Counted from the first letter of the stretch, positions 1 to 64,000 are shown. The stretch is 64,000 bases of DNA from Desulfobacterales bacterium (GCA_028277765.1 JANQFQ010000073.1:1-64000), one strand, 5' to 3'. Translations and numbers: made by a program. Notes: a model not told the origin generated them from the sequence alone.

Positions 1-1
1 T

Positions 2-994
2 CGCAGGTTTGTGCTACACTACGGAGACCTCACGGACGCAACCAACCTGATACGTATTATCCAGGAAGTTCAGCCGGATGAAATCTATAACCTTGGCGCG
101 CAGAGCCATGTGCAGGTTTCTTTTGAGGCGCCGGAATATACCGCAGACACAGACGCTCTGGGCGCCCTGAGACTTCTTGATGCGATACGGATGCTGGGTC
201 TTGAAAAAAAGACCAGATTTTATCAGGCATCTACGTCCGAGCTTTTTGGCAGGGTACAGGAAATGCCCCAGGATGAAAACACACCGTTTTATCCCCGATC
301 ACCCTACGCATGTGCTAAGCTCTTTGCTTACTGGTGTACGGTAAACTATCGGGAAGCGTATGATATGTATGCGTGTAATGGAATTCTGTTTAACCATGAA
401 TCACCCATACGGGGTGAAACATTTGTTACGCGCAAAATAACGCGGGCGGCTGCCAGGATCGCGCTTGGGCTCCAGGAAAGTCTTTATCTTGGCAACCTTG
501 ACGCCAAGCGTGACTGGGGACATGCAAAGGACTTTATCCGAGCACAATGGCTGATGCTCCAGCAGAAAGAGCCTGAAGATTTTGTGGTTGCCACCGGGAA
601 ACAACATTCAGTAAGGGAGTTTTGTGACAGGGCTTTTGCCGAAGTCGGTATTGATCTGAAATGGAAAGGTACAGGTATAAATGAGGAGGGAATCGTTGAG
701 AATTTCAGGCAGTCAGCACTTATTAAAAAGTTTATCAAGCATGTCCAGACGCCTGTGCTGAAAAAAGGGATGGTAATTATATCAGTAGATCCTACTTATT
801 TCCGGCCCACGGAAGTTGAAACCCTGCTAGGGAATTCTGAAAAGGCCCGAAAAAAGCTTGGATGGGAGCCAGAGGTTACATTTGAAAAGATGATACATGA
901 AATGGTTGTCTCTGATATTGAGGATGCTGTCCGTGATACGATCTGTCGAGACAGCGGTCTTTCGATTCCCGGCAGCTTAGAAGCAGACATGTAA
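2..994 (+). CDS. gmd: GDP-mannose 4,6-dehydratase, C-terminal part (5' end outside window)
   Basis: The reading frame is open from the first bases of the window, so the GTG at 11 is an internal valine and not a start; about 60 N-terminal residues with the Rossmann glycine motif lie outside. The visible part has the GMD signatures [25 protein letters not shown], the SDR pair YACAK (nt about 304-318) and [11 protein letters not shown]. The enzyme converts GDP-D-mannose to GDP-4-keto-6-deoxymannose in the cytoplasm. The fcl gene starts 1 nt after the stop, so the pair should make GDP-L-fucose. Family assignment is secure; GDP-rhamnose or perosamine use is possible, but the fcl neighbour argues for fucose. 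Confidence 0.95.
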
Positions 995-995
995 T

Positions 996-1961
996 ATGGA
1001 TACGTCTTCACGGATATATATAGCGGGTCACAACGGTCTTGTGGGTTCGGCCCTAATGAGAAGGTTATCCAAAAGCGGTTATACCAATATTGTTACTCGG
1101 GAATTCCAGGACCTTGATTTGACCCGGCAGGCGGAAACAGAGGCGTTTTATAAAGAAGAAAAGCCTGAGTATGTTATCCTGGCTGCTGCTAAAGTGGGAG
1201 GGGTTCTGGCTAACAATACGTATCCCGCGGAGTTTATTTACCAGAATCTGGCCATCCAGACCAATGTCATCCAGGCTGCACATGAAAACAGTGTGAAACG
1301 GTTGCTGTTTCTCGGTTCTTCCTGCATTTATCCTAGAGAGTGCCCCCAGCCGATGAAGGAGGAACATCTCCTTACAGGCGTTCTTGAAACAACAAATGAA
1401 CCTTACGCGGTGGCTAAAATCGCTGGAATCAAGATGTGCCAGTCTTATAACCGCCAGTATAATACCCGTTATATGGCGGTTATGCCGACCAACCTTTACG
1501 GGATCAATGATAATTTTGATTTGAAGACAAGTCATGTGCTGCCCGCTTTGATTCGAAAGTTTCATGAGGCTAAAAACTCAGACACGAAAACGCATGTTGA
1601 CATATGGGGAACAGGTAAGCCTTTCAGGGAGTTTCTTCATGTTGATGATCTTGCGGACGCTTGTTTTTTTATCATGAATCTTGACGAAGATTCATATTCT
1701 GCAATGCTGACCAGCTTTGACGTGCCCCTGATCAATATCGGTTACGGCAAAGAGATATCGATTAAAGACCTGACATATCTGGTAAAGGATATTGTGGGAT
1801 TTAAAGGGGAGATAAAATTTGACACAACAAAGCCCGACGGCACTCCAAGGAAACTGCTTGATATTACCAGGCTGAAAGAACTTGGCTGGAAACCTAAAAT
1901 TTCATTAAAAGAGGGTATCAAGAATACTTATGAATGGTGCCTTAAAAATGCGATTTTTTAA
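996..1961 (+). CDS. fcl: GDP-L-fucose synthase
   Basis: This is an SDR of 321 residues, the usual length of the family. It begins with the NADP-binding motif GHNGLVGS and carries GSSCIYP, the Ser/Cys region of the active site near residues 108-110. The catalytic YxxxK pair sits at about Tyr137/Lys141 (YAVAK). The [10 protein letters not shown] and [11 protein letters not shown] segments are typical of GMER/WcaG. It performs 3,5-epimerisation and 4-reduction of GDP-4-keto-6-deoxymannose to GDP-L-fucose. It follows gmd by 1 nt and is surely co-translated. No strong terminator was seen after it, but a 476 nt repeat-rich gap follows. Confidence 0.95.
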
Positions 1962-2066
1962 TTTTATTTAAATCCTGGTCCTCTGGGCCATGTTACAAGA
2001 TATATTGAGAAAGACGATTTTTTTTACAAATTATGAAATTAAAACAATACTGTTAATCATATAATA

Positions 2067-2364
2067 TTCCCCCCTTGAGGGGGACAAAGGGGGGTGTAAG
2101 TTCTTGAGGATAAAATTAATTACTGGTGTTATGATGATGCATAATGCAAACACCCTCCTGCCACCCGGGGCTGTGTCACAATTAATTTCGTGCTCGCGCG
2201 CGAGACAACATTGTAGGTTGGGTTGAGCTGTTATGGCTTTGTTGGGTTAAAAAACGTAACCCAACCTACTGAATTGTATATATGCGAAAAATTGAATAGA
2301 AGCGAACCCAACATGATAGTTAGATGAAATAGGATTATGAAACAGCCTCCCCCTCAAGGGGGGA
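2067..2364. repeat. MITE-like segment with inverted end motifs
   Basis: The gap 1962-2437 has no credible ORF. Two copies of a C6-TTGA-G5 motif bracket about 300 nt: ATTCCCCCCTTGAGGGGGA near 2067-2085 and its reverse complement near 2347-2364. Each copy is itself a hairpin. The left copy is followed by a G-rich ACAAAGGGGGGTGT stretch. The layout resembles a small non-autonomous mobile element or a pair of intergenic repeat units. No transposase and no target-site duplication could be made out. Confidence 0.5.
2213..2269. repeat. 12-bp-arm stem-loop (GTAGGTTGGGTT / AACCCAACCTAC)
   Basis: The arms at 2213-2224 and 2258-2269 are perfectly complementary. The 33 nt between them contain a second GGGTTA/TAACCC pair that can fold alternatively. 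It lies inside the 2067-2364 segment and is not followed by a T-run, so it looks like an interspersed palindromic repeat and not an intrinsic terminator. Confidence 0.6.
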
Positions 2365-2437
2365 ATGAAAGAATAATACAAATTATATAATAAATTCTTC
2401 GTATTGAGCTTCCCGGCCTGAAGGACAATGACATACC

Positions 2438-4468
2438 TTGAAGCCTATTGATATAATATTCGTAAACTGTAATAGTACGGACCACCTGATTAAGTGCCTG
2501 GAAACAGTATACGCTTCCATTGAAGATCTCACATTAGAAATACTGGTGATTGATAACGGCTCATCTGATGGTGTGGACCGCATATCCTCTGAATTTTCTG
2601 AAGTATGCTTGAAAAAAAACAGTATTAATATCGGTTTTTCGCCGGCAGTAAACCAAGGACTGCTGCAGACAAGCTCACCTTATATTATGCTTTTAAATCC
2701 CGATGCCCGTGTTGAAAAAGGTTTTTTTAAAACAGTTCTTGAGTATATGGAAGAGAAGAAAGACGTCGGTATCCTTGGTCCCAAGGTATTAAATGATGAC
2801 GGCTCTGTGCAGGGATCAGCCAGGGTATTCCCAACACCCCTGAACGGGTTGTTTGGTCGCACCTCTATCCTTAGTAAACTTTTTCCAAATAACCGTTTTA
2901 CACGGCAAAACATCCTGACAAAATCAATTGACTGGGGTACACCTGCAGAGGTTGACTGGGTATCAGGCGCATGCATGGTTATCAGACGCAAAGCAATAGA
3001 AGATGTCGGTCCCATGGATGACAGCTATTTTATGTATTTTGAAGATGTGGACTGGTGCAGGCGGATGTGGCAGAAAGGATGGAAGGTTGTCTACTATCCC
3101 CTGGTCAGCATTGTTCACTATGTGGGTGGAAGCAGTGACAGGTTGCCGATACGGTCGGTATATGAATTCCACAAAAGCTGTTACCGGTTTTTTGTCATGA
3201 ATTCAAAATGGCCAAAAATATTGATGAGGCCATTTACAGCAGCTTGTTTATCCGCGCGTTTTTTAATGATTGCACTACTACGCTGTTTCCGTACAGTCCC
3301 CAAATTGCCGAAATCGAATAAACCCCGAATTCTTTTCTTTATTACTGAAGACTGGTATTTCTGGTCTCACCGCCTTCCCCTGGCAAGGGCGGCAAGAGAT
3401 TCCGGTTTTGAGGTGTTAATCGCCACCAGAGTGAATGAGTATGAGGAGCGGATCATCAATGAAGGTTTCAGGCTTATCCCGTTGCAGATGGACAGAAGGG
3501 GAAGAAACCCTTTAAAGGAGATTTCTTCGTTTGTTGAAATTGTTCGTATCTACAGGAGAGAAAAACCGGATATCGTGCACCATGTGACCATGAAACCGAT
3601 CCTGTACGGATCCTGGGCAGGTATGATTACTTGTATGCCTGCTGTGGTGAATGCCATTGCTGGGCTTGGATTTATTTTTGTGGCAAAGGGCTGGAAACTG
3701 TCCATTATGAGGCGCATCGCGCTGATGGCATATCGTACTGCGTTTTATCCAAAAAGGACCGTTGGAATATTTCAAAACCCGGAAAATATTAAATTCCTTG
3801 AAGATTTTAATGTTATTAAAGAAGAAAAGTCTGTGCTGATTCCCGGATCTGGTGTGGATATAAAGCGTTTTGTTTATGTGCCTGAAACCGACAGTGTTCC
3901 GACAATTGTGTTTGCAGCTCGGTTGATCTGGGAGAAGGGGGCTGGGGTATTTGCGGATGCAGCAAGAATTTTACAAGATAAGGGTTTTGACTTTAAGTTT
4001 ATTATTGTAGGCAAACCGGACTTCCAGAATCCGTCTTCGATTCCTGAAAAAACGATCAACCAGTGGCACAATGAAGGAGTCATCGAATGGAAGGGACATA
4101 TAGAAGATATGCCGGAGCTGTTATCCGAGGCACATCTTGTTGTTTTGCCGACAACATACGGTGAAGGGATACCAAAAATCCTAATAGAGGCGGCTGCATG
4201 CGGCCGTGCGATTGTGGCCACCGATATTCCTGGATGCCGTGAGATCGTTCGGGACGGTGAAAACGGCATATTAGTACCACCCCATTCTCCTGAGGCGGTT
4301 GCCGAAGCCGTGAAAAAGCTTATAGACGATCCACTGCTACGGAAACATATGGGGAAAAAAGGCCGTGAGATGATTGAAACCGAGTTTTCGGAAGAGATTA
4401 TTGTTGCCCAGACCATGATGGTATATGAAAACCTGCTGGTCAAAAAGACAAAGACAAACGGCGAATAA
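2438..4468 (+). CDS. Bifunctional GT2-GT4 glycosyltransferase fusion
   Basis: Two complete glycosyltransferase domains are joined in 676 residues. Residues about 1-280 are a GT-A, rhamnosyltransferase-like GT2 domain (DIIFVNCNSTD, VIDNGSSDG, NIGFSPAVNQG, LNPDARV, YFMYFEDVDWCRRM). Residues about 290-676 are a GT-B, GT4 domain with an EGIPKILIE E-x7-E motif at residues 576-584. The start is a TTG: an in-frame stop lies at 2429-2431, TTG 2438 is the first start codon after it, and AAGGA (2421-2425) lies 12 nt upstream. It probably adds two consecutive sugars in the cytoplasm. The stop overlaps the next start by 1 nt. Acceptor and donors cannot be read from sequence. Confidence 0.85.
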   Translation: MKPIDIIFVNCNSTDHLIKCLETVYASIEDLTLEILVIDNGSSDGVDRISSEFSEVCLKKNSINIGFSPAVNQGLLQTSSPYIMLLNPDARVEKGFFKTVLEYMEEKKDVGILGPKVLNDDGSVQGSARVFPTPLNGLFGRTSILSKLFPNNRFTRQNILTKSIDWGTPAEVDWVSGACMVIRRKAIEDVGPMDDSYFMYFEDVDWCRRMWQKGWKVVYYPLVSIVHYVGGSSDRLPIRSVYEFHKSCYRFFVMNSKWPKILMRPFTAACLSARFLMIALLRCFRTVPKLPKSNKPRILFFITEDWYFWSHRLPLARAARDSGFEVLIATRVNEYEERIINEGFRLIPLQMDRRGRNPLKEISSFVEIVRIYRREKPDIVHHVTMKPILYGSWAGMITCMPAVVNAIAGLGFIFVAKGWKLSIMRRIALMAYRTAFYPKRTVGIFQNPENIKFLEDFNVIKEEKSVLIPGSGVDIKRFVYVPETDSVPTIVFAARLIWEKGAGVFADAARILQDKGFDFKFIIVGKPDFQNPSSIPEKTINQWHNEGVIEWKGHIEDMPELLSEAHLVVLPTTYGEGIPKILIEAAACGRAIVATDIPGCREIVRDGENGILVPPHSPEAVAEAVKKLIDDPLLRKHMGKKGREMIETEFSEEIIVAQTMMVYENLLVKKTKTNGE

Positions 4469-5430
4469 TGAAAAAAGTATTGATAACAGGTGCTGCCGGT
4501 TTTATAGGAAGTGCATTATGTGATGTACTGAAAAAGGATTTCAGTATCATTGGGATGGATAACTTGACTAAGCCGCCGGCATGCGGTGCGGTTTGGGAAC
4601 AGGCAGATATTACAGATGACGCGGCAGTGGACCGCATCTGCCGAGAGCATATGCCTGATACAGTTGTACATTGCGCGGGCATTGCACATCAAAAGGTCGG
4701 GGCAGTTGATGTTAATTCCTATATGAGAATAAATAGTAAGGCGACTGAGTATTTGGCAAAAGCTGTGTTTAACAGTAATTCAAATGCACGTTTTATATTT
4801 CTGTCTTCGATATGCGTATATGGCGAGACAGACTTAGAGATGCCTGTATCTGAAGAGGCAGAATGCAGGCCCTCGAGCGATTATGCTAAGAGTAAACTTG
4901 ACGCTGAAAAGCGGCTCGATGCTTTAAGTAGCGGGTCTTCTGAAAAAAAGACGGTTATCCTTCGACTGGCCCCGGTTTACGGCAAGGAGTGGAGTTTGAA
5001 TCTTGATCGGAGAATTCTGATGCCCCGGAGACTGGGGTATGTGAAGTTCGGTAACGGCCAACAGCGGATGTCTGCATTGGCAAGGGGAAACCTTGTTGAG
5101 TTTATTGTTTACCTTTTGACACAGGAACCTGGAAGAAGTAACGGAAATACGATAATAAATGTGTGTGATACTGATGCATACACTTTCAATAGGATGATAC
5201 ATGTATACAGGGCTTCAGGTCGCCATCCTTCAGGTCCTGTGGTCAGGATCCCCTTATGGACGGTATTCCTGGCAACACGGATAGCAGGATTAGTGTTTTA
5301 CGGGAAGCGGGGATGGCTCCATTCATGTTATGACAAGCTGGCGTCAAGCCTTGTTTTTGACAACACACGGATGCTGGCAACAGGATTTAAACCAATACAT
5401 TCACTTGAATCGGTTTTCAAGCTTGAATAA
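4468..5430 (+). CDS. NAD-dependent epimerase/dehydratase (WbpV/WreQ-like SDR)
   Basis: An extended SDR of 320 residues with GAAGFIGS at residues 7-14, the active-site segment SSICVYG, and YAKSK giving Tyr139/Lys143. It overlaps the preceding glycosyltransferase by 1 nt and lies 15 nt before a WbpL-type priming transferase. In other O-antigen loci the SDR paired with such a transferase acts as a UDP-4-keto-6-deoxy-HexNAc reductase or as a UDP-sugar 4-epimerase that supplies the first sugar. That role is inferred from position. The exact reaction is not settled by the motifs. Confidence 0.8.
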   Translation: MKKVLITGAAGFIGSALCDVLKKDFSIIGMDNLTKPPACGAVWEQADITDDAAVDRICREHMPDTVVHCAGIAHQKVGAVDVNSYMRINSKATEYLAKAVFNSNSNARFIFLSSICVYGETDLEMPVSEEAECRPSSDYAKSKLDAEKRLDALSSGSSEKKTVILRLAPVYGKEWSLNLDRRILMPRRLGYVKFGNGQQRMSALARGNLVEFIVYLLTQEPGRSNGNTIINVCDTDAYTFNRMIHVYRASGRHPSGPVVRIPLWTVFLATRIAGLVFYGKRGWLHSCYDKLASSLVFDNTRMLATGFKPIHSLESVFKLE

Positions 5431-5445
5431 AGAGATCGTTTAATA

Positions 5446-6462
5446 ATGTCAAATTCTATACTATATATTGTCTGTGCAGCACTTGGAGCAATAGGGGCCT
5501 TCAGTATCTATAGGTGCGGCAGCCATCTTGGCCTCGTGGATCAGCCGAACTCCCGGAGTTCCCACAGTATTCCTGTACCAAAAGGGGGTGGCGCAGGTAT
5601 ACTTGCCGCATTTATCCTGACATCCCTGGTTTATAAAATAAATATGAGCTTCTGGGTACCGGCGGTTGTGATTTCATTCATCAGTTTTTTTGGCGACAAG
5701 TACGATATCCCACCAAAGCTTCGACTAGTGTTCCAGTTCGCTGCGTCACTTGTGTTTATCTGGCCTTTGTGTGTTTCATATGCTGCCTGTGCTTCTTGTT
5801 TTTTTATTCCGGTTGTACTAGGCGTTGTATTATGTGTTTTTATTACCGGCACGGCCAACTTTTATAACTTCATGGATGGTATCAACGGAATCGCGGGTGT
5901 TACCGGTATTGTAGGCTTCAGCCTCTTAGCAGTCTATGCTTACCAGTTTAACAATGATCCCTTGTTTTGTTCAGTATGCATCTGTGTAACCCTGGCCTGT
6001 GCTGGTTTTCTCCCTTTTAATATGCCCAAGGCCAAGGTTTTCATGGGTGATGTGGGGAGCATCCTGCTAGGTTTTGTCTTTGCGTGCATCGTCATTATGA
6101 TGTCAAAAAATGTTTATGATTTTATTTGCCTATCCTCTTTCCTATTTATGTTTTACGCAGACGAATTAACGACAATGGCCATCCGTATATATGACCGTGA
6201 GAGGCTTACAAAAGCCCATCGCCGGCATCTTTACCAGCATCTGGCCAATGAACTCGGGTTCCCGCACTGGAAAGTATCGGTGGGTTTCGGTTTAGTGCAG
6301 CTTATCGTGGGGATCAGTATTTTAGCGACCAGGGGCTATAGTGATGTTGGCATGATACTGCTTTTGGTTTTTTATAGTATCTGTTTTACGGCGATCTCTT
6401 ATGCTGTCAGGAAAAATCTGGAAAAGGGAGTTTCGTCCGCTAATAACGCGAATATACGCTAA
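5446..6462 (+). CDS. Undecaprenyl-phosphate HexNAc-1-phosphate transferase (WecA/WbpL-like)
   Basis: A polytopic membrane protein of the MraY/WecA family, 338 residues with about ten hydrophobic helices. Visible signatures are HSIPVPKGGG near the N-terminus, N138-FYNFMDG-145 (Mg-binding DG), FNMPKAKVFMGDVGS, and the cytoplasmic HRRHLYQH motif. It transfers a HexNAc-1-phosphate from a UDP-sugar to undecaprenyl phosphate and so starts repeat-unit synthesis at the inner membrane. The WbpL-like length and the SDR partner suggest FucNAc, QuiNAc or GlcNAc as first sugar. The gene ends the first polysaccharide block. A fresh promoter follows at 6513. Confidence 0.92.
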   Translation: MSNSILYIVCAALGAIGAFSIYRCGSHLGLVDQPNSRSSHSIPVPKGGGAGILAAFILTSLVYKINMSFWVPAVVISFISFFGDKYDIPPKLRLVFQFAASLVFIWPLCVSYAACASCFFIPVVLGVVLCVFITGTANFYNFMDGINGIAGVTGIVGFSLLAVYAYQFNNDPLFCSVCICVTLACAGFLPFNMPKAKVFMGDVGSILLGFVFACIVIMMSKNVYDFICLSSFLFMFYADELTTMAIRIYDRERLTKAHRRHLYQHLANELGFPHWKVSVGFGLVQLIVGISILATRGYSDVGMILLLVFYSICFTAISYAVRKNLEKGVSSANNANIR

Positions 6463-6512
6463 GAAAATAAGTCATCGATAGTTAATACTATTATATTTAT
6501 TTTATTTTTGAG

Positions 6513-6540
6513 TTGACACAGGGCTAGTCTGGAATGTAAT
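6513..6540 (+). promoter_or_regulatory. Sigma70-type promoter candidate
   Basis: TTGACA at 6513-6518, a 16-nt spacer, and TGTAAT at 6535-6540 (5 of 6 matches to TATAAT). It lies about 80 nt upstream of the lipoprotein gene at 6622 in an AT-rich gap of 159 nt. It fits a transcription unit covering the two lipoproteins and the secreted protein. Confidence 0.55.
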
Positions 6541-6621
6541 AGTAACATAATCCGACTACATAATAGGCTAAATCCAAAATAACAGATCTTTGTAAAAGAG
6601 GATTTGTTCAAGGAGGAATTA

Positions 6622-7068
6622 ATGAAAATGCGTTACCTGCTTTTATTCTTTATGTTTATTGCCCTGTCCGGCTGTACACACTTTTATTCGTATGGTCAAA
6701 AGGATATAACCGATTCAGATAAAATTAAAACAGGCGTTTCGACTAAAGAAGATGTACTTGAACTTTTTGGGAAACCCCAGGACGTCCTTCATATTGATGA
6801 TGGAACACAGATTTTCATGTATGAATATGTTAACAATACGTTTAAAGACGCTACATTTATCAGCCAGGCAACAAAGCGGCTGATCATTAAATTCGATGAA
6901 AAGGCTGTTATCAAGGATAAGAAATTCGATGAAATGTACACAGAGATACCTATGGATTACCGTAGCGGTCCTTATTATATGATAACGACTGAAGGAATAA
7001 GTGAAGAAAAAAAGGAAGCAGCTGAAAAGATTGAAAAAGAAAAACCAGATATTGTTGGAAAAAAATGA
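6622..7068 (+). CDS. BamE/SmpA-like lipoprotein
   Basis: The start is set at ATG 6622 because AGGAGG (6611-6616) sits 5 nt upstream; a longer frame from TTG 6604 would run through that ribosome site. A short signal peptide ends in the lipobox LSGC (IALSGCTH). The mature part has the SmpA/OmlA/BamE pattern: I-x-G-V-S-T-KEDV-x-x-LFGKPQDV, then a strand-rich region with YEY and LIIKFDE. Proteins with this fold sit on the inner face of the outer membrane; BamE itself helps outer-membrane protein assembly. A second member of the family overlaps its 3' end, so this is more likely an accessory paralogue than BamE proper. Confidence 0.8.
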   Translation: MKMRYLLLFFMFIALSGCTHFYSYGQKDITDSDKIKTGVSTKEDVLELFGKPQDVLHIDDGTQIFMYEYVNNTFKDATFISQATKRLIIKFDEKAVIKDKKFDEMYTEIPMDYRSGPYYMITTEGISEEKKEAAEKIEKEKPDIVGKK

Positions 7069-7661
7069 TGTCATTCTCAATGAGCAGTGTAAAAGCGGTT
7101 ATCATGAAACAGGCTGGTATTCTCCTGATTGTTTTGCTGTGTCTTACCGGATGCGCCCATGTAGACCATTATGGAATGCAAGATATCCCAACGAAGTATA
7201 AAGAAATCAAAGAAGGAGAGTCGACAGCTAAGCAAGTAATTACTATAATGGGCCGACCGCAGGAAGTAATCCATTATCATAATAGCCAACACCTCTATTT
7301 TTATGAAAATGTCACCAATACCTATGGAAAGAGAGGGGTATTTAAGGGACGTGAGAACCAACGCCTCTTGGTTGTTTTTGACGGGAATGATTTGGTCGTT
7401 GATGTGCGGTATGATGAGATATTTTCAGACAAACTGTACCCGGAACCTCCGAAAAACATTTCTAAAAATTACGCAAATAATGCTAACCAGCGTCTAATGA
7501 GACAGTCACAAACAAGACTGAAAAATATAATAAACAATCATCACCAGCAGACGTTTAGGCAGCAGCAGAATTTTTTTCACCGGCAACGGCAGACATATCA
7601 TCGTAACACGACTCTTTCACCAACCAGGTCTTACAGAACTTCTCCTCACAAAACGTATTAA
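7065..7661 (+). CDS. Second BamE/SmpA-like lipoprotein with Gln/His/Arg-rich tail
   Basis: The frame opens at ATG 7065, overlapping the previous stop by 4 nt. An ATG at 7104 would give a cleaner 17-residue lipoprotein signal (MKQAGILLIVLLCLTGC) and may be the true start; neither has a strong ribosome site. The lipobox is LTGC. The SmpA-like core (EGESTAKQVITIMGRPQEV, YFYENVTNTYG, LLVVFDGNDLVVD) parallels the preceding gene, so the two are tandem paralogues. From about residue 145 the tail is low-complexity, rich in Gln, His, Arg and Asn, and unlike anything in the first copy. Function unknown; location probably outer-membrane inner leaflet. Confidence 0.75.
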   Translation: MMSFSMSSVKAVIMKQAGILLIVLLCLTGCAHVDHYGMQDIPTKYKEIKEGESTAKQVITIMGRPQEVIHYHNSQHLYFYENVTNTYGKRGVFKGRENQRLLVVFDGNDLVVDVRYDEIFSDKLYPEPPKNISKNYANNANQRLMRQSQTRLKNIINNHHQQTFRQQQNFFHRQRQTYHRNTTLSPTRSYRTSPHKTY

Positions 7662-7701
7662 TGTATACGACGAAAAAAGAGGAAATAAAAAGGAGATAAC
7701 A

Positions 7702-8583
7702 ATGAGAATGCATAAACTAATGATTTGGATTTGTACGGCAGCTATTCTAGCAGGTTCCCCGGTTTTCGCAAAGGACTATGAGATCCGCCTGACACGGCCG
7801 TATAAAGTAGGCCAGTCGTACGAGATTAAAAAAACTGGCCATCTAATTGAGCAACAGAAAATGGTCGCACAGCAGCGAATTTTAAAGGATGAAAAGTCGT
7901 CCCTTTTTGCGACGTTGGAAGGGACAGTTACAGTCTTGAAAGTGGATGAAATTCATCAGGGAATCGAGTATAAACTGATAGTCGCTGAGTGCCGTAAAAG
8001 AATCAACGAAAACAAAAATGAGGAAGAGGTGCTGCCAAAGGGCACACAAGTCCTAGTGAATAAGGATGAGTTCTTGGTTGAAGGAAAGAACGTTCCCGAG
8101 GACATTGAAAAGGTCCTGGGTCTTTTCTTTTTCATCCCCAGTTCAAAGGTAACGGACGATGATGTATTCGGCACAAAAGACCGTAAGAAGGTGGGAGAGA
8201 CATGGGCTGCCAACAGTGCAGCAGCAGCCAAAGACCTTGATGCTGACAGCGTAATAGTTGACAAAAAAAATATTAAAGGGAACATGACGTTAAAGAAGGT
8301 GGCTGTGGTTAACAAGATAAAATGTCTTCATATAAGCGGCAATATGGAAATAAACAATATTGAAATGTCTTTACCGCAAGGAATGACTCTTGAGAAAACA
8401 AGTATGTCTGCTTTGTTTTCAGGTGATTTTCCGATCGACACTTCTATTGGTCGTCTGTCTGAACAAATGAATATGAAACTGGAAATAGTTTCCAGGGGAA
8501 AACCATCACCTGACGCACCGGAGATCACGATGACCGTGAAGACAGAGAAGGTCACTTCATCAAAATATAACTATCTGAAATAG
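7702..8583 (+). CDS. Secreted protein of unknown function
   Basis: ATG 7702 is preceded by AAGGAG at 7690-7695. The signal peptide has a basic N-terminus, a hydrophobic core and a cleavage site after PVFA (about residue 23). The remaining 270 residues are Lys/Glu-rich with alternating hydrophobic positions, suggesting a beta-rich periplasmic or exported domain. I recognise no family. It lies 40 nt after the lipoprotein pair and probably belongs to the same transcript. A strong stem-loop begins 3 nt after its stop. Confidence 0.7.
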   Translation: MRMHKLMIWICTAAILAGSPVFAKDYEIRLTRPYKVGQSYEIKKTGHLIEQQKMVAQQRILKDEKSSLFATLEGTVTVLKVDEIHQGIEYKLIVAECRKRINENKNEEEVLPKGTQVLVNKDEFLVEGKNVPEDIEKVLGLFFFIPSSKVTDDDVFGTKDRKKVGETWAANSAAAAKDLDADSVIVDKKNIKGNMTLKKVAVVNKIKCLHISGNMEINNIEMSLPQGMTLEKTSMSALFSGDFPIDTSIGRLSEQMNMKLEIVSRGKPSPDAPEITMTVKTEKVTSSKYNYLK

Positions 8584-8585
8584 TA

Positions 8586-8659
8586 GTAGGGTGGGCTGTG
8601 CCCACCAAATATTCAGCATACCTTATTGAGCAGTAGCTGGTGGGCACAGCCCATCCTAC
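8586..8659. terminator. 22-bp stem-loop between convergent genes
   Basis: Arms 8586-8607 and 8638-8659 pair at 21 of 22 positions (GTAGGGTGGGCTGTGCCCACCA and its near-complement) around a 30-nt loop. It lies between the secreted-protein gene and the oppositely oriented permease gene, so it may stop transcription from both sides. There is no T-run, and each arm contains its own smaller palindrome, so an interspersed-repeat origin is equally likely. Confidence 0.6.
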
Positions 8660-8690
8660 ATTTTATTGTCTGTTATAAATGGATTGTCAA

Positions 8691-9593
8691 TTATAAAAAC
8701 TTAATCAAAAAAGTAAGTGATATTCCTGAAAAAAGTGTTGTGATAAAAATAATTGCGGCAAGGAGGTCGGGTGACCTGTTAAACCGGATGGCATACATTA
8801 GCGGCAAAAGCGCGCACGGGGCAGAAGTCTGGACAAGTGCAACATTTTGCTCAAGCCCTGTTATACTAAGGAGTTCAAGAACCGGCTTTGCAATGACAGG
8901 AGACAATATAAGCCTGATAATCACAGCCGGAACAATAATTTTGATAAAACCTTTTTTAAGTTTAATATTTGAAAGCTGGAGGCCAAGAACAAAAATGAGC
9001 AGAGGTATGGCAGCCTGGCCGATCAACCCGGTGCATTTGCTTAAACTGGCGGGTATTGTTATTGATGCGCCAGTAAAGACAAGGGCAAGAGCCATTGCAT
9101 GAAATAATGGAACCTTTGCCACATCTTTTAAAATGCCCGGAAGATTCTTTTCCCTGCTGCTCAAATAAATAGAAACGGTTGTAAGCGGTATATTAAATGC
9201 CGCAAAATAGAGAATGGAATAAGCTTCTGATCCATTGTTAAAAGTAAAATATATCAAAGGAAGGCCGAAGTTCCCGACATTAATCATAGCTCCAGCCTGC
9301 ATCAGCGTCAGCTGCTCATCTTCATCAGCCTTTAACAGTTTTGCTGTACAATATGCGATAGCAATTAATGCGGTTGTCAGAATACACATAAAGATGATCG
9401 GCGCGAATATCATGTCAATGGTGATGTTGTGCTTGATTAAAACATCAAACAGGAATATCGGTGCAAAAACAGAAAGAGCGATGTCAGTGATCTGGCGAAT
9501 ATCAGGTTGGAAAAGTCTGTTATAAATGAATGCTATGCCGATAATAATAAATATGGGTATTATTGATGAATTGAATATCAGAAGAAATTCCAT
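8691..9593 (-). CDS. AEC-family (auxin efflux carrier type) permease
   Basis: A membrane protein of 300 residues with roughly ten hydrophobic segments arranged as two five-helix halves separated by a polar stretch (SSREKNLPG, about residue 145-155). N-terminal PIFIIIGIAFIYN, ALSVFAPIFLFD and the later NVGNFGLP motif are typical of the AEC family, which moves organic acids or other small anions across the inner membrane. The substrate is not predictable. It is one of only two minus-strand genes. Start ATG at 9593; the upstream ribosome site is weak. Confidence 0.88.
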   Translation of the reverse strand: MEFLLIFNSSIIPIFIIIGIAFIYNRLFQPDIRQITDIALSVFAPIFLFDVLIKHNITIDMIFAPIIFMCILTTALIAIAYCTAKLLKADEDEQLTLMQAGAMINVGNFGLPLIYFTFNNGSEAYSILYFAAFNIPLTTVSIYLSSREKNLPGILKDVAKVPLFHAMALALVFTGASITIPASLSKCTGLIGQAAIPLLIFVLGLQLSNIKLKKGFIKIIVPAVIIRLILSPVIAKPVLELLSITGLEQNVALVQTSAPCALLPLMYAIRFNRSPDLLAAIIFITTLFSGISLTFLIKFL

Positions 9594-9811
9594 AATGAGT
9601 TATATGATTTTTTTTTTGCTGTTTATCAATTAAAAACGGGGACAAGTGAAAACAAATCTCTGTTTGACGTTTGACGTGTAAAATAATATAAATTCCATAA
9701 CACAGCCATTAAGTATAATTACCGAAAAAACAAGAAACAATACGAAAAATTGATCAAAATGATCGCTAAACGTCAAACTGGGATTTGATCCCTTTACTCA
9801 GGAGGAATGAT
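9594..9811. other. Intergenic region with an 11-bp inverted repeat
   Basis: A divergent gap between the minus-strand permease and the plus-strand small ORF. GTTTGACGTTT at 9662-9672 is complemented by AAACGTCAAAC at 9768-9778. The copies are 95 nt apart, so they resemble repeat ends or paired regulator sites more than a terminator. Promoters for both directions should lie here but none is clear enough to call. Confidence 0.35.
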
Positions 9812-9934
9812 ATGAATTTCCCAAAAATACCCGAAAAATTTAACGCTTTTGATAAACTTCTATTTTCCCTGGTCCTATTCATTATTCTGACATTGAATTT
9901 AAAATTAAAATGCAACTTAAGGATAAATAATTGA
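9812..9934 (+). CDS. Predicted 40-residue single-span membrane protein
   Basis: A short ORF with an excellent ribosome site, AGGAGGAAT beginning at 9800, placed before ATG 9812. The product starts MNFPKIPEKF, has one hydrophobic segment at about residues 17-30 (LLFSLVLFIILTL) and a short basic tail ending at TGA 9932-9934. It lies 3 nt before the isochorismatase-like gene, so the two look translationally coupled. No family is recognised; a small membrane-anchored protein or a leader peptide for the downstream gene are both possible. Confidence 0.5.
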   Translation: MNFPKIPEKFNAFDKLLFSLVLFIILTLNLKLKCNLRINN

Positions 9935-9937
9935 ATA

Positions 9938-10537
9938 ATGAGAGATTACCTCAAAGAAATTAGAAATTATAACGCCAGGGAGGCAATGCCGAATTCAGGT
10001 AGTTGTGCTCTTCTGGTCATTGATATGCAAAATTATTTCAGCTCTATTGCTGAACCGATTATCGGAAATGTTTTATCCATTATTGAAACCTGTAGATCAA
10101 AGAATATGAAGATTTATTATACCCAGCATGGCCATGAAGATGATCCCGAGGATCTGGGGATGCTCGGTAAATGGTGGGGAGACTTTATTCAATATGGATC
10201 ATTGGCTTGGGAGTTTTTGGAGGTGCTTCAGCCTTTGGATAGTGATGACGTTATTGAAAAGAATCGATACAATGCTTTTCATTGTACAAACCTGGATGAA
10301 CGTTTGAAGTCAAACAATATTGATGAATTGATCATTGCAGGTGTCATGACAAATTGTTGCTGTGAGACAACAGCAAGAGATGCTTTTGTAAGGGATTATC
10401 GCGTATTTTTTGTTGCTGATGCAACAGCTACCGTCAATGATGAACTCCACCTGGCCACCTTGAAGAATTTGGCTTTTGGTTTTGCGCATATTGTCTCAAC
10501 CGATATTCTTTGTAGATATTTGTTTAATGAACAATAA
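9938..10537 (+). CDS. Isochorismatase-family cysteine hydrolase
   Basis: A single-domain cysteine hydrolase of 199 residues. The catalytic triad can be read as Asp29 in LLVIDMQNYF, Lys108 in VIEKNRYNAF and Cys141 in GVMTNCCCETTARDA, with the usual cis-peptide region before the cysteine. Members cleave isochorismate, nicotinamide, carbamoylsarcosine or similar amides and esters. Three consecutive cysteines (140-142) at the active site are unusual. The genomic setting gives no hint of substrate. Cytoplasmic; probably co-transcribed with the small ORF just upstream. Confidence 0.88.
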   Translation: MRDYLKEIRNYNAREAMPNSGSCALLVIDMQNYFSSIAEPIIGNVLSIIETCRSKNMKIYYTQHGHEDDPEDLGMLGKWWGDFIQYGSLAWEFLEVLQPLDSDDVIEKNRYNAFHCTNLDERLKSNNIDELIIAGVMTNCCCETTARDAFVRDYRVFFVADATATVNDELHLATLKNLAFGFAHIVSTDILCRYLFNEQ

Positions 10538-10556
10538 GGGCAGGCCATTTATTTAT

Positions 10557-10581
10557 CACGCAAAGGCGCTAAGGCGCGAAG
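10557..10581. repeat. CACGCAAAGGCGCTAAGGCGC interspersed repeat in a 406-nt gap
   Basis: The gap 10538-10943 contains no gene. It carries a CACGCAAAGGCGC-type repeat at 10557-10581 followed by ACACGGATAAACACAGATC and AAGTACACGAAGAAG, short units that look like degenerate dispersed repeats. A related copy in the opposite orientation lies at 15471-15499. No promoter could be assigned with confidence for the regulator gene that follows. Confidence 0.5.
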
Positions 10582-10943
10582 TTTTAATAGGACACGGATA
10601 AACACAGATCTTCACTGATTAACTCTTTTTTCAACATGAAGTACACGAAGAAGTTATATTTTTATTTCGTAAAAAGAACGAAAAAGAAAAAGTTTTCAGC
10701 CCTCCCGGCGGATAAATTCTGCATCTGAACTAATCTTCAATCTGTTTAACACTATAATCCTTCTAAACCGCTTTCCCTCCTACTGCCTGCTCGTCTCACC
10801 CCATCCTCTCCATTGACTTGATGTGACTGGGTATTTTGCACCCCCAAAAACACCCCATCTTTATAGGGTTTTCAAAAAGGCTGTTTAGATGTATGTGAGA
10901 CTAGATATTGGTATGAAAAGATTTTTTGGGTTTAAAATTTAAA

Positions 10944-11777
10944 ATGGAACTCCCTTTAATATATAACTATTTAGATTATCGTCAATTTCTCGTTGATTTA
11001 TTGGCATATAATAAATCAATGAGCAATAAATATTCTTACCGATACATTGCAAGCAGGACCGGTTTGTCCCATACTTTTATAAAAAAGATTTTTGACGGGA
11101 AAAAAAATCTGTCAACAGAAAGCCTTAACAAAATGGCCAAGGCGTTTAAGCTGAAAAAGGATGAACGAGAATATTTTGAAAATCTTGTCTTAATGAATCA
11201 GGCTGCATCCCATGAGGTAAAAGATCGGTATTATCGCAAAATGCTCTCTTCAAGAGCATATACTAAAGTAAATAAAATAGCGGCAGCGCATTATAACTAC
11301 TATTCAAAGTGGTATTATCCCGTCATAAGGGGGATTATCGCTTCAGGGCGTGGCAATTATTCATATAAGAAACTGGCATCGTTGCTAAGACCCAGGATCA
11401 CCCCACGGGAAGCTGAAAAGGCTGTGATTTCTTTAATTGACCTTGGCTTGATTAAAAAAAATAAAAAAGGGGTTCTCACACAATGTCATCAGCATATCAC
11501 CACCGGTGAGCAGGCAAAATCATTTATTATCGAAAAATACCACAGAGCGATGATCAGGCTTGGCGCTTTATCTATTGAACGCTTTCCTTCAAATGAACGA
11601 GATATCAGCTCAATGACAATGAGTATCGATAATGAAAGTTTTGAAATGGTGAAGGAGATCATTTCAGCATGCAGAAAGAAATTAAGGACCGCAATTACCA
11701 ATAAAGGGAAAAAAGGCAGAGTCATACAAGTTAATTTTCAAATGTTTCCTTTAAGTGAGGAGATGGACAAGGAGTAA
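10944..11777 (+). CDS. TIGR02147-family regulator-like protein
   Basis: ATG 10944 is preferred to the TTG at 10926 because the family begins with a short segment followed by Y-x-D-Y-R-x-F, here YNYLDYRQFL. The N-terminal part carries a helix-turn-helix-like region (YSYRYIASRTGLSHTFIKKIFDGKKNLS). The middle is helical, and the C-terminus has the characteristic V-x-Q-VNFQMFPLS ending. 278 residues. This family, common in Fibrobacterota and deltaproteobacteria, is of unproven function but is often found directly before lipoprotein genes, as here (8 nt gap). It probably controls or responds to the adjacent exported proteins. Confidence 0.8.
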   Translation: MELPLIYNYLDYRQFLVDLLAYNKSMSNKYSYRYIASRTGLSHTFIKKIFDGKKNLSTESLNKMAKAFKLKKDEREYFENLVLMNQAASHEVKDRYYRKMLSSRAYTKVNKIAAAHYNYYSKWYYPVIRGIIASGRGNYSYKKLASLLRPRITPREAEKAVISLIDLGLIKKNKKGVLTQCHQHITTGEQAKSFIIEKYHRAMIRLGALSIERFPSNERDISSMTMSIDNESFEMVKEIISACRKKLRTAITNKGKKGRVIQVNFQMFPLSEEMDKE

Positions 11778-11785
11778 GAAGAAGT

Positions 11786-14700
11786 ATGGATTTATTTGCT
11801 AGCTTGAAAAAAATGATTATCGTCATATGTTGTCTATTCATATGTGCCGGATGTGAGAATGTTGAGAGATTCTATGCTGATGATGATCCGTCAACTACTG
11901 AAACTGGAAATCCTGTAATGGGAATGGCCCAGAAAGGCCCGTTCCTTATAGGTGCTGATGTTTGGGTTCAGGAGCTTGATGAAACTGACCTTGTTCCATT
12001 TCACAATGCAGGCAGGGAAGATACTATCGATCATTTAGGACAGTTTCCGAAAATCAAGAATACGTTATCTCCTTTTGTTGAAGTGATGGTATTTGGTGAA
12101 TATTTCAATGAAGTCGTCGGGTATGATCAGGCATATGATAACGGTATAAGAGAATTTTCTGCCATCGCTGATATGCGGATTACAAAAAATGTAAATGTTA
12201 ATATTATTACAACTCTTACTGTTGAAAGAATCAGATATCTCTATAACATTGAAAAAATGACATTCGCAGAAGCAACACAGCAAGCTGAAAGAGAAGTTCT
12301 TAGAATATTTCACATCCCGGAGATATATATAAATGAGGCCCTGGAAGAAGGATTTTTAAATTTAAACATCCAGGCGGGCAGCGATCCATCGGCCATCTTG
12401 CTGGCGGTATCAGTCATCATGCAAGGCACGAATACGGATTGCCAGACAGGGCTCAGCAGCGGATATTGTCAGGAACGTCTTACATTAGAGATCAGTGAGG
12501 ATATCAAGGAAGATGGTATTCTCGACGATCAGACATTAATTAATACGCTCCGCAATAATGCTATTGAAATATCCGATACCCCAGGACTTTCAGTAATAAG
12601 AAAAAATCTTAGGGGGTATTATAATACTTATGGCGTATACGAAATAATTCCTTGTTTTGAAGATTTTGTTGACAGTGATGGGGATACGATTATCAACAGA
12701 TATGACTATGAACTTCTGTCTCCAATAAATAGCGAAGGGGTCGGCTCCGAAGCCGAGACAGATACCTATATATTTGACTGGACGGATTCAGGTTTGCAGA
12801 ATGCTGAATACAGAGTTCATATCAATGCAATCGATGATACATATTCCTATATGTCTGACTGGCAGACAGCATCACAAATGATTTTTCCATCGGATTTGGA
12901 ACCTGGAAAATATTATACATGGAATGTTCAGGTACGAGGAGAAGGTGTGGCGCCAGAAGATGATGCATTCTGGGATGAAAGCGAAATATTTTATTTCAGA
13001 GAAATAACTTACGTTAATGATATGACAGGAAATCTTGAAGATGGATGCGGATCTAGCGATGCCCCCTGTAAAACCATCCAAAAGGGCATAGATGAAGCGT
13101 CTGATGAAGATATTGTACTTGTTGCGGACGGTACTTATACAGGTCCGGGAAATAAAGAAATTAAAATATTGCAACTGGAAGGTGAAACCAAAAGCTTAAT
13201 CATTGTATCTGAAAACGGACCGGATAATTGTATTATCGATTGTCGGGATATAGACGGAGATGGCCCTGATGTTAGAGGAAGGGCTTTTGATTATGGCAGG
13301 CATGAGAAGGTTAATGATGACGATCCATATTCAGTATATACAGGGGGCGGTGAGTTATCAGGCTTTACTGTCGTTAATGGATATGCGCCTACTACCGGCG
13401 GTGCCATCTTGATTATTCGTAATAACATTAAAATATCAAACTGTATTATTAAAGATAATTACTGTGATGGCGGCGGGGGAGGGATTTACATAACCAATGG
13501 CGCTCCGGTTATTACAGATTGCATTTTTGAAAACAACACTGCCAGTGAAAATGGCGGTGCTATCTGTTCGGTTGTAGGGGTACAAACCATTAGGAATTGC
13601 ATCATCAGAAACAACAAGGCTTTAGGAGAAGCAGGCGGGTATGGGAAAGGCGGTGGGATTTATATGGATGGCGGCATGCCGAGAGTCAAAAGCTGCGAAA
13701 TAACGGATAATGAAGCACTTGAGGGTGGCGGTATCGAAGCAATTCATTACATATACCCGCATGTGGATAATTATGATCTTGAAATTACCGATTGTATTAT
13801 TGCGGACAATTCTGTTAGCGGACATGGAAGTGGTATATATGTAAGTAATATTAAAACAATGATCAACCATTGTACGATTGTCAACAATATATCTGATCCT
13901 TCTGCTGATAGTGCAGGCGTGATCGTCAGTGATTCTTCCAATCTTTCAGTGATTAGAAATTCAATTGTCTGGGGAAATTCAAACAGTCAGCTAAAACACT
14001 TGGATGGCACCCTTCTTGATGTCAAGGCCTCCTGTATTCAGGGGGGATATGAAGGGGGCAGCAATATCATAACAGATATTAATGTTAATGATGATTTTGT
14101 GAATTATAGCGGGAAAGACTATCATATTACAGAAGGTTCGCCTTTTATTGACAAGGCGATATTTGACACTATGCTTCTAGATACAGCTGATGAGTATGAT
14201 TACGACTTATTATTGACAGCTCATCTGGATACAATACCGACAGATGATATTTCAGATCTCTTTTTAAATGATGTTGATGGAGAGCACCGGCCAAGCGGAA
14301 ATGGTTTTGATATTGGTGCAGATGAATTTATATCGAATGAAAACAGCACAAGATCCTGTCTTGTGGTAAATCTTGAAAATGGGATGGGGCTCTATACCTT
14401 CGATATAAATAGCGGCCTTTTTTCGGAAATCACGAGGCCCGAGGCCGGTTATGAGACGATTAACGCTCAACATCTGGCAGCCGGTAATAAAGAACTCTAT
14501 ATTGATGCTGGCGAGTTGGATTGTTTTTTATATGATAATACTGATCTTGTGATGATTGAGGAAGTAAATACCGGTATTGAAAATGTTGTAGCCTGGGGAA
14601 ATTATTATGCAATAGATTTTGGACCTGGCCTGGTTCCAGGGCTTTCCGGCATGATGCATTATAATCCCGAAGACCATAGCTATACAGCTTTGCACGATCC

Positions 14701-15313
14701 AGCATCCGGTCTTTGGAATCCTGAGGATCTTATTTCTTGGAAAGATGTAATTATTGTTGATTTTCATAAAGACGGCATTTTTTGGAACCAGAATAGTACC
14801 TGGCATGCCATTGAACATGATGACCTGAATAATGGTGCTGACTTTTTTCTTGAATGGGGAGAAAATCTTTTAATGTTCGGAGCGGAGGGCTTCTTTTTAT
14901 ATGATATGAACAACGAGGTCTTTCTTGATACGGATTTGGTTGTTAGCGGTAGTATCGGCCCGCTTTTTAGTGATAATGGTTTTATTATGAAAGACTTTAT
15001 ACCGTGGAAAGATAATCTGTTTTTAATGATATTGGATACAAATAATCCTGAAAGCTATACTAAAGGGCTTTACATGATCGAATTTCAGAATCCAACTACT
15101 CTTATGCTTAAAGATACTCGTATAATTGCTTCGCCTGCAGGTACCAGCATTCCGATTCCTGAGATGATCGTTGAGTGGATGGGATCTATTGTGGCAGATT
15201 ATGGCAATGATGGTGATGAAGTGGATGGATTATGGCTTTTTGATGGTTATAAATGGAGCCGGTTATGTCATTATAGTGCTGAACAAATGCTTTCGGTGAA
15301 TTTTAAGGAATAA
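11786..15313 (+). CDS. Giant lipoprotein with right-handed beta-helix and C-terminal repeat module
   Basis: 1175 residues. The signal ends in lipobox CAGC (ICAGCENV), AAGGAG sits 11 nt before ATG 11786, and TETGNPV follows soon after the anchor. Residues about 35-130 hold a KGPF-x-x-GADVWVQEL beta domain. Residues about 410-855 form a parallel beta-helix opening with CKTIQKGIDEA, then repeating GGGIYI, DCIFENN and GGAI units. This part closes with an anchor-Q-like DGEHRPSGNGFDIGADEF. The rest is a propeller-like repeat region (GLYTFD, LISWKD, IVADYG, GLWLFDGYKW) shared with the next large gene. It should be displayed at the outer membrane. Function (carbohydrate binding, adhesion or surface layer) is inference. 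Confidence 0.8.
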   Translation: MDLFASLKKMIIVICCLFICAGCENVERFYADDDPSTTETGNPVMGMAQKGPFLIGADVWVQELDETDLVPFHNAGREDTIDHLGQFPKIKNTLSPFVEVMVFGEYFNEVVGYDQAYDNGIREFSAIADMRITKNVNVNIITTLTVERIRYLYNIEKMTFAEATQQAEREVLRIFHIPEIYINEALEEGFLNLNIQAGSDPSAILLAVSVIMQGTNTDCQTGLSSGYCQERLTLEISEDIKEDGILDDQTLINTLRNNAIEISDTPGLSVIRKNLRGYYNTYGVYEIIPCFEDFVDSDGDTIINRYDYELLSPINSEGVGSEAETDTYIFDWTDSGLQNAEYRVHINAIDDTYSYMSDWQTASQMIFPSDLEPGKYYTWNVQVRGEGVAPEDDAFWDESEIFYFREITYVNDMTGNLEDGCGSSDAPCKTIQKGIDEASDEDIVLVADGTYTGPGNKEIKILQLEGETKSLIIVSENGPDNCIIDCRDIDGDGPDVRGRAFDYGRHEKVNDDDPYSVYTGGGELSGFTVVNGYAPTTGGAILIIRNNIKISNCIIKDNYCDGGGGGIYITNGAPVITDCIFENNTASENGGAICSVVGVQTIRNCIIRNNKALGEAGGYGKGGGIYMDGGMPRVKSCEITDNEALEGGGIEAIHYIYPHVDNYDLEITDCIIADNSVSGHGSGIYVSNIKTMINHCTIVNNISDPSADSAGVIVSDSSNLSVIRNSIVWGNSNSQLKHLDGTLLDVKASCIQGGYEGGSNIITDINVNDDFVNYSGKDYHITEGSPFIDKAIFDTMLLDTADEYDYDLLLTAHLDTIPTDDISDLFLNDVDGEHRPSGNGFDIGADEFISNENSTRSCLVVNLENGMGLYTFDINSGLFSEITRPEAGYETINAQHLAAGNKELYIDAGELDCFLYDNTDLVMIEEVNTGIENVVAWGNYYAIDFGPGLVPGLSGMMHYNPEDHSYTALHDPASGLWNPEDLISWKDVIIVDFHKDGIFWNQNSTWHAIEHDDLNNGADFFLEWGENLLMFGAEGFFLYDMNNEVFLDTDLVVSGSIGPLFSDNGFIMKDFIPWKDNLFLMILDTNNPESYTKGLYMIEFQNPTTLMLKDTRIIASPAGTSIPIPEMIVEWMGSIVADYGNDGDEVDGLWLFDGYKWSRLCHYSAEQMLSVNFKE

Positions 15314-15353
15314 TAGAAAAATTCATTATTGAATATTTACACCGCAATTGAAC

Positions 15354-15553
15354 CGGCCATACAGATTTCACATTTCGGATTTTTTTAACATTTATTTAGA
15401 AGCATAATTTTTAATAGAATCTGACACTGTCTGTAAAGTCAAATCTAGACTTTTACAGTTTCTGTATTTACCTTTGCGTCTTCGCGTCTTTGCGTGAGGT
15501 TTCCTTTCTTTATTTAAACTAAACATACAATTTAATCGGCCATACAGATTTCA
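15354..15553. repeat. Direct repeats and an interspersed repeat in a 394-nt gap
   Basis: CGGCCATACAGATTTCA occurs at 15354-15370 and again, identically, at 15537-15553. Between them lies CTTTGCGTCTTCGCGTCTTTGCGTGAGG (15471-15499), a reverse-oriented relative of the 10557 repeat. The rest of 15314-15707 shows no ORF. A good ribosome site (AGGAGG, 15697-15702) precedes the next gene. Confidence 0.55.
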
Positions 15554-15707
15554 TAGATGACAGTGAAGGTGGAAACCAATGGTTTCCACTTATTGGTAGT
15601 AAACTCTGATTGTGATTGAGCAGTGTAAATGAAGTCGTTAAGAAATAATCAGCGTTGCGTATAGAAAAGTTTATTTAATGAAAATTTAACAGAAAAAGGA
15701 GGAAGAA

Positions 15708-18700
15708 ATGAAAGAAGTGAAAATTGTTTTTTGGGTATTTTTATTATTATTAAATGGACTACTAATTAATCCTGTTGAAGCGGATATTTATGAAAAACTA
15801 TATAATCCTGATTCGCATGAAAATCTAAACGTTAAATTGTGGGAACCCGGCCCTGGCCCTAATGTCGGTGACAAAACTACTGTTACGTTTAATGTAAGTG
15901 AACATGATGACAAATGTCTAATTGAGGCAGCGATAATTGTAACTTCACATAAAAGCTTCGAATTTAATGATCTTCGAATGTATTATGATAATTATGGACT
16001 TCATAGTTGGCAATTAAATGAGAATGGTGAGGCCGAAACAATTTATGTGACAGAGGCACTTCAACGCGGTCTTGGAGATTGTGCAAAAAAGAGTGACGAT
16101 ATTACATTTATATTCAGTTTGAATTGGGCGGAGCCTGGTACGTATGGAAAAGTAAGTAGAGTTCAACTTAGATGTGTATTTGAGGACCCTCCACCCGTTC
16201 CCCCAACAGCAACAATAATCAATCCATCAACTAATACTACTGTATCACAAGGCGAGGTTGTAAATTTCAGCGGCCAAGGATATTCATCAAATGGACCAAT
16301 AATTTCATACTACTGGGAATTTCATGGCGGTTCACCGTCAAGTTCATCTCTTCAAAATCCCGGCGCCGTAACCTTTAATGAAGTAGGAAACCATCTCGTT
16401 GAATTTACAATTGAAGATAGTGTAGGGCTTACAGCTAAAGATTCAATAACTATAAATACAGTAAATACGCCACCCACAGCAACCATCAACAGCCCATCAG
16501 GCGACATCGTTACTATCTATCAGGGACAATCTGTGTTTTTCAACGGTAGCGGGACTGATCCTGGTGGAATATCTAGTTGTTACTGGGATTTTGATGGCGC
16601 CGCACTAGGGGTAAAAAACCATCAACCCGGAAACATTACTTTTAATGATCTGGGGATCTATTATTGTGGATTTTATGTAACAGATAATGATGGCGTGACA
16701 AGCAAGGAGGTCGTTGCAGTAAATGTAATAGATGCCTGTTCGACAGCGCCAAATGGAACAGAATATTTTGCTAATCAGGGAGATGACGGCTGGTGGGATG
16801 TTACCGGTTTTATTAGTGCAGATAGTGTTACCAATCGTGTTGTATCAGGAGACTACAATGGTGACGGTCGCGATGATATTTGCATGCTCATTGATTATGG
16901 CAGCGATGAAACCCGTGCTCATGTTTTACTTTCTGACGGTTCTGAATTTCAAAGCAGTATTGCATGGAAACGTTTAACTGATTTTAACGCAGATCATGTC
17001 TCCGGCCGTGTTGTCTCAGGTAATTTTAATGGAGATGAGTTTGATGATATTGCCATGATATATAAAAACAATAATTGTCAAACCCGTGTGGATGTTTTAC
17101 TTTCTAATGGTGTTAACCATTTTGAATATGCCACATGGTGGAATAAATCTGGATATTGTACTGATCAAGTTACCGATCGAGTCGTTTCAGGGGATTTTGA
17201 TGGCGATGGAGATGATGATATTTGTATGTTTTATGATTATGGTAACAATGAAACTCGCGCTCATGTTTTACTTTCCAGTATCGATTCAAGCTCAAAACGA
17301 TATTTTGAATATTCAAATCATAATGCAGGATGGTGGACAAAAACAAATTATACAGCGAGCAATATAAGCGGCCGGGTTGTTTCTGGTGATTATGATGGTG
17401 ATGGACTTGATGATATTGCCATGCTTTATGATTATGGATTTAATCAGACGTGTGATAGAAATGAAATCGCTGCTCATGTATTGCTTTCTTCAGGATCAGC
17501 AGACGTTGGTTTTAAATATTCAGGTGATGACGATGGCTGGTGGCGAACTTGTGGTTATACAGCAGGGCAGATAACAGGGAGAGTTGTTTCTGGTGATTTT
17601 AATAACGACGGTCTTGATGATGTTTCAATGATCTCTTATAACAGCAGTCATGAAACGCGTGCTTCTGTTTTAATTTCTACCGGATCTGTTGATGACGGTT
17701 TTCAATATCAGGGTGGCATGGGCTGGTGGGCTGCCATACCTGATTGCTATGATGCAACCGAAATTACGAATCGCGTTGTTTCTGGAGATTTTGATCTAAA
17801 TGGCCGGGATGATATCGCTATGATATACGATAAAGGCATTTTGCAAATGGCTGTGCATGTTTTATTATCAAATGAAATCGATTTGATCCAGGCGCGGACA
17901 AATGAATCCCTGATGATCGATTATGGCAATGCAGGACTTTTTACCTTTGATGGAGATAATTTTGAAGAAATAAAAGACGTAAATGGTAAATTAATAAATG
18001 CTGATATCATGCTGCCCTGGTATGATATGAATGAGGTATATATTCATGAAGATGATAATCCAAACTATTATCTTTATATATATGATGGAACTACACCCGT
18101 CATACCGAATGATTCTACTGCAATTGAAGATGCGTTATTTTGGAGGGATTATATAGTGTTTAATTATCCTGAAGCTGGACAACCCATCCAATTGTTTGGT
18201 GGTCCTGAGCCATGCGCGCCTTGTGATCTTCTAGGCCCTATTTCCCAGGGAACAATTTTGTATAATCCGGAGAATATGATCGAATGGCGGGGTAACCTGG
18301 TTGCTGATTACGGAAGCAATGGTTTATTTGTCTATGATGGTGCAAAGTGGAATGAAATAGACTATGAGGGAATTTCAATAGACGCAGATATTATCGTGCC
18401 AAGCGCTGAATCGGAATTGATTTATATTTATGAAGATGACAATCCGAATTATTATGTTTATGAGTACAATGAAATAGATCCTACGATACGACATGATTTT
18501 GCTCAAATTGAAGATATGCTTTATTGGAGGGGATATATGGTGTTCAACTATCCTGAATCCGACTCTCTCCTTAGGTTGTTAGGCGGCCCCGAGGATTACT
18601 GGTTTGTAGGACTTCACGGACCTGTAGTTCAAGATACGGAATTGTTTAATCCTGTAAGTTTAACAGTTTGGGGAAACAACTTGGTGGCGAACTATGGTCC

Positions 18701-18806
18701 TTATGGCGTGTGGTATTATGATGGTGTTACCTGGCATGCGGTAAAAACCAGTACCGGATTCGGTTTAATTAATGCGGAAGATATGATATCCGTAAATATT
18801 CCCTAA
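15708..18806 (+). CDS. Secreted PKD / FG-GAP (VCBS) repeat protein with C-terminal repeat module
   Basis: 1032 residues with a signal peptide (VFWVFLLLLNGLLI, cleavage near VEA). After an N-terminal beta domain come two PKD domains at about 164-251 and 254-341, each with the G-x-Y-YWEFHGG / CYWDFDG motif. Six FG-GAP-like repeats follow at about 371-724, each about 55-60 residues. They share RVVSGD(Y/F)xxDGxDD(I/V)xM, an acidic DxDGxDD loop that fits calcium binding. The C-terminal 300 residues have two halves with GLFTFDG, YIHEDDNPNYYLY, FWRDYIVFNYPE and LVADYGSNGLFVYDG, related to the preceding lipoprotein. Probably an extracellular calcium-dependent adhesion or matrix protein. AGGAGG lies 5 nt before ATG. 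Confidence 0.85.
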   Translation: MKEVKIVFWVFLLLLNGLLINPVEADIYEKLYNPDSHENLNVKLWEPGPGPNVGDKTTVTFNVSEHDDKCLIEAAIIVTSHKSFEFNDLRMYYDNYGLHSWQLNENGEAETIYVTEALQRGLGDCAKKSDDITFIFSLNWAEPGTYGKVSRVQLRCVFEDPPPVPPTATIINPSTNTTVSQGEVVNFSGQGYSSNGPIISYYWEFHGGSPSSSSLQNPGAVTFNEVGNHLVEFTIEDSVGLTAKDSITINTVNTPPTATINSPSGDIVTIYQGQSVFFNGSGTDPGGISSCYWDFDGAALGVKNHQPGNITFNDLGIYYCGFYVTDNDGVTSKEVVAVNVIDACSTAPNGTEYFANQGDDGWWDVTGFISADSVTNRVVSGDYNGDGRDDICMLIDYGSDETRAHVLLSDGSEFQSSIAWKRLTDFNADHVSGRVVSGNFNGDEFDDIAMIYKNNNCQTRVDVLLSNGVNHFEYATWWNKSGYCTDQVTDRVVSGDFDGDGDDDICMFYDYGNNETRAHVLLSSIDSSSKRYFEYSNHNAGWWTKTNYTASNISGRVVSGDYDGDGLDDIAMLYDYGFNQTCDRNEIAAHVLLSSGSADVGFKYSGDDDGWWRTCGYTAGQITGRVVSGDFNNDGLDDVSMISYNSSHETRASVLISTGSVDDGFQYQGGMGWWAAIPDCYDATEITNRVVSGDFDLNGRDDIAMIYDKGILQMAVHVLLSNEIDLIQARTNESLMIDYGNAGLFTFDGDNFEEIKDVNGKLINADIMLPWYDMNEVYIHEDDNPNYYLYIYDGTTPVIPNDSTAIEDALFWRDYIVFNYPEAGQPIQLFGGPEPCAPCDLLGPISQGTILYNPENMIEWRGNLVADYGSNGLFVYDGAKWNEIDYEGISIDADIIVPSAESELIYIYEDDNPNYYVYEYNEIDPTIRHDFAQIEDMLYWRGYMVFNYPESDSLLRLLGGPEDYWFVGLHGPVVQDTELFNPVSLTVWGNNLVANYGPYGVWYYDGVTWHAVKTSTGFGLINAEDMISVNIP

Positions 18807-18827
18807 GTTGATTATTAACTGAATAAA

Positions 18828-18866
18828 GATAGGCAGGGTTTTTATTTGCCCTGCTTATCTTTTTTT
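18828..18866 (+). terminator. Rho-independent terminator
   Basis: Arms GATAGGCAGGG (18828-18838) and CCCTGCTTATC (18849-18859) pair with one G-T wobble around a 10-nt loop, followed by seven T residues (18860-18866). It lies 22 nt after the stop of the FG-GAP protein gene and before the convergent small gene, so it ends the large-protein operon and may work weakly in the other direction. Confidence 0.88.
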
Positions 18867-18880
18867 GTCTTTTTCTTCAA

Positions 18881-19339
18881 TTATCCATTATTTAGTGTTT
18901 CAGATATTTCATCAATCCTGTCGGCAATATCCCGGACAGTCATTTTCCGGTGATCTATCCACCATTTGGCAGCGGTTTTCTCCTGCCATTCCATAAGAAA
19001 CATTTCAAACGCCTTGTCTGATTTTTCCTTTTCAGAATCATTTTCAAACTTAAGACTTTTTTTGAGAAAATTGACTTTGTTAATCAGTTCTTCCCTGATC
19101 TTTACAGACCAGGAAACCTGTTTCACTGATCCTTTCAGTTCAGGCAGACCAATTTCCTGTTGTGCTTTTGTGCGTTCATCTGTCTGTTTCTTGAAATACT
19201 CTTTTTTACACGGTTCACAATACCAGCTTTTCTTATCCACCAGGAACAGATTTTTTTCGTGGCTATCAAAAAGCTGAACTTTGAATTTTTTGTGACAAGT
19301 GCCACACCTTACGTCATAGTCATATATGTCTTCAGCCAT
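18881..19339 (-). CDS. Small zinc-ribbon protein, function unknown
   Basis: 152 residues starting MAEDIYDYDVRCGTC. Two CxxC knuckles, CGTC (residues 12-15) and CEPC (about 41-44), flank a short strand-rich segment and should bind one zinc. The remainder is charged and helical with KVNFLKKSLKFENDSEKEKSDKAFEMF and a C-terminal VRDIADRIDEISETL helix. Similar N-termini occur in small zinc-finger proteins that bind nucleic acid or partner proteins, but I recognise no named family. It is monocistronic on the minus strand; its upstream region is the AT-rich gap with the palindromes at 19461-19490. Confidence 0.6.
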   Translation of the reverse strand: MAEDIYDYDVRCGTCHKKFKVQLFDSHEKNLFLVDKKSWYCEPCKKEYFKKQTDERTKAQQEIGLPELKGSVKQVSWSVKIREELINKVNFLKKSLKFENDSEKEKSDKAFEMFLMEWQEKTAAKWWIDHRKMTVRDIADRIDEISETLNNG

Positions 19340-19439
19340 TTCTTAATAACAGGACAGGGAAATGTCCGCTCCTTATTTAATAATGTTATATTTATATATA
19401 TATAATATATTTTTATTTATAAGAAAATCCTTTTTTTCC

Positions 19440-19490
19440 TTGACATGATACAGTATATGTGTTCAATTTATGAACGTTCAGTAAGTGAAC
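19440..19490 (+). promoter_or_regulatory. Promoter candidate overlapped by two tandem palindromic operators
   Basis: TTGACA at 19440-19445 is followed after 16 nt by TTCAAT, a weak -10 of 4/6. Two back-to-back 15-bp palindromes, each GTTCA-N5-TGAAC, occupy 19461-19475 and 19476-19490; the first covers the -10. Their junction TGAACGTTCA is itself a perfect 10-bp palindrome. This is the geometry of a repressor binding as two dimers. The winged-helix gene at 19899 is an obvious candidate binder, though about 400 nt and a repeat lie between. Confidence 0.5.
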
Positions 19491-19654
19491 ATTTGCTTTT
19501 CTTATAATTCCCATAAGATATGAAAAACCTATTTAATTGATAAGGTTTTTTATGTAACCCACCAGGCGGAGCTATATCAACTTCTGCTAATCTAAAGATA
19601 TTTTCTTCTATAAAATACCAGGTATTTCTGAATTTTATGCTTACCATGGATGTG

Positions 19655-19820
19655 TAAATCCGAAGCACGAAATCCGAAATCCGAAACAATATCAAATGAT
19701 CAAAATTCGAATGTTCAAAACAATCTTGTTTAAAGGATTTAGCGTCACGAGGCGTTTTGGACATTAGAGCCTTTGGATTTTGAATTTGTTTCGTGCTTCG
19801 ATATTCGGATTTCGGATTTA
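19655..19820. repeat. Dispersed-repeat unit with inverted ends
   Basis: The ends TAAATCCGAA (19655-19664) and TTCGGATTTA (19811-19820) are perfectly inverted. GAAGCACGAAA (19662-19672) is complemented at 19789-19799. The interior repeats short CGAAATCCGAAA-type units. It is non-coding and resembles small palindromic interspersed repeats. The surrounding gap 19340-19898 otherwise holds only the AT-rich promoter area. Confidence 0.6.
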
Positions 19821-19898
19821 GCATAGTCGAATAAGTTATTCAGGTCTGATTTGGTAGTGTTACCCACAAAACCGGACTTAAATTTAAATAGAAAAAAG

Positions 19899-20480
19899 AT
19901 GGATCACAAACACATACGCACCCTCCAGATCCTGGAGGAGATTGACAACGATCATGCACCGAGCCAGCGTGATCTTGCCAGGAAACTGAATATTTCACTC
20001 GGTCTTGTCAACTCCTTTATCAGGCGTCTTGCGCACAAAGGATATTTCAAAGTTACCACGATCCCAAAAAACCGGGTTAAGTATATCCTCACACCAAAAG
20101 GCGCGGCTGAAAAAACCCGCCTGACATATGAATATATTCAATATTCCTATAAGTTTTATAAAAATGCCCGCCAGAAACTGCGTGATCTGTTTCAAGGTTT
20201 TATGAGAGATGATGTCAAGAAAATAATATTTTACGGCGCAACCGATCTCGCGGAAATCGCGTTTGTTTCACTGCAGGAGACAACCATTAAGATTGCAGCG
20301 GTGGTTGATGAAAAAAAAGCAGGAGAACAATTTCTCGGTATTGAGATCCAGAGTATTGAGCGGATGAATGAGATTGAGTGTGACAGGATTTTGATAACAA
20401 CAACCGGTTCAAGGAAAACCGTATTAGATAAGCTGATAAATCAAGGTACTAAGCGGAATAAAATTTCGCTGATCAAATAA
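19899..20480 (+). CDS. Winged-helix regulator with C-terminal nucleotide-binding-like domain (EPS locus regulator)
   Basis: ATG 19899 is chosen over TTG 19851 because the HTH domain starts directly after it. Residues about 5-75 form a MarR-like winged helix (APSQRDLARKLNISLGLVNSFIRRL is the HTH, followed by a wing with LTPKGAAEKTR). Residues about 105-190 resemble the CoA/NAD-binding domain seen in sugar-locus proteins (IIFYGATDLAEIAF, AAVVDEKKAG, ILITTTGSRK). Such proteins sit at the head of exopolysaccharide clusters. It is followed after 14 nt by wlbA. It may sense a nucleotide sugar or cofactor and control the cluster; autoregulation through the 19461-19490 palindromes is a hypothesis. 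Confidence 0.8.
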   Translation: MDHKHIRTLQILEEIDNDHAPSQRDLARKLNISLGLVNSFIRRLAHKGYFKVTTIPKNRVKYILTPKGAAEKTRLTYEYIQYSYKFYKNARQKLRDLFQGFMRDDVKKIIFYGATDLAEIAFVSLQETTIKIAAVVDEKKAGEQFLGIEIQSIERMNEIECDRILITTTGSRKTVLDKLINQGTKRNKISLIK

Positions 20481-20494
20481 AACGGAGACTGTTT

Positions 20495-21448
20495 ATGAAG
20501 CCAAAAAACTTTGGATTGATAGGCGCAGCAGGTTATGTGGCCCCAAAACACATGAAGGCTATAGTGGACACTGGTAATCATCTGATTGCCGCGTTAGACA
20601 ATTCAGATTCTGTTGGCATTCTTGACAGTTATTCCCATGATATCGCTTTTTTTACAGAGTTTGAACGGTTTGACAGGCATGCGGAAAAACTTAAAAGAAA
20701 AGGGGAAGATAAACGGCTTCATTATGTGAGTATCTGTTCACCAAATTATCTCCATGATGCCCATATACGGTTTGCCCTGCGGATAGGGGCTGACGCTATA
20801 TGTGAAAAGCCGCTTGTTCTTAATCCATGGAATCTGGATGCGCTTGCAGAATTTGAAAAAGAGACAGGAAAAAACATATATAATATCCTCCAATTGCGGG
20901 TACATCCGGCCATCATAAAGCTGAGAGAGACTGTTAGCGCGGCTTCAGGAACTAAAAAGTATGATGTTGACCTGACCTATATTACGTCAAGGGGCAGATG
21001 GTATTTGATTTCATGGAAAGGAGATTTAGAAAAGTCAGGTGGTATTGCTACAAATATCGGGATACATTTTTTTGACATGCTTATGTGGATTTTTGGGGAT
21101 GTTCTGCGGTACGAAGTTCATCATTCAGATAAACGGAAAATGGCCGGTTTTCTTGAACTTGAAAAGGCGAACGTAAGATGGTTCCTTTCTGTGGATAGTG
21201 ATGACCTGCCAGATATTGCAAGAGCTGAAAGGAAGCCAACATTCAGATCAATCACAGTTGATGGTGAGGAGATTGAATTCTCCGGCGGCTTCACGGATCT
21301 TCATACCTTGCTTTATCAGGATATTCTCACTGGTAAAGGGTATGGCATTGAGGAGGCGCGGCCTTCAATTGATCTTGTGTATAAGCTGAGGGAAGCAGAT
21401 CCGGTGTCTGGTGATAAAGGGAAAAAACATTCTTTTATAAGCAGATAA
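20495..21448 (+). CDS. wlbA: UDP-GlcNAc-uronate 3-dehydrogenase (WlbA/WbpB)
   Basis: A Gfo/Idh/MocA oxidoreductase of 317 residues. The N-terminal Rossmann motif reads GLIGAAGYVAPKHM, followed by VSICSPNYLH, the catalytic-lysine motif CEKPLVLNP, and the WlbA-type segments YNILQLRVHP, DLTYITSRGRWY and GGIATNIGIHFFDMLMW. The enzyme oxidises the 3-hydroxyl of UDP-2-acetamido-2-deoxyglucuronate, giving the 3-keto sugar that an aminotransferase then converts toward UDP-2,3-diacetamido-2,3-dideoxy-uronates. The matching acetyltransferase WlbB is 2.5 kb downstream. The C-terminus seems ordinary. Sequence resemblance to WbpB of Pseudomonas is very strong across the length, from memory. Confidence 0.92.
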   Translation: MKPKNFGLIGAAGYVAPKHMKAIVDTGNHLIAALDNSDSVGILDSYSHDIAFFTEFERFDRHAEKLKRKGEDKRLHYVSICSPNYLHDAHIRFALRIGADAICEKPLVLNPWNLDALAEFEKETGKNIYNILQLRVHPAIIKLRETVSAASGTKKYDVDLTYITSRGRWYLISWKGDLEKSGGIATNIGIHFFDMLMWIFGDVLRYEVHHSDKRKMAGFLELEKANVRWFLSVDSDDLPDIARAERKPTFRSITVDGEEIEFSGGFTDLHTLLYQDILTGKGYGIEEARPSIDLVYKLREADPVSGDKGKKHSFISR

Positions 21449-21484
21449 TATTTTTTTAAAAGACAATAATAAGGAAAGATTAAT

Positions 21485-22270
21485 ATGAAAGTTGTTATTT
21501 TATGTGGCGGTCTTGGCACTCGTCTACCCGAAGAAACCGAGTTCCGGCCAAAACCTATGGTCGATATAGGCCCTAAGCCCATCTTGTGGCACATAATGAA
21601 GATTTATGCCAAATACGGAATAACTGACTTCATTCTTGCCCTGGGTTATAAAAGCGAAATGATCAAGGAATATTTTTATCATTACGAAATCATGAACAAT
21701 GACGTGACCATTGAGCTTGGCCGGCCGGAATCTTTTCATCTACATGATTTCCATGATGAAACCGGATGGAAAATAACACTGGCAAATACAGGAAAGGATG
21801 CAAAAAAGGGAGCAAGGATTAAGAGGATTGAAAAGTATATTGACGATGATCTTTTTTTGATGACTTATGGCGACGGTGTTGCTGATATAGATATTAAGGC
21901 ATTACTCGATTTCCATAAAGGTCACGGCAGGTTAGTTACGCTCACAGGAGTAGGTGTTAATCCTGCTGCCCGTTTTGGTGAACTCAAGGTCGCCGGAGAT
22001 ACGGTAAAGGCTTTTTTTGAAAAACCAGCATCCAATGCCGGTGTGCTAGTAAACGGTGGGTTTTTCGTGGTAAACCGTAAAATATTTGATTACTTGATTG
22101 ATGATGACAGCTGTGACCTTGAACACGGTACACTTGAGCGTATTGCAAGCGAAGGACAGCTGATGGTCTATCGACATAGTGGTTTCTGGGCGTGCATGGA
22201 CACTATCCGGGACATGGAGTATTTGAACAAACTGTGGAATGAGGGTAAGGCTGAATGGAAGATGTGGTAA
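21485..22270 (+). CDS. rfbF: Glucose-1-phosphate cytidylyltransferase
   Basis: A nucleotidyltransferase of 261 residues with the specific RfbF/DdhA signature LCGGLGTRLPEETEFRPKP, followed by IGPKPILWHIMK and the acceptor-side motif TYGDGVADID. It makes CDP-glucose from CTP and glucose-1-phosphate, the first step to CDP-activated 6-deoxy and 3,6-dideoxy sugars. The next gene, rfbG, starts 22 nt beyond its stop. Length is standard. Confidence 0.95.
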   Translation: MKVVILCGGLGTRLPEETEFRPKPMVDIGPKPILWHIMKIYAKYGITDFILALGYKSEMIKEYFYHYEIMNNDVTIELGRPESFHLHDFHDETGWKITLANTGKDAKKGARIKRIEKYIDDDLFLMTYGDGVADIDIKALLDFHKGHGRLVTLTGVGVNPAARFGELKVAGDTVKAFFEKPASNAGVLVNGGFFVVNRKIFDYLIDDDSCDLEHGTLERIASEGQLMVYRHSGFWACMDTIRDMEYLNKLWNEGKAEWKMW

Positions 22271-22292
22271 TCGACTTAAGATAAAGGCGTTC

Positions 22293-23372
22293 ATGTTTAA
22301 TAATATTTATAAAAATAGAAAGGTGTTTGTTACCGGACACACCGGTTTTATGGGATCGTGGCTTTGTTTATGGCTGGAACGTCTCAATGCCCAGGTAACC
22401 GGATATTCAATCGGCATACCGACCCAGCCGAGCCATTTTCAGTGCCTTAAGCTGAATTGTGAAAGTATCATTGGTGATGTCCGAAACAAGGGAGTTCTTG
22501 AACAGGCGGTTTCAAAAAGTGATCCTGAAATAGTCATACATATGGCGGCCCAGTCCCTTATCAATCGTTCATACAGGGAACCTGCGGAAACATATGACAC
22601 AAATATTATGGGTACTGTAAACCTGCTTGAGGCCTGCAGGAAAACGCCTTCTGTAAAAGTTGTCATCATTATTACAAGCGACAAATGTTATGAAAATATG
22701 GAATGGGACCGGGGCTACAGGGAAGATGATGCTATGGGGGGATATGATCCTTACAGTGCTTCAAAGGGGTGTGCAGAGATAGTATCAGACAGCTACAGGC
22801 GTTCTTTTTTTCCAAAGGAACAATACGGAAAAAAGCATTCAATTCTATTAACAACCGTTCGAGCCGGCAATGTTATCGGGGGAGGGGACTGGTCAGAAGA
22901 CAGACTGATACCTGATATTGCCAGAGGCGTAAGTGCCGGCAAACCTGTGATTATCCGCAGTCCAGAATCGATACGGCCGTGGCAGCATGTTCTGGATGCA
23001 TTATCCGGCTGCCTGGTACTTGGATGCAGACTCTTGGAAAAAGACAGCAGTTATGCAGGCGCCTGGAATATCGGTCCTGAAAAAAAAGGAAACATTACGG
23101 TCAAGCAGATCGTAACAACACTTCGCAATTACTGGGAAGCAGTTGAATACAAAGTTGAACGCCAGACTGATTGCCCTCACGAAGCCGGTATTCTCAAGCT
23201 TGACTGTTCTAAAGCCAACAAGAGACTGGGATGGAAGACGGTTTGGGATATTGATAAAATTCTTGAAATGACCGGCAGATGGTATCGCAGGTATTATGCG
23301 GGTAATGATATCGCAAGCATAGAACAGCTGGAACAGTATGAAGCGGATTTTTCAAGCTTAAAGGATGCATAA
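22293..23372 (+). CDS. rfbG: CDP-glucose 4,6-dehydratase
   Basis: The start is placed at ATG 22293, which leaves the standard N-terminus just before VFVTGHTGFMGSW; the frame is open further upstream into rfbF but that extension has no family counterpart. The SDR catalytic elements are ITSDKCYEN (Asp-Lys type) and DPYSASKGCAE (YxxxK). AGNVIGGGDWSEDRLIPD is diagnostic of RfbG. It converts CDP-glucose to CDP-4-keto-6-deoxyglucose. 359 residues. The next gene starts directly after its stop codon, indicating tight coupling. Confidence 0.94.
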   Translation: MFNNIYKNRKVFVTGHTGFMGSWLCLWLERLNAQVTGYSIGIPTQPSHFQCLKLNCESIIGDVRNKGVLEQAVSKSDPEIVIHMAAQSLINRSYREPAETYDTNIMGTVNLLEACRKTPSVKVVIIITSDKCYENMEWDRGYREDDAMGGYDPYSASKGCAEIVSDSYRRSFFPKEQYGKKHSILLTTVRAGNVIGGGDWSEDRLIPDIARGVSAGKPVIIRSPESIRPWQHVLDALSGCLVLGCRLLEKDSSYAGAWNIGPEKKGNITVKQIVTTLRNYWEAVEYKVERQTDCPHEAGILKLDCSKANKRLGWKTVWDIDKILEMTGRWYRRYYAGNDIASIEQLEQYEADFSSLKDA

Positions 23373-23918
23373 ATGAAATTTATAGAAACTGAACTTTCAG
23401 GGGCTTACATTATTGAACTTGAGCCTTTCATGGATTTTCGCGGAAGTTTTGCCAGAACATTTTGCGCAAGAGAGTTCAGGAAATATGGGCTTAAAGAGAA
23501 TATGGTCCAGAGTAACCTGTCAATTTCCACTTTAAAAAATACAATACGGGGGATGCATTTTCAGATCGAAGGGGCGCAAGAAGCTAAACTGGTCAGGTGC
23601 ATCCGGGGAAGAATTCTGGATGTCATCATTGATATTAGAAAGGAAACATCGACATTTGGAAAACATATTTCGATCGAGTTGACCGAGACCTGCGGCAGCA
23701 TGTTATACATCCCGGAGGGATTTGCACACGGATTTCTGACTCTTGAGAATGAATGTCATGTGTTCTATCAGGTTTCCAATTATTATACTCCTGAGAAAGA
23801 ATTCGGCATTCGCTGGGATGACAAGTTTTTTGGGATTAAGTGGTCTGTTGATAATCCCATAGTATCTGAAAAAGATTCAAATTATCCGGATTTTAATCCT
23901 GAAAGTTTTAATAAATAA
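23373..23918 (+). CDS. RmlC-like sugar 3,5-epimerase (cupin)
   Basis: 181 residues, the size of dTDP-4-dehydrorhamnose 3,5-epimerases. Recognisable features are the DFRGSFARTFCAREF opening, the catalytic-histidine segment RGMHFQ, the KLVRCIRGRILDV core and the IPEGFAHGFLTL barrel strand. The ATG follows the rfbG stop with no gap, so the substrate is probably CDP-4-keto-6-deoxyglucose and not a dTDP-sugar. In published CDP pathways such an epimerase acts together with a C-methyltransferase or reductase to make branched or L-configured deoxysugars; no such reductase follows immediately here. Confidence 0.85.
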   Translation: MKFIETELSGAYIIELEPFMDFRGSFARTFCAREFRKYGLKENMVQSNLSISTLKNTIRGMHFQIEGAQEAKLVRCIRGRILDVIIDIRKETSTFGKHISIELTETCGSMLYIPEGFAHGFLTLENECHVFYQVSNYYTPEKEFGIRWDDKFFGIKWSVDNPIVSEKDSNYPDFNPESFNK

Positions 23919-23997
23919 AGACGATAATAAATAATTGTCAAGGTTGAAGATAATCACATATAGCAAAACCATAAGAACTTAGCGGACGGTAATAAAA

Positions 23998-24645
23998 ATG
24001 GATTATTTTGTACATGAATCATCATTCGTTGATGAAGGAGCGGTAATCGGCAGTGGGACAAAAATATGGCATTTTTCCCATATTCTTTCTGGCGCAAAGA
24101 TAGGAGAGCGGTGCAACCTAGGTCAGAATGTGTCTGTATCAGGCGGTGTGGTCCTGGGAAGCAACGTAAAGGTACAGAACAATGTTTCTATATATGAAGG
24201 GACGATTATTGAAGATGATGTGTTCCTTGGGCCTTCATGCGTGTTGACCAATGTTCTGAATCCCCGCAGCCAGGTTGTCCGGAAATCAATATATGAAAAA
24301 ACACTCATAAGGAGAGGCGTAACTATCGGTGCAAACGCGACGATCGTTTGCGGTCACACGATCGGCTGTTACGCATTTATCGCAGCAGGGGCAGTTGTGG
24401 CCAGTAATGTGCCTGATTACGCGTTCATGCAAGGTGTTCCTGCAAGACAGCAGGGATGGATGAGCCGGCATGGTCATAAATTGAAAAATCCTGATACAGA
24501 CGGGATAATGATATGCCCGGAAAGCCAGTTCAGGTATCAGGAGAAAGAACCGGGTATGATGCGATGCCTTGATCTTGCTGAGGAGAAACCACTTCCTGAT
24601 GAATTGTCTGAAGGAAAAATCGGTTACAGGGATTTTAAATCGTGA
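23998..24645 (+). CDS. wlbB: UDP-2-acetamido-3-amino-2,3-dideoxyglucuronate N-acetyltransferase (WlbB/WbpD)
   Basis: A left-handed beta-helix acyltransferase of 215 residues. The hexapeptide rungs run from [19 protein letters not shown] to [15 protein letters not shown]. The NNVSIYEG and [18 protein letters not shown] segments are characteristic of WlbB/WbpD. A non-helical tail after residue 160 includes [10 protein letters not shown] and a Cys-Pro segment. It acetylates the 3-amino group of the uronic acid produced through WlbA. A WlbC-type aminotransferase is not adjacent; the DegT gene at 47919 or 35820 could supply the step. Confidence 0.9.
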
Positions 24646-24731
24646 AAGTAAATCTTAGCATGTTATTGTTGGGTTTAATAATTCAGGGAGCAGTGCAGGG
24701 CGGAGCAGTAGGAATGATGTTTAATTCATGA
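24642..24731 (+). CDS. Doubtful 29-codon hydrophobic ORF
   Basis: A GTG start overlaps the wlbB stop (GTGA) and the TGA stop overlaps the next ATG (ATGA), so the ORF fills the gap with 4-nt overlaps on both sides. The product is hydrophobic with [12 protein letters not shown]. No ribosome site stands out. It could be a tiny coupled membrane peptide, the residue of a decayed gene, or chance. Confidence 0.2.
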
Positions 24732-25699
24732 ATAATAATATAAAACTACAGTGTCCATTACATGATTGTCAGCTTACTTTAAATAATCATACAGTATATC
24801 AATGTCCTTCTGGGTGTGAATATCCAATTATTGAAAATATTCCGCGTTTCATTTTACAGGACAATTATGCGAAATCTTTTGGCCTTCAGTGGAACAAGTT
24901 TCGGATTACTCAATTAGATTCATATACTGGAGTCCCTGTATCCCGGGATAGATTGACAAGGCTTGCAGGTGGTTCGTTAAACATATTCAAAGGTAAGAAA
25001 GTCTTGGAAGCAGGATGTGGCGCAGGAAGATTTACAGAAATATTACTGGAGGCCGGCGCTAAAGTGTATGCTATAGATATTTCATCTGCTGTAGACGCAA
25101 ATTATAAAAACTGTAAGAAGTATTCAGATTACTTTGTTGGCCAAGCTGATATCCAAAAAATACCGTTTGCCCGTGATGAATTTGATATCATCGTTTGTAT
25201 CGGTGTTATTCAACATACCCCTGATCCTGAGGTAAGTATGACGTCTTTGTGCTCACATTTAAAAACAAATGGATTGTTGATAATTGATCATTATTCACAT
25301 GAATATCCAATGTCGTTTTCAAGAAAGATAATACGTTCTTTTCTATTAAAAAGGAAAGAACAGTTTTCATTCAATTTTTGCAGAATTATTACTAAGTTTT
25401 TGTGGCCAATGCACAAAATTACATGGAGATTAAGAAAAAAACGCGGATTTAATAAAATCAGAAAATATTTTACTAAAATTTCTCCGGTTGTTGATTACCA
25501 TAGTGCTTATCCTCAGCTTGGCTCGAGAATTTTATATGAATGGGCGGTTCTGGACACACATGACACCCTGACAGATTATTATAAACATTTTCGAAGTGGT
25601 GAACAAATCATGGCTCACCTACAAAAATGTGGGATGCAGAATATTGATATAGCATATGCCGGAAATGGTGTGGAAGTTAGATCGATTAAAAGTGGATGA
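24728..25699 (+). CDS. Class I SAM-dependent methyltransferase with N-terminal zinc-finger-like segment
   Basis: 323 residues. The N-terminus has four cysteines (CPLHDC, CPSGC) in a Trm112-like small domain ending IIENIPRFI. The Rossmann methyltransferase core follows with motif I VLEAGCGAGRFT (about residue 96-107), the acidic loop YAIDIS, and motif post-I DIIVCIGVIQHTPDPE. The C-terminal 120 residues are basic and contain no membrane span. Such proteins in polysaccharide clusters methylate sugars or act on carrier-linked intermediates. Target unknown. The start overlaps the tiny ORF by 4 nt. Confidence 0.85.
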   Translation: MNNNIKLQCPLHDCQLTLNNHTVYQCPSGCEYPIIENIPRFILQDNYAKSFGLQWNKFRITQLDSYTGVPVSRDRLTRLAGGSLNIFKGKKVLEAGCGAGRFTEILLEAGAKVYAIDISSAVDANYKNCKKYSDYFVGQADIQKIPFARDEFDIIVCIGVIQHTPDPEVSMTSLCSHLKTNGLLIIDHYSHEYPMSFSRKIIRSFLLKRKEQFSFNFCRIITKFLWPMHKITWRLRKKRGFNKIRKYFTKISPVVDYHSAYPQLGSRILYEWAVLDTHDTLTDYYKHFRSGEQIMAHLQKCGMQNIDIAYAGNGVEVRSIKSG

Positions 25700-25747
25700 T
25701 GATGCAGTTTGAAAATATATGTCAATTGTACTTACAGGTGAAGAATA

Positions 25748-26316
25748 ATGAATAAACAGAATAACTACAGCGAAACATGGGATCTGGTCATCAGCCCTCT
25801 GTGATCAATTCCTCATTTTTCGGCAAGGTTTATTCCCCAAGGCTTACGGCGCCTATCTCTGAAGTTATTATCGGTCTTTTACGGTATGGGATTCAGCTTA
25901 TTCTTTTTGCCGGATTTTATATATATTTCGTATATAATGACGCTACAATACGTCCTTCCATATTCATTTTTCTGTTTCCGGTTATCGTTATACTGATGGC
26001 AATGCTGTCATTGGGAATGGGCGTGGTTGTCTCTTCGTTAACGACGAAATACCGTGACTTGACTTTTGTATTAACGTTTGGCCTCCAGCTGTGGAGGTAT
26101 GGAACACCGATTGTGTTTAGTCCCTGAACAGTATATGTTCTGGTATATGCTTAATCCAATGGCCTCAATCATTGCATCCTGCCGTTTTGTATTTTAGGTG
26201 AAGGCCTTTTGGATCCAATGTATATAATCCTCAGTTGGGGTATAACACTGATGTCCCTTTTTGGAGGGATCATGATTTTTAACAGGATTGAAAAGAATTT
26301 TATGGATACAGTGTAA
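25748..26316 (+). pseudogene. Decayed Wzm-type ABC-2 polysaccharide permease
   Basis: The pieces read in order as an ABC-2 polysaccharide permease but in different frames. The start at 25748 gives MNKQNNYSETWDLVISP and then a stop. After a large in-gene deletion, FFGKVYSPRLTAPISE through SSLTTKYRDLTF and FGLQLWRYGTPIVF continues in another frame to 26127. Beyond a further shift come PEQYMFWYMLNPMASIIASC and, after a one-base loss in a T-run, LGEGLLDPMY and the usual C-terminus FNRIEKNFMDTV ending at 26316. It belongs to a different subfamily from the intact permease at 27171, so it is an older, replaced exporter and not a recent duplicate. Confidence 0.85.
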
Positions 26317-26357
26317 ATGCATGGGGTTTGCTTCATTAAAATATGTTTATGATTAAT

Positions 26358-26527
26358 GGCAAGAAAAATCCGAGTATTTTTTAGAAATAAAAGGGAGATT
26401 AAGCGAATCACCCTACTGGTCATATAAACGTCGCGGCGTATTGGCCCCTGTTTTGGACTGGCACATTGGAGCATGGAACATGATAATTCGAAATATTGTT
26501 CAAAGTTTATTGACGAAAAGAAGATAA
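26358..26527 (+). pseudogene. 3' remnant of a Wzt-type ATPase gene
   Basis: Only the last part of the C-terminal sugar-binding domain survives: KNPSIF, then a one-T deletion, then EIKGRLSESPYWSYKRRG and VLAPVLDW. This matches the intact Wzt ending at 29286 (NPAIF, EIKGGLSQSPYWVDKRLG, LIAPILDWE). The frame runs on about 20 codons to a TAA at 26525. The whole ATPase domain is missing, so a deletion of more than 1 kb joined the wzm remnant to this tail. Confidence 0.8.
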
Positions 26528-26559
26528 TTCATTAACGATAACAAATATCAGGAGTTAAT

Positions 26560-27129
26560 ATGACAGGATTATGGCAGGAAAATGTTGATAAAATACAAAC
26601 ATTGCTTTCTAAAGTTTCATTCCGTGATAAAAACTGCAGGGAACTTGGCGCAGATGTCGGTTTTTCGAGCTGGAAGGAACTGTCTTGTGAGGTCAGAAAT
26701 AGCGGACGAACAATATATCTTATCGGTAATGGTGCCAGTGCTTCAATGGCAGGTCATTTTGCCGCAGATCTTGCAAAGAATGCCCGAATACATGCGCAGG
26801 TGTTTTTTGATATATCTTTGATTACAGCACTAGCCAATGATATTTCCTATGAGGAGATTTTTTCAGAACCGTTGCGTTGGAAAGGAAAAAAAGGAGATAT
26901 GCTTGTCGCAATTAGCAGCTCAGGAAAATCACCCAATGTATTGAATGCCGCGGAAACAGCGCAAAGATTGAATCTAAACGTTGTGACGCTTTCAGCAATG
27001 AGCCCAGAAAATCCTCTAAGAAACTTGGGGGATATCAATGTCTATGTTAGCGCTGAAACTTATGGATTGGCTGAGACTTGTCATACGGCGCTTCTTCATA
27101 GGTGGATGGCTTCTGTTGAAATTTATTAA
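26560..27129 (+). CDS. gmhA: SIS-domain phosphoheptose isomerase-like protein
   Basis: 189 residues with AGGAG 5 nt before ATG 26560. The GmhA/SIS signature IGNGASASMAGHFAADL holds the phosphate-binding serines; later VAISSSGKSPNVL and ETYGLAETCHTALLH complete the sugar-phosphate isomerase site. GmhA converts sedoheptulose-7-phosphate to glycero-manno-heptose-7-phosphate. In capsule clusters GmhA paralogues feed GDP-heptose synthesis, but no heptose kinase was seen here. It stands between a dead and a live exporter pair. A different SIS sugar isomerase activity cannot be excluded. Confidence 0.8.
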   Translation: MTGLWQENVDKIQTLLSKVSFRDKNCRELGADVGFSSWKELSCEVRNSGRTIYLIGNGASASMAGHFAADLAKNARIHAQVFFDISLITALANDISYEEIFSEPLRWKGKKGDMLVAISSSGKSPNVLNAAETAQRLNLNVVTLSAMSPENPLRNLGDINVYVSAETYGLAETCHTALLHRWMASVEIY

Positions 27130-27170
27130 TTCAAGGTTCGATATCAAACAATTTAGGTGTTTTTTAAATT

Positions 27171-27995
27171 ATGCGTCAAAATAAAATTATAATAGAACCC
27201 AATAAATCGATAAAATATTTCTGGCAGGAGCTTTGGCAGTACAGAGATCTTTTTTATTTTCTGGCATGGCGCGATGTGTTGGTCCGCTATAAACAGACAG
27301 TAATCGGTATCGCCTGGAGTGTTTTGCGCCCGGTATTATCCATGATCGTTTTTACCGTAATTTTTGGAAAGCTTGCCAAACTGCCTTCGGGCAATATCCC
27401 TTATCCGATTCTGGTTTTTTCTGCCATGCTTCCGTGGCATTTTTTCAGCAATACGTTTACCATATCGAGTAACGCGCTTATTGCAAATGTTAATATGGTT
27501 TCGAAAGTATATTTTCCCCGCATCATTATTCCAACTGTTTCAATGGTTGTCAGTTTGGTAGATTTTATGATCTCTTTTGTTATTCTGATTGGGCTGATGG
27601 TATGGTATGGTTTTTACCCAGATTGGAAAATAATTGTTTTGCCGTTTTTGATGTTCCTGGCAATTTTAACATCTTTAGGCGCTGGTTACTGGATTGCTGC
27701 ATTGAATGTAAAATATCGAGACTTCCGTCATATTGTCCCTTTTGTTGCCCAGTTTGGTTTATACATATCACCTGTTGGTTTTAGCAGTGATGTCATACCA
27801 GAACAATGGCGGCTTCTTTATTCAATCAATCCAATGGTTGGGGTAATTGACGGCTTTCGATGGGCATTATCCGGGAATAACGCGCCGATATACTGGGAAG
27901 GATTTTGTCTTTCTGTAGTGCTTGCTTTTCTGTTGTTTATTTTTGGTGGGATATTTTTTCTAAAAACTGAGCGTGGTTTTGCAGATGTAATATAG
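27171..27995 (+). CDS. wzm: ABC-2 polysaccharide export permease
   Basis: 274 residues with six hydrophobic helices after a cytoplasmic start. Family features are LAWRDVLVRYKQTVIGIAW, VNMVSKVYFPRIIIP, NVKYRDFRHIVPF, and the conserved late FLKTERGFADVI tail. It forms the inner-membrane channel for undecaprenyl-linked polysaccharide together with the ATPase encoded 7 nt downstream. Its complete frame contrasts with the decayed permease 0.9 kb upstream. Confidence 0.93.
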   Translation: MRQNKIIIEPNKSIKYFWQELWQYRDLFYFLAWRDVLVRYKQTVIGIAWSVLRPVLSMIVFTVIFGKLAKLPSGNIPYPILVFSAMLPWHFFSNTFTISSNALIANVNMVSKVYFPRIIIPTVSMVVSLVDFMISFVILIGLMVWYGFYPDWKIIVLPFLMFLAILTSLGAGYWIAALNVKYRDFRHIVPFVAQFGLYISPVGFSSDVIPEQWRLLYSINPMVGVIDGFRWALSGNNAPIYWEGFCLSVVLAFLLFIFGGIFFLKTERGFADVI

Positions 27996-28002
27996 GTTTA
28001 TA

Positions 28003-29286
28003 ATGAACAGTATCATATCAGTTGAAAACTTGAGTAAAAAGTATATTATCGGGTATCAGAAACAAGACAAATATAATACATTTCGAGATGCCCTGATGCA
28101 TAATGTACGAAGTGTTTATCAGAAAATTCGCCACCCCCTTTCTTTTAATAAAGAAAAAATTGAGGTAGAAGATTTTTGGGCTTTAAAAAATGTTTCCTTT
28201 GAAGTCAACCAGGGGGACAGACTCGGTATTATAGGGCATAACGGGGCGGGGAAATCTACATTATTAAAAATATTAAGCAGGATTACAGCGCCGACTACCG
28301 GGCGGGCTACTATAAACGGGCGTGTTTCGAGTTTACTTGAAGTCGGTACAGGTTTTCATCCTGAACTTTCAGGAAGAGAAAACATTTTCTTAAATGGTGC
28401 AGTCCTTGGTATGAACAGACATGAAATTAGAAAGAAGTTTGATCAGATTATAGATTTCGCTGAGGTAGAAAAATTTATTGATACACCGATTAAACGATAT
28501 TCTAGTGGTATGTTTGTCAGGCTTGCTTTTTCTGTCGCTGCGCATCTTGATCCTGATATTTTAATTGTGGATGAAGTATTGTCTGTCGGTGATGTTCAAT
28601 TCCAGCGGAAATGCCTTGGTAAAATGGGGGATATCGCCAAAGAAGGAAGAACGATTTTATTTGTCAGTCACAATATGAATGCTGTTGAACAGCTTTGCAC
28701 ATCCGCTATATTACTGGAAGCTGGTGAAATAAAAAAACTTGGGAATGAGGTCGTTTCAATAATAAAAGATTATGTTTTTGTACCGGATGGAACGAGCTAT
28801 CCAAATGAATGGATTAGCAATGATGAAAATACCTACAAAAATGATTATTTCAGGCCATTGGAATTTTATCTTTCAGATACGGAGGGGAAAAAATTGAATA
28901 TGCCCGTCCGTAATGATGCTGAGATGTGGGTAACAATTGTTGGAGAAGTTAAAAAACTCGATACAGCATTGTTGATTGGCTATGAACTGTATGCAGAAGA
29001 CGGCACCCTTTTATATGGGTCTGCATTTACAGATAGCCATCCGGATAATTGGCCGGAAATAAAAAAAGGCAAGACAACCTTGAGATCAAAAATTCCAAAA
29101 CATTTTTTAAATGAAGGGCTTTATAAGCTTGAGCTGAATGGCGGGTTAATGCATAAGGAATGGTTTTTTCTGCCGGGCATGAAAAATCCTGCCATTTTTC
29201 TGGAAATAAAAGGAGGATTAAGTCAGTCACCCTACTGGGTAGATAAACGGCTTGGATTAATCGCACCTATTTTAGATTGGGAATAA
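28003..29286 (+). CDS. wzt: Polysaccharide ABC exporter ATPase with C-terminal carbohydrate-binding domain
   Basis: The ATPase domain covers residues about 1-255. Walker A is GHNGAGKS at 78-85, the signature is YSSGM, and Walker B is ILIVDEVLSVGD, with the switch region LFVSHNM. Residues about 270-427 form the Wzt C-terminal beta-sandwich domain (FRPLEFYLSD, GYELYAEDGTLLYGS, PYWVDKRLGLIAPILDW). In studied O-antigen systems that domain binds the modified chain end and licenses export. A terminal modification made by other genes in the window could therefore be the recognition mark. The ATP-grasp of function is clear; the ligand is not known. Confidence 0.93.
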   Translation: MNSIISVENLSKKYIIGYQKQDKYNTFRDALMHNVRSVYQKIRHPLSFNKEKIEVEDFWALKNVSFEVNQGDRLGIIGHNGAGKSTLLKILSRITAPTTGRATINGRVSSLLEVGTGFHPELSGRENIFLNGAVLGMNRHEIRKKFDQIIDFAEVEKFIDTPIKRYSSGMFVRLAFSVAAHLDPDILIVDEVLSVGDVQFQRKCLGKMGDIAKEGRTILFVSHNMNAVEQLCTSAILLEAGEIKKLGNEVVSIIKDYVFVPDGTSYPNEWISNDENTYKNDYFRPLEFYLSDTEGKKLNMPVRNDAEMWVTIVGEVKKLDTALLIGYELYAEDGTLLYGSAFTDSHPDNWPEIKKGKTTLRSKIPKHFLNEGLYKLELNGGLMHKEWFFLPGMKNPAIFLEIKGGLSQSPYWVDKRLGLIAPILDWE

Positions 29287-29335
29287 TGAATTTAATCGAT
29301 CGTTTTTTCATTAATTATAAAAAAGAGTTGTTATT

Positions 29336-30268
29336 ATGAAACAAGAAAATTATCAGGAACAGTTTGATAAAGGAAGGCTTAAAGATTCAGGGGATTTTCC
29401 AAAAGTCGTGCTGATCGATTCAACAAGCTTTTGCAATTTGAGATGCTCCATGTGCTGTCACCATGAAATGACAAGAAAAAAGGGTAATATGTCATGGGAG
29501 CTGTTTGTTAAAATTATTGATGAGATAGCCGAACACAATAAAGACGCGAGGATATGGATGGTATTTTTTGGCGACCCTTTTATTCTTAAAAAAACTGATC
29601 CTTCAATTTTTGACATGATTGTATATACAAAAGAGAAAGGCCTGACCGATGTTGTCTTAAATTCAAACGGGAACCTGATGGACAGAACAGCTGCCCAACA
29701 GTTAATCGATTCAGGACTTGACGCAATTTACTTTGGCATTGATGCGTTTACCGAAGAAACCTATTCAAAATACAGAGTTGGCGGAGATTATGAAAAAGTT
29801 AGGGAAAATGTTTTATATCTGCTTAAACTCAAAAAAGAATTAAATGCGAAGAAGCCTGAAGTATATGTGCAGTTCGTTGAGATGGAAGGGAACAAGCATG
29901 AAAAAGACGATTACATCAATTATTGGAAAGACAAGGGCGCCATTGTAAAAATCCGTCCCATGGTCAGCTGGGCAGGAAAAATTGAGGCGTCAAATCTAAC
30001 ATTAAATGATGACAGCCGGTGGCCGTGTCATTGGGCCATGCAGACAATGTCAATTACTGATCAGGGACTGGTTGTAAACTGCGCTGTTGATTTAGACGCC
30101 GGTTTTGTGGCCGGAGACATTACAAAACAGACACTCCGGGAGGTCTGGAATGGCCGTTTAAAGGAAAACAGGAGCTATCATCAAAACAAACAGTGGGATA
30201 CACTTCCGGAGATCTGCAAAAACTGCAAGGACTGGCAAAGTGCGAGATCAGACTACATCAAAAATTAA
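29336..30268 (+). CDS. Radical SAM protein with SPASM-type C-terminus (first)
   Basis: 310 residues. The radical-SAM cluster motif C-x3-C-x2-C is at Cys33, Cys37 and Cys40 (FCNLRCSMCCHH). The barrel continues with VFFGDPF, LNSNGNLM and IYFGIDAF. The C-terminal part has VNCAVD, GDITKQTLREVWNG and CKNCKDW, the pattern of a SPASM domain binding extra iron-sulfur clusters. SPASM enzymes modify peptides, proteins or sugars through carbon radicals. Placement right before an AsnB-type gene and in a sugar locus suggests a sugar or aminoglycoside-like modification. The substrate is unknown. Confidence 0.87.
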   Translation: MKQENYQEQFDKGRLKDSGDFPKVVLIDSTSFCNLRCSMCCHHEMTRKKGNMSWELFVKIIDEIAEHNKDARIWMVFFGDPFILKKTDPSIFDMIVYTKEKGLTDVVLNSNGNLMDRTAAQQLIDSGLDAIYFGIDAFTEETYSKYRVGGDYEKVRENVLYLLKLKKELNAKKPEVYVQFVEMEGNKHEKDDYINYWKDKGAIVKIRPMVSWAGKIEASNLTLNDDSRWPCHWAMQTMSITDQGLVVNCAVDLDAGFVAGDITKQTLREVWNGRLKENRSYHQNKQWDTLPEICKNCKDWQSARSDYIKN

Positions 30269-30282
30269 AGGTTGTTGAATTC

Positions 30283-32148
30283 ATGTGTGGAATAACTGGT
30301 TTTACAGGGGAAGCTGACAAAAACGCTTTGAAAATCATGACGGCTGCGATTACCCACCGAGGTCCTGATGAAGATGGTTTTTACATGGACGGCAGGGTTA
30401 ATTTAGGAATGAGACGCTTGAGCATCATTGATGTTGAAACCGGAAAACAGCCGATTCACAATGAAGACAAAACGATATGGGTTATTATTAACGGTGAGAT
30501 ATACAATTATGTGGAGTTGTGGCCGGAATTAGTGGAAAAGGGGCATTCATTCTATACCGATCATTCCGACAGTGAAGTTGTTGTTCATCTTTATGAAGAA
30601 TTTGGAGATGAATTTGTTCATAAGCTGAATGGCATGTTCGCCATTGCCATTTGGGATACCAGGAAAGAAAGGCTGCTTCTTATTCGCGATAGAATGGGTG
30701 TAAAACCGCTTTTTTATTCTTTGATAGATGGAAAACTGATTTTTTCATCGGAAATAAAATCAATATTAAAGCATCCTGCCTATACAAAAGATGTTAACCA
30801 TGATGCAATATATCATTATTTTACTTTTAAAAATATACCAGCGCCTTTAACGGCATTTAGCAACATCCATTCACTGCTGCCGGGTGAGATGCTTTCCTTC
30901 AGCAGTAATGGAAATATCCAAAGGAATCGCTATTGGAAAGTCAACTACCGTGAGAATTACGAATATGATGAAGCCTATGTAACCCAAACACTTTTTGACA
31001 TTTTAAAAGATGCAGTCAGGCTGCGGATGAGAAGTGATGTCCCTTTTGGTGCATATCTTAGCGGCGGTGTTGATTCGAGCAGTGTCGTCGCACTGATGAC
31101 CGAGTTTTCCAATAAACCTGTAAAAACATTTGCCCTGGGATATGAGGATGAACTGAAAAATAAAGAGGCTGATCTTTACCATGCCAGAAGAGTTGCGAAG
31201 TATTATCATACAGAACATTATGAATATATTATGTCCCATCAGGAATTGATTGATGATATTGGGGCAATTATAGAATCTTTTGATCAGCCTTTTTCCGGTA
31301 CCATATCGACATATTTTCTTTCAAAACTGATAACAAAGCATGTTAAAGTCGCATTATCCGGAGATGGTGCTGATGAGCTGTTTGGGAGTTATCTTTCACA
31401 CAGGACAGCATCTCCTATGTACCATTACAAAAAGCTCTATGAAAAAGTGCTGGACGGAAGCCTTTCGGATGCAGAAAAAAAATTGTTTGATCCGTGTGAT
31501 ACAGGCTTTTTAGAAAACTTGTACAGCAGGACAAAAGGTGACGAAGTTTTATGGCGGCATCAACTCTATTATTTTACCGATCAAGATAAGGAAGATCTGC
31601 TTTCTGACCATTTCAAATCCCGGATAAATGGTTTAAATACATTGTCTCTATTGGAAGGATATTTTAAAGACCTGAGCGCGAAAGACCCTTTGAATCGTAT
31701 TCTTGAAATGGAATGGAATACCCAATTCCCGGATCAAATACTTGCATTTGTTGATTTTTTGTCCATGGCGCATTCTGTGGAAGTGAGATCTCCTTTTATT
31801 GACTACAGGCTGGTTGAATTTTGTGCGACCATACCTGGTCATATGAAAATTAAAAACGGAAATGTAAAGGATATACTGAAAAGAAGCGTTGAGCCTATAT
31901 TGCCTGCCGGTATTACACAGCGGCCAAAAGAGGGTTTTGTGCTGCCGATTTTCGACTGGATGGTTGAAAAATTAAAAGCGTATTGTGTGGATGTTCTGGC
32001 CGTTGAAAGACAGAAAAAGCATAATTATTTTAATAGTGATACGGTTGTTTCTCTATTAAATGATTTTACTTCCGGCAGGAAAAACAATGCCGGTCAGGTA
32101 TGGAATCTGATGATGTTCCAGGTTTGGTGGGAGAAATATTTTGGATAA
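30283..32148 (+). CDS. Glutamine-dependent asparagine synthetase-like amidotransferase (first)
   Basis: The start is placed at ATG 30283 because the next codon must be the Ntn nucleophile Cys2 (MCGITGF). The glutaminase half carries HRGPDEDG and RLSIIDV; the synthetase half has the ATP P-loop YLSGGVDSS at about residue 259, and DGADELFGSY later. 621 residues, full length for AsnB. In O-antigen loci such proteins (for example WbpS) amidate uronic acids to uronamides, which is a likely role here given the uronic-acid genes. Its 3' end overlaps the formyltransferase by 8 nt. Confidence 0.88.
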   Translation: MCGITGFTGEADKNALKIMTAAITHRGPDEDGFYMDGRVNLGMRRLSIIDVETGKQPIHNEDKTIWVIINGEIYNYVELWPELVEKGHSFYTDHSDSEVVVHLYEEFGDEFVHKLNGMFAIAIWDTRKERLLLIRDRMGVKPLFYSLIDGKLIFSSEIKSILKHPAYTKDVNHDAIYHYFTFKNIPAPLTAFSNIHSLLPGEMLSFSSNGNIQRNRYWKVNYRENYEYDEAYVTQTLFDILKDAVRLRMRSDVPFGAYLSGGVDSSSVVALMTEFSNKPVKTFALGYEDELKNKEADLYHARRVAKYYHTEHYEYIMSHQELIDDIGAIIESFDQPFSGTISTYFLSKLITKHVKVALSGDGADELFGSYLSHRTASPMYHYKKLYEKVLDGSLSDAEKKLFDPCDTGFLENLYSRTKGDEVLWRHQLYYFTDQDKEDLLSDHFKSRINGLNTLSLLEGYFKDLSAKDPLNRILEMEWNTQFPDQILAFVDFLSMAHSVEVRSPFIDYRLVEFCATIPGHMKIKNGNVKDILKRSVEPILPAGITQRPKEGFVLPIFDWMVEKLKAYCVDVLAVERQKKHNYFNSDTVVSLLNDFTSGRKNNAGQVWNLMMFQVWWEKYFG

Positions 32149-33010
32149 ACTGGATGTTTTGCTTTTCGGGATGACAGGTTTCGGAAATAATGCAGTTAAT
32201 ATTTTGGAAACAATTGATTATATTCATCTGAAAGGTGTTTTAACAAATAAAAAACATGTTAATCAATTTCCATATTATACCTGTGAAAAAATTCATGACC
32301 TGTGCAGCAGGAAAAACATTAATTTATATGAAGGATACAGTTTAAAAGAGAAAGATACAGAAGACCTGATCAATAAGATTAAACCCGATCTCATTTTTGT
32401 CAGCAGCTTTAATCAAATCATACCGTCAAATATCATAGCGATACCGCCGTATGGGGTTATCAATCTTCATCCGTCGCTGCTTCCTAAATATAGAGGGCCG
32501 ACTCCTGTTTTCTGGGTATTGCGAAACGGCGAAGATGAAACGGGTATTACCGCACATTATATCGAAGATGAAGGAATTGATTCAGGACGAATTATTTGTC
32601 AGCATCGTTTGGCTATTGATAAATCAGATAATAACGGGACACTCAGGATCAAGCTGGGGGATCTGGTTGAAAAGACATTGGCTGATGCCTTGCAGCGGAT
32701 CATCAGTGAAGATGATCTATATGTAGAACAAAATGAAACAGAAGCATCGTATAACCCCAAAAGAACAATTGATGATGCGGTTATAGATGTGACGTACGAT
32801 GTTGATGTCATACAGCGAATCATCAATGCCGCAACACCATATCCGGGTGCTTTGCTGAAGTATAAAGGAACGGAATTTATTGTTACTGCTGTTGAAAAGA
32901 TATCCGGTTCTGATTGTATTGATAATTCGGATCAAAATAAAGAAACAATTTGTGTGAAAACGGATCAGTATATTTTGAAATTTAATATCAAAGGAGCATC
33001 AAAAAAGTGA
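32141..33010 (+). CDS. Formyltransferase-family protein (sugar N-formyltransferase candidate)
   Basis: 289 residues, with a TTG start at 32141; GGGAG (32129-32133) lies 7 nt upstream and no in-frame ATG is closer. The catalytic triad of 10-formyltetrahydrofolate enzymes is complete: Asn108 and His110 in INLHPSLLPKYRGPTP and Asp147 in DEGIDSGRI. The C-terminal domain is shorter than that of tRNA formyltransferases and fits the sugar N-formyltransferases that formylate 3- or 4-amino-6-deoxy sugars. The DegT aminotransferase and 4,6-dehydratase 2-3 kb downstream support this. GT overlap with the next gene is 4 nt (GTGA). Confidence 0.85.
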   Translation: MDKLDVLLFGMTGFGNNAVNILETIDYIHLKGVLTNKKHVNQFPYYTCEKIHDLCSRKNINLYEGYSLKEKDTEDLINKIKPDLIFVSSFNQIIPSNIIAIPPYGVINLHPSLLPKYRGPTPVFWVLRNGEDETGITAHYIEDEGIDSGRIICQHRLAIDKSDNNGTLRIKLGDLVEKTLADALQRIISEDDLYVEQNETEASYNPKRTIDDAVIDVTYDVDVIQRIINAATPYPGALLKYKGTEFIVTAVEKISGSDCIDNSDQNKETICVKTDQYILKFNIKGASKK

Positions 33011-33990
33011 AAAACAAGAATGACGAGAATATTCATCTCCAGGAGTCATACGGCATCAGACCTGAAGCAAAAGAATTTCCAATGATGGTTGTTTTGTCAT
33101 ATGTGTATATATGCAATGCAAAGTGCCCCAATTGCCCCTATAATAATTCGAAGATTCGTGATGATTATAAAGACGCTGTATTTATGCCCGAAGACATTTT
33201 TAAGAAAATTGCGGATGAATGCGGACCATATCATTCAGTAATAAGACTGTCCGGCGGCGGTGAACCGATGCTGCACAAAAATGCAGTGAACGATATCATT
33301 TACGCCAAACGCAAGGGGGCAAAGATTGGTTTGATAACAAATGGTTCAAGGTTTTCTGAAGAGAGCCTGACAGCGATCATTTCTGAAGGCGTTGATGCCA
33401 TTGAATTCAGCGTTGATGCAGGTGATAGTGAGACGTATTCATATGTAAGGCCCGGGCTTGACTGGGATCAACTGAACGTCAATGTGAAAATGGCTGTTGC
33501 TATTCGGAACAAAATCAATTCAGAAACAAAAATTGTGACAAGCATTATTAATCAGAAGGATGTTGATGTTGAAGCTGCTTCGAAGTACTGGGAACAAATT
33601 GTCGATAATGTCCAAATCAGGAAGTATTTGACGTGGGGCTACAACAAGGATGAGTCAGCGGATTCTTCGCCATATCTGCCGCCGGAAAAAAGAGTGCCGT
33701 GTCCATGGTTATTTGAACGTCTTAATATAGATTCACGCGGAGATATAACGCTTTGCGGGGAAGATATTGCATTCAAGGAAAAATTCGGAAATATGCTGGA
33801 AAAATCCATCAAAGAAATTTGGCTGGGTTCTGAGTTTGAATATTTCCGCAAAAAACATTTGGATAATAAAGGAATGGATATACCTATCTGTGCCCAGTGC
33901 CCTGATTGGAAATACCGTTCCTGGAATCATAATTACTGGAAGCTGGTTAAAAATGCTGATCAGCAAAGAATGGAGAGATTGAAGGGATAG
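33007..33990 (+). CDS. Radical SAM protein with SPASM-type C-terminus (second)
   Basis: 327 residues from a GTG start at 33007, with AAGGAG at 32991-32996. The cluster motif is at Cys36, Cys40 and Cys43 (YICNAKCPNCPYN). The barrel shows RLSGGGEPMLH, LITNGSRF and IEFSVDAGD. The C-terminal cysteines in LCGEDIAF and CAQCPDWKYRSW match SPASM spacing. It is related in design to the protein encoded at 29336 but clearly diverged, so the pair may act on different positions of one substrate. The stop/start overlap with the formyltransferase gene ties it to that operon. Confidence 0.87.
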   Translation: MKNKNDENIHLQESYGIRPEAKEFPMMVVLSYVYICNAKCPNCPYNNSKIRDDYKDAVFMPEDIFKKIADECGPYHSVIRLSGGGEPMLHKNAVNDIIYAKRKGAKIGLITNGSRFSEESLTAIISEGVDAIEFSVDAGDSETYSYVRPGLDWDQLNVNVKMAVAIRNKINSETKIVTSIINQKDVDVEAASKYWEQIVDNVQIRKYLTWGYNKDESADSSPYLPPEKRVPCPWLFERLNIDSRGDITLCGEDIAFKEKFGNMLEKSIKEIWLGSEFEYFRKKHLDNKGMDIPICAQCPDWKYRSWNHNYWKLVKNADQQRMERLKG

Positions 33991-34021
33991 AAGTCATTTC
34001 TAAAGCTCGTCGAAAATCCTT

Positions 34022-34711
34022 ATGATGATAGGTATATTACAACCCGGATATCTTCCCTGGCTTGGTTTTTTTGAACAGTTATACTACAGCGATGTCTTTG
34101 TGCTGTATGATGATGTCCAGTATGACAAACACGGTTGGAGAAACAGAAACAGAATAAAGACCGCGAATGGAGAGCAGTGGTTGACCGTACCTGTCATTTA
34201 CAGCTTGAAAAATCCCGCGCCGATTAAAGATGTAAAAATTGATAATAAACAGAAATGGGCCAAAAAGCATTTGTCTTCACTTCGTCAAAATTATTCCAAG
34301 GCATCTTATTATAAAAAATATATCGGCTTATTTGAAGATATTTACAGCATGGATTGGGAATGCCTGGCTGATATGGATATATATATTATTCTTAAACTGG
34401 CAGAAATACTTGGGATGCAGGACAAGAAAATTGTTCGTTCCTCAGAATTAAATATTGAAGACGATGATAAAATAGAAAGGCTTATCAAGATCTGTAAATA
34501 CTTTCAGGCGAATTCTTTTTATGAAGGTGCGGCCGGAAAAAATTACATTGAAAAGGATGTCTTTGAAAAGGCAGGGATCAAGGTGAAATTCCAGGATTAT
34601 GCCCATCCGGTTTACAATCAGCTATACGGTGAATTTATTCCCTATCTATCCATAGTAGATCTGATTTTCAATCATGGCGAAAATAGCTTACCTATATTGA
34701 TTAACGCATAA
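34022..34711 (+). CDS. WbqC-family protein
   Basis: 229 residues. The N-terminal motif GILQPGYLPWLGFFEQL and the following DDVQYDKHGWRNRNRIK are the hallmarks of the WbqC family, present in many O-antigen and capsule loci. Its biochemistry is unproven; a role with amino-sugar acylation has been suggested only by context. No membrane span or signal peptide. ATG at 34022 or 34025 could be used; no strong ribosome site is seen for either. Confidence 0.85.
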   Translation: MMIGILQPGYLPWLGFFEQLYYSDVFVLYDDVQYDKHGWRNRNRIKTANGEQWLTVPVIYSLKNPAPIKDVKIDNKQKWAKKHLSSLRQNYSKASYYKKYIGLFEDIYSMDWECLADMDIYIILKLAEILGMQDKKIVRSSELNIEDDDKIERLIKICKYFQANSFYEGAAGKNYIEKDVFEKAGIKVKFQDYAHPVYNQLYGEFIPYLSIVDLIFNHGENSLPILINA

Positions 34712-34730
34712 AGTAACATTAGGAGGAGTA

Positions 34731-35771
34731 ATGAATAAAACTGTTTTAGTAACAGGCGGGGCTGGTTTTATAGGAAGTAATTTTGTCAGATATTTATATA
34801 ATAAATATCCTGACTATAAAATTATTATACTGGATGCACTCACGTATGCAGGTGATATAGAGAACCTGCCGGTAAATATAAATATTGAAAACGATAATGA
34901 CAGGATCGCTTTCTGGTACGGTAATGTGAGAAACGGGGAGCTCGTGGATACCCTTGTTTCTCAGTCTGATATTGTCGTTCATTTCGCTGCGGAAACTCAT
35001 GTTACACGATCAATATATGACAATTTTATTTTTTTTGAGACCGATGTTATCGGCACCCAGCGTATTGCAAATGCTGTATTGAAATATAGGGATCAGATCG
35101 AGCGATTTATCCATATTTCTACTTCAGAAGTATACGGAACGGCTCAGACGGATGTCATGTCTGAGGATCATCCCATTCTCCCAATGAGTCCTTATGCATC
35201 GGCAAAAGCAGGTGCTGACAGGCTTGTCTATTCATACTGGGCAACATATGAAATTCCCACTGTGATTATTCGGCCATTTAATAATTATGGCCCATTTCAG
35301 CACCTGGAGAAGGCCGTACCCCGTTTTATAACGAGTTGCATGCTGGACGAACCGATACGCGTTCATGGTGACGGCAGCGCTGCACGGGATTATATCTTTG
35401 TAGAAGATGTCTGCGGGGGAATTGATTTGATAATGAATGCAGATATTGAAAAAGTAAAAGGTGAGATATTTAATCTGGCTTCCGGACAACACCGCACCAT
35501 ATTGTCTATTGCCCAGGATGTGGTAAGGCTTATGGGAAAGGACGAATCCATCATTAACTTTGTCGGTGACCGCCTGGGGCAGGTTTTCAGGCATACCGGC
35601 GATATCACCAAGATCGGGGATACGTTTGACTGGCGGCCTGAAACTGAATGGGAAGGCGGCCTTGAACGGACCATACAGTGGTACGAAGATAATGAGGAAT
35701 GGTGGAAAAAGCAGATCTGGATGAGAACGGTTCCTGTTATTACAAAAACCGGAAAGCGCGAGTTGCATTAA
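34731..35771 (+). CDS. Nucleotide-sugar 4,6-dehydratase-like SDR (RmlB family)
   Basis: 346 residues with AGGAGG just upstream of ATG 34731. The cofactor motif is GGAGFIGS. HFAAETHVTRSIYDN and DALTYAGDIENL are RmlB-like. The YxxxK pair is Tyr155/Lys159 (YASAK). The usual RmlB TDEVYG is here STSEVYG (residues 130-136), so the Asp before the catalytic Glu is replaced by Ser. This could mean a dehydratase with another donor, or a decarboxylase/epimerase. With the aminotransferase that follows and the formyltransferase upstream, it could supply a 4-keto sugar for amination. Confidence 0.85.
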   Translation: MNKTVLVTGGAGFIGSNFVRYLYNKYPDYKIIILDALTYAGDIENLPVNINIENDNDRIAFWYGNVRNGELVDTLVSQSDIVVHFAAETHVTRSIYDNFIFFETDVIGTQRIANAVLKYRDQIERFIHISTSEVYGTAQTDVMSEDHPILPMSPYASAKAGADRLVYSYWATYEIPTVIIRPFNNYGPFQHLEKAVPRFITSCMLDEPIRVHGDGSAARDYIFVEDVCGGIDLIMNADIEKVKGEIFNLASGQHRTILSIAQDVVRLMGKDESIINFVGDRLGQVFRHTGDITKIGDTFDWRPETEWEGGLERTIQWYEDNEEWWKKQIWMRTVPVITKTGKRELH

Positions 35772-35819
35772 GTAAAATGGCAACTCTCTTCATATACTAT
35801 TCATTAGGATATTTAAAAT

Positions 35820-36965
35820 ATGGAAAATAATAAAGTAGAATTTTTTAAGCATTGTTTGGAAGATGGAGATATTCAACTGGCCAACGAGGTCATGCAATCG
35901 ATTTTTCTTACAACCGGGCCTAGAGTTGCCGAGTTTGAAAAGAAGTTTTCAGAATATCTTAATATTAACGAAGCTGTTGGGTTGACCAGCTGCACCGGGG
36001 CAATTCATCTCGCATTATTGCGATATGGGATAGGAACGGATGATGAAGTTATCACGACACCAATGACATTTGCTGCAACAGCCGCAGCTATTTTACAGTC
36101 GGGTGCTAAACCGGTATTTGTAGATGTGTGCCCCGAATGCGGTATGATTCTGCCTGAAACAGTTGAAACGGCGATAACAGAAAAAACAAAAGCCATCGTG
36201 CCGGTCCATCTTTTTGGGCGAATGGTAGATATGCCTGGATTTTCTAAACTGGCCAAGAAATATAATCTGGTATTAATTGAGGATGCTGCACACTGTATCG
36301 AAGGAATGAGATATGGTATACGGCCAGGCCAACTCAGTGAGGCAGCCTGTTTTTCTTTTTATGCCACAAAAAATATGACATGTGGAGAAGGAGGCGCTTT
36401 GGTGTGTAATCATGTTGAAGACGCGGAATGGTATCGATCCGCTCGGCATCACGGCATTTCAAAGAATGCATCTTACCGCTATGCCAAAAAATATGAGCAC
36501 TGGGATATGGAAATGATGGGCTGGAAATATAATATGTATGACATTCAGGCGGCGCTGTTGATTAATCAGATAGACCGTCTTGAACAGAATCTGCAAAAAC
36601 GTCATAATCTGGAGGTGCTTTACCGGGAACTATTGAGTGACATAGAAGGATTGGATTTTTTACAGTTCCCGGATGACAATGAAAAAAGCGGCCATCATCT
36701 GTTCACAGTACTACTGCCGATGCGTTGTGAACGGGATGAAATAATACTCGAACTGCAGAATAAGGGAATCGGTTGCGCTGTGAATTATCGATCCATTCAT
36801 ACCCTTAGCTTTTTTCGAGACACCTACGGCTATAAAAAGACAGATTTTCCTGTTTCATATGAAATCGGGCAGAGAACACTAACGCTTCCGCTTTATCCGA
36901 AGTTGACTGAAGACGAAGTTAAGCGGGTATCAGAATCTCTTCACTCAGTTATTGATAGGGACTAG
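35820..36965 (+). CDS. DegT/DnrJ/EryC1/StrS sugar aminotransferase (first)
   Basis: 381 residues. The PLP-binding lysine is Lys184 in SFYATKNMTCGEGG. EDAAHCIEG and the earlier LTSCTGAIHLALL confirm a sugar aminotransferase of fold type I. It transfers an amino group, usually from glutamate, to a 3- or 4-keto nucleotide sugar. It lies 49 nt after the RmlB-like gene; the pair plus the formyltransferase makes a plausible dTDP- or UDP-linked N-formylamino-6-deoxyhexose route. It might alternatively provide the WlbC step for the uronic acid. Confidence 0.9.
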   Translation: MENNKVEFFKHCLEDGDIQLANEVMQSIFLTTGPRVAEFEKKFSEYLNINEAVGLTSCTGAIHLALLRYGIGTDDEVITTPMTFAATAAAILQSGAKPVFVDVCPECGMILPETVETAITEKTKAIVPVHLFGRMVDMPGFSKLAKKYNLVLIEDAAHCIEGMRYGIRPGQLSEAACFSFYATKNMTCGEGGALVCNHVEDAEWYRSARHHGISKNASYRYAKKYEHWDMEMMGWKYNMYDIQAALLINQIDRLEQNLQKRHNLEVLYRELLSDIEGLDFLQFPDDNEKSGHHLFTVLLPMRCERDEIILELQNKGIGCAVNYRSIHTLSFFRDTYGYKKTDFPVSYEIGQRTLTLPLYPKLTEDEVKRVSESLHSVIDRD

Positions 36966-36973
36966 AAGAAATA

Positions 36974-37945
36974 ATGAAACATTACTTGTTCATTCTAATG
37001 CTGTTATTTTTTGTCGCTGCCGGATGTTCTTCAGAGCAGCGTTCCGGAACAGATCATGATGACATCTTCAGTTTTGTCGTTATGGGGCACATCCGGTCTG
37101 ACTTCCAGGATCAGCTAAGTCCGGCTTTTCTAAAGGCTGTCAGGAGAATAAAAAATGATAACCTCCGTCCCAGATTTATCGTGCTGTTAGGAGATTCCAT
37201 TATCGGTTATCATAGTAATATTGAAGACTATAAAAAGGAATGGTTGCTGTTAAAAAATTATTGCAGAAAAGAAAAACTCCAGGTTTTTGTTGTCCCGGGA
37301 AATCACGATTACAGCACCGAAGAAGAAAGAAAAAATTTTGAAGAAATATGGAATAAGACCTATTTTTCCTTTAAATATAAAAATTCAAAATTTTTAATTC
37401 TTGATTCAAATCTGGATTGGTCGAAAAAGTGGTCCCAACGGCATTTTCAATTCACTGACGTGCCCGCCACATCAACCTCAACTGACTTTTTGTGGGGAAC
37501 AGCGCCATACAATATGTTCGGCTCTCCAATCACGGGTGACCAATTGGCGTTTCTTAAAAATACGTTACATAATAAAGATAATATGGAACTGCGTGGCGTT
37601 TTACCTGCCAACAGAGACTTTTATTATGGAGACAATGATTACCCGGCGATTAAGGATATTCAATACAATTTTATTTTTGTCCACCATATTCTTTTTTCTT
37701 CTGATACAGAAAAAGGAATGCCTAACTATAATAACAATAACTGGTTTGCCGAAATTCATCCCATGCTGATTGGCAAAAATGTCTATGTGTTTGGTGGTGA
37801 TGCGCCACACACCAGTGAACAGGCAAATTATTCAAAAGATGGTGTAACATACGCTTCATCTTTTACAAGCGGGGATGATGCTTTTTATCTTGTCAGGGTT
37901 TATAAGGATAAAGTAGATGTTGAGACGATAAAGATAAATCATTGA
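36974..37945 (+). CDS. Calcineurin-like metallophosphoesterase lipoprotein
   Basis: 323 residues with a lipoprotein signal ending VAAGC (Cys18). The mature part has the calcineurin-like landmarks in order: FVVMGHIRSD (in place of the usual GDxH), LLGDSIIGYH, VPGNHDY, VHHILF, and GGDAPH, enough to hold a two-metal centre. It would act in the periplasm, anchored to a membrane. The first motif is unusual, with GHIRSD instead of an Asp-x-His pair, so one metal ligand is uncertain. Position within sugar genes suggests phosphate removal from a polysaccharide or lipid precursor. Confidence 0.75.
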   Translation: MKHYLFILMLLFFVAAGCSSEQRSGTDHDDIFSFVVMGHIRSDFQDQLSPAFLKAVRRIKNDNLRPRFIVLLGDSIIGYHSNIEDYKKEWLLLKNYCRKEKLQVFVVPGNHDYSTEEERKNFEEIWNKTYFSFKYKNSKFLILDSNLDWSKKWSQRHFQFTDVPATSTSTDFLWGTAPYNMFGSPITGDQLAFLKNTLHNKDNMELRGVLPANRDFYYGDNDYPAIKDIQYNFIFVHHILFSSDTEKGMPNYNNNNWFAEIHPMLIGKNVYVFGGDAPHTSEQANYSKDGVTYASSFTSGDDAFYLVRVYKDKVDVETIKINH

Positions 37946-37987
37946 TAAAGACCATCGTTATGTTATGCGCTGCCGGAGAGAATTCTG

Positions 37988-39205
37988 TTGAGCTATTTGA
38001 TTTTTACAAATTTTGAAGTCGGCGGGATACCCTATAAGATCGCTGATATTTTAAACAACCATGGATTGAAAACTTATTACATTTCCATAGCAAATAAAAA
38101 CACCGGGCATGATTCAAAGGCTTTTCATTATGGTGACAAGGAGGAATCCTGGGAATTGTCTCATTTTTTTACGGATTTGAAATTTCCTGATGAGGTTATA
38201 AGCACTTTACAAAAGATCCGTAAGGAATTAACCATTCAATCATGTTTTGCAACGGGATGGAAGTCTTATGTGTTACGGAAGGCCGGTTTCAATTATGCTT
38301 ATTGGTGTTTTGGCGCTGACCTTGATCAAATATGTTTTGAGCCATTTTTTAAAAAAAAATATCCTTTGTGGAAAAAATTTATACAATTTCCATTTTTAAA
38401 ATATTTAAATAAAAAACCGGTTCGACTGGAAGCCAGAATGTCGATTCAATATTCAGATTCGTTGATAATATCGCCATATCAAAAGGATACGTTTAACAAA
38501 CTTGACATAAAAAAGAGATTGAATTTTCTGCCACATATATTAAAAATTGATGATTTTGTTAAATTAAAAAAAGAAAAAGAAGAGAGCCGGAAAAAGATTT
38601 GTGAAAGGATAGGAGCAACGGACTATATTTTTTCATCTACGCGTCATATTTGGTGCGGGAATCAAAGCGTTCTGACGGATAACAAGGGAAATGACATTAT
38701 TTTAAATGCTTTTAAAACATATATATCGGAATATAACAATCCGGGTGTTAAACTTGTTTTTGTCGAAAAGGGAGAAGATGTCGCTGCTTCAAAATCTCTA
38801 TCCAGGGAAATGGGCATTGCGGACATGATTGTCTGGCTGCCTGAAATGCCAAGGGATGAATTGTGGGATATTTACAAGGGTGCTGCTCTCTGCATGGGAC
38901 AATTTGCAACACCATGTATTACCTATTCAGTTTTGGAACCGATCGTTTGCGCTACACCCTGTATTTCCTATTATCATAAAAATCATATCATTTCAGCAAA
39001 TGTTCCATATTATGAAGAAATGCCTCCGGTGATGGACAGTAAAGAACCGGATGAGATTGCTGAGTTGATCAACAGTATCCTCTCTGACAAAAAGTTTAAG
39101 GACGATCTGGTGTACAAGTCATGGGCATGGGCCAGGGACTTTTGTTCTGAAGAAGAATTCGTAAAATCTTTCCAAAAGATGTTTGTCCATCAGGAAGCTC
39201 AATAA
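37988..39205 (+). CDS. Glycosyltransferase-like protein, GT-B fold
   Basis: 405 residues from TTG 37988. GGAGAG ends 7 nt upstream and no other in-frame start exists after the stop at 37946. The C-terminal half resembles GT4 transferases: FSSTRHIWCG, IVWLPEMPRDELWDIYKGA and YSVLEPIVCATPCI, the last in the place of the E-x7-E donor-binding motif. The N-terminal half is weakly conserved. It is soluble and probably peripheral to the membrane. Specificity unknown. It separates the phosphoesterase gene from the second AsnB-like gene. Confidence 0.65.
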   Translation: MSYLIFTNFEVGGIPYKIADILNNHGLKTYYISIANKNTGHDSKAFHYGDKEESWELSHFFTDLKFPDEVISTLQKIRKELTIQSCFATGWKSYVLRKAGFNYAYWCFGADLDQICFEPFFKKKYPLWKKFIQFPFLKYLNKKPVRLEARMSIQYSDSLIISPYQKDTFNKLDIKKRLNFLPHILKIDDFVKLKKEKEESRKKICERIGATDYIFSSTRHIWCGNQSVLTDNKGNDIILNAFKTYISEYNNPGVKLVFVEKGEDVAASKSLSREMGIADMIVWLPEMPRDELWDIYKGAALCMGQFATPCITYSVLEPIVCATPCISYYHKNHIISANVPYYEEMPPVMDSKEPDEIAELINSILSDKKFKDDLVYKSWAWARDFCSEEEFVKSFQKMFVHQEAQ

Positions 39206-39237
39206 TAGCGTTAAAAAAATGTGATATCAGTATCTGT

Positions 39238-41181
39238 ATGTGTGGTATTTGCGGAATTATAGGCGGCTGCGACCGTAACCAGATTGACGCAATGGTAAAG
39301 GCAATGCATCATCGGGGGCCTGATGATGCCGGTGTTTTTATCAATGAGCGTGTGGCTCTCGGCATGTCACGTCTTGCGGTTATTGATTTGACACCAAAAG
39401 CTCATCAGCCCATGCAGAATGATGATGCCTCTTTATGGATTGTTTATAATGGGGAAACTTATAACTTCAAGGATGAACGTGATATTTTAATTGAAAAGGG
39501 ATACGTATTCAGGTCGACATCGGACACAGAGGTCGTTCTAAAGATGTACAAAGCGTATGGTGACGATTTTCTGATAAGAATGCGCGGTATTTTTTCATTA
39601 GCTATTTATGATAAACGAAAAGGGAAAGACCGTTTGCTGCTGGCGAGAGATCCTTTAGGCGTAAAACCTTTGATTTATGCAAATGTGGGCAGCAAATTTG
39701 TTTTCAGTTCTGAAATGAAATCTATCCTGGCAAGCGGGCTGGTGGAGAGAAAATTTGATCCAGAGTCGCTACGCCTTTTATTGTCGTATGGTTCAATTAC
39801 TCAGCCGAGGACAGCCGTTTCCGGTGTAAACATGCTTTTGCCGGGCCATCGAATGATTGTCAAGTCCGGATCGACGCGAATCGAAAGATTCTGGCAGATT
39901 AGAAAGAACACTGTCAGAGATTTGCGCGATATGCCATATGACAAGCAGGTTGATTATATGCGAACCTCGCTTAATGAAGCTATCCGTTTGCAGATGGTGA
40001 GTGATGTTCCTATTGGTGCTTTTTTAAGCGGGGGAGTGGATTCAACATTGTTGGTTGCATTGATGTCAAGAATGAGCGGTGCCAAGGTCAAGACATTTTC
40101 TGTGGGGTTTGAACAGGAAGGGCGTGATATAGATGAAACTGATGATGCTGAACGTGTTGCAAAATATCTTGGCACAGAGCATTTTAATGTTATGGTTACC
40201 GGCGAAGAAGTGCGTGATAGAATTAACCATATTGCCAGAGCACTTGACCAGCCTTCAGTCGATGGTGTGAATTCATATTTTGTTTCTATGGCTGCCAGGC
40301 AAGAAGTCACTGTGGCCATATCTGGAACAGGCGGAGATGAACTTTTTGCCGGGTATCCATGGTTTATCAATATGCTTAAAGCGTATGGTAATAAAGAAAA
40401 CGATTACTTAACAATTAAAAAGATAATCGCTTCGATTTTACAGCACCATTTATTTAATTCATTAGCCCTTGGAAGATTTGAAAAATATCTTGATCGAGCA
40501 AGAGCAAGTTCCGGTTTTGTTTCCCGTTATGCAAGGCAATATAAAATATTTGGGACTAAACGTTCTAACGACATACTTCATCCAAAATTGAGACATCAGG
40601 CACAAGTTGGACGAGAGCCGTCTTACGATATTGTATTCACTGATGAATTTTCATCAGGTTTGCCTGTTGAAAGGGTTTCAGCGTTGTGTTTAAGGGGATA
40701 TACGCAGAATCAACTTCTTCGGGATATTGATGCGGTCTCAATGGCCCATTCACTTGAAGTACGTGTTCCATATTTAGATCCTGTAATCGTGGATACAGCT
40801 TTTTCTTTACCTGAAAACACAAAAATCGGGGATGTCAATAATATTACAAATGCTATCAATGCTACATACAAAGAAAGCGGAGCAAAAAAAATACTGATTG
40901 ATGTTGGCCGGGGGCTTTTGCCTGATGGGATAGCACTTCAAAAAAAACGTGGCTTTGGTATGCCTTTTGAAACATGGTTAAAAGGGCCCATGCAAGAGAT
41001 TCTTGAGGATACACTATCTGAGAAAACAGTTATAAATCGTGGTCTGTTCGATGCACCCATGGCGAAACATCTTAAAAAGCGTTTTTTAACAGGAAAATCG
41101 AGCTGGGCTTTTCCATGGTTGTTGATGATGATTGAGTTGTGGTGCCGGGAGGTACTTGATAATACGTCACATATGAATTAA
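39238..41181 (+). CDS. Glutamine-dependent asparagine synthetase-like amidotransferase (second)
   Basis: 647 residues, starting MCGICGIIGG so that Cys2 is the nucleophile. The glutaminase domain has HRGPDDAG and SRLAVIDL; the synthetase domain has the P-loop FLSGGVDST at about residue 263 and GTGGDELFAGY. It differs throughout from the AsnB-like protein at 30283, so it is a distinct lineage and not a recent copy. Two such enzymes in a sugar locus suggest two amidated carboxylates, or one amidation plus an ATP-dependent ligation reaction. It ends the radical-SAM/amidotransferase block. Confidence 0.88.
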   Translation: MCGICGIIGGCDRNQIDAMVKAMHHRGPDDAGVFINERVALGMSRLAVIDLTPKAHQPMQNDDASLWIVYNGETYNFKDERDILIEKGYVFRSTSDTEVVLKMYKAYGDDFLIRMRGIFSLAIYDKRKGKDRLLLARDPLGVKPLIYANVGSKFVFSSEMKSILASGLVERKFDPESLRLLLSYGSITQPRTAVSGVNMLLPGHRMIVKSGSTRIERFWQIRKNTVRDLRDMPYDKQVDYMRTSLNEAIRLQMVSDVPIGAFLSGGVDSTLLVALMSRMSGAKVKTFSVGFEQEGRDIDETDDAERVAKYLGTEHFNVMVTGEEVRDRINHIARALDQPSVDGVNSYFVSMAARQEVTVAISGTGGDELFAGYPWFINMLKAYGNKENDYLTIKKIIASILQHHLFNSLALGRFEKYLDRARASSGFVSRYARQYKIFGTKRSNDILHPKLRHQAQVGREPSYDIVFTDEFSSGLPVERVSALCLRGYTQNQLLRDIDAVSMAHSLEVRVPYLDPVIVDTAFSLPENTKIGDVNNITNAINATYKESGAKKILIDVGRGLLPDGIALQKKRGFGMPFETWLKGPMQEILEDTLSEKTVINRGLFDAPMAKHLKKRFLTGKSSWAFPWLLMMIELWCREVLDNTSHMN

Positions 41182-41227
41182 GCAAAATGTCATTTAATAT
41201 AATGGTAACAGACGGAGGGATGGCTAC

Positions 41228-41911
41228 ATGAATACAAATTTATATGATATTGCACAGACAGGGATAGCCATATCAATTTTTGATCTGATTATTGCGCTAA
41301 CCCTGTCAATTATGATTGGATTAGGTGTTGCACTGGTTTATCGCTGGACGCATCGTGGTCTAAACTATGAAAGGTCATTTTTGATAACTCTTGTAATGGT
41401 TGGGCCGATTGTAGCAGTTATCATGATGCTGATTGGAAGTAATCTGGCATTATCTTTGGGAATGGTTGGCGCATTATCAATCATTCGATTTCGTACGGTT
41501 ATAAAAGACACACGAGATATGATATACCTTTTCTGGATGATTGCTGTCGGTCTTGGTTGCGGAACATATAACTGGAAAGCAATAGCAGTCGCCTGTATTT
41601 TTATTGCAGTCATTTTGGTGTTTCTTCATTCTTTTGAATATGGAAAATCACGCCATTCTGATTATGTCCTTGTAATTTCAGGTAGTGCCGAAGAGGCGAT
41701 TGAAATAATTAAGGATAGAATAAAATCAGTTGTGTTTGATTTGCAATTACGTTCACTGGATGTTAGTGAAACCGAATGGGAAGCTGTTTTTGAAATTAGA
41801 ATGGCAAAGAAAGAAATACTCCAAGAAGAGGTTTTGGTCAATGACTTAAAAAATATTTCAGGTATAAGCAAAGTCAATCTTCTTGCGCCTCAACTGGCAT
41901 TACCTTTATAG
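41228..41911 (+). CDS. DUF4956 membrane protein
   Basis: 227 residues; GGAGGG precedes ATG 41228. About four membrane helices lie in residues 15-140, and between them the polar conserved segment SLGMVGALSIIRFRTVIKD, typical of DUF4956. A soluble ferredoxin-like C-terminal domain (VLVISGSAEEAIEIIKD onward) follows. DUF4956 proteins usually neighbour VTC-type polyphosphate polymerases and CotH proteins, as they do here. Role unproven; perhaps a sensor or coupling subunit for the polymerase. Confidence 0.85.
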   Translation: MNTNLYDIAQTGIAISIFDLIIALTLSIMIGLGVALVYRWTHRGLNYERSFLITLVMVGPIVAVIMMLIGSNLALSLGMVGALSIIRFRTVIKDTRDMIYLFWMIAVGLGCGTYNWKAIAVACIFIAVILVFLHSFEYGKSRHSDYVLVISGSAEEAIEIIKDRIKSVVFDLQLRSLDVSETEWEAVFEIRMAKKEILQEEVLVNDLKNISGISKVNLLAPQLALPL

Positions 41912-41922
41912 CAAGGAAAACA

Positions 41923-44814
41923 ATGAGATTAAGCGATTCATTATTTAAAAAATTAGTTGTACTGAATACCATTTGTGTAATGCTGATATCACTATTGGGT
42001 GTTGTTTGGGTGAGTATCAATAAAGATGCACTCCTGAAAAGGATAAAGAGTGCAACCGAACTGGAGTTGCATCAATCTAAAATTATCGGTCCATCTGTTT
42101 CAGATACGACATTTTCCTCATATGATATAAAAATCAATCCTGCATATTTACGTGATATTCAGCTGTTAATTGAAAAAATGGCTGTTAAAGGAGTGATGGC
42201 AAATGAAGATAAAAAATGGTATCCGGTTCGATTTATTGACAAGGGACAGGAATACAAGGGGAAAATCAGGTTGCGTGGTGATTTGCCAAATCATTGGATT
42301 AACAGTAAGAAATCATGGCGTTTAAAATTTGACAGAGAAAAGCTTTTTAATGGATATCGTGCATTAAATTTTGTTATTCCCAGCGACAAAGCTTATGAAA
42401 TTGAAAAAATTGCATATGATTTGGCAAAGGAGGAAGGCCTTTTAGCTCCGGATTCAGGTTTTCTTAGACTCAGAATGAATGGCGTCGATACAGGTCTTTA
42501 TTTCTGGTATGAAAATAACAGCAGTGAGATGCTGGAGAAGTGTCAATATCCTGAAGGTGAAATTTTTCGTGATAAAAACACTTGGACACAAACCAGACCA
42601 ACAGGTTACAGCTTTTTCAATAACTGGGAAGAGAATACCGGCGTGTGGCTTTATCCCAGCAATTATGCCGCTACGATTACAAAAGATCCAACGATCGGAT
42701 TTTATTATGAACGATGGGATTACCTGCTTTCCTTATTACGGGATGGGAGTACGCAACAATTTGAAAAAGAGATACCGCATCTCATTGATATGGATAAATA
42801 TCTTAGATGGAATGCCTTGACATGGTTGTTCGGCAGCGTGCACTCACATTTCGGAGATAATCTGCGATGGTATTATGATAATACTCGCGGACTGTTTGAA
42901 CCAATCATGTATGATGTGTTCCGGTATCCTATTGATAACCTGCAGAAAGGAACATTTGAAGCTAAAGAGTACGATCCTTTGGCAAAAAAGATTTTACAAA
43001 ATCCGGAATTTCGAGATCAACGGAATAAATACTTATGGCACTATGTTAATACACTGCAACCTGAAATTATTCAACGGTCGGAACAGGTATTTAATACCAT
43101 CCGGCCTTTTTTGTTCACAGGTATAGATGCTGAAAAGCCCAAAAAAGTGAATAAGTTTCACCGTGAAACCATAAATATCCTTAATCAGAACAGAGATAAT
43201 ATTAAAGGCAACCTGGAATTTTCAAGAGTTTTTATTACCCCGGAAATCACCTTAAACGGAAAAATGCCCGTCTTATCAATAAAGTTGATTCCTGATGCAT
43301 TGGCAAAAATTAAAATCAAGCAGTTAAGATTAGCCTTTAAACGACCTGTTGCAGAGGATACCCGCGATATAAAAGTCTATAAAGAGAAAACTCCGGACGC
43401 AGGTCTTTCTACCGTTCCAGTATCACTATCGGCAAAAGGCAATGAAATAATTTTTACTTTTAAAAACCTAACGATCCAGACACCGGTTGATAAAAATCTT
43501 GTACCGTATCCAGAAGAAGTTATATTTTTCTTTGAAATGCCTCAATCCATGTCTTCTGAATGGAAAACCCCGGGATTTTTTACAGAACTAAAATTGACAT
43601 TTGAAAATGACATAACCCATGAGATTATCAAAGACAACAATCTGTATCAGACACCTGTTGAATATAAATTCCAGAAGAAGATGATGACAAATTTATTTTT
43701 ACCTGTTGATACATTTATTGAAAAAAGCGGACTGCCTTTTAAGATACGAGAGAAGGAACTCATTCTTGAAAGGGGTACTTATAGTGTCAATCAGGATTTA
43801 ATTGTTCCTGTAGATTACAGGCTGCATATCCATTCAGGTGTTATTTTAAAAATGGGAACGGGGGTGAGCATCATAACCTATCAGCCTTTAAAAATTGCTG
43901 GAACCAGGGAAAGCAGGGTTGTCATTGAAGCAAAGGATAGTCAAAAAGCATGGGGTTCTCTATCTGTTATCAATGCAAAAGAGATGTCGGAGATAGACTT
44001 TTTAAATATTAGCGGTGGCAGCGAAGACCGGATTAGTGGCCTTTATGTTTCCGGACAATTCTGTTTTTATAGTTCAGATGTAAAATTGCGGCATTGTACT
44101 ATTTCAGATGGAAAGGCAGACGATGGGCTTAATATTAAAAACGCAACTATGACCATTATGAATTGTGAATTCATCGATAACAGTGCAGATGCATTTGACG
44201 GGGACTGGGTGAAGGGAAAAATCAGTCATTCACAATTTAAAAATAATGGAGGAGATGGCATTGATCTTTCCGGATCTGTCGTTATTACTGAGAATAATCT
44301 TTTGTCCGGAATGGGAGACAAAGCATTAAGCATCGGTGAAAAGAGCACTTTCTACGGGATTAATAATGTTATCAGAAATTCAAATATTGGTGTTGCATCC
44401 AAAGATTTATCCAATACAAATCTTTATGCAAGTGTTTTTTACGCAAACACAACGGCGATAGCGTTATACCGTAAAAAACAGACATTCGGTGGCGGCCAGG
44501 GCTTTGTTGCAAGTACATTGTTCTGGAAAAATACAGCTGATTTCGAATTGGATCGTGAATCAACACTTAAACTGGTTGGCGTAGGCCTTGAGAATTGGTC
44601 ACCGCAGGAGGGTATTGAAACCGAAGATATACGGGTTGGCCCCATCTCCGAAAGCTATCGAACCATCGGAGAAGCTGATTTTTCTTATATAAATTCAAAG
44701 GAATCTCCATTCAAAAAAGGACCAGTAATACACCTACAGCCGGTTGAAGGCGTTTCACTGCCTGAGTTCTCAAAACATCCAATTGGGCTTACTTGTTCAC
44801 TGGAGATTGAATGA
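41923..44814 (+). CDS. CotH-like kinase domain fused to a parallel beta-helix
   Basis: 963 residues, with one N-terminal membrane anchor (about 12-32) leading to an extracytoplasmic body. Residues about 100-400 match CotH: GKIRLRGDLPNHWI, KKSWRLKF, GLYFWYENNS and the acidic IMYDVFRYPID segment. Residues about 680-900 form a right-handed beta-helix with ISDGKADDGLNIK, NCEFIDNSADAFDGDW and HSQFKNNGGDGIDL. CotH proteins are atypical kinases that phosphorylate secreted proteins. Here the beta-helix may target polysaccharide. The stop overlaps the VTC gene by 4 nt. Catalytic residues were not verified individually. Confidence 0.82.
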   Translation: MRLSDSLFKKLVVLNTICVMLISLLGVVWVSINKDALLKRIKSATELELHQSKIIGPSVSDTTFSSYDIKINPAYLRDIQLLIEKMAVKGVMANEDKKWYPVRFIDKGQEYKGKIRLRGDLPNHWINSKKSWRLKFDREKLFNGYRALNFVIPSDKAYEIEKIAYDLAKEEGLLAPDSGFLRLRMNGVDTGLYFWYENNSSEMLEKCQYPEGEIFRDKNTWTQTRPTGYSFFNNWEENTGVWLYPSNYAATITKDPTIGFYYERWDYLLSLLRDGSTQQFEKEIPHLIDMDKYLRWNALTWLFGSVHSHFGDNLRWYYDNTRGLFEPIMYDVFRYPIDNLQKGTFEAKEYDPLAKKILQNPEFRDQRNKYLWHYVNTLQPEIIQRSEQVFNTIRPFLFTGIDAEKPKKVNKFHRETINILNQNRDNIKGNLEFSRVFITPEITLNGKMPVLSIKLIPDALAKIKIKQLRLAFKRPVAEDTRDIKVYKEKTPDAGLSTVPVSLSAKGNEIIFTFKNLTIQTPVDKNLVPYPEEVIFFFEMPQSMSSEWKTPGFFTELKLTFENDITHEIIKDNNLYQTPVEYKFQKKMMTNLFLPVDTFIEKSGLPFKIREKELILERGTYSVNQDLIVPVDYRLHIHSGVILKMGTGVSIITYQPLKIAGTRESRVVIEAKDSQKAWGSLSVINAKEMSEIDFLNISGGSEDRISGLYVSGQFCFYSSDVKLRHCTISDGKADDGLNIKNATMTIMNCEFIDNSADAFDGDWVKGKISHSQFKNNGGDGIDLSGSVVITENNLLSGMGDKALSIGEKSTFYGINNVIRNSNIGVASKDLSNTNLYASVFYANTTAIALYRKKQTFGGGQGFVASTLFWKNTADFELDRESTLKLVGVGLENWSPQEGIETEDIRVGPISESYRTIGEADFSYINSKESPFKKGPVIHLQPVEGVSLPEFSKHPIGLTCSLEIE

Positions 44815-45521
44815 TGTCGTATAAACCGAGATTTGAACTGAAGTATCAATTGACGATTTTTGAATATTTAAAGGTCAAAAACCGTATGATCAGCCATGTA
44901 TGCCTTGATGATTACTCAGCGAGAAGCGACGCAGGAAGATATTTTATCAGAAGTTTATATTATGATACGTTTGACTATAGAGCTTATGCGGAGAAAATTA
45001 CAGGAGAACTGAATCGTATAAAAATTAGAATGCGAAGTTATTTTGAGAACAAAGAATCAGCTCCATTTGTCAGTGCTGAGTTGAAAACACGAAAAGGCAG
45101 CCAGATTACTAAATTTTCAACTCATATTCCAATTGATCATTATATACGTTTTGAACAAACAGGATCCTGGCAAACAGATGATAATCCTGTTCTAACAGAG
45201 ATCAAACGGTTAATAATACTGAATGCGCTTACACCCAAACTGCTTGTAGATTATGAGCGCGAAGCTTATTATCCTAGAGATAAAAATGAAGTACGTATAA
45301 CTTTTGATCACAGTATCCGTTTTGCCAGTTCAAATGAATTATATCCTAAAAAAGCCTTTTTTCGTTCAAAAGATCCCCATCTTGTTGTTATGGAAATAAA
45401 AACAGGGTCTGTGTATCCGAGATGGCTTGAAAATATTATTACCCACTATGGCTTAAAGTCAGTTCCAAACAGTAAATATGCGCATGGCATAGAACAAACA
45501 CAGCACGCTATGTTTTTATAA
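44811..45521 (+). CDS. VTC-domain polyphosphate polymerase-like protein
   Basis: 236 residues. The VTC tunnel-fold elements are visible: RFELKYQL at the start, RSLYYDT, RIKIRMRSY, VSAELKTRKGSQITKFS, DYEREAY, and VVMEIKTGSVYPRWL. The alternating basic and acidic strands line the polyphosphate tunnel in characterised members. It is cytoplasmic with no membrane span of its own. ATG 44811 or the adjacent 44814 may be used. It is the third gene of a CotH-VTC-DUF4956 set, all in one operon, and could polymerise phosphate or another nucleotide-derived product. Confidence 0.87.
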   Translation: MMSYKPRFELKYQLTIFEYLKVKNRMISHVCLDDYSARSDAGRYFIRSLYYDTFDYRAYAEKITGELNRIKIRMRSYFENKESAPFVSAELKTRKGSQITKFSTHIPIDHYIRFEQTGSWQTDDNPVLTEIKRLIILNALTPKLLVDYEREAYYPRDKNEVRITFDHSIRFASSNELYPKKAFFRSKDPHLVVMEIKTGSVYPRWLENIITHYGLKSVPNSKYAHGIEQTQHAMFL

Positions 45522-45572
45522 TGGATATCGGTACTGAACGAAACTGAGGCAACCGGGATCTGATATAATTTT

Positions 45573-46886
45573 ATGGACGTTAAACATTCAACCACATCAA
45601 AAAGTCCGATCCGTGTCCTTTTTTTGGCCTGGGGCTATTCAATACACGCAGAACGCCGGATCAAAATATTTATTGATGATCCATTCTTTCAAGTGGCTGT
45701 TGTTTCGACATATGATTACGGTTTCAAGAATGCTGTTAATATACAGCTGACAGATGCCATTTTGAAACGGGCAAAGACGCTTAATACTGGTGGCTGTCAG
45801 AATAATAAAGAAAACACCTCTGATGACGGTATTTTTATCTCACGTTTTAAAAAAAGCTTTAAAACATTGATATCCCACTTCGTGCCAGGGATAGTATTAA
45901 CTATCGCTCATGATCTAAAAAAATGTTTGAAAGACATTAAAATACTGCAATCATCGGTTAATGACTTTTCCCCGCATGTGATTTTTTTGCAGACTCTTTT
46001 ATATCCATGTTATCTTTCATATTTTCTTAATAGGAAAATACCAAAAATTATCACATTTTGGAACGGGGACGTCATCTGGTGGGCACAAAATACAGGTATC
46101 GAAAAGATTTTAAAAAAGCGGATTGTACAATATGGATCAAAAACGGCCGCTGCAATCACTGTTAATTCAAAAAGCGCTTTTAATGCTTGTCTTGACTATG
46201 GCGCAGACGAAAAGAATATCCATTTAATAAGATATCCTGGTGTAGAGTTGAAAAAATTTTATCCTGTGTTAAAAGAAAAAGCTAGAAAGAAGACAGGGAT
46301 AAAATCACGGCATGTTGTTCTATGCCCAAGGGGCATCGGGGGCTATTTAAACAGTGATGTGATTGTTGAAGCCGTTCCCAGAGTAATAGAAAAATATCCT
46401 GATGTGCTTTTCCTGTTCATTTCTGACGTGGGTATGAAAGATTATCTTGAATGTCATCAAAAAAGAGCAGAAGAATTGGGTATTGAAAAGTATATCATAT
46501 GGAACGGACGCGTGGAGTGGGAACTGATGCCCGAATATTATAATTCATCAGACGTGGTTGTTTCAATTTCATCAAATGATTCACTGCCCAATTGTATGGT
46601 TGAAGCTATGGCTTGCGGTATTCCTGTGATTATGGGAGATATTCCGCAGATTCGTGACTGGATTATTGATGGCACCAATGGATTTCTTATTGATCCGAGA
46701 GACCCGGATGATCTGGCAAAAAAAATTATTGAAATGCTTAATGATAATGGAAAAGCAAGCAGATTTATCAAATATAATATCGACGTTGTCCACCGGGAAA
46801 TGGACAGCGAAAAAAATATAACGAAGGTAAAAGAAATCATATGCAAAGTTGGACAGGAATTTATTCAGGAAAAAGTAATTGTATAA
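45573..46886 (+). CDS. Glycosyltransferase family 4 protein
   Basis: 437 residues of GT-B architecture. The N-terminal half opens with VLFLAWGYSIHAERRI. The C-terminal half has the nucleotide-sugar site: CPRGIGGYLNSDVI, WNGRVEWELMPEYYNSSD and SSNDSLPNCMVEAMACGIPVI, with the E-x7-E-like region intact. It would add one sugar to the lipid-linked chain on the cytoplasmic side. Donor unknown. It starts the downstream polysaccharide block after the VTC gene, with a 51-nt gap. Confidence 0.85.
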   Translation: MDVKHSTTSKSPIRVLFLAWGYSIHAERRIKIFIDDPFFQVAVVSTYDYGFKNAVNIQLTDAILKRAKTLNTGGCQNNKENTSDDGIFISRFKKSFKTLISHFVPGIVLTIAHDLKKCLKDIKILQSSVNDFSPHVIFLQTLLYPCYLSYFLNRKIPKIITFWNGDVIWWAQNTGIEKILKKRIVQYGSKTAAAITVNSKSAFNACLDYGADEKNIHLIRYPGVELKKFYPVLKEKARKKTGIKSRHVVLCPRGIGGYLNSDVIVEAVPRVIEKYPDVLFLFISDVGMKDYLECHQKRAEELGIEKYIIWNGRVEWELMPEYYNSSDVVVSISSNDSLPNCMVEAMACGIPVIMGDIPQIRDWIIDGTNGFLIDPRDPDDLAKKIIEMLNDNGKASRFIKYNIDVVHREMDSEKNITKVKEIICKVGQEFIQEKVIV

Positions 46887-46913
46887 CATAATTTTGAATG
46901 TCTGAGAGAGAAT

Positions 46914-47906
46914 ATGATCGTTGATAAAAAAATATTTATTACAGGGGGCGCGGGATTTATCGGTACAAAGTTAATTGAGAGACTGATCGATAAAAATAAA
47001 ATTGTTGTGTTTGATAACCTGACACGAGACTCTTTAAAGAATTCTTCATTTGCCAACCATGAAAATCTAAAGTTGGTCCTGGGTAATGTATTAGATGTTA
47101 ATGCACTTGAAACGTCTATTGCCGGTTTTGATATAGTTGTCCATGCAGCGGCAATCGCCGGTATAGATACGGTACTGAAGAAACCAGTTGAGACCATGAG
47201 AATTAATATGATTGGAACGGCAAATGTTTTGGACGTGGCATATAGAACATGTAAAGTTGAACGTTTCCTTGATTTCTCAACATCCGAGGTTTTTGGTTCA
47301 CACGCATTTAAAAGTGAAGAGACAGACAATACTGTGTCCGGTAGCGCTGGAGAAGCACGTTGGGTTTACGGTGTCAGTAAACTGGCCGGCGAACATCTTA
47401 CACATGCGTATTACAAAGAGTTCGGGCTCCCCACTGTCACGGTTCGACCGTTTAATATCTATGGTCCTGGTCAGGTTGGTGAGGGGGCATTGCAGATATT
47501 TATCCGGAAAGCATTGCAGGATGAAGATATATATATTTTCGGTGACGGTGCTCAGATCCGGGCTTGGTGCTATGTTGATGACATGATTGATGGCATTATA
47601 CTGGGATTGGAGCATCCTGATGCTGTGGGAGAGTCTTTTAATATTGGAAATTCCAGAGCGATTCGCACGATTCTAGGCTTGGCGGAAGCTGTTTGCAGGA
47701 TATTAAATTCTAAATCAAAAATAGTATTTAAACCACCCCTTTCAGCTGATATTGAGCTCAGGATTCCCAGCACCAGTAAAGCAAAAAGACTGATAGGATT
47801 TGATGCAAAGGTTGATCTTCAAGATGGTATTATAAGAACTGCAGAATGGTATAAACAGAATATGTCTAAACTTCGACCCCTGCCTGATATTTTTAACGCT
47901 AAATAA
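46914..47906 (+). CDS. NAD-dependent sugar epimerase/dehydratase (extended SDR)
   Basis: 330 residues with GGAGFIGT at the N-terminus, [12 protein letters not shown], the active-site FSTSEVFG and YGVSK (YxxxK). [14 protein letters not shown] and [13 protein letters not shown] complete the family pattern. Similar enzymes are UDP-glucose/GlcNAc 4-epimerases, uronate decarboxylases or 4,6-dehydratases. The STSEVFG version with a Ser before Glu does not decide between them. It lies directly before a DegT aminotransferase, which suggests provision of a keto sugar. Confidence 0.82.
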
Positions 47907-47918
47907 AGAAATTAAAAA

Positions 47919-49049
47919 ATGATTCGATTAACTGTCCCTCAGATTAGTGACGAGGAATGCGCCGCGGTTGAGCGGGTACTGCGTAGTGGATTTCTTGTCC
48001 AAGGCGAGGAATGTGAAAAGTTTGAACATGAACTAGCAACGTATATTGGTTGTGAAGAAACAGTATTGGTTTCTTCAGGGACTGCGGCTCTGCATTTATC
48101 TTTGATCGCGTCCGGTATTGGGAATGGAGATGCAGTGATTGTGCCGGACTTTACTTTTCCGGCCACGGCAAATGTTGTCGAACTTGTTGGTGCTAAACCA
48201 CTATTTGCCGATGTTCATCCCAATTCATACAATATCAATGCTCAAACGATTCAGAATGTAATTGATAATTGGGATGGATCTGAAAAGATTAGCGCTGTCA
48301 TACCGGTTCATGAATTTGGTTGTCCCGCACCAATGACAGAGATTGTAAAAATCGCCAAAAAATACCATCTAAAGGTTATCGAAGATGCCGCCTGCGCACT
48401 TGGTGCTGAATATGATGAAAAAAAGGTCGGTACTTATGGAGATGCCGGATGCTTTTCTTTTCATCCGCGGAAGGTTCTGACCACGGGTGAGGGAGGAGCT
48501 GTAGCCTGCAATCATCATGAAACAGTGATAAAATTACGGGCATTACGAAATCATGGGATTAGACTTGATCAGTCAGTGGGCGGATTCAACATGCCGGGAT
48601 TTAATTATCGAATGACCGATTTTCAAGCGGCGATGGGCAGGGTTCAGTTAATTAAATTTAATGCATGGATTGAACAACGTCGCTTTATTCAAAAGTTGTA
48701 TCATGAAGCAATGCGTGATTTGCCTGTTCGTTTGCCTGATACTATTAACGGTCATTCATGGCAGACATATATGATTTGCTTGCCCGATGAGATTAACCGG
48801 GATGATATCATTAGGAAATTACTGGAAAATGATGTTGAGACAAATTTTGGGGCGCATTGTCTTCATATGCAGGAATATTACCAACGAACGTATCCTGAAG
48901 ATATCAAAAAACTATCCGGTAATACGTCGGAAAAACTTTTCAATCATGGCTTGGCGCTTCCATTATATCAAGGAATGACTGAAGAAGATGTGATGACTGT
49001 TGTTAGATCATTAAAGAAAGTACTAGATTCGTTTAAGACTCTTGGATAG
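47919..49049 (+). CDS. DegT/DnrJ/EryC1/StrS sugar aminotransferase (second)
   Basis: 376 residues with the PLP lysine at Lys185 in FSFHPRKVLTTGEGG. VSSGTAALHLSLIASGIG and IEDAACALGAEY are standard for the family. The HPRKVLTTGEGG form is common in aminotransferases acting on 3- or 4-keto UDP or GDP sugars (perosamine- and WbpE-type). It overlaps nothing but lies 12 nt after the SDR, so the two are expressed together. It is a candidate for the missing WlbC step or for a new amino sugar. Confidence 0.88.
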   Translation: MIRLTVPQISDEECAAVERVLRSGFLVQGEECEKFEHELATYIGCEETVLVSSGTAALHLSLIASGIGNGDAVIVPDFTFPATANVVELVGAKPLFADVHPNSYNINAQTIQNVIDNWDGSEKISAVIPVHEFGCPAPMTEIVKIAKKYHLKVIEDAACALGAEYDEKKVGTYGDAGCFSFHPRKVLTTGEGGAVACNHHETVIKLRALRNHGIRLDQSVGGFNMPGFNYRMTDFQAAMGRVQLIKFNAWIEQRRFIQKLYHEAMRDLPVRLPDTINGHSWQTYMICLPDEINRDDIIRKLLENDVETNFGAHCLHMQEYYQRTYPEDIKKLSGNTSEKLFNHGLALPLYQGMTEEDVMTVVRSLKKVLDSFKTLG

Positions 49050-49084
49050 CTCAGATTTCAGAAAATTGAAATGGAATTTGAAAA

Positions 49085-49618
49085 ATGAATATTAATGAGC
49101 ACAAAAAATATGTTGGCCATGGAAATGGGAAGTTCAGCAAGAATGATTTAAAAAAAATTGGTAATAATGTAATTTTTGAAGATCATATACTTGTCTTTCA
49201 TCCGGAAAATATAAGTATTGGTAACAATGTTTATATAGGCCATAATACGATACTTAAAGGCTATTATAAAAATGAAATGACAATCGGTGATCATACCTGG
49301 ATCGGGCAGGGCTGTTTTTTTCACAGTGCCGGTGGATTGGAAATTGGCTGTGGTATTGGCATTGGCCCAATGGTTAAAATTATAACATCAACACATGATC
49401 AGGATGGTGGGGATGATGTTGTGATGTTCAATGAAATAATGTTTAGGAAAGTTGTGATAGAAGATGGAAGTGATATCGGGATAGGTTCAATTATTTTACC
49501 CGGTGTTACTGTGGGTGAAGGTTCGGTTATCGGCGCTGGTTCTGTTGTAACCAAAAGCATTCCTCCATACGTAATAGCGGCTGGCTCTCCTGCAAAGATA
49601 ATTAGAAAAAGAAAATAG
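49085..49618 (+). CDS. Left-handed beta-helix acyltransferase
   Basis: 177 residues of hexapeptide repeats. FHPENISIGNNVYIGHNTI, MTIGDHTWIGQG and IGPMVKIITSTHDQ place it among CysE/WbbJ-type O- or N-acetyltransferases; the last segment contains the catalytic histidine. DVVMFNE and VVIEDGSDIGIGSI lead to the C-terminal VTKSIPPYVIAAGSPAKII. With the aminotransferase just upstream, N-acetylation of the new amino sugar is likely. Soluble trimer expected. Confidence 0.85.
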   Translation: MNINEHKKYVGHGNGKFSKNDLKKIGNNVIFEDHILVFHPENISIGNNVYIGHNTILKGYYKNEMTIGDHTWIGQGCFFHSAGGLEIGCGIGIGPMVKIITSTHDQDGGDDVVMFNEIMFRKVVIEDGSDIGIGSIILPGVTVGEGSVIGAGSVVTKSIPPYVIAAGSPAKIIRKRK

Positions 49619-49619
49619 T

Positions 49620-50798
49620 ATGAATATTTTAATTGTATCATCGATGTTTCCCCCTATTCAGACTGGAACATCTTTTTACACAAAAAACTTGGCTGAGAAA
49701 TTTACAGAAATGGGGCATCAGGTTACGTTAGTCACTTTAAAAAACAAACATGCCGTAGATGATAATTATTCATTCCAGACAAACCGCTTGAAGGCTCTTC
49801 ATATCCCGATATTTAATTTTTTTAAACATTTTAGAATCTGTTCATTTTATCCTCAAAATTATTTTATTTTAAGCCGAATAGCAAAAAAAAACCGGTCAGA
49901 TGTCATCCTTTTAGTCAACCATTATTTGGATATCGCCTTTCCAGCAATAATCGCTTCGCTCTGGAATGGCATCCCCTTAATATGTTCGGTCGGCACACAA
50001 TTACAGTCGGCTAATCCTCGAAGAAATTTAATTCTTAAAATATTGGACCGGTTAATCTGTGGAATAACAATTTTTCCATTTTGCGATAAAATTATAGCTT
50101 GGGATAAACAGATAGAACAATATCTTAAAGACCGGCAGGGTAAAAATATTTTACCTAAAATAGTGATCATTAATTATGGCGTTAACGGTGATATTAATTA
50201 TTTTCTTTCGCACAAACATGATTACCATTTAAAAGATCAGATCTTAGGAATTGGATCCATCATTGATCAGCGTAATTTTATTCCGCTCATTAAAGCGTTT
50301 AAGAATATTGCTGAGGATTACCCGGAAATCCGTCTGAAAATTATTGGCCATATTTATTATAAGAAAACCGTGAAAGTGGCTGAACAGCTCAACCTCGGCG
50401 ACCGGATTGAATTTACCGGTGAATTGTCCCATGACGATGTTTTGGATGAATTGAAGAAAAGCGATATTTATTTTGTATCATTGACTGGTGAATATGTGGG
50501 CTTGGGAACCGCTACCATTGAAGCCATGCTGATGGGAATTCCGGCAATTGCCAATGTTCCACCTGATTTATTAGGTGATGTTGAACTGGTGGATCATGAG
50601 AATTATTTATATTGTGACAGCAAGGATATTCAACAGGTAGAGTCAAGAATTAGGACGCTTTTATCAAGCAGCGAAAAAAGAGAAAAAATCGGTCAAAACG
50701 GTCGGAAGTTTATTTCGGAGAATTTAAAATGGGACAAAGTTGTTAATCATATGGAGCAACTTTTTATGACTGAAATTAATAATCAAGAAGCAAAATAA
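49620..50798 (+). CDS. Glycosyltransferase family 4 protein
   Basis: 392 residues. The start MNILIVSSMFPPIQTGTSFY is a classical GT4 opening. The donor-binding half includes GIGSIIDQRNFIPLI, LGDRIEFTGELSHDDVLDELKKSD and YVGLGTATIEAMLMGIPAIA (E-x7-E). Starts 1 nt after the acyltransferase stop. It should extend the lipid-linked oligosaccharide at the cytoplasmic face. Sugar specificity cannot be inferred. Confidence 0.88.
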   Translation: MNILIVSSMFPPIQTGTSFYTKNLAEKFTEMGHQVTLVTLKNKHAVDDNYSFQTNRLKALHIPIFNFFKHFRICSFYPQNYFILSRIAKKNRSDVILLVNHYLDIAFPAIIASLWNGIPLICSVGTQLQSANPRRNLILKILDRLICGITIFPFCDKIIAWDKQIEQYLKDRQGKNILPKIVIINYGVNGDINYFLSHKHDYHLKDQILGIGSIIDQRNFIPLIKAFKNIAEDYPEIRLKIIGHIYYKKTVKVAEQLNLGDRIEFTGELSHDDVLDELKKSDIYFVSLTGEYVGLGTATIEAMLMGIPAIANVPPDLLGDVELVDHENYLYCDSKDIQQVESRIRTLLSSSEKREKIGQNGRKFISENLKWDKVVNHMEQLFMTEINNQEAK

Positions 50799-50799
50799 T

Positions 50800-51054
50800 A
50801 TGGAAAACAGATTCAAAGGAATAATGCCATGGAGAAAAAAACTGATTGAAATTATTCTGGTTACCTGGATTTTGATCATCATGTTTTTCTGGTGGATACT
50901 GAACGAATTACCCGGTTTTAAATATAAATTTGTGAGAAAGATGCCGTATTATTCGGATATAAGATCTGTTCTCAAAACAACCCAAAAAAAAGTTCGGCCA
51001 TATATTTACCGGCCTTACATCTGGGACGTAAACTCGAAAAAAAAAGAAAAGTAA
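50800..51054 (+). CDS. Small single-span membrane protein
   Basis: 84 residues, starting 1 nt after the glycosyltransferase stop and ending 6 nt before the polytopic protein gene, so it is clearly part of the operon. A basic N-terminus leads into one hydrophobic helix (IILVTWILIIMFFWWIL, about residues 18-34), followed by a positively charged tail with RPYIYRPYIWD. No known family is recognised. It may be an accessory subunit for the adjacent membrane enzyme. Confidence 0.65.
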   Translation: MENRFKGIMPWRKKLIEIILVTWILIIMFFWWILNELPGFKYKFVRKMPYYSDIRSVLKTTQKKVRPYIYRPYIWDVNSKKKEK

Positions 51055-51060
51055 GATCCT

Positions 51061-52575
51061 ATGTCTTGTCTCTATTTATGTACAACTCTGATTTACGCTT
51101 CTGCCTGTACCGTAGCCGGCCTGTCGGTTATTCATTTGTTTTTTTCGGGAAGCAGACCTAAAAAAAAAATATCAGATGTTGTCACAATGTCATCCGGTTT
51201 TTTGATGGGACAGGGGATTTTCGCGAATATATGGCTGGTTATCGGACTACTCGCTCTGTTCAAAAGCGCGATTATATGGCTGCTGTTGATGCTGACTGTG
51301 GTCGTTGGGAGTTATGCGGTCAAAGATCAGTTCCGGCCGATGCTTGATGAAACGAGAAACATTTTATCACAAATAAGGGCGTTGTCATGGTTCTGGAAGA
51401 TTTTATTCGGTGTGGTGGCATCATTGACATTTTTTTACGGTATGGGGGCGATAGCACTACCGCCATCCGGAGACGCTGAAGCATTTTATATGGTTTTCCC
51501 GAAGATTATGGCCGCATCCGAACGGTTACAACCACAGCCGAATTACTATGCATTTTCCCAGGTCGGTCTGCTCGGAGAGATGCATTACGCGGCACTGATG
51601 TCCATTGGTTGTTCTGCTGCGGCCAAGTTTTTTACTTGGTTCACATCTCTTGCACTTGCCGTATTACTACTTTCATTGTGCCTGGACCTGGGGCTATCCA
51701 TAAAAGGGCTGATCATCGCATGTGTCATCCTGTTTACCTCTTCAATGTATACTCACCACATCATGGATGGAAAGGTGGATATCTATGGCGGTGCGTTCGG
51801 TCTTGCCGCATATTACTGGGCCATGCAAACAGGTCGGGAGAATCGGGGAGTAGACTGGCTTCTTCCATATATATTAACAGGCCTATTCACTGGTTTTGCC
51901 GTGGTAGCTAAATTTTCCAATATTCCCGTTATTCTCAGCGGTGTGCTGTTTATTATTATTTGGAACAATATTGCGGTTATATCTGATCTTCATCCATTTC
52001 GAAGAATACGGATAAAATATATAGCAATATCCGGCATTTTTTTTTCTATACCGGTTATTATTCATTTGGTTAAAAATGGTATTCTATTCGGCGAGCCGTT
52101 TGCACCGTTTATCTTTTTGTTTGGAGAAGGAACCCCATGGACTGACCAGGTCTGGTTTTCACCTGAAAACACAAGGTATATTCTATTGACCTATCCGATA
52201 GCCCTTGTATTTGGGATGTATCCAATGCAGGGCGGTAATATTTCAGCCCTGGTACTGGCTTTCATGCCTTTATGTTTTTTGTTAAAAAAACCTGTTTCTT
52301 TATTTCAAAACAGGCTTTTTCAGGTTTCACTGGTGGCCGTCGCTGGTCTGATCATTTGGAAAATTGTCAGGCCTTCCGTTATATCACCAAGATATATCCT
52401 TGCGACACTGCTCCTGTTTATTCCACTGGCGGCAAGATGCGCGGAAAACCTGCTGCAGAGTTTTCAAGGGTATGCTGTTTTAAAAAATATCGTCTGTTTC
52501 AGCATGATATTTTCACTTTTCATTTTTTTTATCACAGCTGGAACTATGCAGCTCAGTTCGGAAAATTCAGTATAA
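51061..52575 (+). CDS. Polytopic membrane protein, glycosyltransferase- or polymerase-like, 3' end frameshifted
   Basis: 504 residues with at least ten hydrophobic helices and the loop PPSGDAEAFYMVFPKIMAASER after about residue 135, comparable with the acidic first loop of GT-C/DUF-type membrane glycosyltransferases (Asp-x-Glu in GDAEA). A histidine pair in YTHHIMDGKVD follows in a later loop. The reading frame stops at 52575 in the middle of what looks like the last periplasmic domain. The continuation is in another frame (52545-53054), so the native protein was probably about 660 residues. It could transfer sugars from a lipid donor in the periplasm. Confidence 0.7.
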   Translation: MSCLYLCTTLIYASACTVAGLSVIHLFFSGSRPKKKISDVVTMSSGFLMGQGIFANIWLVIGLLALFKSAIIWLLLMLTVVVGSYAVKDQFRPMLDETRNILSQIRALSWFWKILFGVVASLTFFYGMGAIALPPSGDAEAFYMVFPKIMAASERLQPQPNYYAFSQVGLLGEMHYAALMSIGCSAAAKFFTWFTSLALAVLLLSLCLDLGLSIKGLIIACVILFTSSMYTHHIMDGKVDIYGGAFGLAAYYWAMQTGRENRGVDWLLPYILTGLFTGFAVVAKFSNIPVILSGVLFIIIWNNIAVISDLHPFRRIRIKYIAISGIFFSIPVIIHLVKNGILFGEPFAPFIFLFGEGTPWTDQVWFSPENTRYILLTYPIALVFGMYPMQGGNISALVLAFMPLCFLLKKPVSLFQNRLFQVSLVAVAGLIIWKIVRPSVISPRYILATLLLFIPLAARCAENLLQSFQGYAVLKNIVCFSMIFSLFIFFITAGTMQLSSENSV

Positions 52576-53054
52576 ATAAACAGGGAGCATGTCCTGGAGA
52601 AAGCGTATACTGCAGCGCTCTTGATTTCATCAATAACCTCGTTCCCGAGGGTGAAGGACGCAGAGTTTATATGGGCGGTTATTATTCATATCGGATGCGC
52701 AGCGATTTGCTTCAATGTATGCAGTGTCCGGATGACTTCAATTTCGTTTCCGAGGGCACAACCGGAGAGCGCTGGGAATTGTTTAAAACATCTGAGGAAC
52801 GATGGACAAATTTATTCTGCCGCGGTTTCAGTTTTTTATTAATACAAAAACCGTCTCATGAAACATTGCTTGATCTTTTTAATCCTGCAATGAAACCGGC
52901 GTGGATGGATGTCAAGCAGATATTTGATGATGGACACACGATTATTTACAGCCTTTGTGCTAATGAGTCCGGGCACAGCATCCAATACCGCTGTGTACAG
53001 ATAAATCCTCCTGCCTGGGATGTGGTTAAGCATAACATTCATCAATCGGGATGA
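52545..53054 (+). pseudogene. Out-of-frame C-terminal part of the preceding membrane protein gene
   Basis: This frame has convincing coding character (YAAQFGKFSINKQGACPGES, VYCSALDFINN, RRVYMGGYYSYRMRSDLL, WELFKTSEERW) but no start codon at its beginning. It takes over where the 51061 frame degenerates. Reading GGAAC-TATGCAGCTCAG with one extra base between GGAAC and TATG restores a continuous protein. A one-base deletion near 52545, or a sequencing error, is the simplest reading. As drawn, the membrane protein lacks this soluble domain of about 169 residues. Confidence 0.65.
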
Positions 53055-53094
53055 AACTTGAAATATAACAAGTCTGTTAAATGAAAGAAATGCT

Positions 53095-54291
53095 ATGCGT
53101 ATTTTGTTTGTTGCCATACCCAACAGTATTCATGTCGCCAGATGGATATCTCAGATAGCAGACCAGAGCTGGGATATCCATTTGGTTGCAAGCAATGAAT
53201 CTGCCAGAGTTCATAAATATTTTAAAGATATAACGATCCACCAGATTTTATATTTCAAGCAGGAAATTGATGCAAGTGTTAAAGTAAAAGGTTTACCAGT
53301 ACCCGGAAACAGCTGGTATGGCAGAGGAAAACGGTTTTTAAACAAAATCGATCCTCATTATCGCAGCCATCATTTAAAAAGAATTATACAGAAGATTAAG
53401 CCCGACATTATCCATTCATCTGAGATCCAGAAAGCCGGATATTTGACAGCGGATGTTTATCAGCAATTTGATCGTGATACTTTTCCATTATGGATCGTGG
53501 AAAATTGGGGCAGTGATATTTATCTGTACGGACGTCTGCCTGAACATGTGGATCGGATTAAGTATGTGATGGCTTCATGCGATTATTATCATTGTGAATG
53601 TCATCGGGATGTTGCGCTGGCAAAGGAATTCGGTTTCCAAGGGGAAGTGCTGCCGGTCTTCCCGGTTTCCGGCGGATTTGATATAAAATGGATGCGGTCT
53701 CTCATACAGGATCAGAAGACTTCAGATAGACGGTTGATCGCGCTGAAAGGATATCAAAACTGGGCGGGGCGTGCCCTATCAGGGTTACGGGCTATTGAAT
53801 TATGCGCGGATATTCTGAAGGAATATAAGATTGTCGTTTATATGGCCAATGATGATGTTATTCTTGCGGCCCGTTTGATTGCTCAATCAACAGGTTTAGA
53901 TTTTGAATTTGAATCCAATAACTGGACCCATGAGGAGATATTACGGATGCACGGAAGTGCGCGAATTTCAATCGGACTGAGCATCAGTGATGCCATCAGT
54001 ACTTCTCTTCTCGAAGCAATGATTATGGGCTCTTTCCCGATTCAATCAGACACGGGTTGTGGTGATGAATGGATTACTGACGGGGAAAATGGAATTCTTG
54101 TAGAACCTAATTCACCGGAAGAGATTGCTTCAGCGATTCGACGAACAATAGCTGATGATGAAATGGTAAACAACGCTGCAAAGATAAATATGAAACTCGC
54201 TGAAGAAAACCTGGATATATCTATTGTGAAACCTAAAGCGATTGACATGTATCAGAAGATCATGGCCCAGGGACGAGTGAAGAAGAACTAA
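53095..54291 (+). CDS. Glycosyltransferase family 4-like protein
   Basis: 398 residues. N-terminal MRILFVAIPNSIHVARWI and the inner WIVENWGSDIYLYG are typical of a GT4 subgroup. The donor-site segment is WTHEEILRMHGSARISIGLS followed by ISTSLLEAMIMGSFPIQS and an ENGILVEPNSPEEIA loop. The protein is soluble. ATG 53095 starts 40 nt after the frameshifted frame ends. Confidence 0.87.
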   Translation: MRILFVAIPNSIHVARWISQIADQSWDIHLVASNESARVHKYFKDITIHQILYFKQEIDASVKVKGLPVPGNSWYGRGKRFLNKIDPHYRSHHLKRIIQKIKPDIIHSSEIQKAGYLTADVYQQFDRDTFPLWIVENWGSDIYLYGRLPEHVDRIKYVMASCDYYHCECHRDVALAKEFGFQGEVLPVFPVSGGFDIKWMRSLIQDQKTSDRRLIALKGYQNWAGRALSGLRAIELCADILKEYKIVVYMANDDVILAARLIAQSTGLDFEFESNNWTHEEILRMHGSARISIGLSISDAISTSLLEAMIMGSFPIQSDTGCGDEWITDGENGILVEPNSPEEIASAIRRTIADDEMVNNAAKINMKLAEENLDISIVKPKAIDMYQKIMAQGRVKKN

Positions 54292-54371
54292 ATATCTTGG
54301 TTCAATGGAACCTGTTTAGAGACAAATCATTTCAACGATATTTTAACCAGAAACAACCACAGAGAGAAAAT

Positions 54372-55079
54372 ATGGAAGCATTAACAGCAATTTTACTGTG
54401 CGGCGGAAAGGGGAAACGGTTAAAGCCGTTAACTAATAACTTACCGAAACCCCTCGTGCCGGTGAATAATAAACCGCTTTTGTTTTACCTGATGAATTAT
54501 CTGTATAAAGCAGGTGTTGAAAAGTTCATCGTCTGTACAGGCTATAAAGCCGGCGCCATCGAAAAATTCATTCAAGATTATATCGAACCAGAATGGGACG
54601 TCACTTGTATCAATTCCGGTGATGTAAGCATGACAGACAGGATCATTGATGCGAGGAAGTATATATCCGGTCAGACACTCATATGTTATGGAGACACTAT
54701 CGCCAATGTAGATATCGAGGCCTTAAAGGAGGATCATAAAAAAAGCAGTGCTCTGGCGACATTAACCACATACCCTTTGCAAAGCCCGTTCGGTATTGTC
54801 AACAGTGACACTTCAGGGAAGATATCCGCGTTTGAAGAAAAACCAGTGCTTCCATACTGGATAAATATCGGTTTCATGTTATGCGAAATAGAGGTATTTG
54901 AATTTTTGGAACCTGGATCAACAATGGTAGACTTTTTAACTGAACTGGCTGGCGCAGGAAAACTTTTTGCACACCAGCATTCAGGAAGGCATATAACAGT
55001 GAACAACGAAAAAGAATGGGCATTGGCGGAAAATGAAATCGTCGGTTTTTACACAGATATGGAGGGCTATATAACATGA
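54372..55079 (+). CDS. Sugar-1-phosphate nucleotidylyltransferase
   Basis: The start is ATG 54372, which puts the pyrophosphorylase signature LLCGGKGKRLKPLTNNLPKP at the N-terminus; the extension back to 54297 has no family match. 235 residues. ICYGDTIANVDI (metal-binding Asp) and ISAFEEKPVLPYW complete the catalytic set. It activates a sugar-1-phosphate with an NTP; base and sugar are not decided by the motifs. The downstream SDR overlaps it by 4 nt, so both probably act on one nucleotide sugar. Confidence 0.87.
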   Translation: MEALTAILLCGGKGKRLKPLTNNLPKPLVPVNNKPLLFYLMNYLYKAGVEKFIVCTGYKAGAIEKFIQDYIEPEWDVTCINSGDVSMTDRIIDARKYISGQTLICYGDTIANVDIEALKEDHKKSSALATLTTYPLQSPFGIVNSDTSGKISAFEEKPVLPYWINIGFMLCEIEVFEFLEPGSTMVDFLTELAGAGKLFAHQHSGRHITVNNEKEWALAENEIVGFYTDMEGYIT

Positions 55080-56029
55080 ATTTCAGACGCTTTCTAGTTA
55101 CTGGTGGATCAGGTTTTATCGGTTCCAATCTGGTACACCGGCTGATTTCTGATGGCGTGGATGTGGCGGTGACCGTCCGGTACGGCAATGTCATGAAAAA
55201 TGAAAGGTTGCGGGACTGTTGGGATGATATTCATGTTATCGAAGCTGACTTAAGAAACCGTGGTGCTCTGACTGCAATCAATGAATTCAAACCGGAGATC
55301 ATCCTGCATCTGGCAGCGTATAATCATGTGGGGCAGAGCTTTAATCAGGTCGAGGAATGTTTTGATGTTAACGCTAAAGGCACGGCAAACCTGCTGGATG
55401 TATGCGAGGGTGTTGAAAAATTTGTTTATATCTCAACCTCGGAAGTTTATGGTTTCCAGGAAACGGTGCCGTTCATTGAGACAATGACACCCGAACCCAT
55501 GTCCCCGTATGCCATTACAAAATATGCCGGAGAATTATACTGCCGTATGAAACAAAGAATGGGCGGCAAACCTTCGATTGTTCTCTTGCGTCCGTTTAAC
55601 ACATTCGGACCGTACCAGAGTGCTAAAGCGATCATTCCCGAACTGATTATCAAATGTCTGCTGGGAAAACCCATTAAAACAACAAAGGGCGAACAGACCC
55701 GGGAATTTAATTTTGTTGACAATATTGTGGATGGTATAATTAAGGCGGCCGCTTATCCTGAAAGAATTGACGGTATTATCAATATTGCTGCAGGAGAAGA
55801 AGTGGCGATTTGTGATCTTGTCAGAAAAATAGCTGAATTGACGAACACAACGTCGGAAATCCATATTGGTGCGCTACCGTACCGGCCAAATGAAATATGG
55901 CGGATGTATGCCGACAGCACAAGGGCGCGCGAAACTTTAGGATGGGTGCCTGAGATAAAACTGGAAGAAGGACTGAAATGGACCGTTGACTGGTTTGCGA
56001 ATAATTATATTGATCAATTTAAACGATAA
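55076..56029 (+). CDS. NAD-dependent nucleotide-sugar epimerase/dehydratase
   Basis: 317 residues. GGSGFIGS, LHLAAYNHVGQSF, YISTSEVYG and SPYAITK (Tyr/Lys pair) make an extended SDR of the GDP-mannose dehydratase/epimerase group. PEIKLEEGLKWTVDWF is the normal C-terminal tail. Its overlap with the nucleotidyltransferase suggests it uses that product. 4,6-Dehydration is the likeliest reaction because of STSEVYG, but 4-epimerisation cannot be ruled out. Confidence 0.82.
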   Translation: MNFRRFLVTGGSGFIGSNLVHRLISDGVDVAVTVRYGNVMKNERLRDCWDDIHVIEADLRNRGALTAINEFKPEIILHLAAYNHVGQSFNQVEECFDVNAKGTANLLDVCEGVEKFVYISTSEVYGFQETVPFIETMTPEPMSPYAITKYAGELYCRMKQRMGGKPSIVLLRPFNTFGPYQSAKAIIPELIIKCLLGKPIKTTKGEQTREFNFVDNIVDGIIKAAAYPERIDGIINIAAGEEVAICDLVRKIAELTNTTSEIHIGALPYRPNEIWRMYADSTRARETLGWVPEIKLEEGLKWTVDWFANNYIDQFKR

Positions 56030-56070
56030 TCATCTGAGTGTCATCAACTTCATATCAAATGGTGAATTGA

Positions 56071-56991
56071 ATGGGTAAAAGAAACGTTCTGGTTTTAGGT
56101 GTAAGGGGTATGCTAGGCCACGCAGTATTTTATACGCTTAGTAAAAAAGAGGATCTTGATGTTTTTGGTACAGTACGGAACAAGGAAGAATTCAATGATT
56201 TGGAAAATGTGTTTGAATCGGACTTGATTAAAAAAACAAGGTACGATGTTGATGCGGGAAATATGGATACAATGCAAAAGGTGATTGAAGATATCAGACC
56301 AGATATTGTTATTAACTGTATTGGTTTAATAAAACAGGTAAAAGCGGGAAAGGAACCATTGCCAAACATTACACTAAATGCCCAGCTGCCGCATTTGCTT
56401 GCAAAATTCTGTGAAGCTAATGGCGCACGCATGATCCATGTAAGCACAGACTGTGTCTTTAACGGTGAAAAAGGGAATTATGTAGAAGAAGATATGCCTG
56501 ACGCTAAAGACTTTTATGGATTGACAAAATACCTTGGTGAGGTCGATTATCCCCATTGTGTAACCATAAGAACATCGATTATCGGACATGAAATCGAAAC
56601 AAATCTTGCGCTTGTGGACTGGTTTCTGTCACAGGATAATGCTGTAAAAGGTTTCACCGGGGCAATTTATACCGGCCTTCCTACTGTTGAAATCGCGGAA
56701 ATCATCCATAAATTTATAATGCCGAATCCAGAGTTGACCGGCCTTTATCATGTTTCTTCAGATCCTATTTCTAAGTATGAACTCTTGAAACTTGTTGCCG
56801 CCCAATATGAAAAGGATATCTCTATTGAACCTTACGATGAGTTTCATTGTGACCGGTCTCTTGTTTCCACACGATTTCGTGAGAAGACAGGTTATGTGCC
56901 GTCAGCTTGGCCTGAACTCGTAGCACAGTTGCATGATCATTATATCACATCAGGGCTTTATACTGCTACAAATACCATAAGCAATTGTTGA
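56071..56991 (+). CDS. RmlD-like UDP-4-keto-sugar reductase (WbvR-like)
   Basis: 306 residues, an RmlD-family reductase (VLVLGVRGMLGHAVF, NCIGLIKQ, HVSTDCVFNGEKG, FYGLTKYLGE). It lacks the extra cupin domain of Cap5F/WbjC reductases, and so matches the shorter WbvR form. The two following genes encode the partners WbvB- and WbvD-like. In the UDP-L-QuiNAc route WbvB forms the 4-keto L-arabino intermediate, WbvR reduces it to UDP-L-RhaNAc and WbvD epimerises C2. The order here is reductase, dehydratase, epimerase. Confidence 0.85.
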   Translation: MGKRNVLVLGVRGMLGHAVFYTLSKKEDLDVFGTVRNKEEFNDLENVFESDLIKKTRYDVDAGNMDTMQKVIEDIRPDIVINCIGLIKQVKAGKEPLPNITLNAQLPHLLAKFCEANGARMIHVSTDCVFNGEKGNYVEEDMPDAKDFYGLTKYLGEVDYPHCVTIRTSIIGHEIETNLALVDWFLSQDNAVKGFTGAIYTGLPTVEIAEIIHKFIMPNPELTGLYHVSSDPISKYELLKLVAAQYEKDISIEPYDEFHCDRSLVSTRFREKTGYVPSAWPELVAQLHDHYITSGLYTATNTISNC

Positions 56992-56999
56992 GGAGAATT

Positions 57000-58061
57000 A
57001 TGACGTTATTTGAGAATAAGACCGTCGTTATTACCGGAGGGACAGGTTCTCTTGGCAAGGTCCTCACACGACGCCTGTTGTCAGGCAGTGAAGGAACTCC
57101 GGAGAAAATCATCATTTTTTCACGGGATGAAGCCAAACAGCATTTTATGCGTGTTGAATACCAGCAAAAGAAAAAAGCAACGGATGAAGTGATATACAGG
57201 AATTTTCATCAACTGCTGGAGTTCAGGATCGGTGATGTACGTGATTTTCATTCTGTCTGTTCTGTCCTTCAGAACGCAGATATCGTAATTAATGCTGCTG
57301 CTTTAAAACAGGTCCCATCATGCGAGTATTTTCCGTATCAAGCTGTAATGACCAATATTGCCGGTGCGGAAAATATTGTTCGTGTTATTCGTGAGAACGA
57401 TGTGCCAGTGGAAACAGTCGTAGGTGTCTCCACTGATAAGGCGTGCAAACCTGTTAATGTAATGGGAATGACAAAGTCTATACAGGAACGGGTGTTCATC
57501 TCTGCAAACATTACCGTACCAAAGACACGTTTTATTTGCGTACGTTATGGAAATGTTCTTGCTTCTCGCGGTTCTGTCATTCCCTTATTTCATGAGCAGA
57601 TAAAAAACGGTGGGCCGGTTACAATAACGACCGAAGATATGACCCGATTTCTGCTTCCCCTTGAACGGGCAGTGGATACGATTTTTGCTGCCATGAAAGG
57701 TGCTTATCCTGGAGAGACGTATGTACCGAAAGTCGGTTCATCAAGAATTGTTGATGTAGCGAAGGCACTGATCGGGGATCGTAATATTCCAATGAAAACC
57801 ACCGGCATACGACCTGGTGAAAAGGTGCATGAAATTATGGTATCAGACGAAGAAGCCTGGCATACATATGAACGCGGTGATTATATGGCAATAAAACCGA
57901 TGCTTCCGGAACTTGTGCGAGGAGAAGATGACAAACCTCTTGAGAGAGAATACAGCTCAAAAGATACAGTGATGACATTTAAGGAAACTGTGGCATTGCT
58001 GGAAAAATATAACCTTATGGTAGAACAGGGTGTTAACGGTGAAGAGGAGTTTTTAAAATGA
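57000..58061 (+). CDS. capE: UDP-GlcNAc 4,6-dehydratase (5-inverting; CapE/WbjB/WbvB-like)
   Basis: ATG 57000 with AGGAG 4 nt upstream; the frame continues slightly upstream to a TTG without family support. 353 residues. ITGGTGSLGKVL binds NADP. NAAALKQVPSCEYFPYQAV, VSTDKACKPVNVMGMTKS and RYGNVLASRGSVIPLF are hallmark segments of the CapE/WbjB group. The catalytic region has Asp-Lys plus MGMTK instead of YxxxK, as in this family. It converts UDP-GlcNAc to UDP-2-acetamido-2,6-dideoxy-L-arabino-4-hexulose. The stop overlaps the next start by 4 nt. Confidence 0.93.
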   Translation: MTLFENKTVVITGGTGSLGKVLTRRLLSGSEGTPEKIIIFSRDEAKQHFMRVEYQQKKKATDEVIYRNFHQLLEFRIGDVRDFHSVCSVLQNADIVINAAALKQVPSCEYFPYQAVMTNIAGAENIVRVIRENDVPVETVVGVSTDKACKPVNVMGMTKSIQERVFISANITVPKTRFICVRYGNVLASRGSVIPLFHEQIKNGGPVTITTEDMTRFLLPLERAVDTIFAAMKGAYPGETYVPKVGSSRIVDVAKALIGDRNIPMKTTGIRPGEKVHEIMVSDEEAWHTYERGDYMAIKPMLPELVRGEDDKPLEREYSSKDTVMTFKETVALLEKYNLMVEQGVNGEEEFLK

Positions 58062-59143
58062 AAGTAATGACAATCCTGGGTACCCGCCCGGAAATCATCC
58101 GCTTGAGCAGAATTATCCCGGCACTTGACAGCCTTTGTGACCACGTGCTGGTGCATACGGGGCAGAATTATGACCGGACATTATATGGGGTATTCTTTGA
58201 CGAACTCGGAGTCAGACAGCCGAACCATGTGCTGGCATGCAAATCAGAAACCCTAATGGGACAGGTTGCCATTATCTTAAAAGAGAGTGAACGGATACTG
58301 GCTGATGAACAACCTGATCGGCTCCTTCTTCTTGGTGACACAAATAGCTCCCTGTCAGCAATTTCTGCCAAACGGATGGGAATACCTGTCTATCACATGG
58401 AAGCGGGTAACCGGTGCTATGATGACAGAGTGCCTGAAGAGGTGAACAGACGAATCATAGACCATTCAAGTGATATACTCATGCCGTATACTGAACGAAG
58501 CCGAGCAAATTTGCTGCGTGAGGGGATACAGGGTGAGCGTGTATATGTGACCGGCAATCCCATAAAGGAAGTGCTTGATCATTATGCGGACCAGATTGCA
58601 TCAAGCAGTGTGACAGAGAAGCTTGGCTTAAAAGATAAACAGTATTTCCTAGTGACTCTTCACCGTGAAGAGAATGTTGATGTACCGAAACGGCTGTCAT
58701 GCTACATTGAAGCATTTAACCGGTTAAGCAAGTCCTATGGCGTGCCCGTGGTCTGCAGTCTCCATCCAAGAACCAGGAATCAGCTGGATAAGCAGGGTAA
58801 AGATATTGAAAAAGGGGATGTGAGGGCCATTGAACCGCTGGGCCTTTTTGATTTTGTTCATCTCGAACAAAAGGCCATGTGTACACTGACTGATTCAGGA
58901 ACCGTACAGGAAGAGTGTTGTATTTTCCAGGTGCCGAGTGTGACCCTTAGGGATGTGACGGAACGGCCTGAAACCATTGAATCCGGAAGCAGCATATTGA
59001 GCGGATGTGAACCAGACATGATTCTTTCCTGCGTAAAGACAGCCCTGAAGCAGGGATGTGATTGGGAGCCCCCTTTGGAATATCTTGTGGAAAATGTCAG
59101 TGGGACGGTCGTGAATATTATCCTCGGTTATAAATGGAGATAG
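58058..59143 (+). CDS. UDP-HexNAc 2-epimerase (WbvD/CapG-like)
   Basis: 361 residues of the WecB fold. ILGTRPEIIRLSRII, HTGQNYDRTLYGVFF, LGDTNSSLSA, HMEAGNRCYDDRVPEEVNR and LHREENVD include the usual Asp, Glu and His residues of non-hydrolysing 2-epimerases. LTDSGTVQEECCIFQVP is the UDP-binding segment. With the capE-like and rmlD-like genes upstream it should give UDP-L-QuiNAc from UDP-L-RhaNAc, or UDP-L-FucNAc from a talo precursor. The 4-nt ATGA overlap binds it to the operon. Confidence 0.9.
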   Translation: MKVMTILGTRPEIIRLSRIIPALDSLCDHVLVHTGQNYDRTLYGVFFDELGVRQPNHVLACKSETLMGQVAIILKESERILADEQPDRLLLLGDTNSSLSAISAKRMGIPVYHMEAGNRCYDDRVPEEVNRRIIDHSSDILMPYTERSRANLLREGIQGERVYVTGNPIKEVLDHYADQIASSSVTEKLGLKDKQYFLVTLHREENVDVPKRLSCYIEAFNRLSKSYGVPVVCSLHPRTRNQLDKQGKDIEKGDVRAIEPLGLFDFVHLEQKAMCTLTDSGTVQEECCIFQVPSVTLRDVTERPETIESGSSILSGCEPDMILSCVKTALKQGCDWEPPLEYLVENVSGTVVNIILGYKWR

Positions 59144-59144
59144 G

Positions 59145-60056
59145 ATGTCATTTAAGCCAAAAGTTTCAATTGTTATTCCAGTATATAACGGTTTAAATTA
59201 CATGCGTGAAGCTATCGATAGTGCTCTTGCCCAGACATATAAAAATATTGAAACTATCGTTATAAACGACGGTTCCACGGATGACGGCAAAACAGATGAG
59301 ATCGCGAAATCATACGGTGACAAGATCCGCTATTATCATAAAGAGAATGGCGGTGTTGCTACTGCTCTGAATATGGGCATTGAGCAGATGACTGGTGACT
59401 ATTTTTCATGGCTGAGTCATGATGATGTCTATTACCCGAATAAAGTTGAAAGACAGATTCAGTATCTTTCTGAAAAAGAGAACAGAGATGTCATGCTCTT
59501 TTGTGCGAGTGAAATTATTGATGAAAACTCAAAAAAAATTAAATTATCAAGAATTAAACCCAATCTCTTAAAACATAAATATATTTCTGTCCTCTCAACT
59601 TGTATTGGCGGGTGCTCACTCCTAGTACCCAGAATATGCTTTGAAAAAGTGGGGAACTTTAACAAGGACCTCAAAACCACACAAGATATTGAAATGTGGC
59701 TGCGGATTGCAAAGGCTGGTTTTGATTTTAAATATATGCCTGATGTCCTGATCAAGTCCAGACGTCATATGGAGCAGGAAAGCATTGCCATGGAAAAAGA
59801 ACACAAAAAAAATGTTGAAACATTTTATATCTGGGCGCTTGGCTTCATCAGGGAGGAAGCGATTAGCCTGTATGATGACTTAAAAAATATACTTATCAAA
59901 AAAAAATACTACAAGACACTGAATTCTTTAATTAAGATCAAATATGAAAACAATCTATACATGAGATACAAAAGTATGTTGTTAAACAGGATAATGCTAA
60001 TACTCATCCAGATAAAGAAGAAAATATCAAGATTGCGTGGAGTAGTGTCAAGCTAG
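59145..60056 (+). CDS. Glycosyltransferase family 2 protein
   Basis: 303 residues. SIVIPVYNG, INDGSTDDGK and the acidic SWLSHDDVYYPNKVE are the GT-A signatures; TQDIEMWLRIAKAGFDFKY is the acceptor-side motif. The C-terminal tail is Lys-rich and may sit at the membrane surface. It starts 1 nt after the 2-epimerase stop, suggesting it uses the rare L-HexNAc made by that operon. Confidence 0.9.
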   Translation: MSFKPKVSIVIPVYNGLNYMREAIDSALAQTYKNIETIVINDGSTDDGKTDEIAKSYGDKIRYYHKENGGVATALNMGIEQMTGDYFSWLSHDDVYYPNKVERQIQYLSEKENRDVMLFCASEIIDENSKKIKLSRIKPNLLKHKYISVLSTCIGGCSLLVPRICFEKVGNFNKDLKTTQDIEMWLRIAKAGFDFKYMPDVLIKSRRHMEQESIAMEKEHKKNVETFYIWALGFIREEAISLYDDLKNILIKKKYYKTLNSLIKIKYENNLYMRYKSMLLNRIMLILIQIKKKISRLRGVVSS

Positions 60057-60085
60057 AAGTCCTGCATTTAAGAGAGGGTGAATTT

Positions 60086-61084
60086 ATGGAGTTAAAAGGG
60101 AAAAAAATTCTTGTGACAGGCTCAGCTGGTTTTATCGGAAGTCATTTGGTTGAAACGCTGCATGAACTCGGTTATGATGTCAGAGCATTCGTGCATTACA
60201 ATTCATTTAACACATGGGGTTGGCTTGATACGTTACATAAAGATATCATTAATGAAATTGAAGTTTTTATAGGGGATATTCGTGATGCTGGCAGTGTCAG
60301 GAACGCGATGAAGGATGTTAATGTGGTTTTACACCTTGCGGCCCTTATCGGTATTCCATATAGTTATTATTCACCTGAAAGTTACGTTGATACAAATATC
60401 AAAGGCACCTTGAATGTTTTGCAAGCTGCAAGGGATATAGCTTGTGAAAAAATTCTTGTGACATCAACTTCAGAGGTTTACGGTACAGCACAGTATGTTC
60501 CGATTGATGAAAACCATCCTTTCCAGGGACAGTCTCCATATTCCGCGACCAAAATCGGCGCGGACAGGATTGCAGAATCTTTTTTCAGGAGTTTTGAACT
60601 CCCCATAACCATTGTAAGGCCGTTTAATACGTATGGCCCACGTCAATCAGCGAGAGCGGTTATTCCAACAATTATTACACAGCTACTATCAGGTGCTAAA
60701 GAAATTAAACTTGGCGACCTTCATCCAACTAGAGACCTGGTTTATGTGAAGGATACGGTCCAGGGTTTTATTGAACTTGCCAGGTCTAACAGTTCTGTAG
60801 GGCAGGAAATAAATATCGCTACCCAGAGTGAAATTTCTATCGGTGAACTTGCAGAAACAATAATAGAACTGATAAATCCTGATGCGGTTATCATTTCTGA
60901 TGAAGCCAGGATTCGACCAAAAGCGAGTGAGGTTGAAAGACTCTTGGGGAGTAACAAAATAATTAAGGAACTTACAGATTGGAAGCTTTCATATAGTATT
61001 AAACAGGGGCTTACTGAAACAATCGCCTGGTTCAGGGAGAGTGACAATCTACATCGTTATAAAAGCGATATATATAATGTATAA
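60086..61084 (+). CDS. LegB-like NAD-dependent 4,6-dehydratase
   Basis: 332 residues. GSAGFIGSHLVETL is followed by VHYNSFNTWGWLD, a distinctive stretch of the LegB-type (legionaminic acid pathway) dehydratases. TSTSEVYG and SPYSATK supply the active site, and RPFNTYGPRQSARAVIPT follows. LegB acts on a GDP- or UDP-GlcNAc in legionaminate synthesis; none of the other legionaminate genes (LegC, LegI, LegF types) is visible in the window. So the same step may feed a different sugar, together with the nucleotidyltransferase 21 nt downstream. Confidence 0.82.
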   Translation: MELKGKKILVTGSAGFIGSHLVETLHELGYDVRAFVHYNSFNTWGWLDTLHKDIINEIEVFIGDIRDAGSVRNAMKDVNVVLHLAALIGIPYSYYSPESYVDTNIKGTLNVLQAARDIACEKILVTSTSEVYGTAQYVPIDENHPFQGQSPYSATKIGADRIAESFFRSFELPITIVRPFNTYGPRQSARAVIPTIITQLLSGAKEIKLGDLHPTRDLVYVKDTVQGFIELARSNSSVGQEINIATQSEISIGELAETIIELINPDAVIISDEARIRPKASEVERLLGSNKIIKELTDWKLSYSIKQGLTETIAWFRESDNLHRYKSDIYNV

Positions 61085-61105
61085 AAATTTAATGGAGGCA
61101 ATAGA

Positions 61106-61816
61106 ATGCAGGCAGTAATACTTGCCGGTGGTAAAGGATCAAGGCTTAAACCGTTTACAACAGCTATACCAAAACCGCTTATGCCTATTGATGATTTGCC
61201 AATACTTGAAATTGTATTGCGGCAGTTAAAGTACTATGGCTTTTCAGATGTTATACTGGCTGTGAACCATCTGGCGCAGCTTATTATGACGTTTTTTGGA
61301 AATGGTGAAAAGCTGGGATTAAATATAAAATATTCGATGGAAGATAAGATGCTCGGTACGGCAGGCCCGTTAAGCCTTATTAACAATCTTGAGGAACATT
61401 TTCTTGTTTTAAATGGTGATCTTCTGACGACATTAAATTTTGATGAACTGTTCAAATATCATGTAAACGTAAAAAGTGATGCTACGCTTTCAGCGTATAA
61501 GCAGGATATTAAAATTGATCTGGGAGTACTTGAGATTGAAAAAGAAGAGCTTGTCGATTATGTCGAAAAACCGGTTTACAGCTATATGGTCAGTACTGGT
61601 ATTTATGTGCTCAACAGGGAAGTCGTTGAATATGTCCCCAAAAATGAAAAAATGGATCTACCCGATTTGATTATGGCGCTTAAGCGGGAGAATAAAACGG
61701 TTAAATGTTATCAGGGGGATTATTACTGGCTTGATATCGGGCGTATCAATGATTATGAAGAATCAGTGGAAATATTTAAAGCACGAAGGTCTGAATTCCT
61801 GCCATTTGATAAATAA
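61106..61816 (+). CDS. Sugar-1-phosphate nucleotidyltransferase (partner of LegB-like dehydratase)
   Basis: 236 residues with ILAGGKGSRLKPFTTAIPKPL at the N-terminus, then KMLGTAGPLSLI, LVLNGDLLTTL (metal site) and GDYYWLDIGRINDYEE at the C-terminus. It resembles the nucleotidyltransferase half of PtmE but has no CBS domains. A GDP- or UDP-sugar could be made. It and the LegB-like gene are likely functional partners. Confidence 0.85.
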   Translation: MQAVILAGGKGSRLKPFTTAIPKPLMPIDDLPILEIVLRQLKYYGFSDVILAVNHLAQLIMTFFGNGEKLGLNIKYSMEDKMLGTAGPLSLINNLEEHFLVLNGDLLTTLNFDELFKYHVNVKSDATLSAYKQDIKIDLGVLEIEKEELVDYVEKPVYSYMVSTGIYVLNREVVEYVPKNEKMDLPDLIMALKRENKTVKCYQGDYYWLDIGRINDYEESVEIFKARRSEFLPFDK

Positions 61817-61831
61817 TTGGATAGAGAAAAA

Positions 61832-62965
61832 ATGAAAGTACTTCTTCTAGGCAGTTCAAAGTCTGTTTACACAAATAACCTGGCATCAAATCTTATAGCA
61901 CTGGATGTTGAAGTTGAATTGTTGGACTGTAAAAAACTAATTCATGTTGACTATGTAAATAATACCAAAAAGAAGTTGAACTCGATTTTGCCCAATATCG
62001 ACGGTATTCCGAAGTTAACTAATATCAATCGCAAATATGCTTTAAGAAGGTTTATTAACAATCTTAAAACAAAGTATGATATATGCAATATCCATTCAAT
62101 AAATACGCGTTATATACCTCTGCTTGATAGCATACTGAGTATTTCGAATTATCTAGTTGCCACAGTATGGGGATCTGATTATTTTCGCGCGAGCAAAAAG
62201 GTAAGGGAATCACACACTGCCATATATGATTTAGCAGATCGAATTACGTTTAATAATGAAGAAGCTGAAAAAGATTTTCAGGAATTCTACCGGGATAAAT
62301 ATAGAGATAAAACATGTATATACAGATTTGGTCTTACAATTCTAGATGCGATATCGAAAATTAAAGAAGAAGAAAAACGTGATCTGTCAAAAGAAAAAAT
62401 GGGTTTTAGGCGTGATGATGTTATTGTTACATGCGGATATAATGCCAAGAAGTCACAGCAGCATGAAGCGGTAATCCGGTCTATATCATCTGTATCCAGT
62501 GACCTTCCAGGTAATGTTGTTTTTGCTTTTCCGATAACCTATGGCGACCGGGAACTTATACCGAAGATTGAAAAACTCTTGCGTTCTTCCGAGATCAATT
62601 ATCATGTTTTCAAAGAATTTATGAGTGAGGAAGATGTGGCCCGGTTACGGTTGATTTCTGACGTTATGGTCCATGTCCAGATAACGGATCAGTTGTCAGG
62701 CTCAATGCAGGAAGCAATGTTCGCTGAAAATTTGATCATTACCGGAGACTGGCTTCCCTATAAAATATTTGAAAGCAAAGGAGCTGTCTTGTTCAAAGTC
62801 AGCAGTGCTGATGGAGTGGGGCCAAAAATTGCTGATTGTTTAAAAAACTATGATGATTATAAGGAGACGTGTAAGCTGAACCAGCCGGTTGTATCAGATA
62901 TGGCAAGCTGGGGAAAGAACGCACGAAAATGGAAAATGTTATATGAAGATTTGTGCAGTCATTAA
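61832..62965 (+). CDS. GT4-like glycosyltransferase
   Basis: ATG 61832 is preferred to the TTG at 61817. 378 residues of apparent GT-B fold. The N-terminal half starts KVLLLGSSKSVYTNNLA; ATVWGSDYFRA and NNEEAEKDFQEFY follow. The C-terminal half has VTCGYNAKKSQQHEAVI, FMSEEDVARLRLISDVMVHVQ and LSGSMQEAMFAENLIITG, corresponding to the donor site. Motifs are weaker than in the other GT4 genes, so the family call is moderate. It overlaps the frame upstream of the deacetylase gene. Confidence 0.7.
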   Translation: MKVLLLGSSKSVYTNNLASNLIALDVEVELLDCKKLIHVDYVNNTKKKLNSILPNIDGIPKLTNINRKYALRRFINNLKTKYDICNIHSINTRYIPLLDSILSISNYLVATVWGSDYFRASKKVRESHTAIYDLADRITFNNEEAEKDFQEFYRDKYRDKTCIYRFGLTILDAISKIKEEEKRDLSKEKMGFRRDDVIVTCGYNAKKSQQHEAVIRSISSVSSDLPGNVVFAFPITYGDRELIPKIEKLLRSSEINYHVFKEFMSEEDVARLRLISDVMVHVQITDQLSGSMQEAMFAENLIITGDWLPYKIFESKGAVLFKVSSADGVGPKIADCLKNYDDYKETCKLNQPVVSDMASWGKNARKWKMLYEDLCSH

Positions 62966-62991
62966 ATAAATGTACAGATCAAGGAGGGATT

Positions 62992-63630
62992 GTGATAGCT
63001 GATAAACATCGTATACTGGTCATTGCGCCGCATACTGATGACGGCGAATTAGGATGCGGCGCATCCATAGCAAAATTTGTTGAGCAGGGAAAGGATGTCT
63101 ATTACGCTGCTTTTTCAATTTGTGAAGAATCGGTTCCAGAAGGATTTCCGAAAAATATTCTTGAAATTGAAGTCAAAGAGGCAATAAAAAAACTCGGTAT
63201 AAAACAGGAAAATCTGATTGTAAAAAAATATCCGGTAAGAAAGTTTTATTCCCACCGCCAGGAGATCCTGGAGGATATGGTTGTCATTGACAGGGAGATA
63301 AAGCCTGACTTGATATTTATGCCGTCCTGTTTTGATATACACCAGGATCATAGTACTGTTTTTGAAGAAGGGAGGCGGGCATTTAAAAAAAGTTCTATAC
63401 TCGGTTATGAATTCATGTGGAACAATTTCTCATTTGAGACCACGTGTTTTTGTGTTGTCAACCAGCAACAGATTGATAAAAAAATTGAGGCTATCGAAGA
63501 ATATAAATCCCAGGGACACCGGTTTTATTCTACGAAAAAAGTAGTTACAGGACTGGCAACTTACCGGGGTTTACAGATTTCCGAAGAATACGCAGAAGCA
63601 TTTCAAGCTATAAGATGGATCGTCAGGTAA
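62992..63630 (+). CDS. PIG-L family deacetylase
   Basis: GTG 62992 is chosen because AGGAGG (62982-62987) sits 4 nt upstream; the open frame further upstream overlaps the GT gene. 212 residues. The zinc motif is PHTDDGE (residues 13-19, a variant of PHPDDE) and the second histidine site is FDIHQDHS. PIG-L enzymes de-N-acetylate N-acetyl sugars such as GlcNAc derivatives. In a polysaccharide locus this gives an amino sugar that can then be acylated or formylated. Confidence 0.87.
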   Translation: MIADKHRILVIAPHTDDGELGCGASIAKFVEQGKDVYYAAFSICEESVPEGFPKNILEIEVKEAIKKLGIKQENLIVKKYPVRKFYSHRQEILEDMVVIDREIKPDLIFMPSCFDIHQDHSTVFEEGRRAFKKSSILGYEFMWNNFSFETTCFCVVNQQQIDKKIEAIEEYKSQGHRFYSTKKVVTGLATYRGLQISEEYAEAFQAIRWIVR

Positions 63631-63636
63631 TAACAG

Positions 63637-64000
63637 ATGAAGATTGTTTTCATAAGCGGGACCGGTAGGTCTGGAACAAACATTACAAAAGAGATTTTTA
63701 TACGGCATTCAATGGTCGTGTCACTCCCTTTTGAATACCGGTTTATTATAGATCCTGAGGGGATCGTCGATTTTTATAACAGTATCACATCAACCTGGTC
63801 GCCGTTTATGGCGGACCATAAGATTAAAAAACTTGAAGCTTTCCTGAAGAACCTTTCAAAAAAAAGTTTTTTTGAAAGGTTGTTTTCACGGATCCTAAAA
63901 TTTTACGATAAAACCGGAAAAAAAATTACACCTCCACCATACGCGGACTGGGAGTTGAACAGATGGCTGCCGGAATTTGAAACGCACTCGGATAACTTGA
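63637..64000 (+). CDS. Sulfotransferase-like protein, N-terminal part (truncated by window edge)
   Basis: The frame starts at ATG 63637, 6 nt after the deacetylase stop, and runs off the end of the window. The 5'-phosphosulfate-binding loop is clear: VFISGTGRSGTNI near residues 4-16. The later visible sequence (LPFEYRFIIDPEG, WELNRWLPEF) is not diagnostic. Sulfotransferases of this type use PAPS to sulfate carbohydrates or lipids. A related P-loop kinase-like fold is possible until the 3' end is seen. Confidence 0.7.
   Translation, partial: MKIVFISGTGRSGTNITKEIFIRHSMVVSLPFEYRFIIDPEGIVDFYNSITSTWSPFMADHKIKKLEAFLKNLSKKSFFERLFSRILKFYDKTGKKITPPPYADWELNRWLPEFETHSDNL

Follow-up and report, generated by a model that had tools for sequence, protein, structure and literature searches.

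A recurrent seven-gene cassette with two radical SAM/Twitch proteins in a Desulfobacterales polysaccharide island, a candidate pathway for a decorated amino sugar

In some O-antigens, for example those of Shigella dysenteriae 7 and E. coli O121, Qui4N bears an N-acetylglycyl or another aminoacyl group, and we know of no radical SAM step in their synthesis. In the literature account of the Bordetella O-antigen we found nothing on amides or formyl groups. A surface sugar decorated with both an amino acid and an amide is documented in Porphyromonas gingivalis (PMC7468200). In the Wbp/Vim linking-sugar pathway of P. gingivalis and Tannerella forsythia the amine, which a deacetylase is proposed to release first, carries a seryl or glycyl group, and a carboxamide is made by an AsnB-type enzyme (PMC7468200). 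A similar logic is found in bacillithiol synthesis (BshA-BshB-BshC), in which a PIG-L deacetylase (BshB) and an amino acid ligase (BshC) act on a sugar amine; moreover, NmbA N-methylates the cysteine of bacillithiol, a precedent for the capping of an amino-acid nitrogen (PMC12719100). For the radical SAM proteins, the closest described enzyme is BtrN, a Twitch dehydrogenase of the butirosin pathway (PMC9012708).

Here we analyse 64,000 nt of a Desulfobacterales bacterium (GCA_028277765.1 JANQFQ010000073.1:1-64000), the whole of which is referred to as the window. The genome (4.89 Mb in 156 contigs) belongs to the phylum Desulfobacterota/Thermodesulfobacteriota, and the window constitutes a large polysaccharide island with a Wzm/Wzt exporter, glycosyltransferases and nucleotide-sugar enzymes.

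Gene content and spread of the cassette

Gene identities were obtained by ORF calling and Pfam. The ten genes that a sequence-only reading had named between 29336 and 41181 were all present, in the order it gave and all on the plus strand. The features are listed below, with the evidence for each.

27171-27995 and 28003-29286, plus strand: Wzm/Wzt-type ABC polysaccharide exporter, directly upstream of the cassette (sequence)
29336-30268, plus strand: rSAM1, Radical_SAM and SPASM in Pfam (Pfam, alignment, tree, BtrN profile match)
30283-32148, plus strand: AsnB1, GATase_7 and Asn_synthase (Pfam; true start MCGITG at 30283)
32141-33010, plus strand: formyltransferase, Formyl_trans_N (Pfam, N-H-D residues; start codon uncertain)
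33007-33990, plus strand: rSAM2, Radical_SAM and SPASM in Pfam (Pfam, alignment, match to the BtrN auxiliary-cluster domain)
34022-34711, plus strand: WbqC, candidate amino acid:amino-sugar ligase (Pfam, AF2 model, Foldseek, neighbours)
34731-35771, plus strand: SDR, nearest to dTDP-glucose 4,6-dehydratase (profile scores, active-site residues)
35820-36965, plus strand: DegT/PseC/ArnB-like PLP sugar aminotransferase (Pfam, SF-ATK lysine)
36974-37945, plus strand: metallophosphoesterase lipoprotein, outside the conserved cassette (ORF, Pfam)
37988-39205, plus strand: glycosyltransferase, outside the conserved cassette (ORF, Pfam)
39238-41181, plus strand: AsnB2, outside the conserved cassette (ORF, Pfam)

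The complete Wzm at 27171 is preceded, at 25777-26127, by an ABC-2 (Wzm-like) permease fragment of about 116 codons that resembles a second, disrupted exporter gene. Directly past the block, at 41228-45521, DUF4956, CotH kinase with beta-helix and VTC-domain genes stand in a row.

Protein searches were run on 96 relatives, on 395 genomes of the phylum and on a GTDB contig set. Close relatives of rSAM1 or rSAM2 were found in few genomes (7/96 and 6/96 of the relatives; 5/395 in the phylum, own genome included), nearly always in the same gene company. We considered as the conserved unit, hereafter the cassette, the seven genes at 29336-36965 (rSAM1, AsnB1, formyltransferase, rSAM2, WbqC, SDR and DegT). 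The same set was found in loci L033, L034, L018, L020, L056 and L058, and part of it in L035, L019, L021 and L053. The order rSAM1-AsnB-cap-rSAM2-WbqC-DH (cap being the variable gene after AsnB, DH the dehydratase), with single insertions allowed, was kept in the window, L033, L018 and L020, hence in two phyla. The arrangements were as follows (FT, formyltransferase; GT2, glycosyltransferase).

G002 (L033): DegT-rSAM1-AsnB-FT-rSAM2-rSAM2'-WbqC-SDR, the first of the two rSAM2 copies having one stop codon in its match
UBA2188 (L018; Syntrophaceae, same GTDB phylum): DegT-rSAM1-AsnB-methyltransferase-rSAM2-NTP transferase-WbqC-SDR
Riflebacteria (L020): rSAM1-AsnB-GNAT-rSAM2-WbqC-SDR
G054 (L034): AsnB-FT-rSAM1-rSAM2-GT2-WbqC-SDR-DegT
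G003 (L035): FT-rSAM1-rSAM2-WbqC, without AsnB, SDR or DegT nearby
G205 (L056) and G143 (L058): most of the set
Melainabacteria/Gastranaerophilales (L019, L021): parts of the set

The order Wzm-Wzt-rSAM1 was also found in L032 (identities 58/60/63%). The expectation that a SPASM, AsnB, formyltransferase and WbqC set would recur in other genomes was therefore borne out, and the view of the ten genes as one unit held for the first seven but not for the last three: the phosphoesterase lipoprotein, the glycosyltransferase and AsnB2 had no specific counterparts in the compared cassette loci. The second AsnB, which had been counted in the set, falls outside it, since the conserved unit ends at the aminotransferase.

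Identities between Riflebacteria and Desulfobacterota were about those within Desulfobacterota (SDR 71-77%, WbqC 62-69%), so the sequences suggest that 29336-36965 is probably a horizontally mobile cassette. WbqC lay within a few genes of the rSAM2 relatives in 10/10 loci examined, although it was found in only 64/297 sampled genomes of the phylum (about one fifth), so the grouping goes beyond chance; many of the loci come from metagenome-assembled genomes, and our neighbour counts are of raw loci, shared descent included.

Related arrangements were seen elsewhere. On plasmid pDCAR1 of Solidesulfovibrio carbinolicus (L131, 6863-10702), DegT, radical SAM, methyltransferase and WbqC genes stand in a row and transposases flank the plasmid stretch; this is likely a mobile relative, and its host is a named strain with a sequenced plasmid. 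On pSVL1 of Streptomyces vietnamensis (L138, 953-6335) a side-by-side pair of radical SAM/SPASM genes occurs together with UDP-galactopyranose mutase, WbqC and DegT genes, and here the pairing logic occurs outside Gram-negative surface loci, in an actinomycete. A second module, near AsnB in two unrelated genomes (L058, 10902-15132; L022, 9944-15147), consists of an rSAM1-like protein, an SDR epimerase, an ATP-grasp protein whose N-terminus resembles PylC, and a protein of the Metallophos_2 family.

The radical SAM pair and WbqC

The C-x3-C-x2-C core motif was confirmed in both radical SAM proteins (Cys 33/37/40 in rSAM1, 36/40/43 in rSAM2) and was invariant in both orthologue alignments, but the SPASM-like tails attributed to them were not: the four tail Cys (231/249/294/297 and 232/250/295/298) correspond to a single auxiliary cluster, as in one-cluster Twitch proteins, with a spacing of 18/45/3 in both window proteins and in most orthologues. 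A two-cluster SPASM reading is ruled out, as the tails have four Cys only and the second-cluster Cys are absent after the CxxC. In the maximum-likelihood tree the two groups were apart (97/87), each spanning phyla; rSAM1 and rSAM2 are separate co-travelling clades. Neither falls in a curated subfamily of known substrate, a check that the sequence-only reading had proposed. Precisely, no NCBIfam radical SAM model was near its cut-off, the best being TIGR04317 with 110 and 87 bits against 380.

BtrN was the best PDB profile match of both proteins, a distant one (E about 1e-15). The alignment of rSAM2 with the auxiliary-cluster domain of BtrN was gapless and the 18/45/3 spacing was identical. For rSAM1, the AF2 model (mean pLDDT 83) gave against BtrN a target-length TM-score of 0.75-0.77, the best of the solved matches; anSME, SuiB, DesII, BlsE and EpeE were also significant structural matches, so the fold alone names neither a reaction nor a substrate.

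Paired enzymes of this type had been thought unusual in polysaccharide loci, which did not hold: the unrelated loci L037, L038, L039, L097 and L112 carry such enzymes. Radical SAM enzymes of this type are not rare in polysaccharide loci of the phylum, merely uncharacterised, and the open literature searched gave nothing relevant on SPASM enzymes in such loci.

The AF2 model of WbqC had a mean pLDDT of 92 and a pTM of 0.89. The top solved fold in Foldseek was BshC, with a probability of 0.98 but a weak match (E 0.012, TMq 0.44), and the lower matches (a cytidylyltransferase, a NadD-type adenylyltransferase and TyrRS) were all nucleotide-binding Rossmann-like folds. No solved chain was matched by WbqC in the sequence search, and profile comparison (hhalign) against the deposited 4wbd sequence and three annotated BshC genes gave a probability under 1%, so that WbqC as a BshC by homology is unsupported; we therefore considered the tie as a lead and not as membership.

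We then considered the neighbours of WbqC in 39 scorable loci, L108, L110, L120 and L127 being outside the count as their frame was caught by neither profile nor motif. A PIG-L motif was directly adjacent in 13/39, which are not independent counts as they are partly one inherited operon type, and DegT was nearby in 17/39. PIG-L was called by a short motif, except in loci backed by Pfam or annotation; the adjacent PIG-L so backed are those of L089 and L105 (both Pfam) and of the Mycobacterium, Streptomyces and Vibrio phage loci. The pair was found in Mycobacterium branderi and in Streptomyces NBC_00239, where a class II aminoacyl-tRNA-synthetase-like gene lies two genes on, and PIG-L was also near WbqC in the pseudaminic-acid locus of Mariluticola. 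A Twitch-type radical SAM gene was nearby in 9/39 WbqC loci and missing in the other 30/39; as WbqC is near rSAM2 in every locus examined and most WbqC loci have no radical SAM gene, rSAM2 depends on WbqC and not the reverse.

Several single loci deserve mention. In the window cassette no PIG-L stands beside WbqC. The genome has two PIG-L genes only: one adjoins, with a DegT gene, a second WbqC (L089, contig C70, 4980-7601), in a stretch without a radical SAM gene, and the other is in the window, far from WbqC (62953-63630). In the Vibrio phages L147 (MN794238.1) and L148 (ON075462.1), both at 3324-8162, PIG-L and WbqC overlap by one base and are followed by an ORF without assigned family and by genes for a methyltransferase, another WbqC-like protein and a glycosyltransferase, a set that perhaps serves an aminoacylated sugar on phage DNA or capsid. 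In Proteus mirabilis H63 WbqC is two genes from DegT, in an unannotated stretch.

No function was given for WbqC in the open literature searched, and a DNA-similarity search for a WbqC-bearing E. coli O-antigen locus whose structure is known gave no match. The likeness of the model to BshC is a fold-level lead to a ligase role, for which the PIG-L partners would be independent support, and the early suggestion of peptide-like decorations fits this evidence. That WbqC is a widespread class of ATP-dependent amino acid:amino-sugar ligases, and that the cassette makes an aminoacyl sugar whose skeleton is edited by the radical SAM pair, is a tentative proposal with the odds against it.

Proposed pathway and competing explanations

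We propose, with a probability of roughly 0.4, that 29336-36965 supplies an exported surface polysaccharide with a decorated amino sugar, which would be aminoacylated, capped, amidated and oxidised by radical chemistry. Its observed basis is the gene set, the recurrence across phyla, the two Twitch clades, the cluster spacing and the AsnB, formyltransferase and DegT motifs; the catalytic steps, every one of which we infer, may be the following. SDR and DegT would make an NDP-amino-deoxyhexose, to whose amine WbqC would join an amino acid in an ATP-dependent reaction, as BshC does with GlcN-malate. The formyltransferase (in other genomes the acetyl- or methyltransferase) would cap the alpha-amine of the amino acid, and AsnB1 would amidate a carboxylate of the conjugate, giving a carboxamide. 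Each of rSAM1 and rSAM2 would perform one two-electron C-H oxidation of BtrN/anSME type on the aminoacyl-sugar, with the amino-acid part or its immediate vicinity as the most likely site. A glycosyltransferase would then add the sugar to the chain, for export by Wzm/Wzt.

We favour the aminoacyl side as the radical target for two reasons: each rSAM2 seen was accompanied by WbqC, which often occurs without radical SAM genes, and an ATP-grasp ligase adjoins rSAM1 in L022, a small MAG and the sole rSAM1 genome without a WbqC match. In the slot between AsnB and rSAM2 some genomes have a formyltransferase, others a GNAT or a methyltransferase, and in L019 a hexapeptide protein follows AsnB; since these amine-capping chemistries interchange in one slot, a free amine being blocked is suggested. 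The N-H-D triad noted early on is present in the formyltransferase (NLHPSLLP, DEGIDSG). As had been read, both AsnB proteins have the glutaminase Cys2 behind the start Met; both also have the LSGGVDS loop, so AsnB1 is a complete amidotransferase; its orthologues in L033, L018, L020 and L058 are 60-68% identical. DegT has its SF-ATK lysine intact. The SDR scored 337 bits, below the curated RmlB cut-off of 365, and a true RmlB (475 bits) is elsewhere in the genome. The YxxxK of the SDR is kept, and T-S-E (S-S-E in two) replaces T-D-E in 9/9 orthologues; as the Asp of RmlB is missing, even 4,6-dehydration by the SDR is unproven. Elsewhere in the genome there are five other formyltransferase-family genes, the best being a 323-residue frame on another contig, and with the separate RmlB they make the cassette copies look dedicated. 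On the other side, the WbqC-BshC tie is one of fold only and the cassette itself has no PIG-L, and in G003 the radical SAM pair and WbqC occur without AsnB, SDR and DegT nearby.

The strongest rival, which we consider doubtful, places the oxidation on the sugar ring: the pair would oxidise a ring C-OH to a ketone (or epimerise it), a DegT enzyme would aminate it to a di- or triamino sugar, and WbqC and the formyltransferase would acylate the amines. Both proteins have their best solved sequence match in BtrN, an aminocyclitol dehydrogenase, with the identical auxiliary spacing and the best TM-score, and a DegT is in the cassette; in butirosin synthesis the ketone made by BtrN is then aminated by a DegT-type enzyme. 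The match to BtrN is distant, however, and rSAM2 tracks WbqC and not any one dehydratase, the SDR being different or absent nearby in L023, L035, L056 and L109. An N-formylated, amidated amino sugar of uronamide kind, without any amino acid, is unlikely; AsnB1 would in this case be WbpS-like and WbqC would have an unrelated role. AsnB homologues are indeed known as uronamide synthases (WbpS = PGN_1234, PMC7468200), and the closest solved relatives of the formyltransferase act on sugar amines (ArnA). No NDP-sugar 6-dehydrogenase was found on the window's contig (C81) or seen in the cassettes, which disfavours a simple uronamide, although two strong copies elsewhere in the genome could supply the uronic acid; furthermore, neither the radical SAM pair nor the pairing of WbqC with PIG-L would be explained.

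Far less probable is a small diffusible molecule or modified peptide as product, not part of a glycan. Clusters for peptide natural products commonly contain two radical SAM/SPASM-like proteins and AsnB homologues, and WbqC is on Streptomyces plasmids too, but the block showed no gene for a precursor peptide, a carrier protein or an NRPS, and the cassette stands behind Wzm/Wzt in a long run of glycosyltransferase and sugar genes, with relatives also in polysaccharide loci. To a chance neighbourhood we give practically no weight: islands of this kind are mosaics and the final three block genes are unshared, but the first seven recur in other genera and in another phylum and the radical SAM clades co-travel, a recurrence by which chance is refuted for 29336-36965.

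If the proposed aminoacyl-sugar pathway is true, two dedicated radical SAM/Twitch enzymes on an aminoacyl sugar would be a surface-glycan chemistry not described before. BtrN-like radical oxidation is known from antibiotic and cofactor pathways, and the co-travelling pair would bring it into cell-surface glycans. The assignment of WbqC as an amino-acid ligase acting after PIG-L or DegT is testable, and would annotate many polysaccharide loci.

Comparison with known systems

The proposed product would resemble the Qui4N O-antigens, whose 4-amino-4,6-dideoxyhexose bears a capped amino acid. Butirosin synthesis, as the cassette, employs DegT-type aminotransferases. The Wbp/Vim pathway shares with our proposal the aminoacylated amine and the AsnB-type carboxamide; it differs in that the amino acid is credited to VimA, which is GNAT-like, on a diaminouronic acid, and as described it lacks the radical SAM, formyltransferase and WbqC genes, all present in the cassette (PMC7468200). 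In bacillithiol synthesis the BshB-BshC pair parallels WbqC-PIG-L, and capping by NmbA is comparable with the swappable cap slot (PMC12719100), whereas its product is a cytosolic thiol and not a glycan, AsnB, DegT and radical SAM are absent, and BshC and WbqC have no sequence homology. Finally, BtrN has the core and one four-Cys cluster with the same spacing as rSAM1 and rSAM2 (PMC9012708), but it is distant in sequence and belongs to an antibiotic cyclitol pathway.
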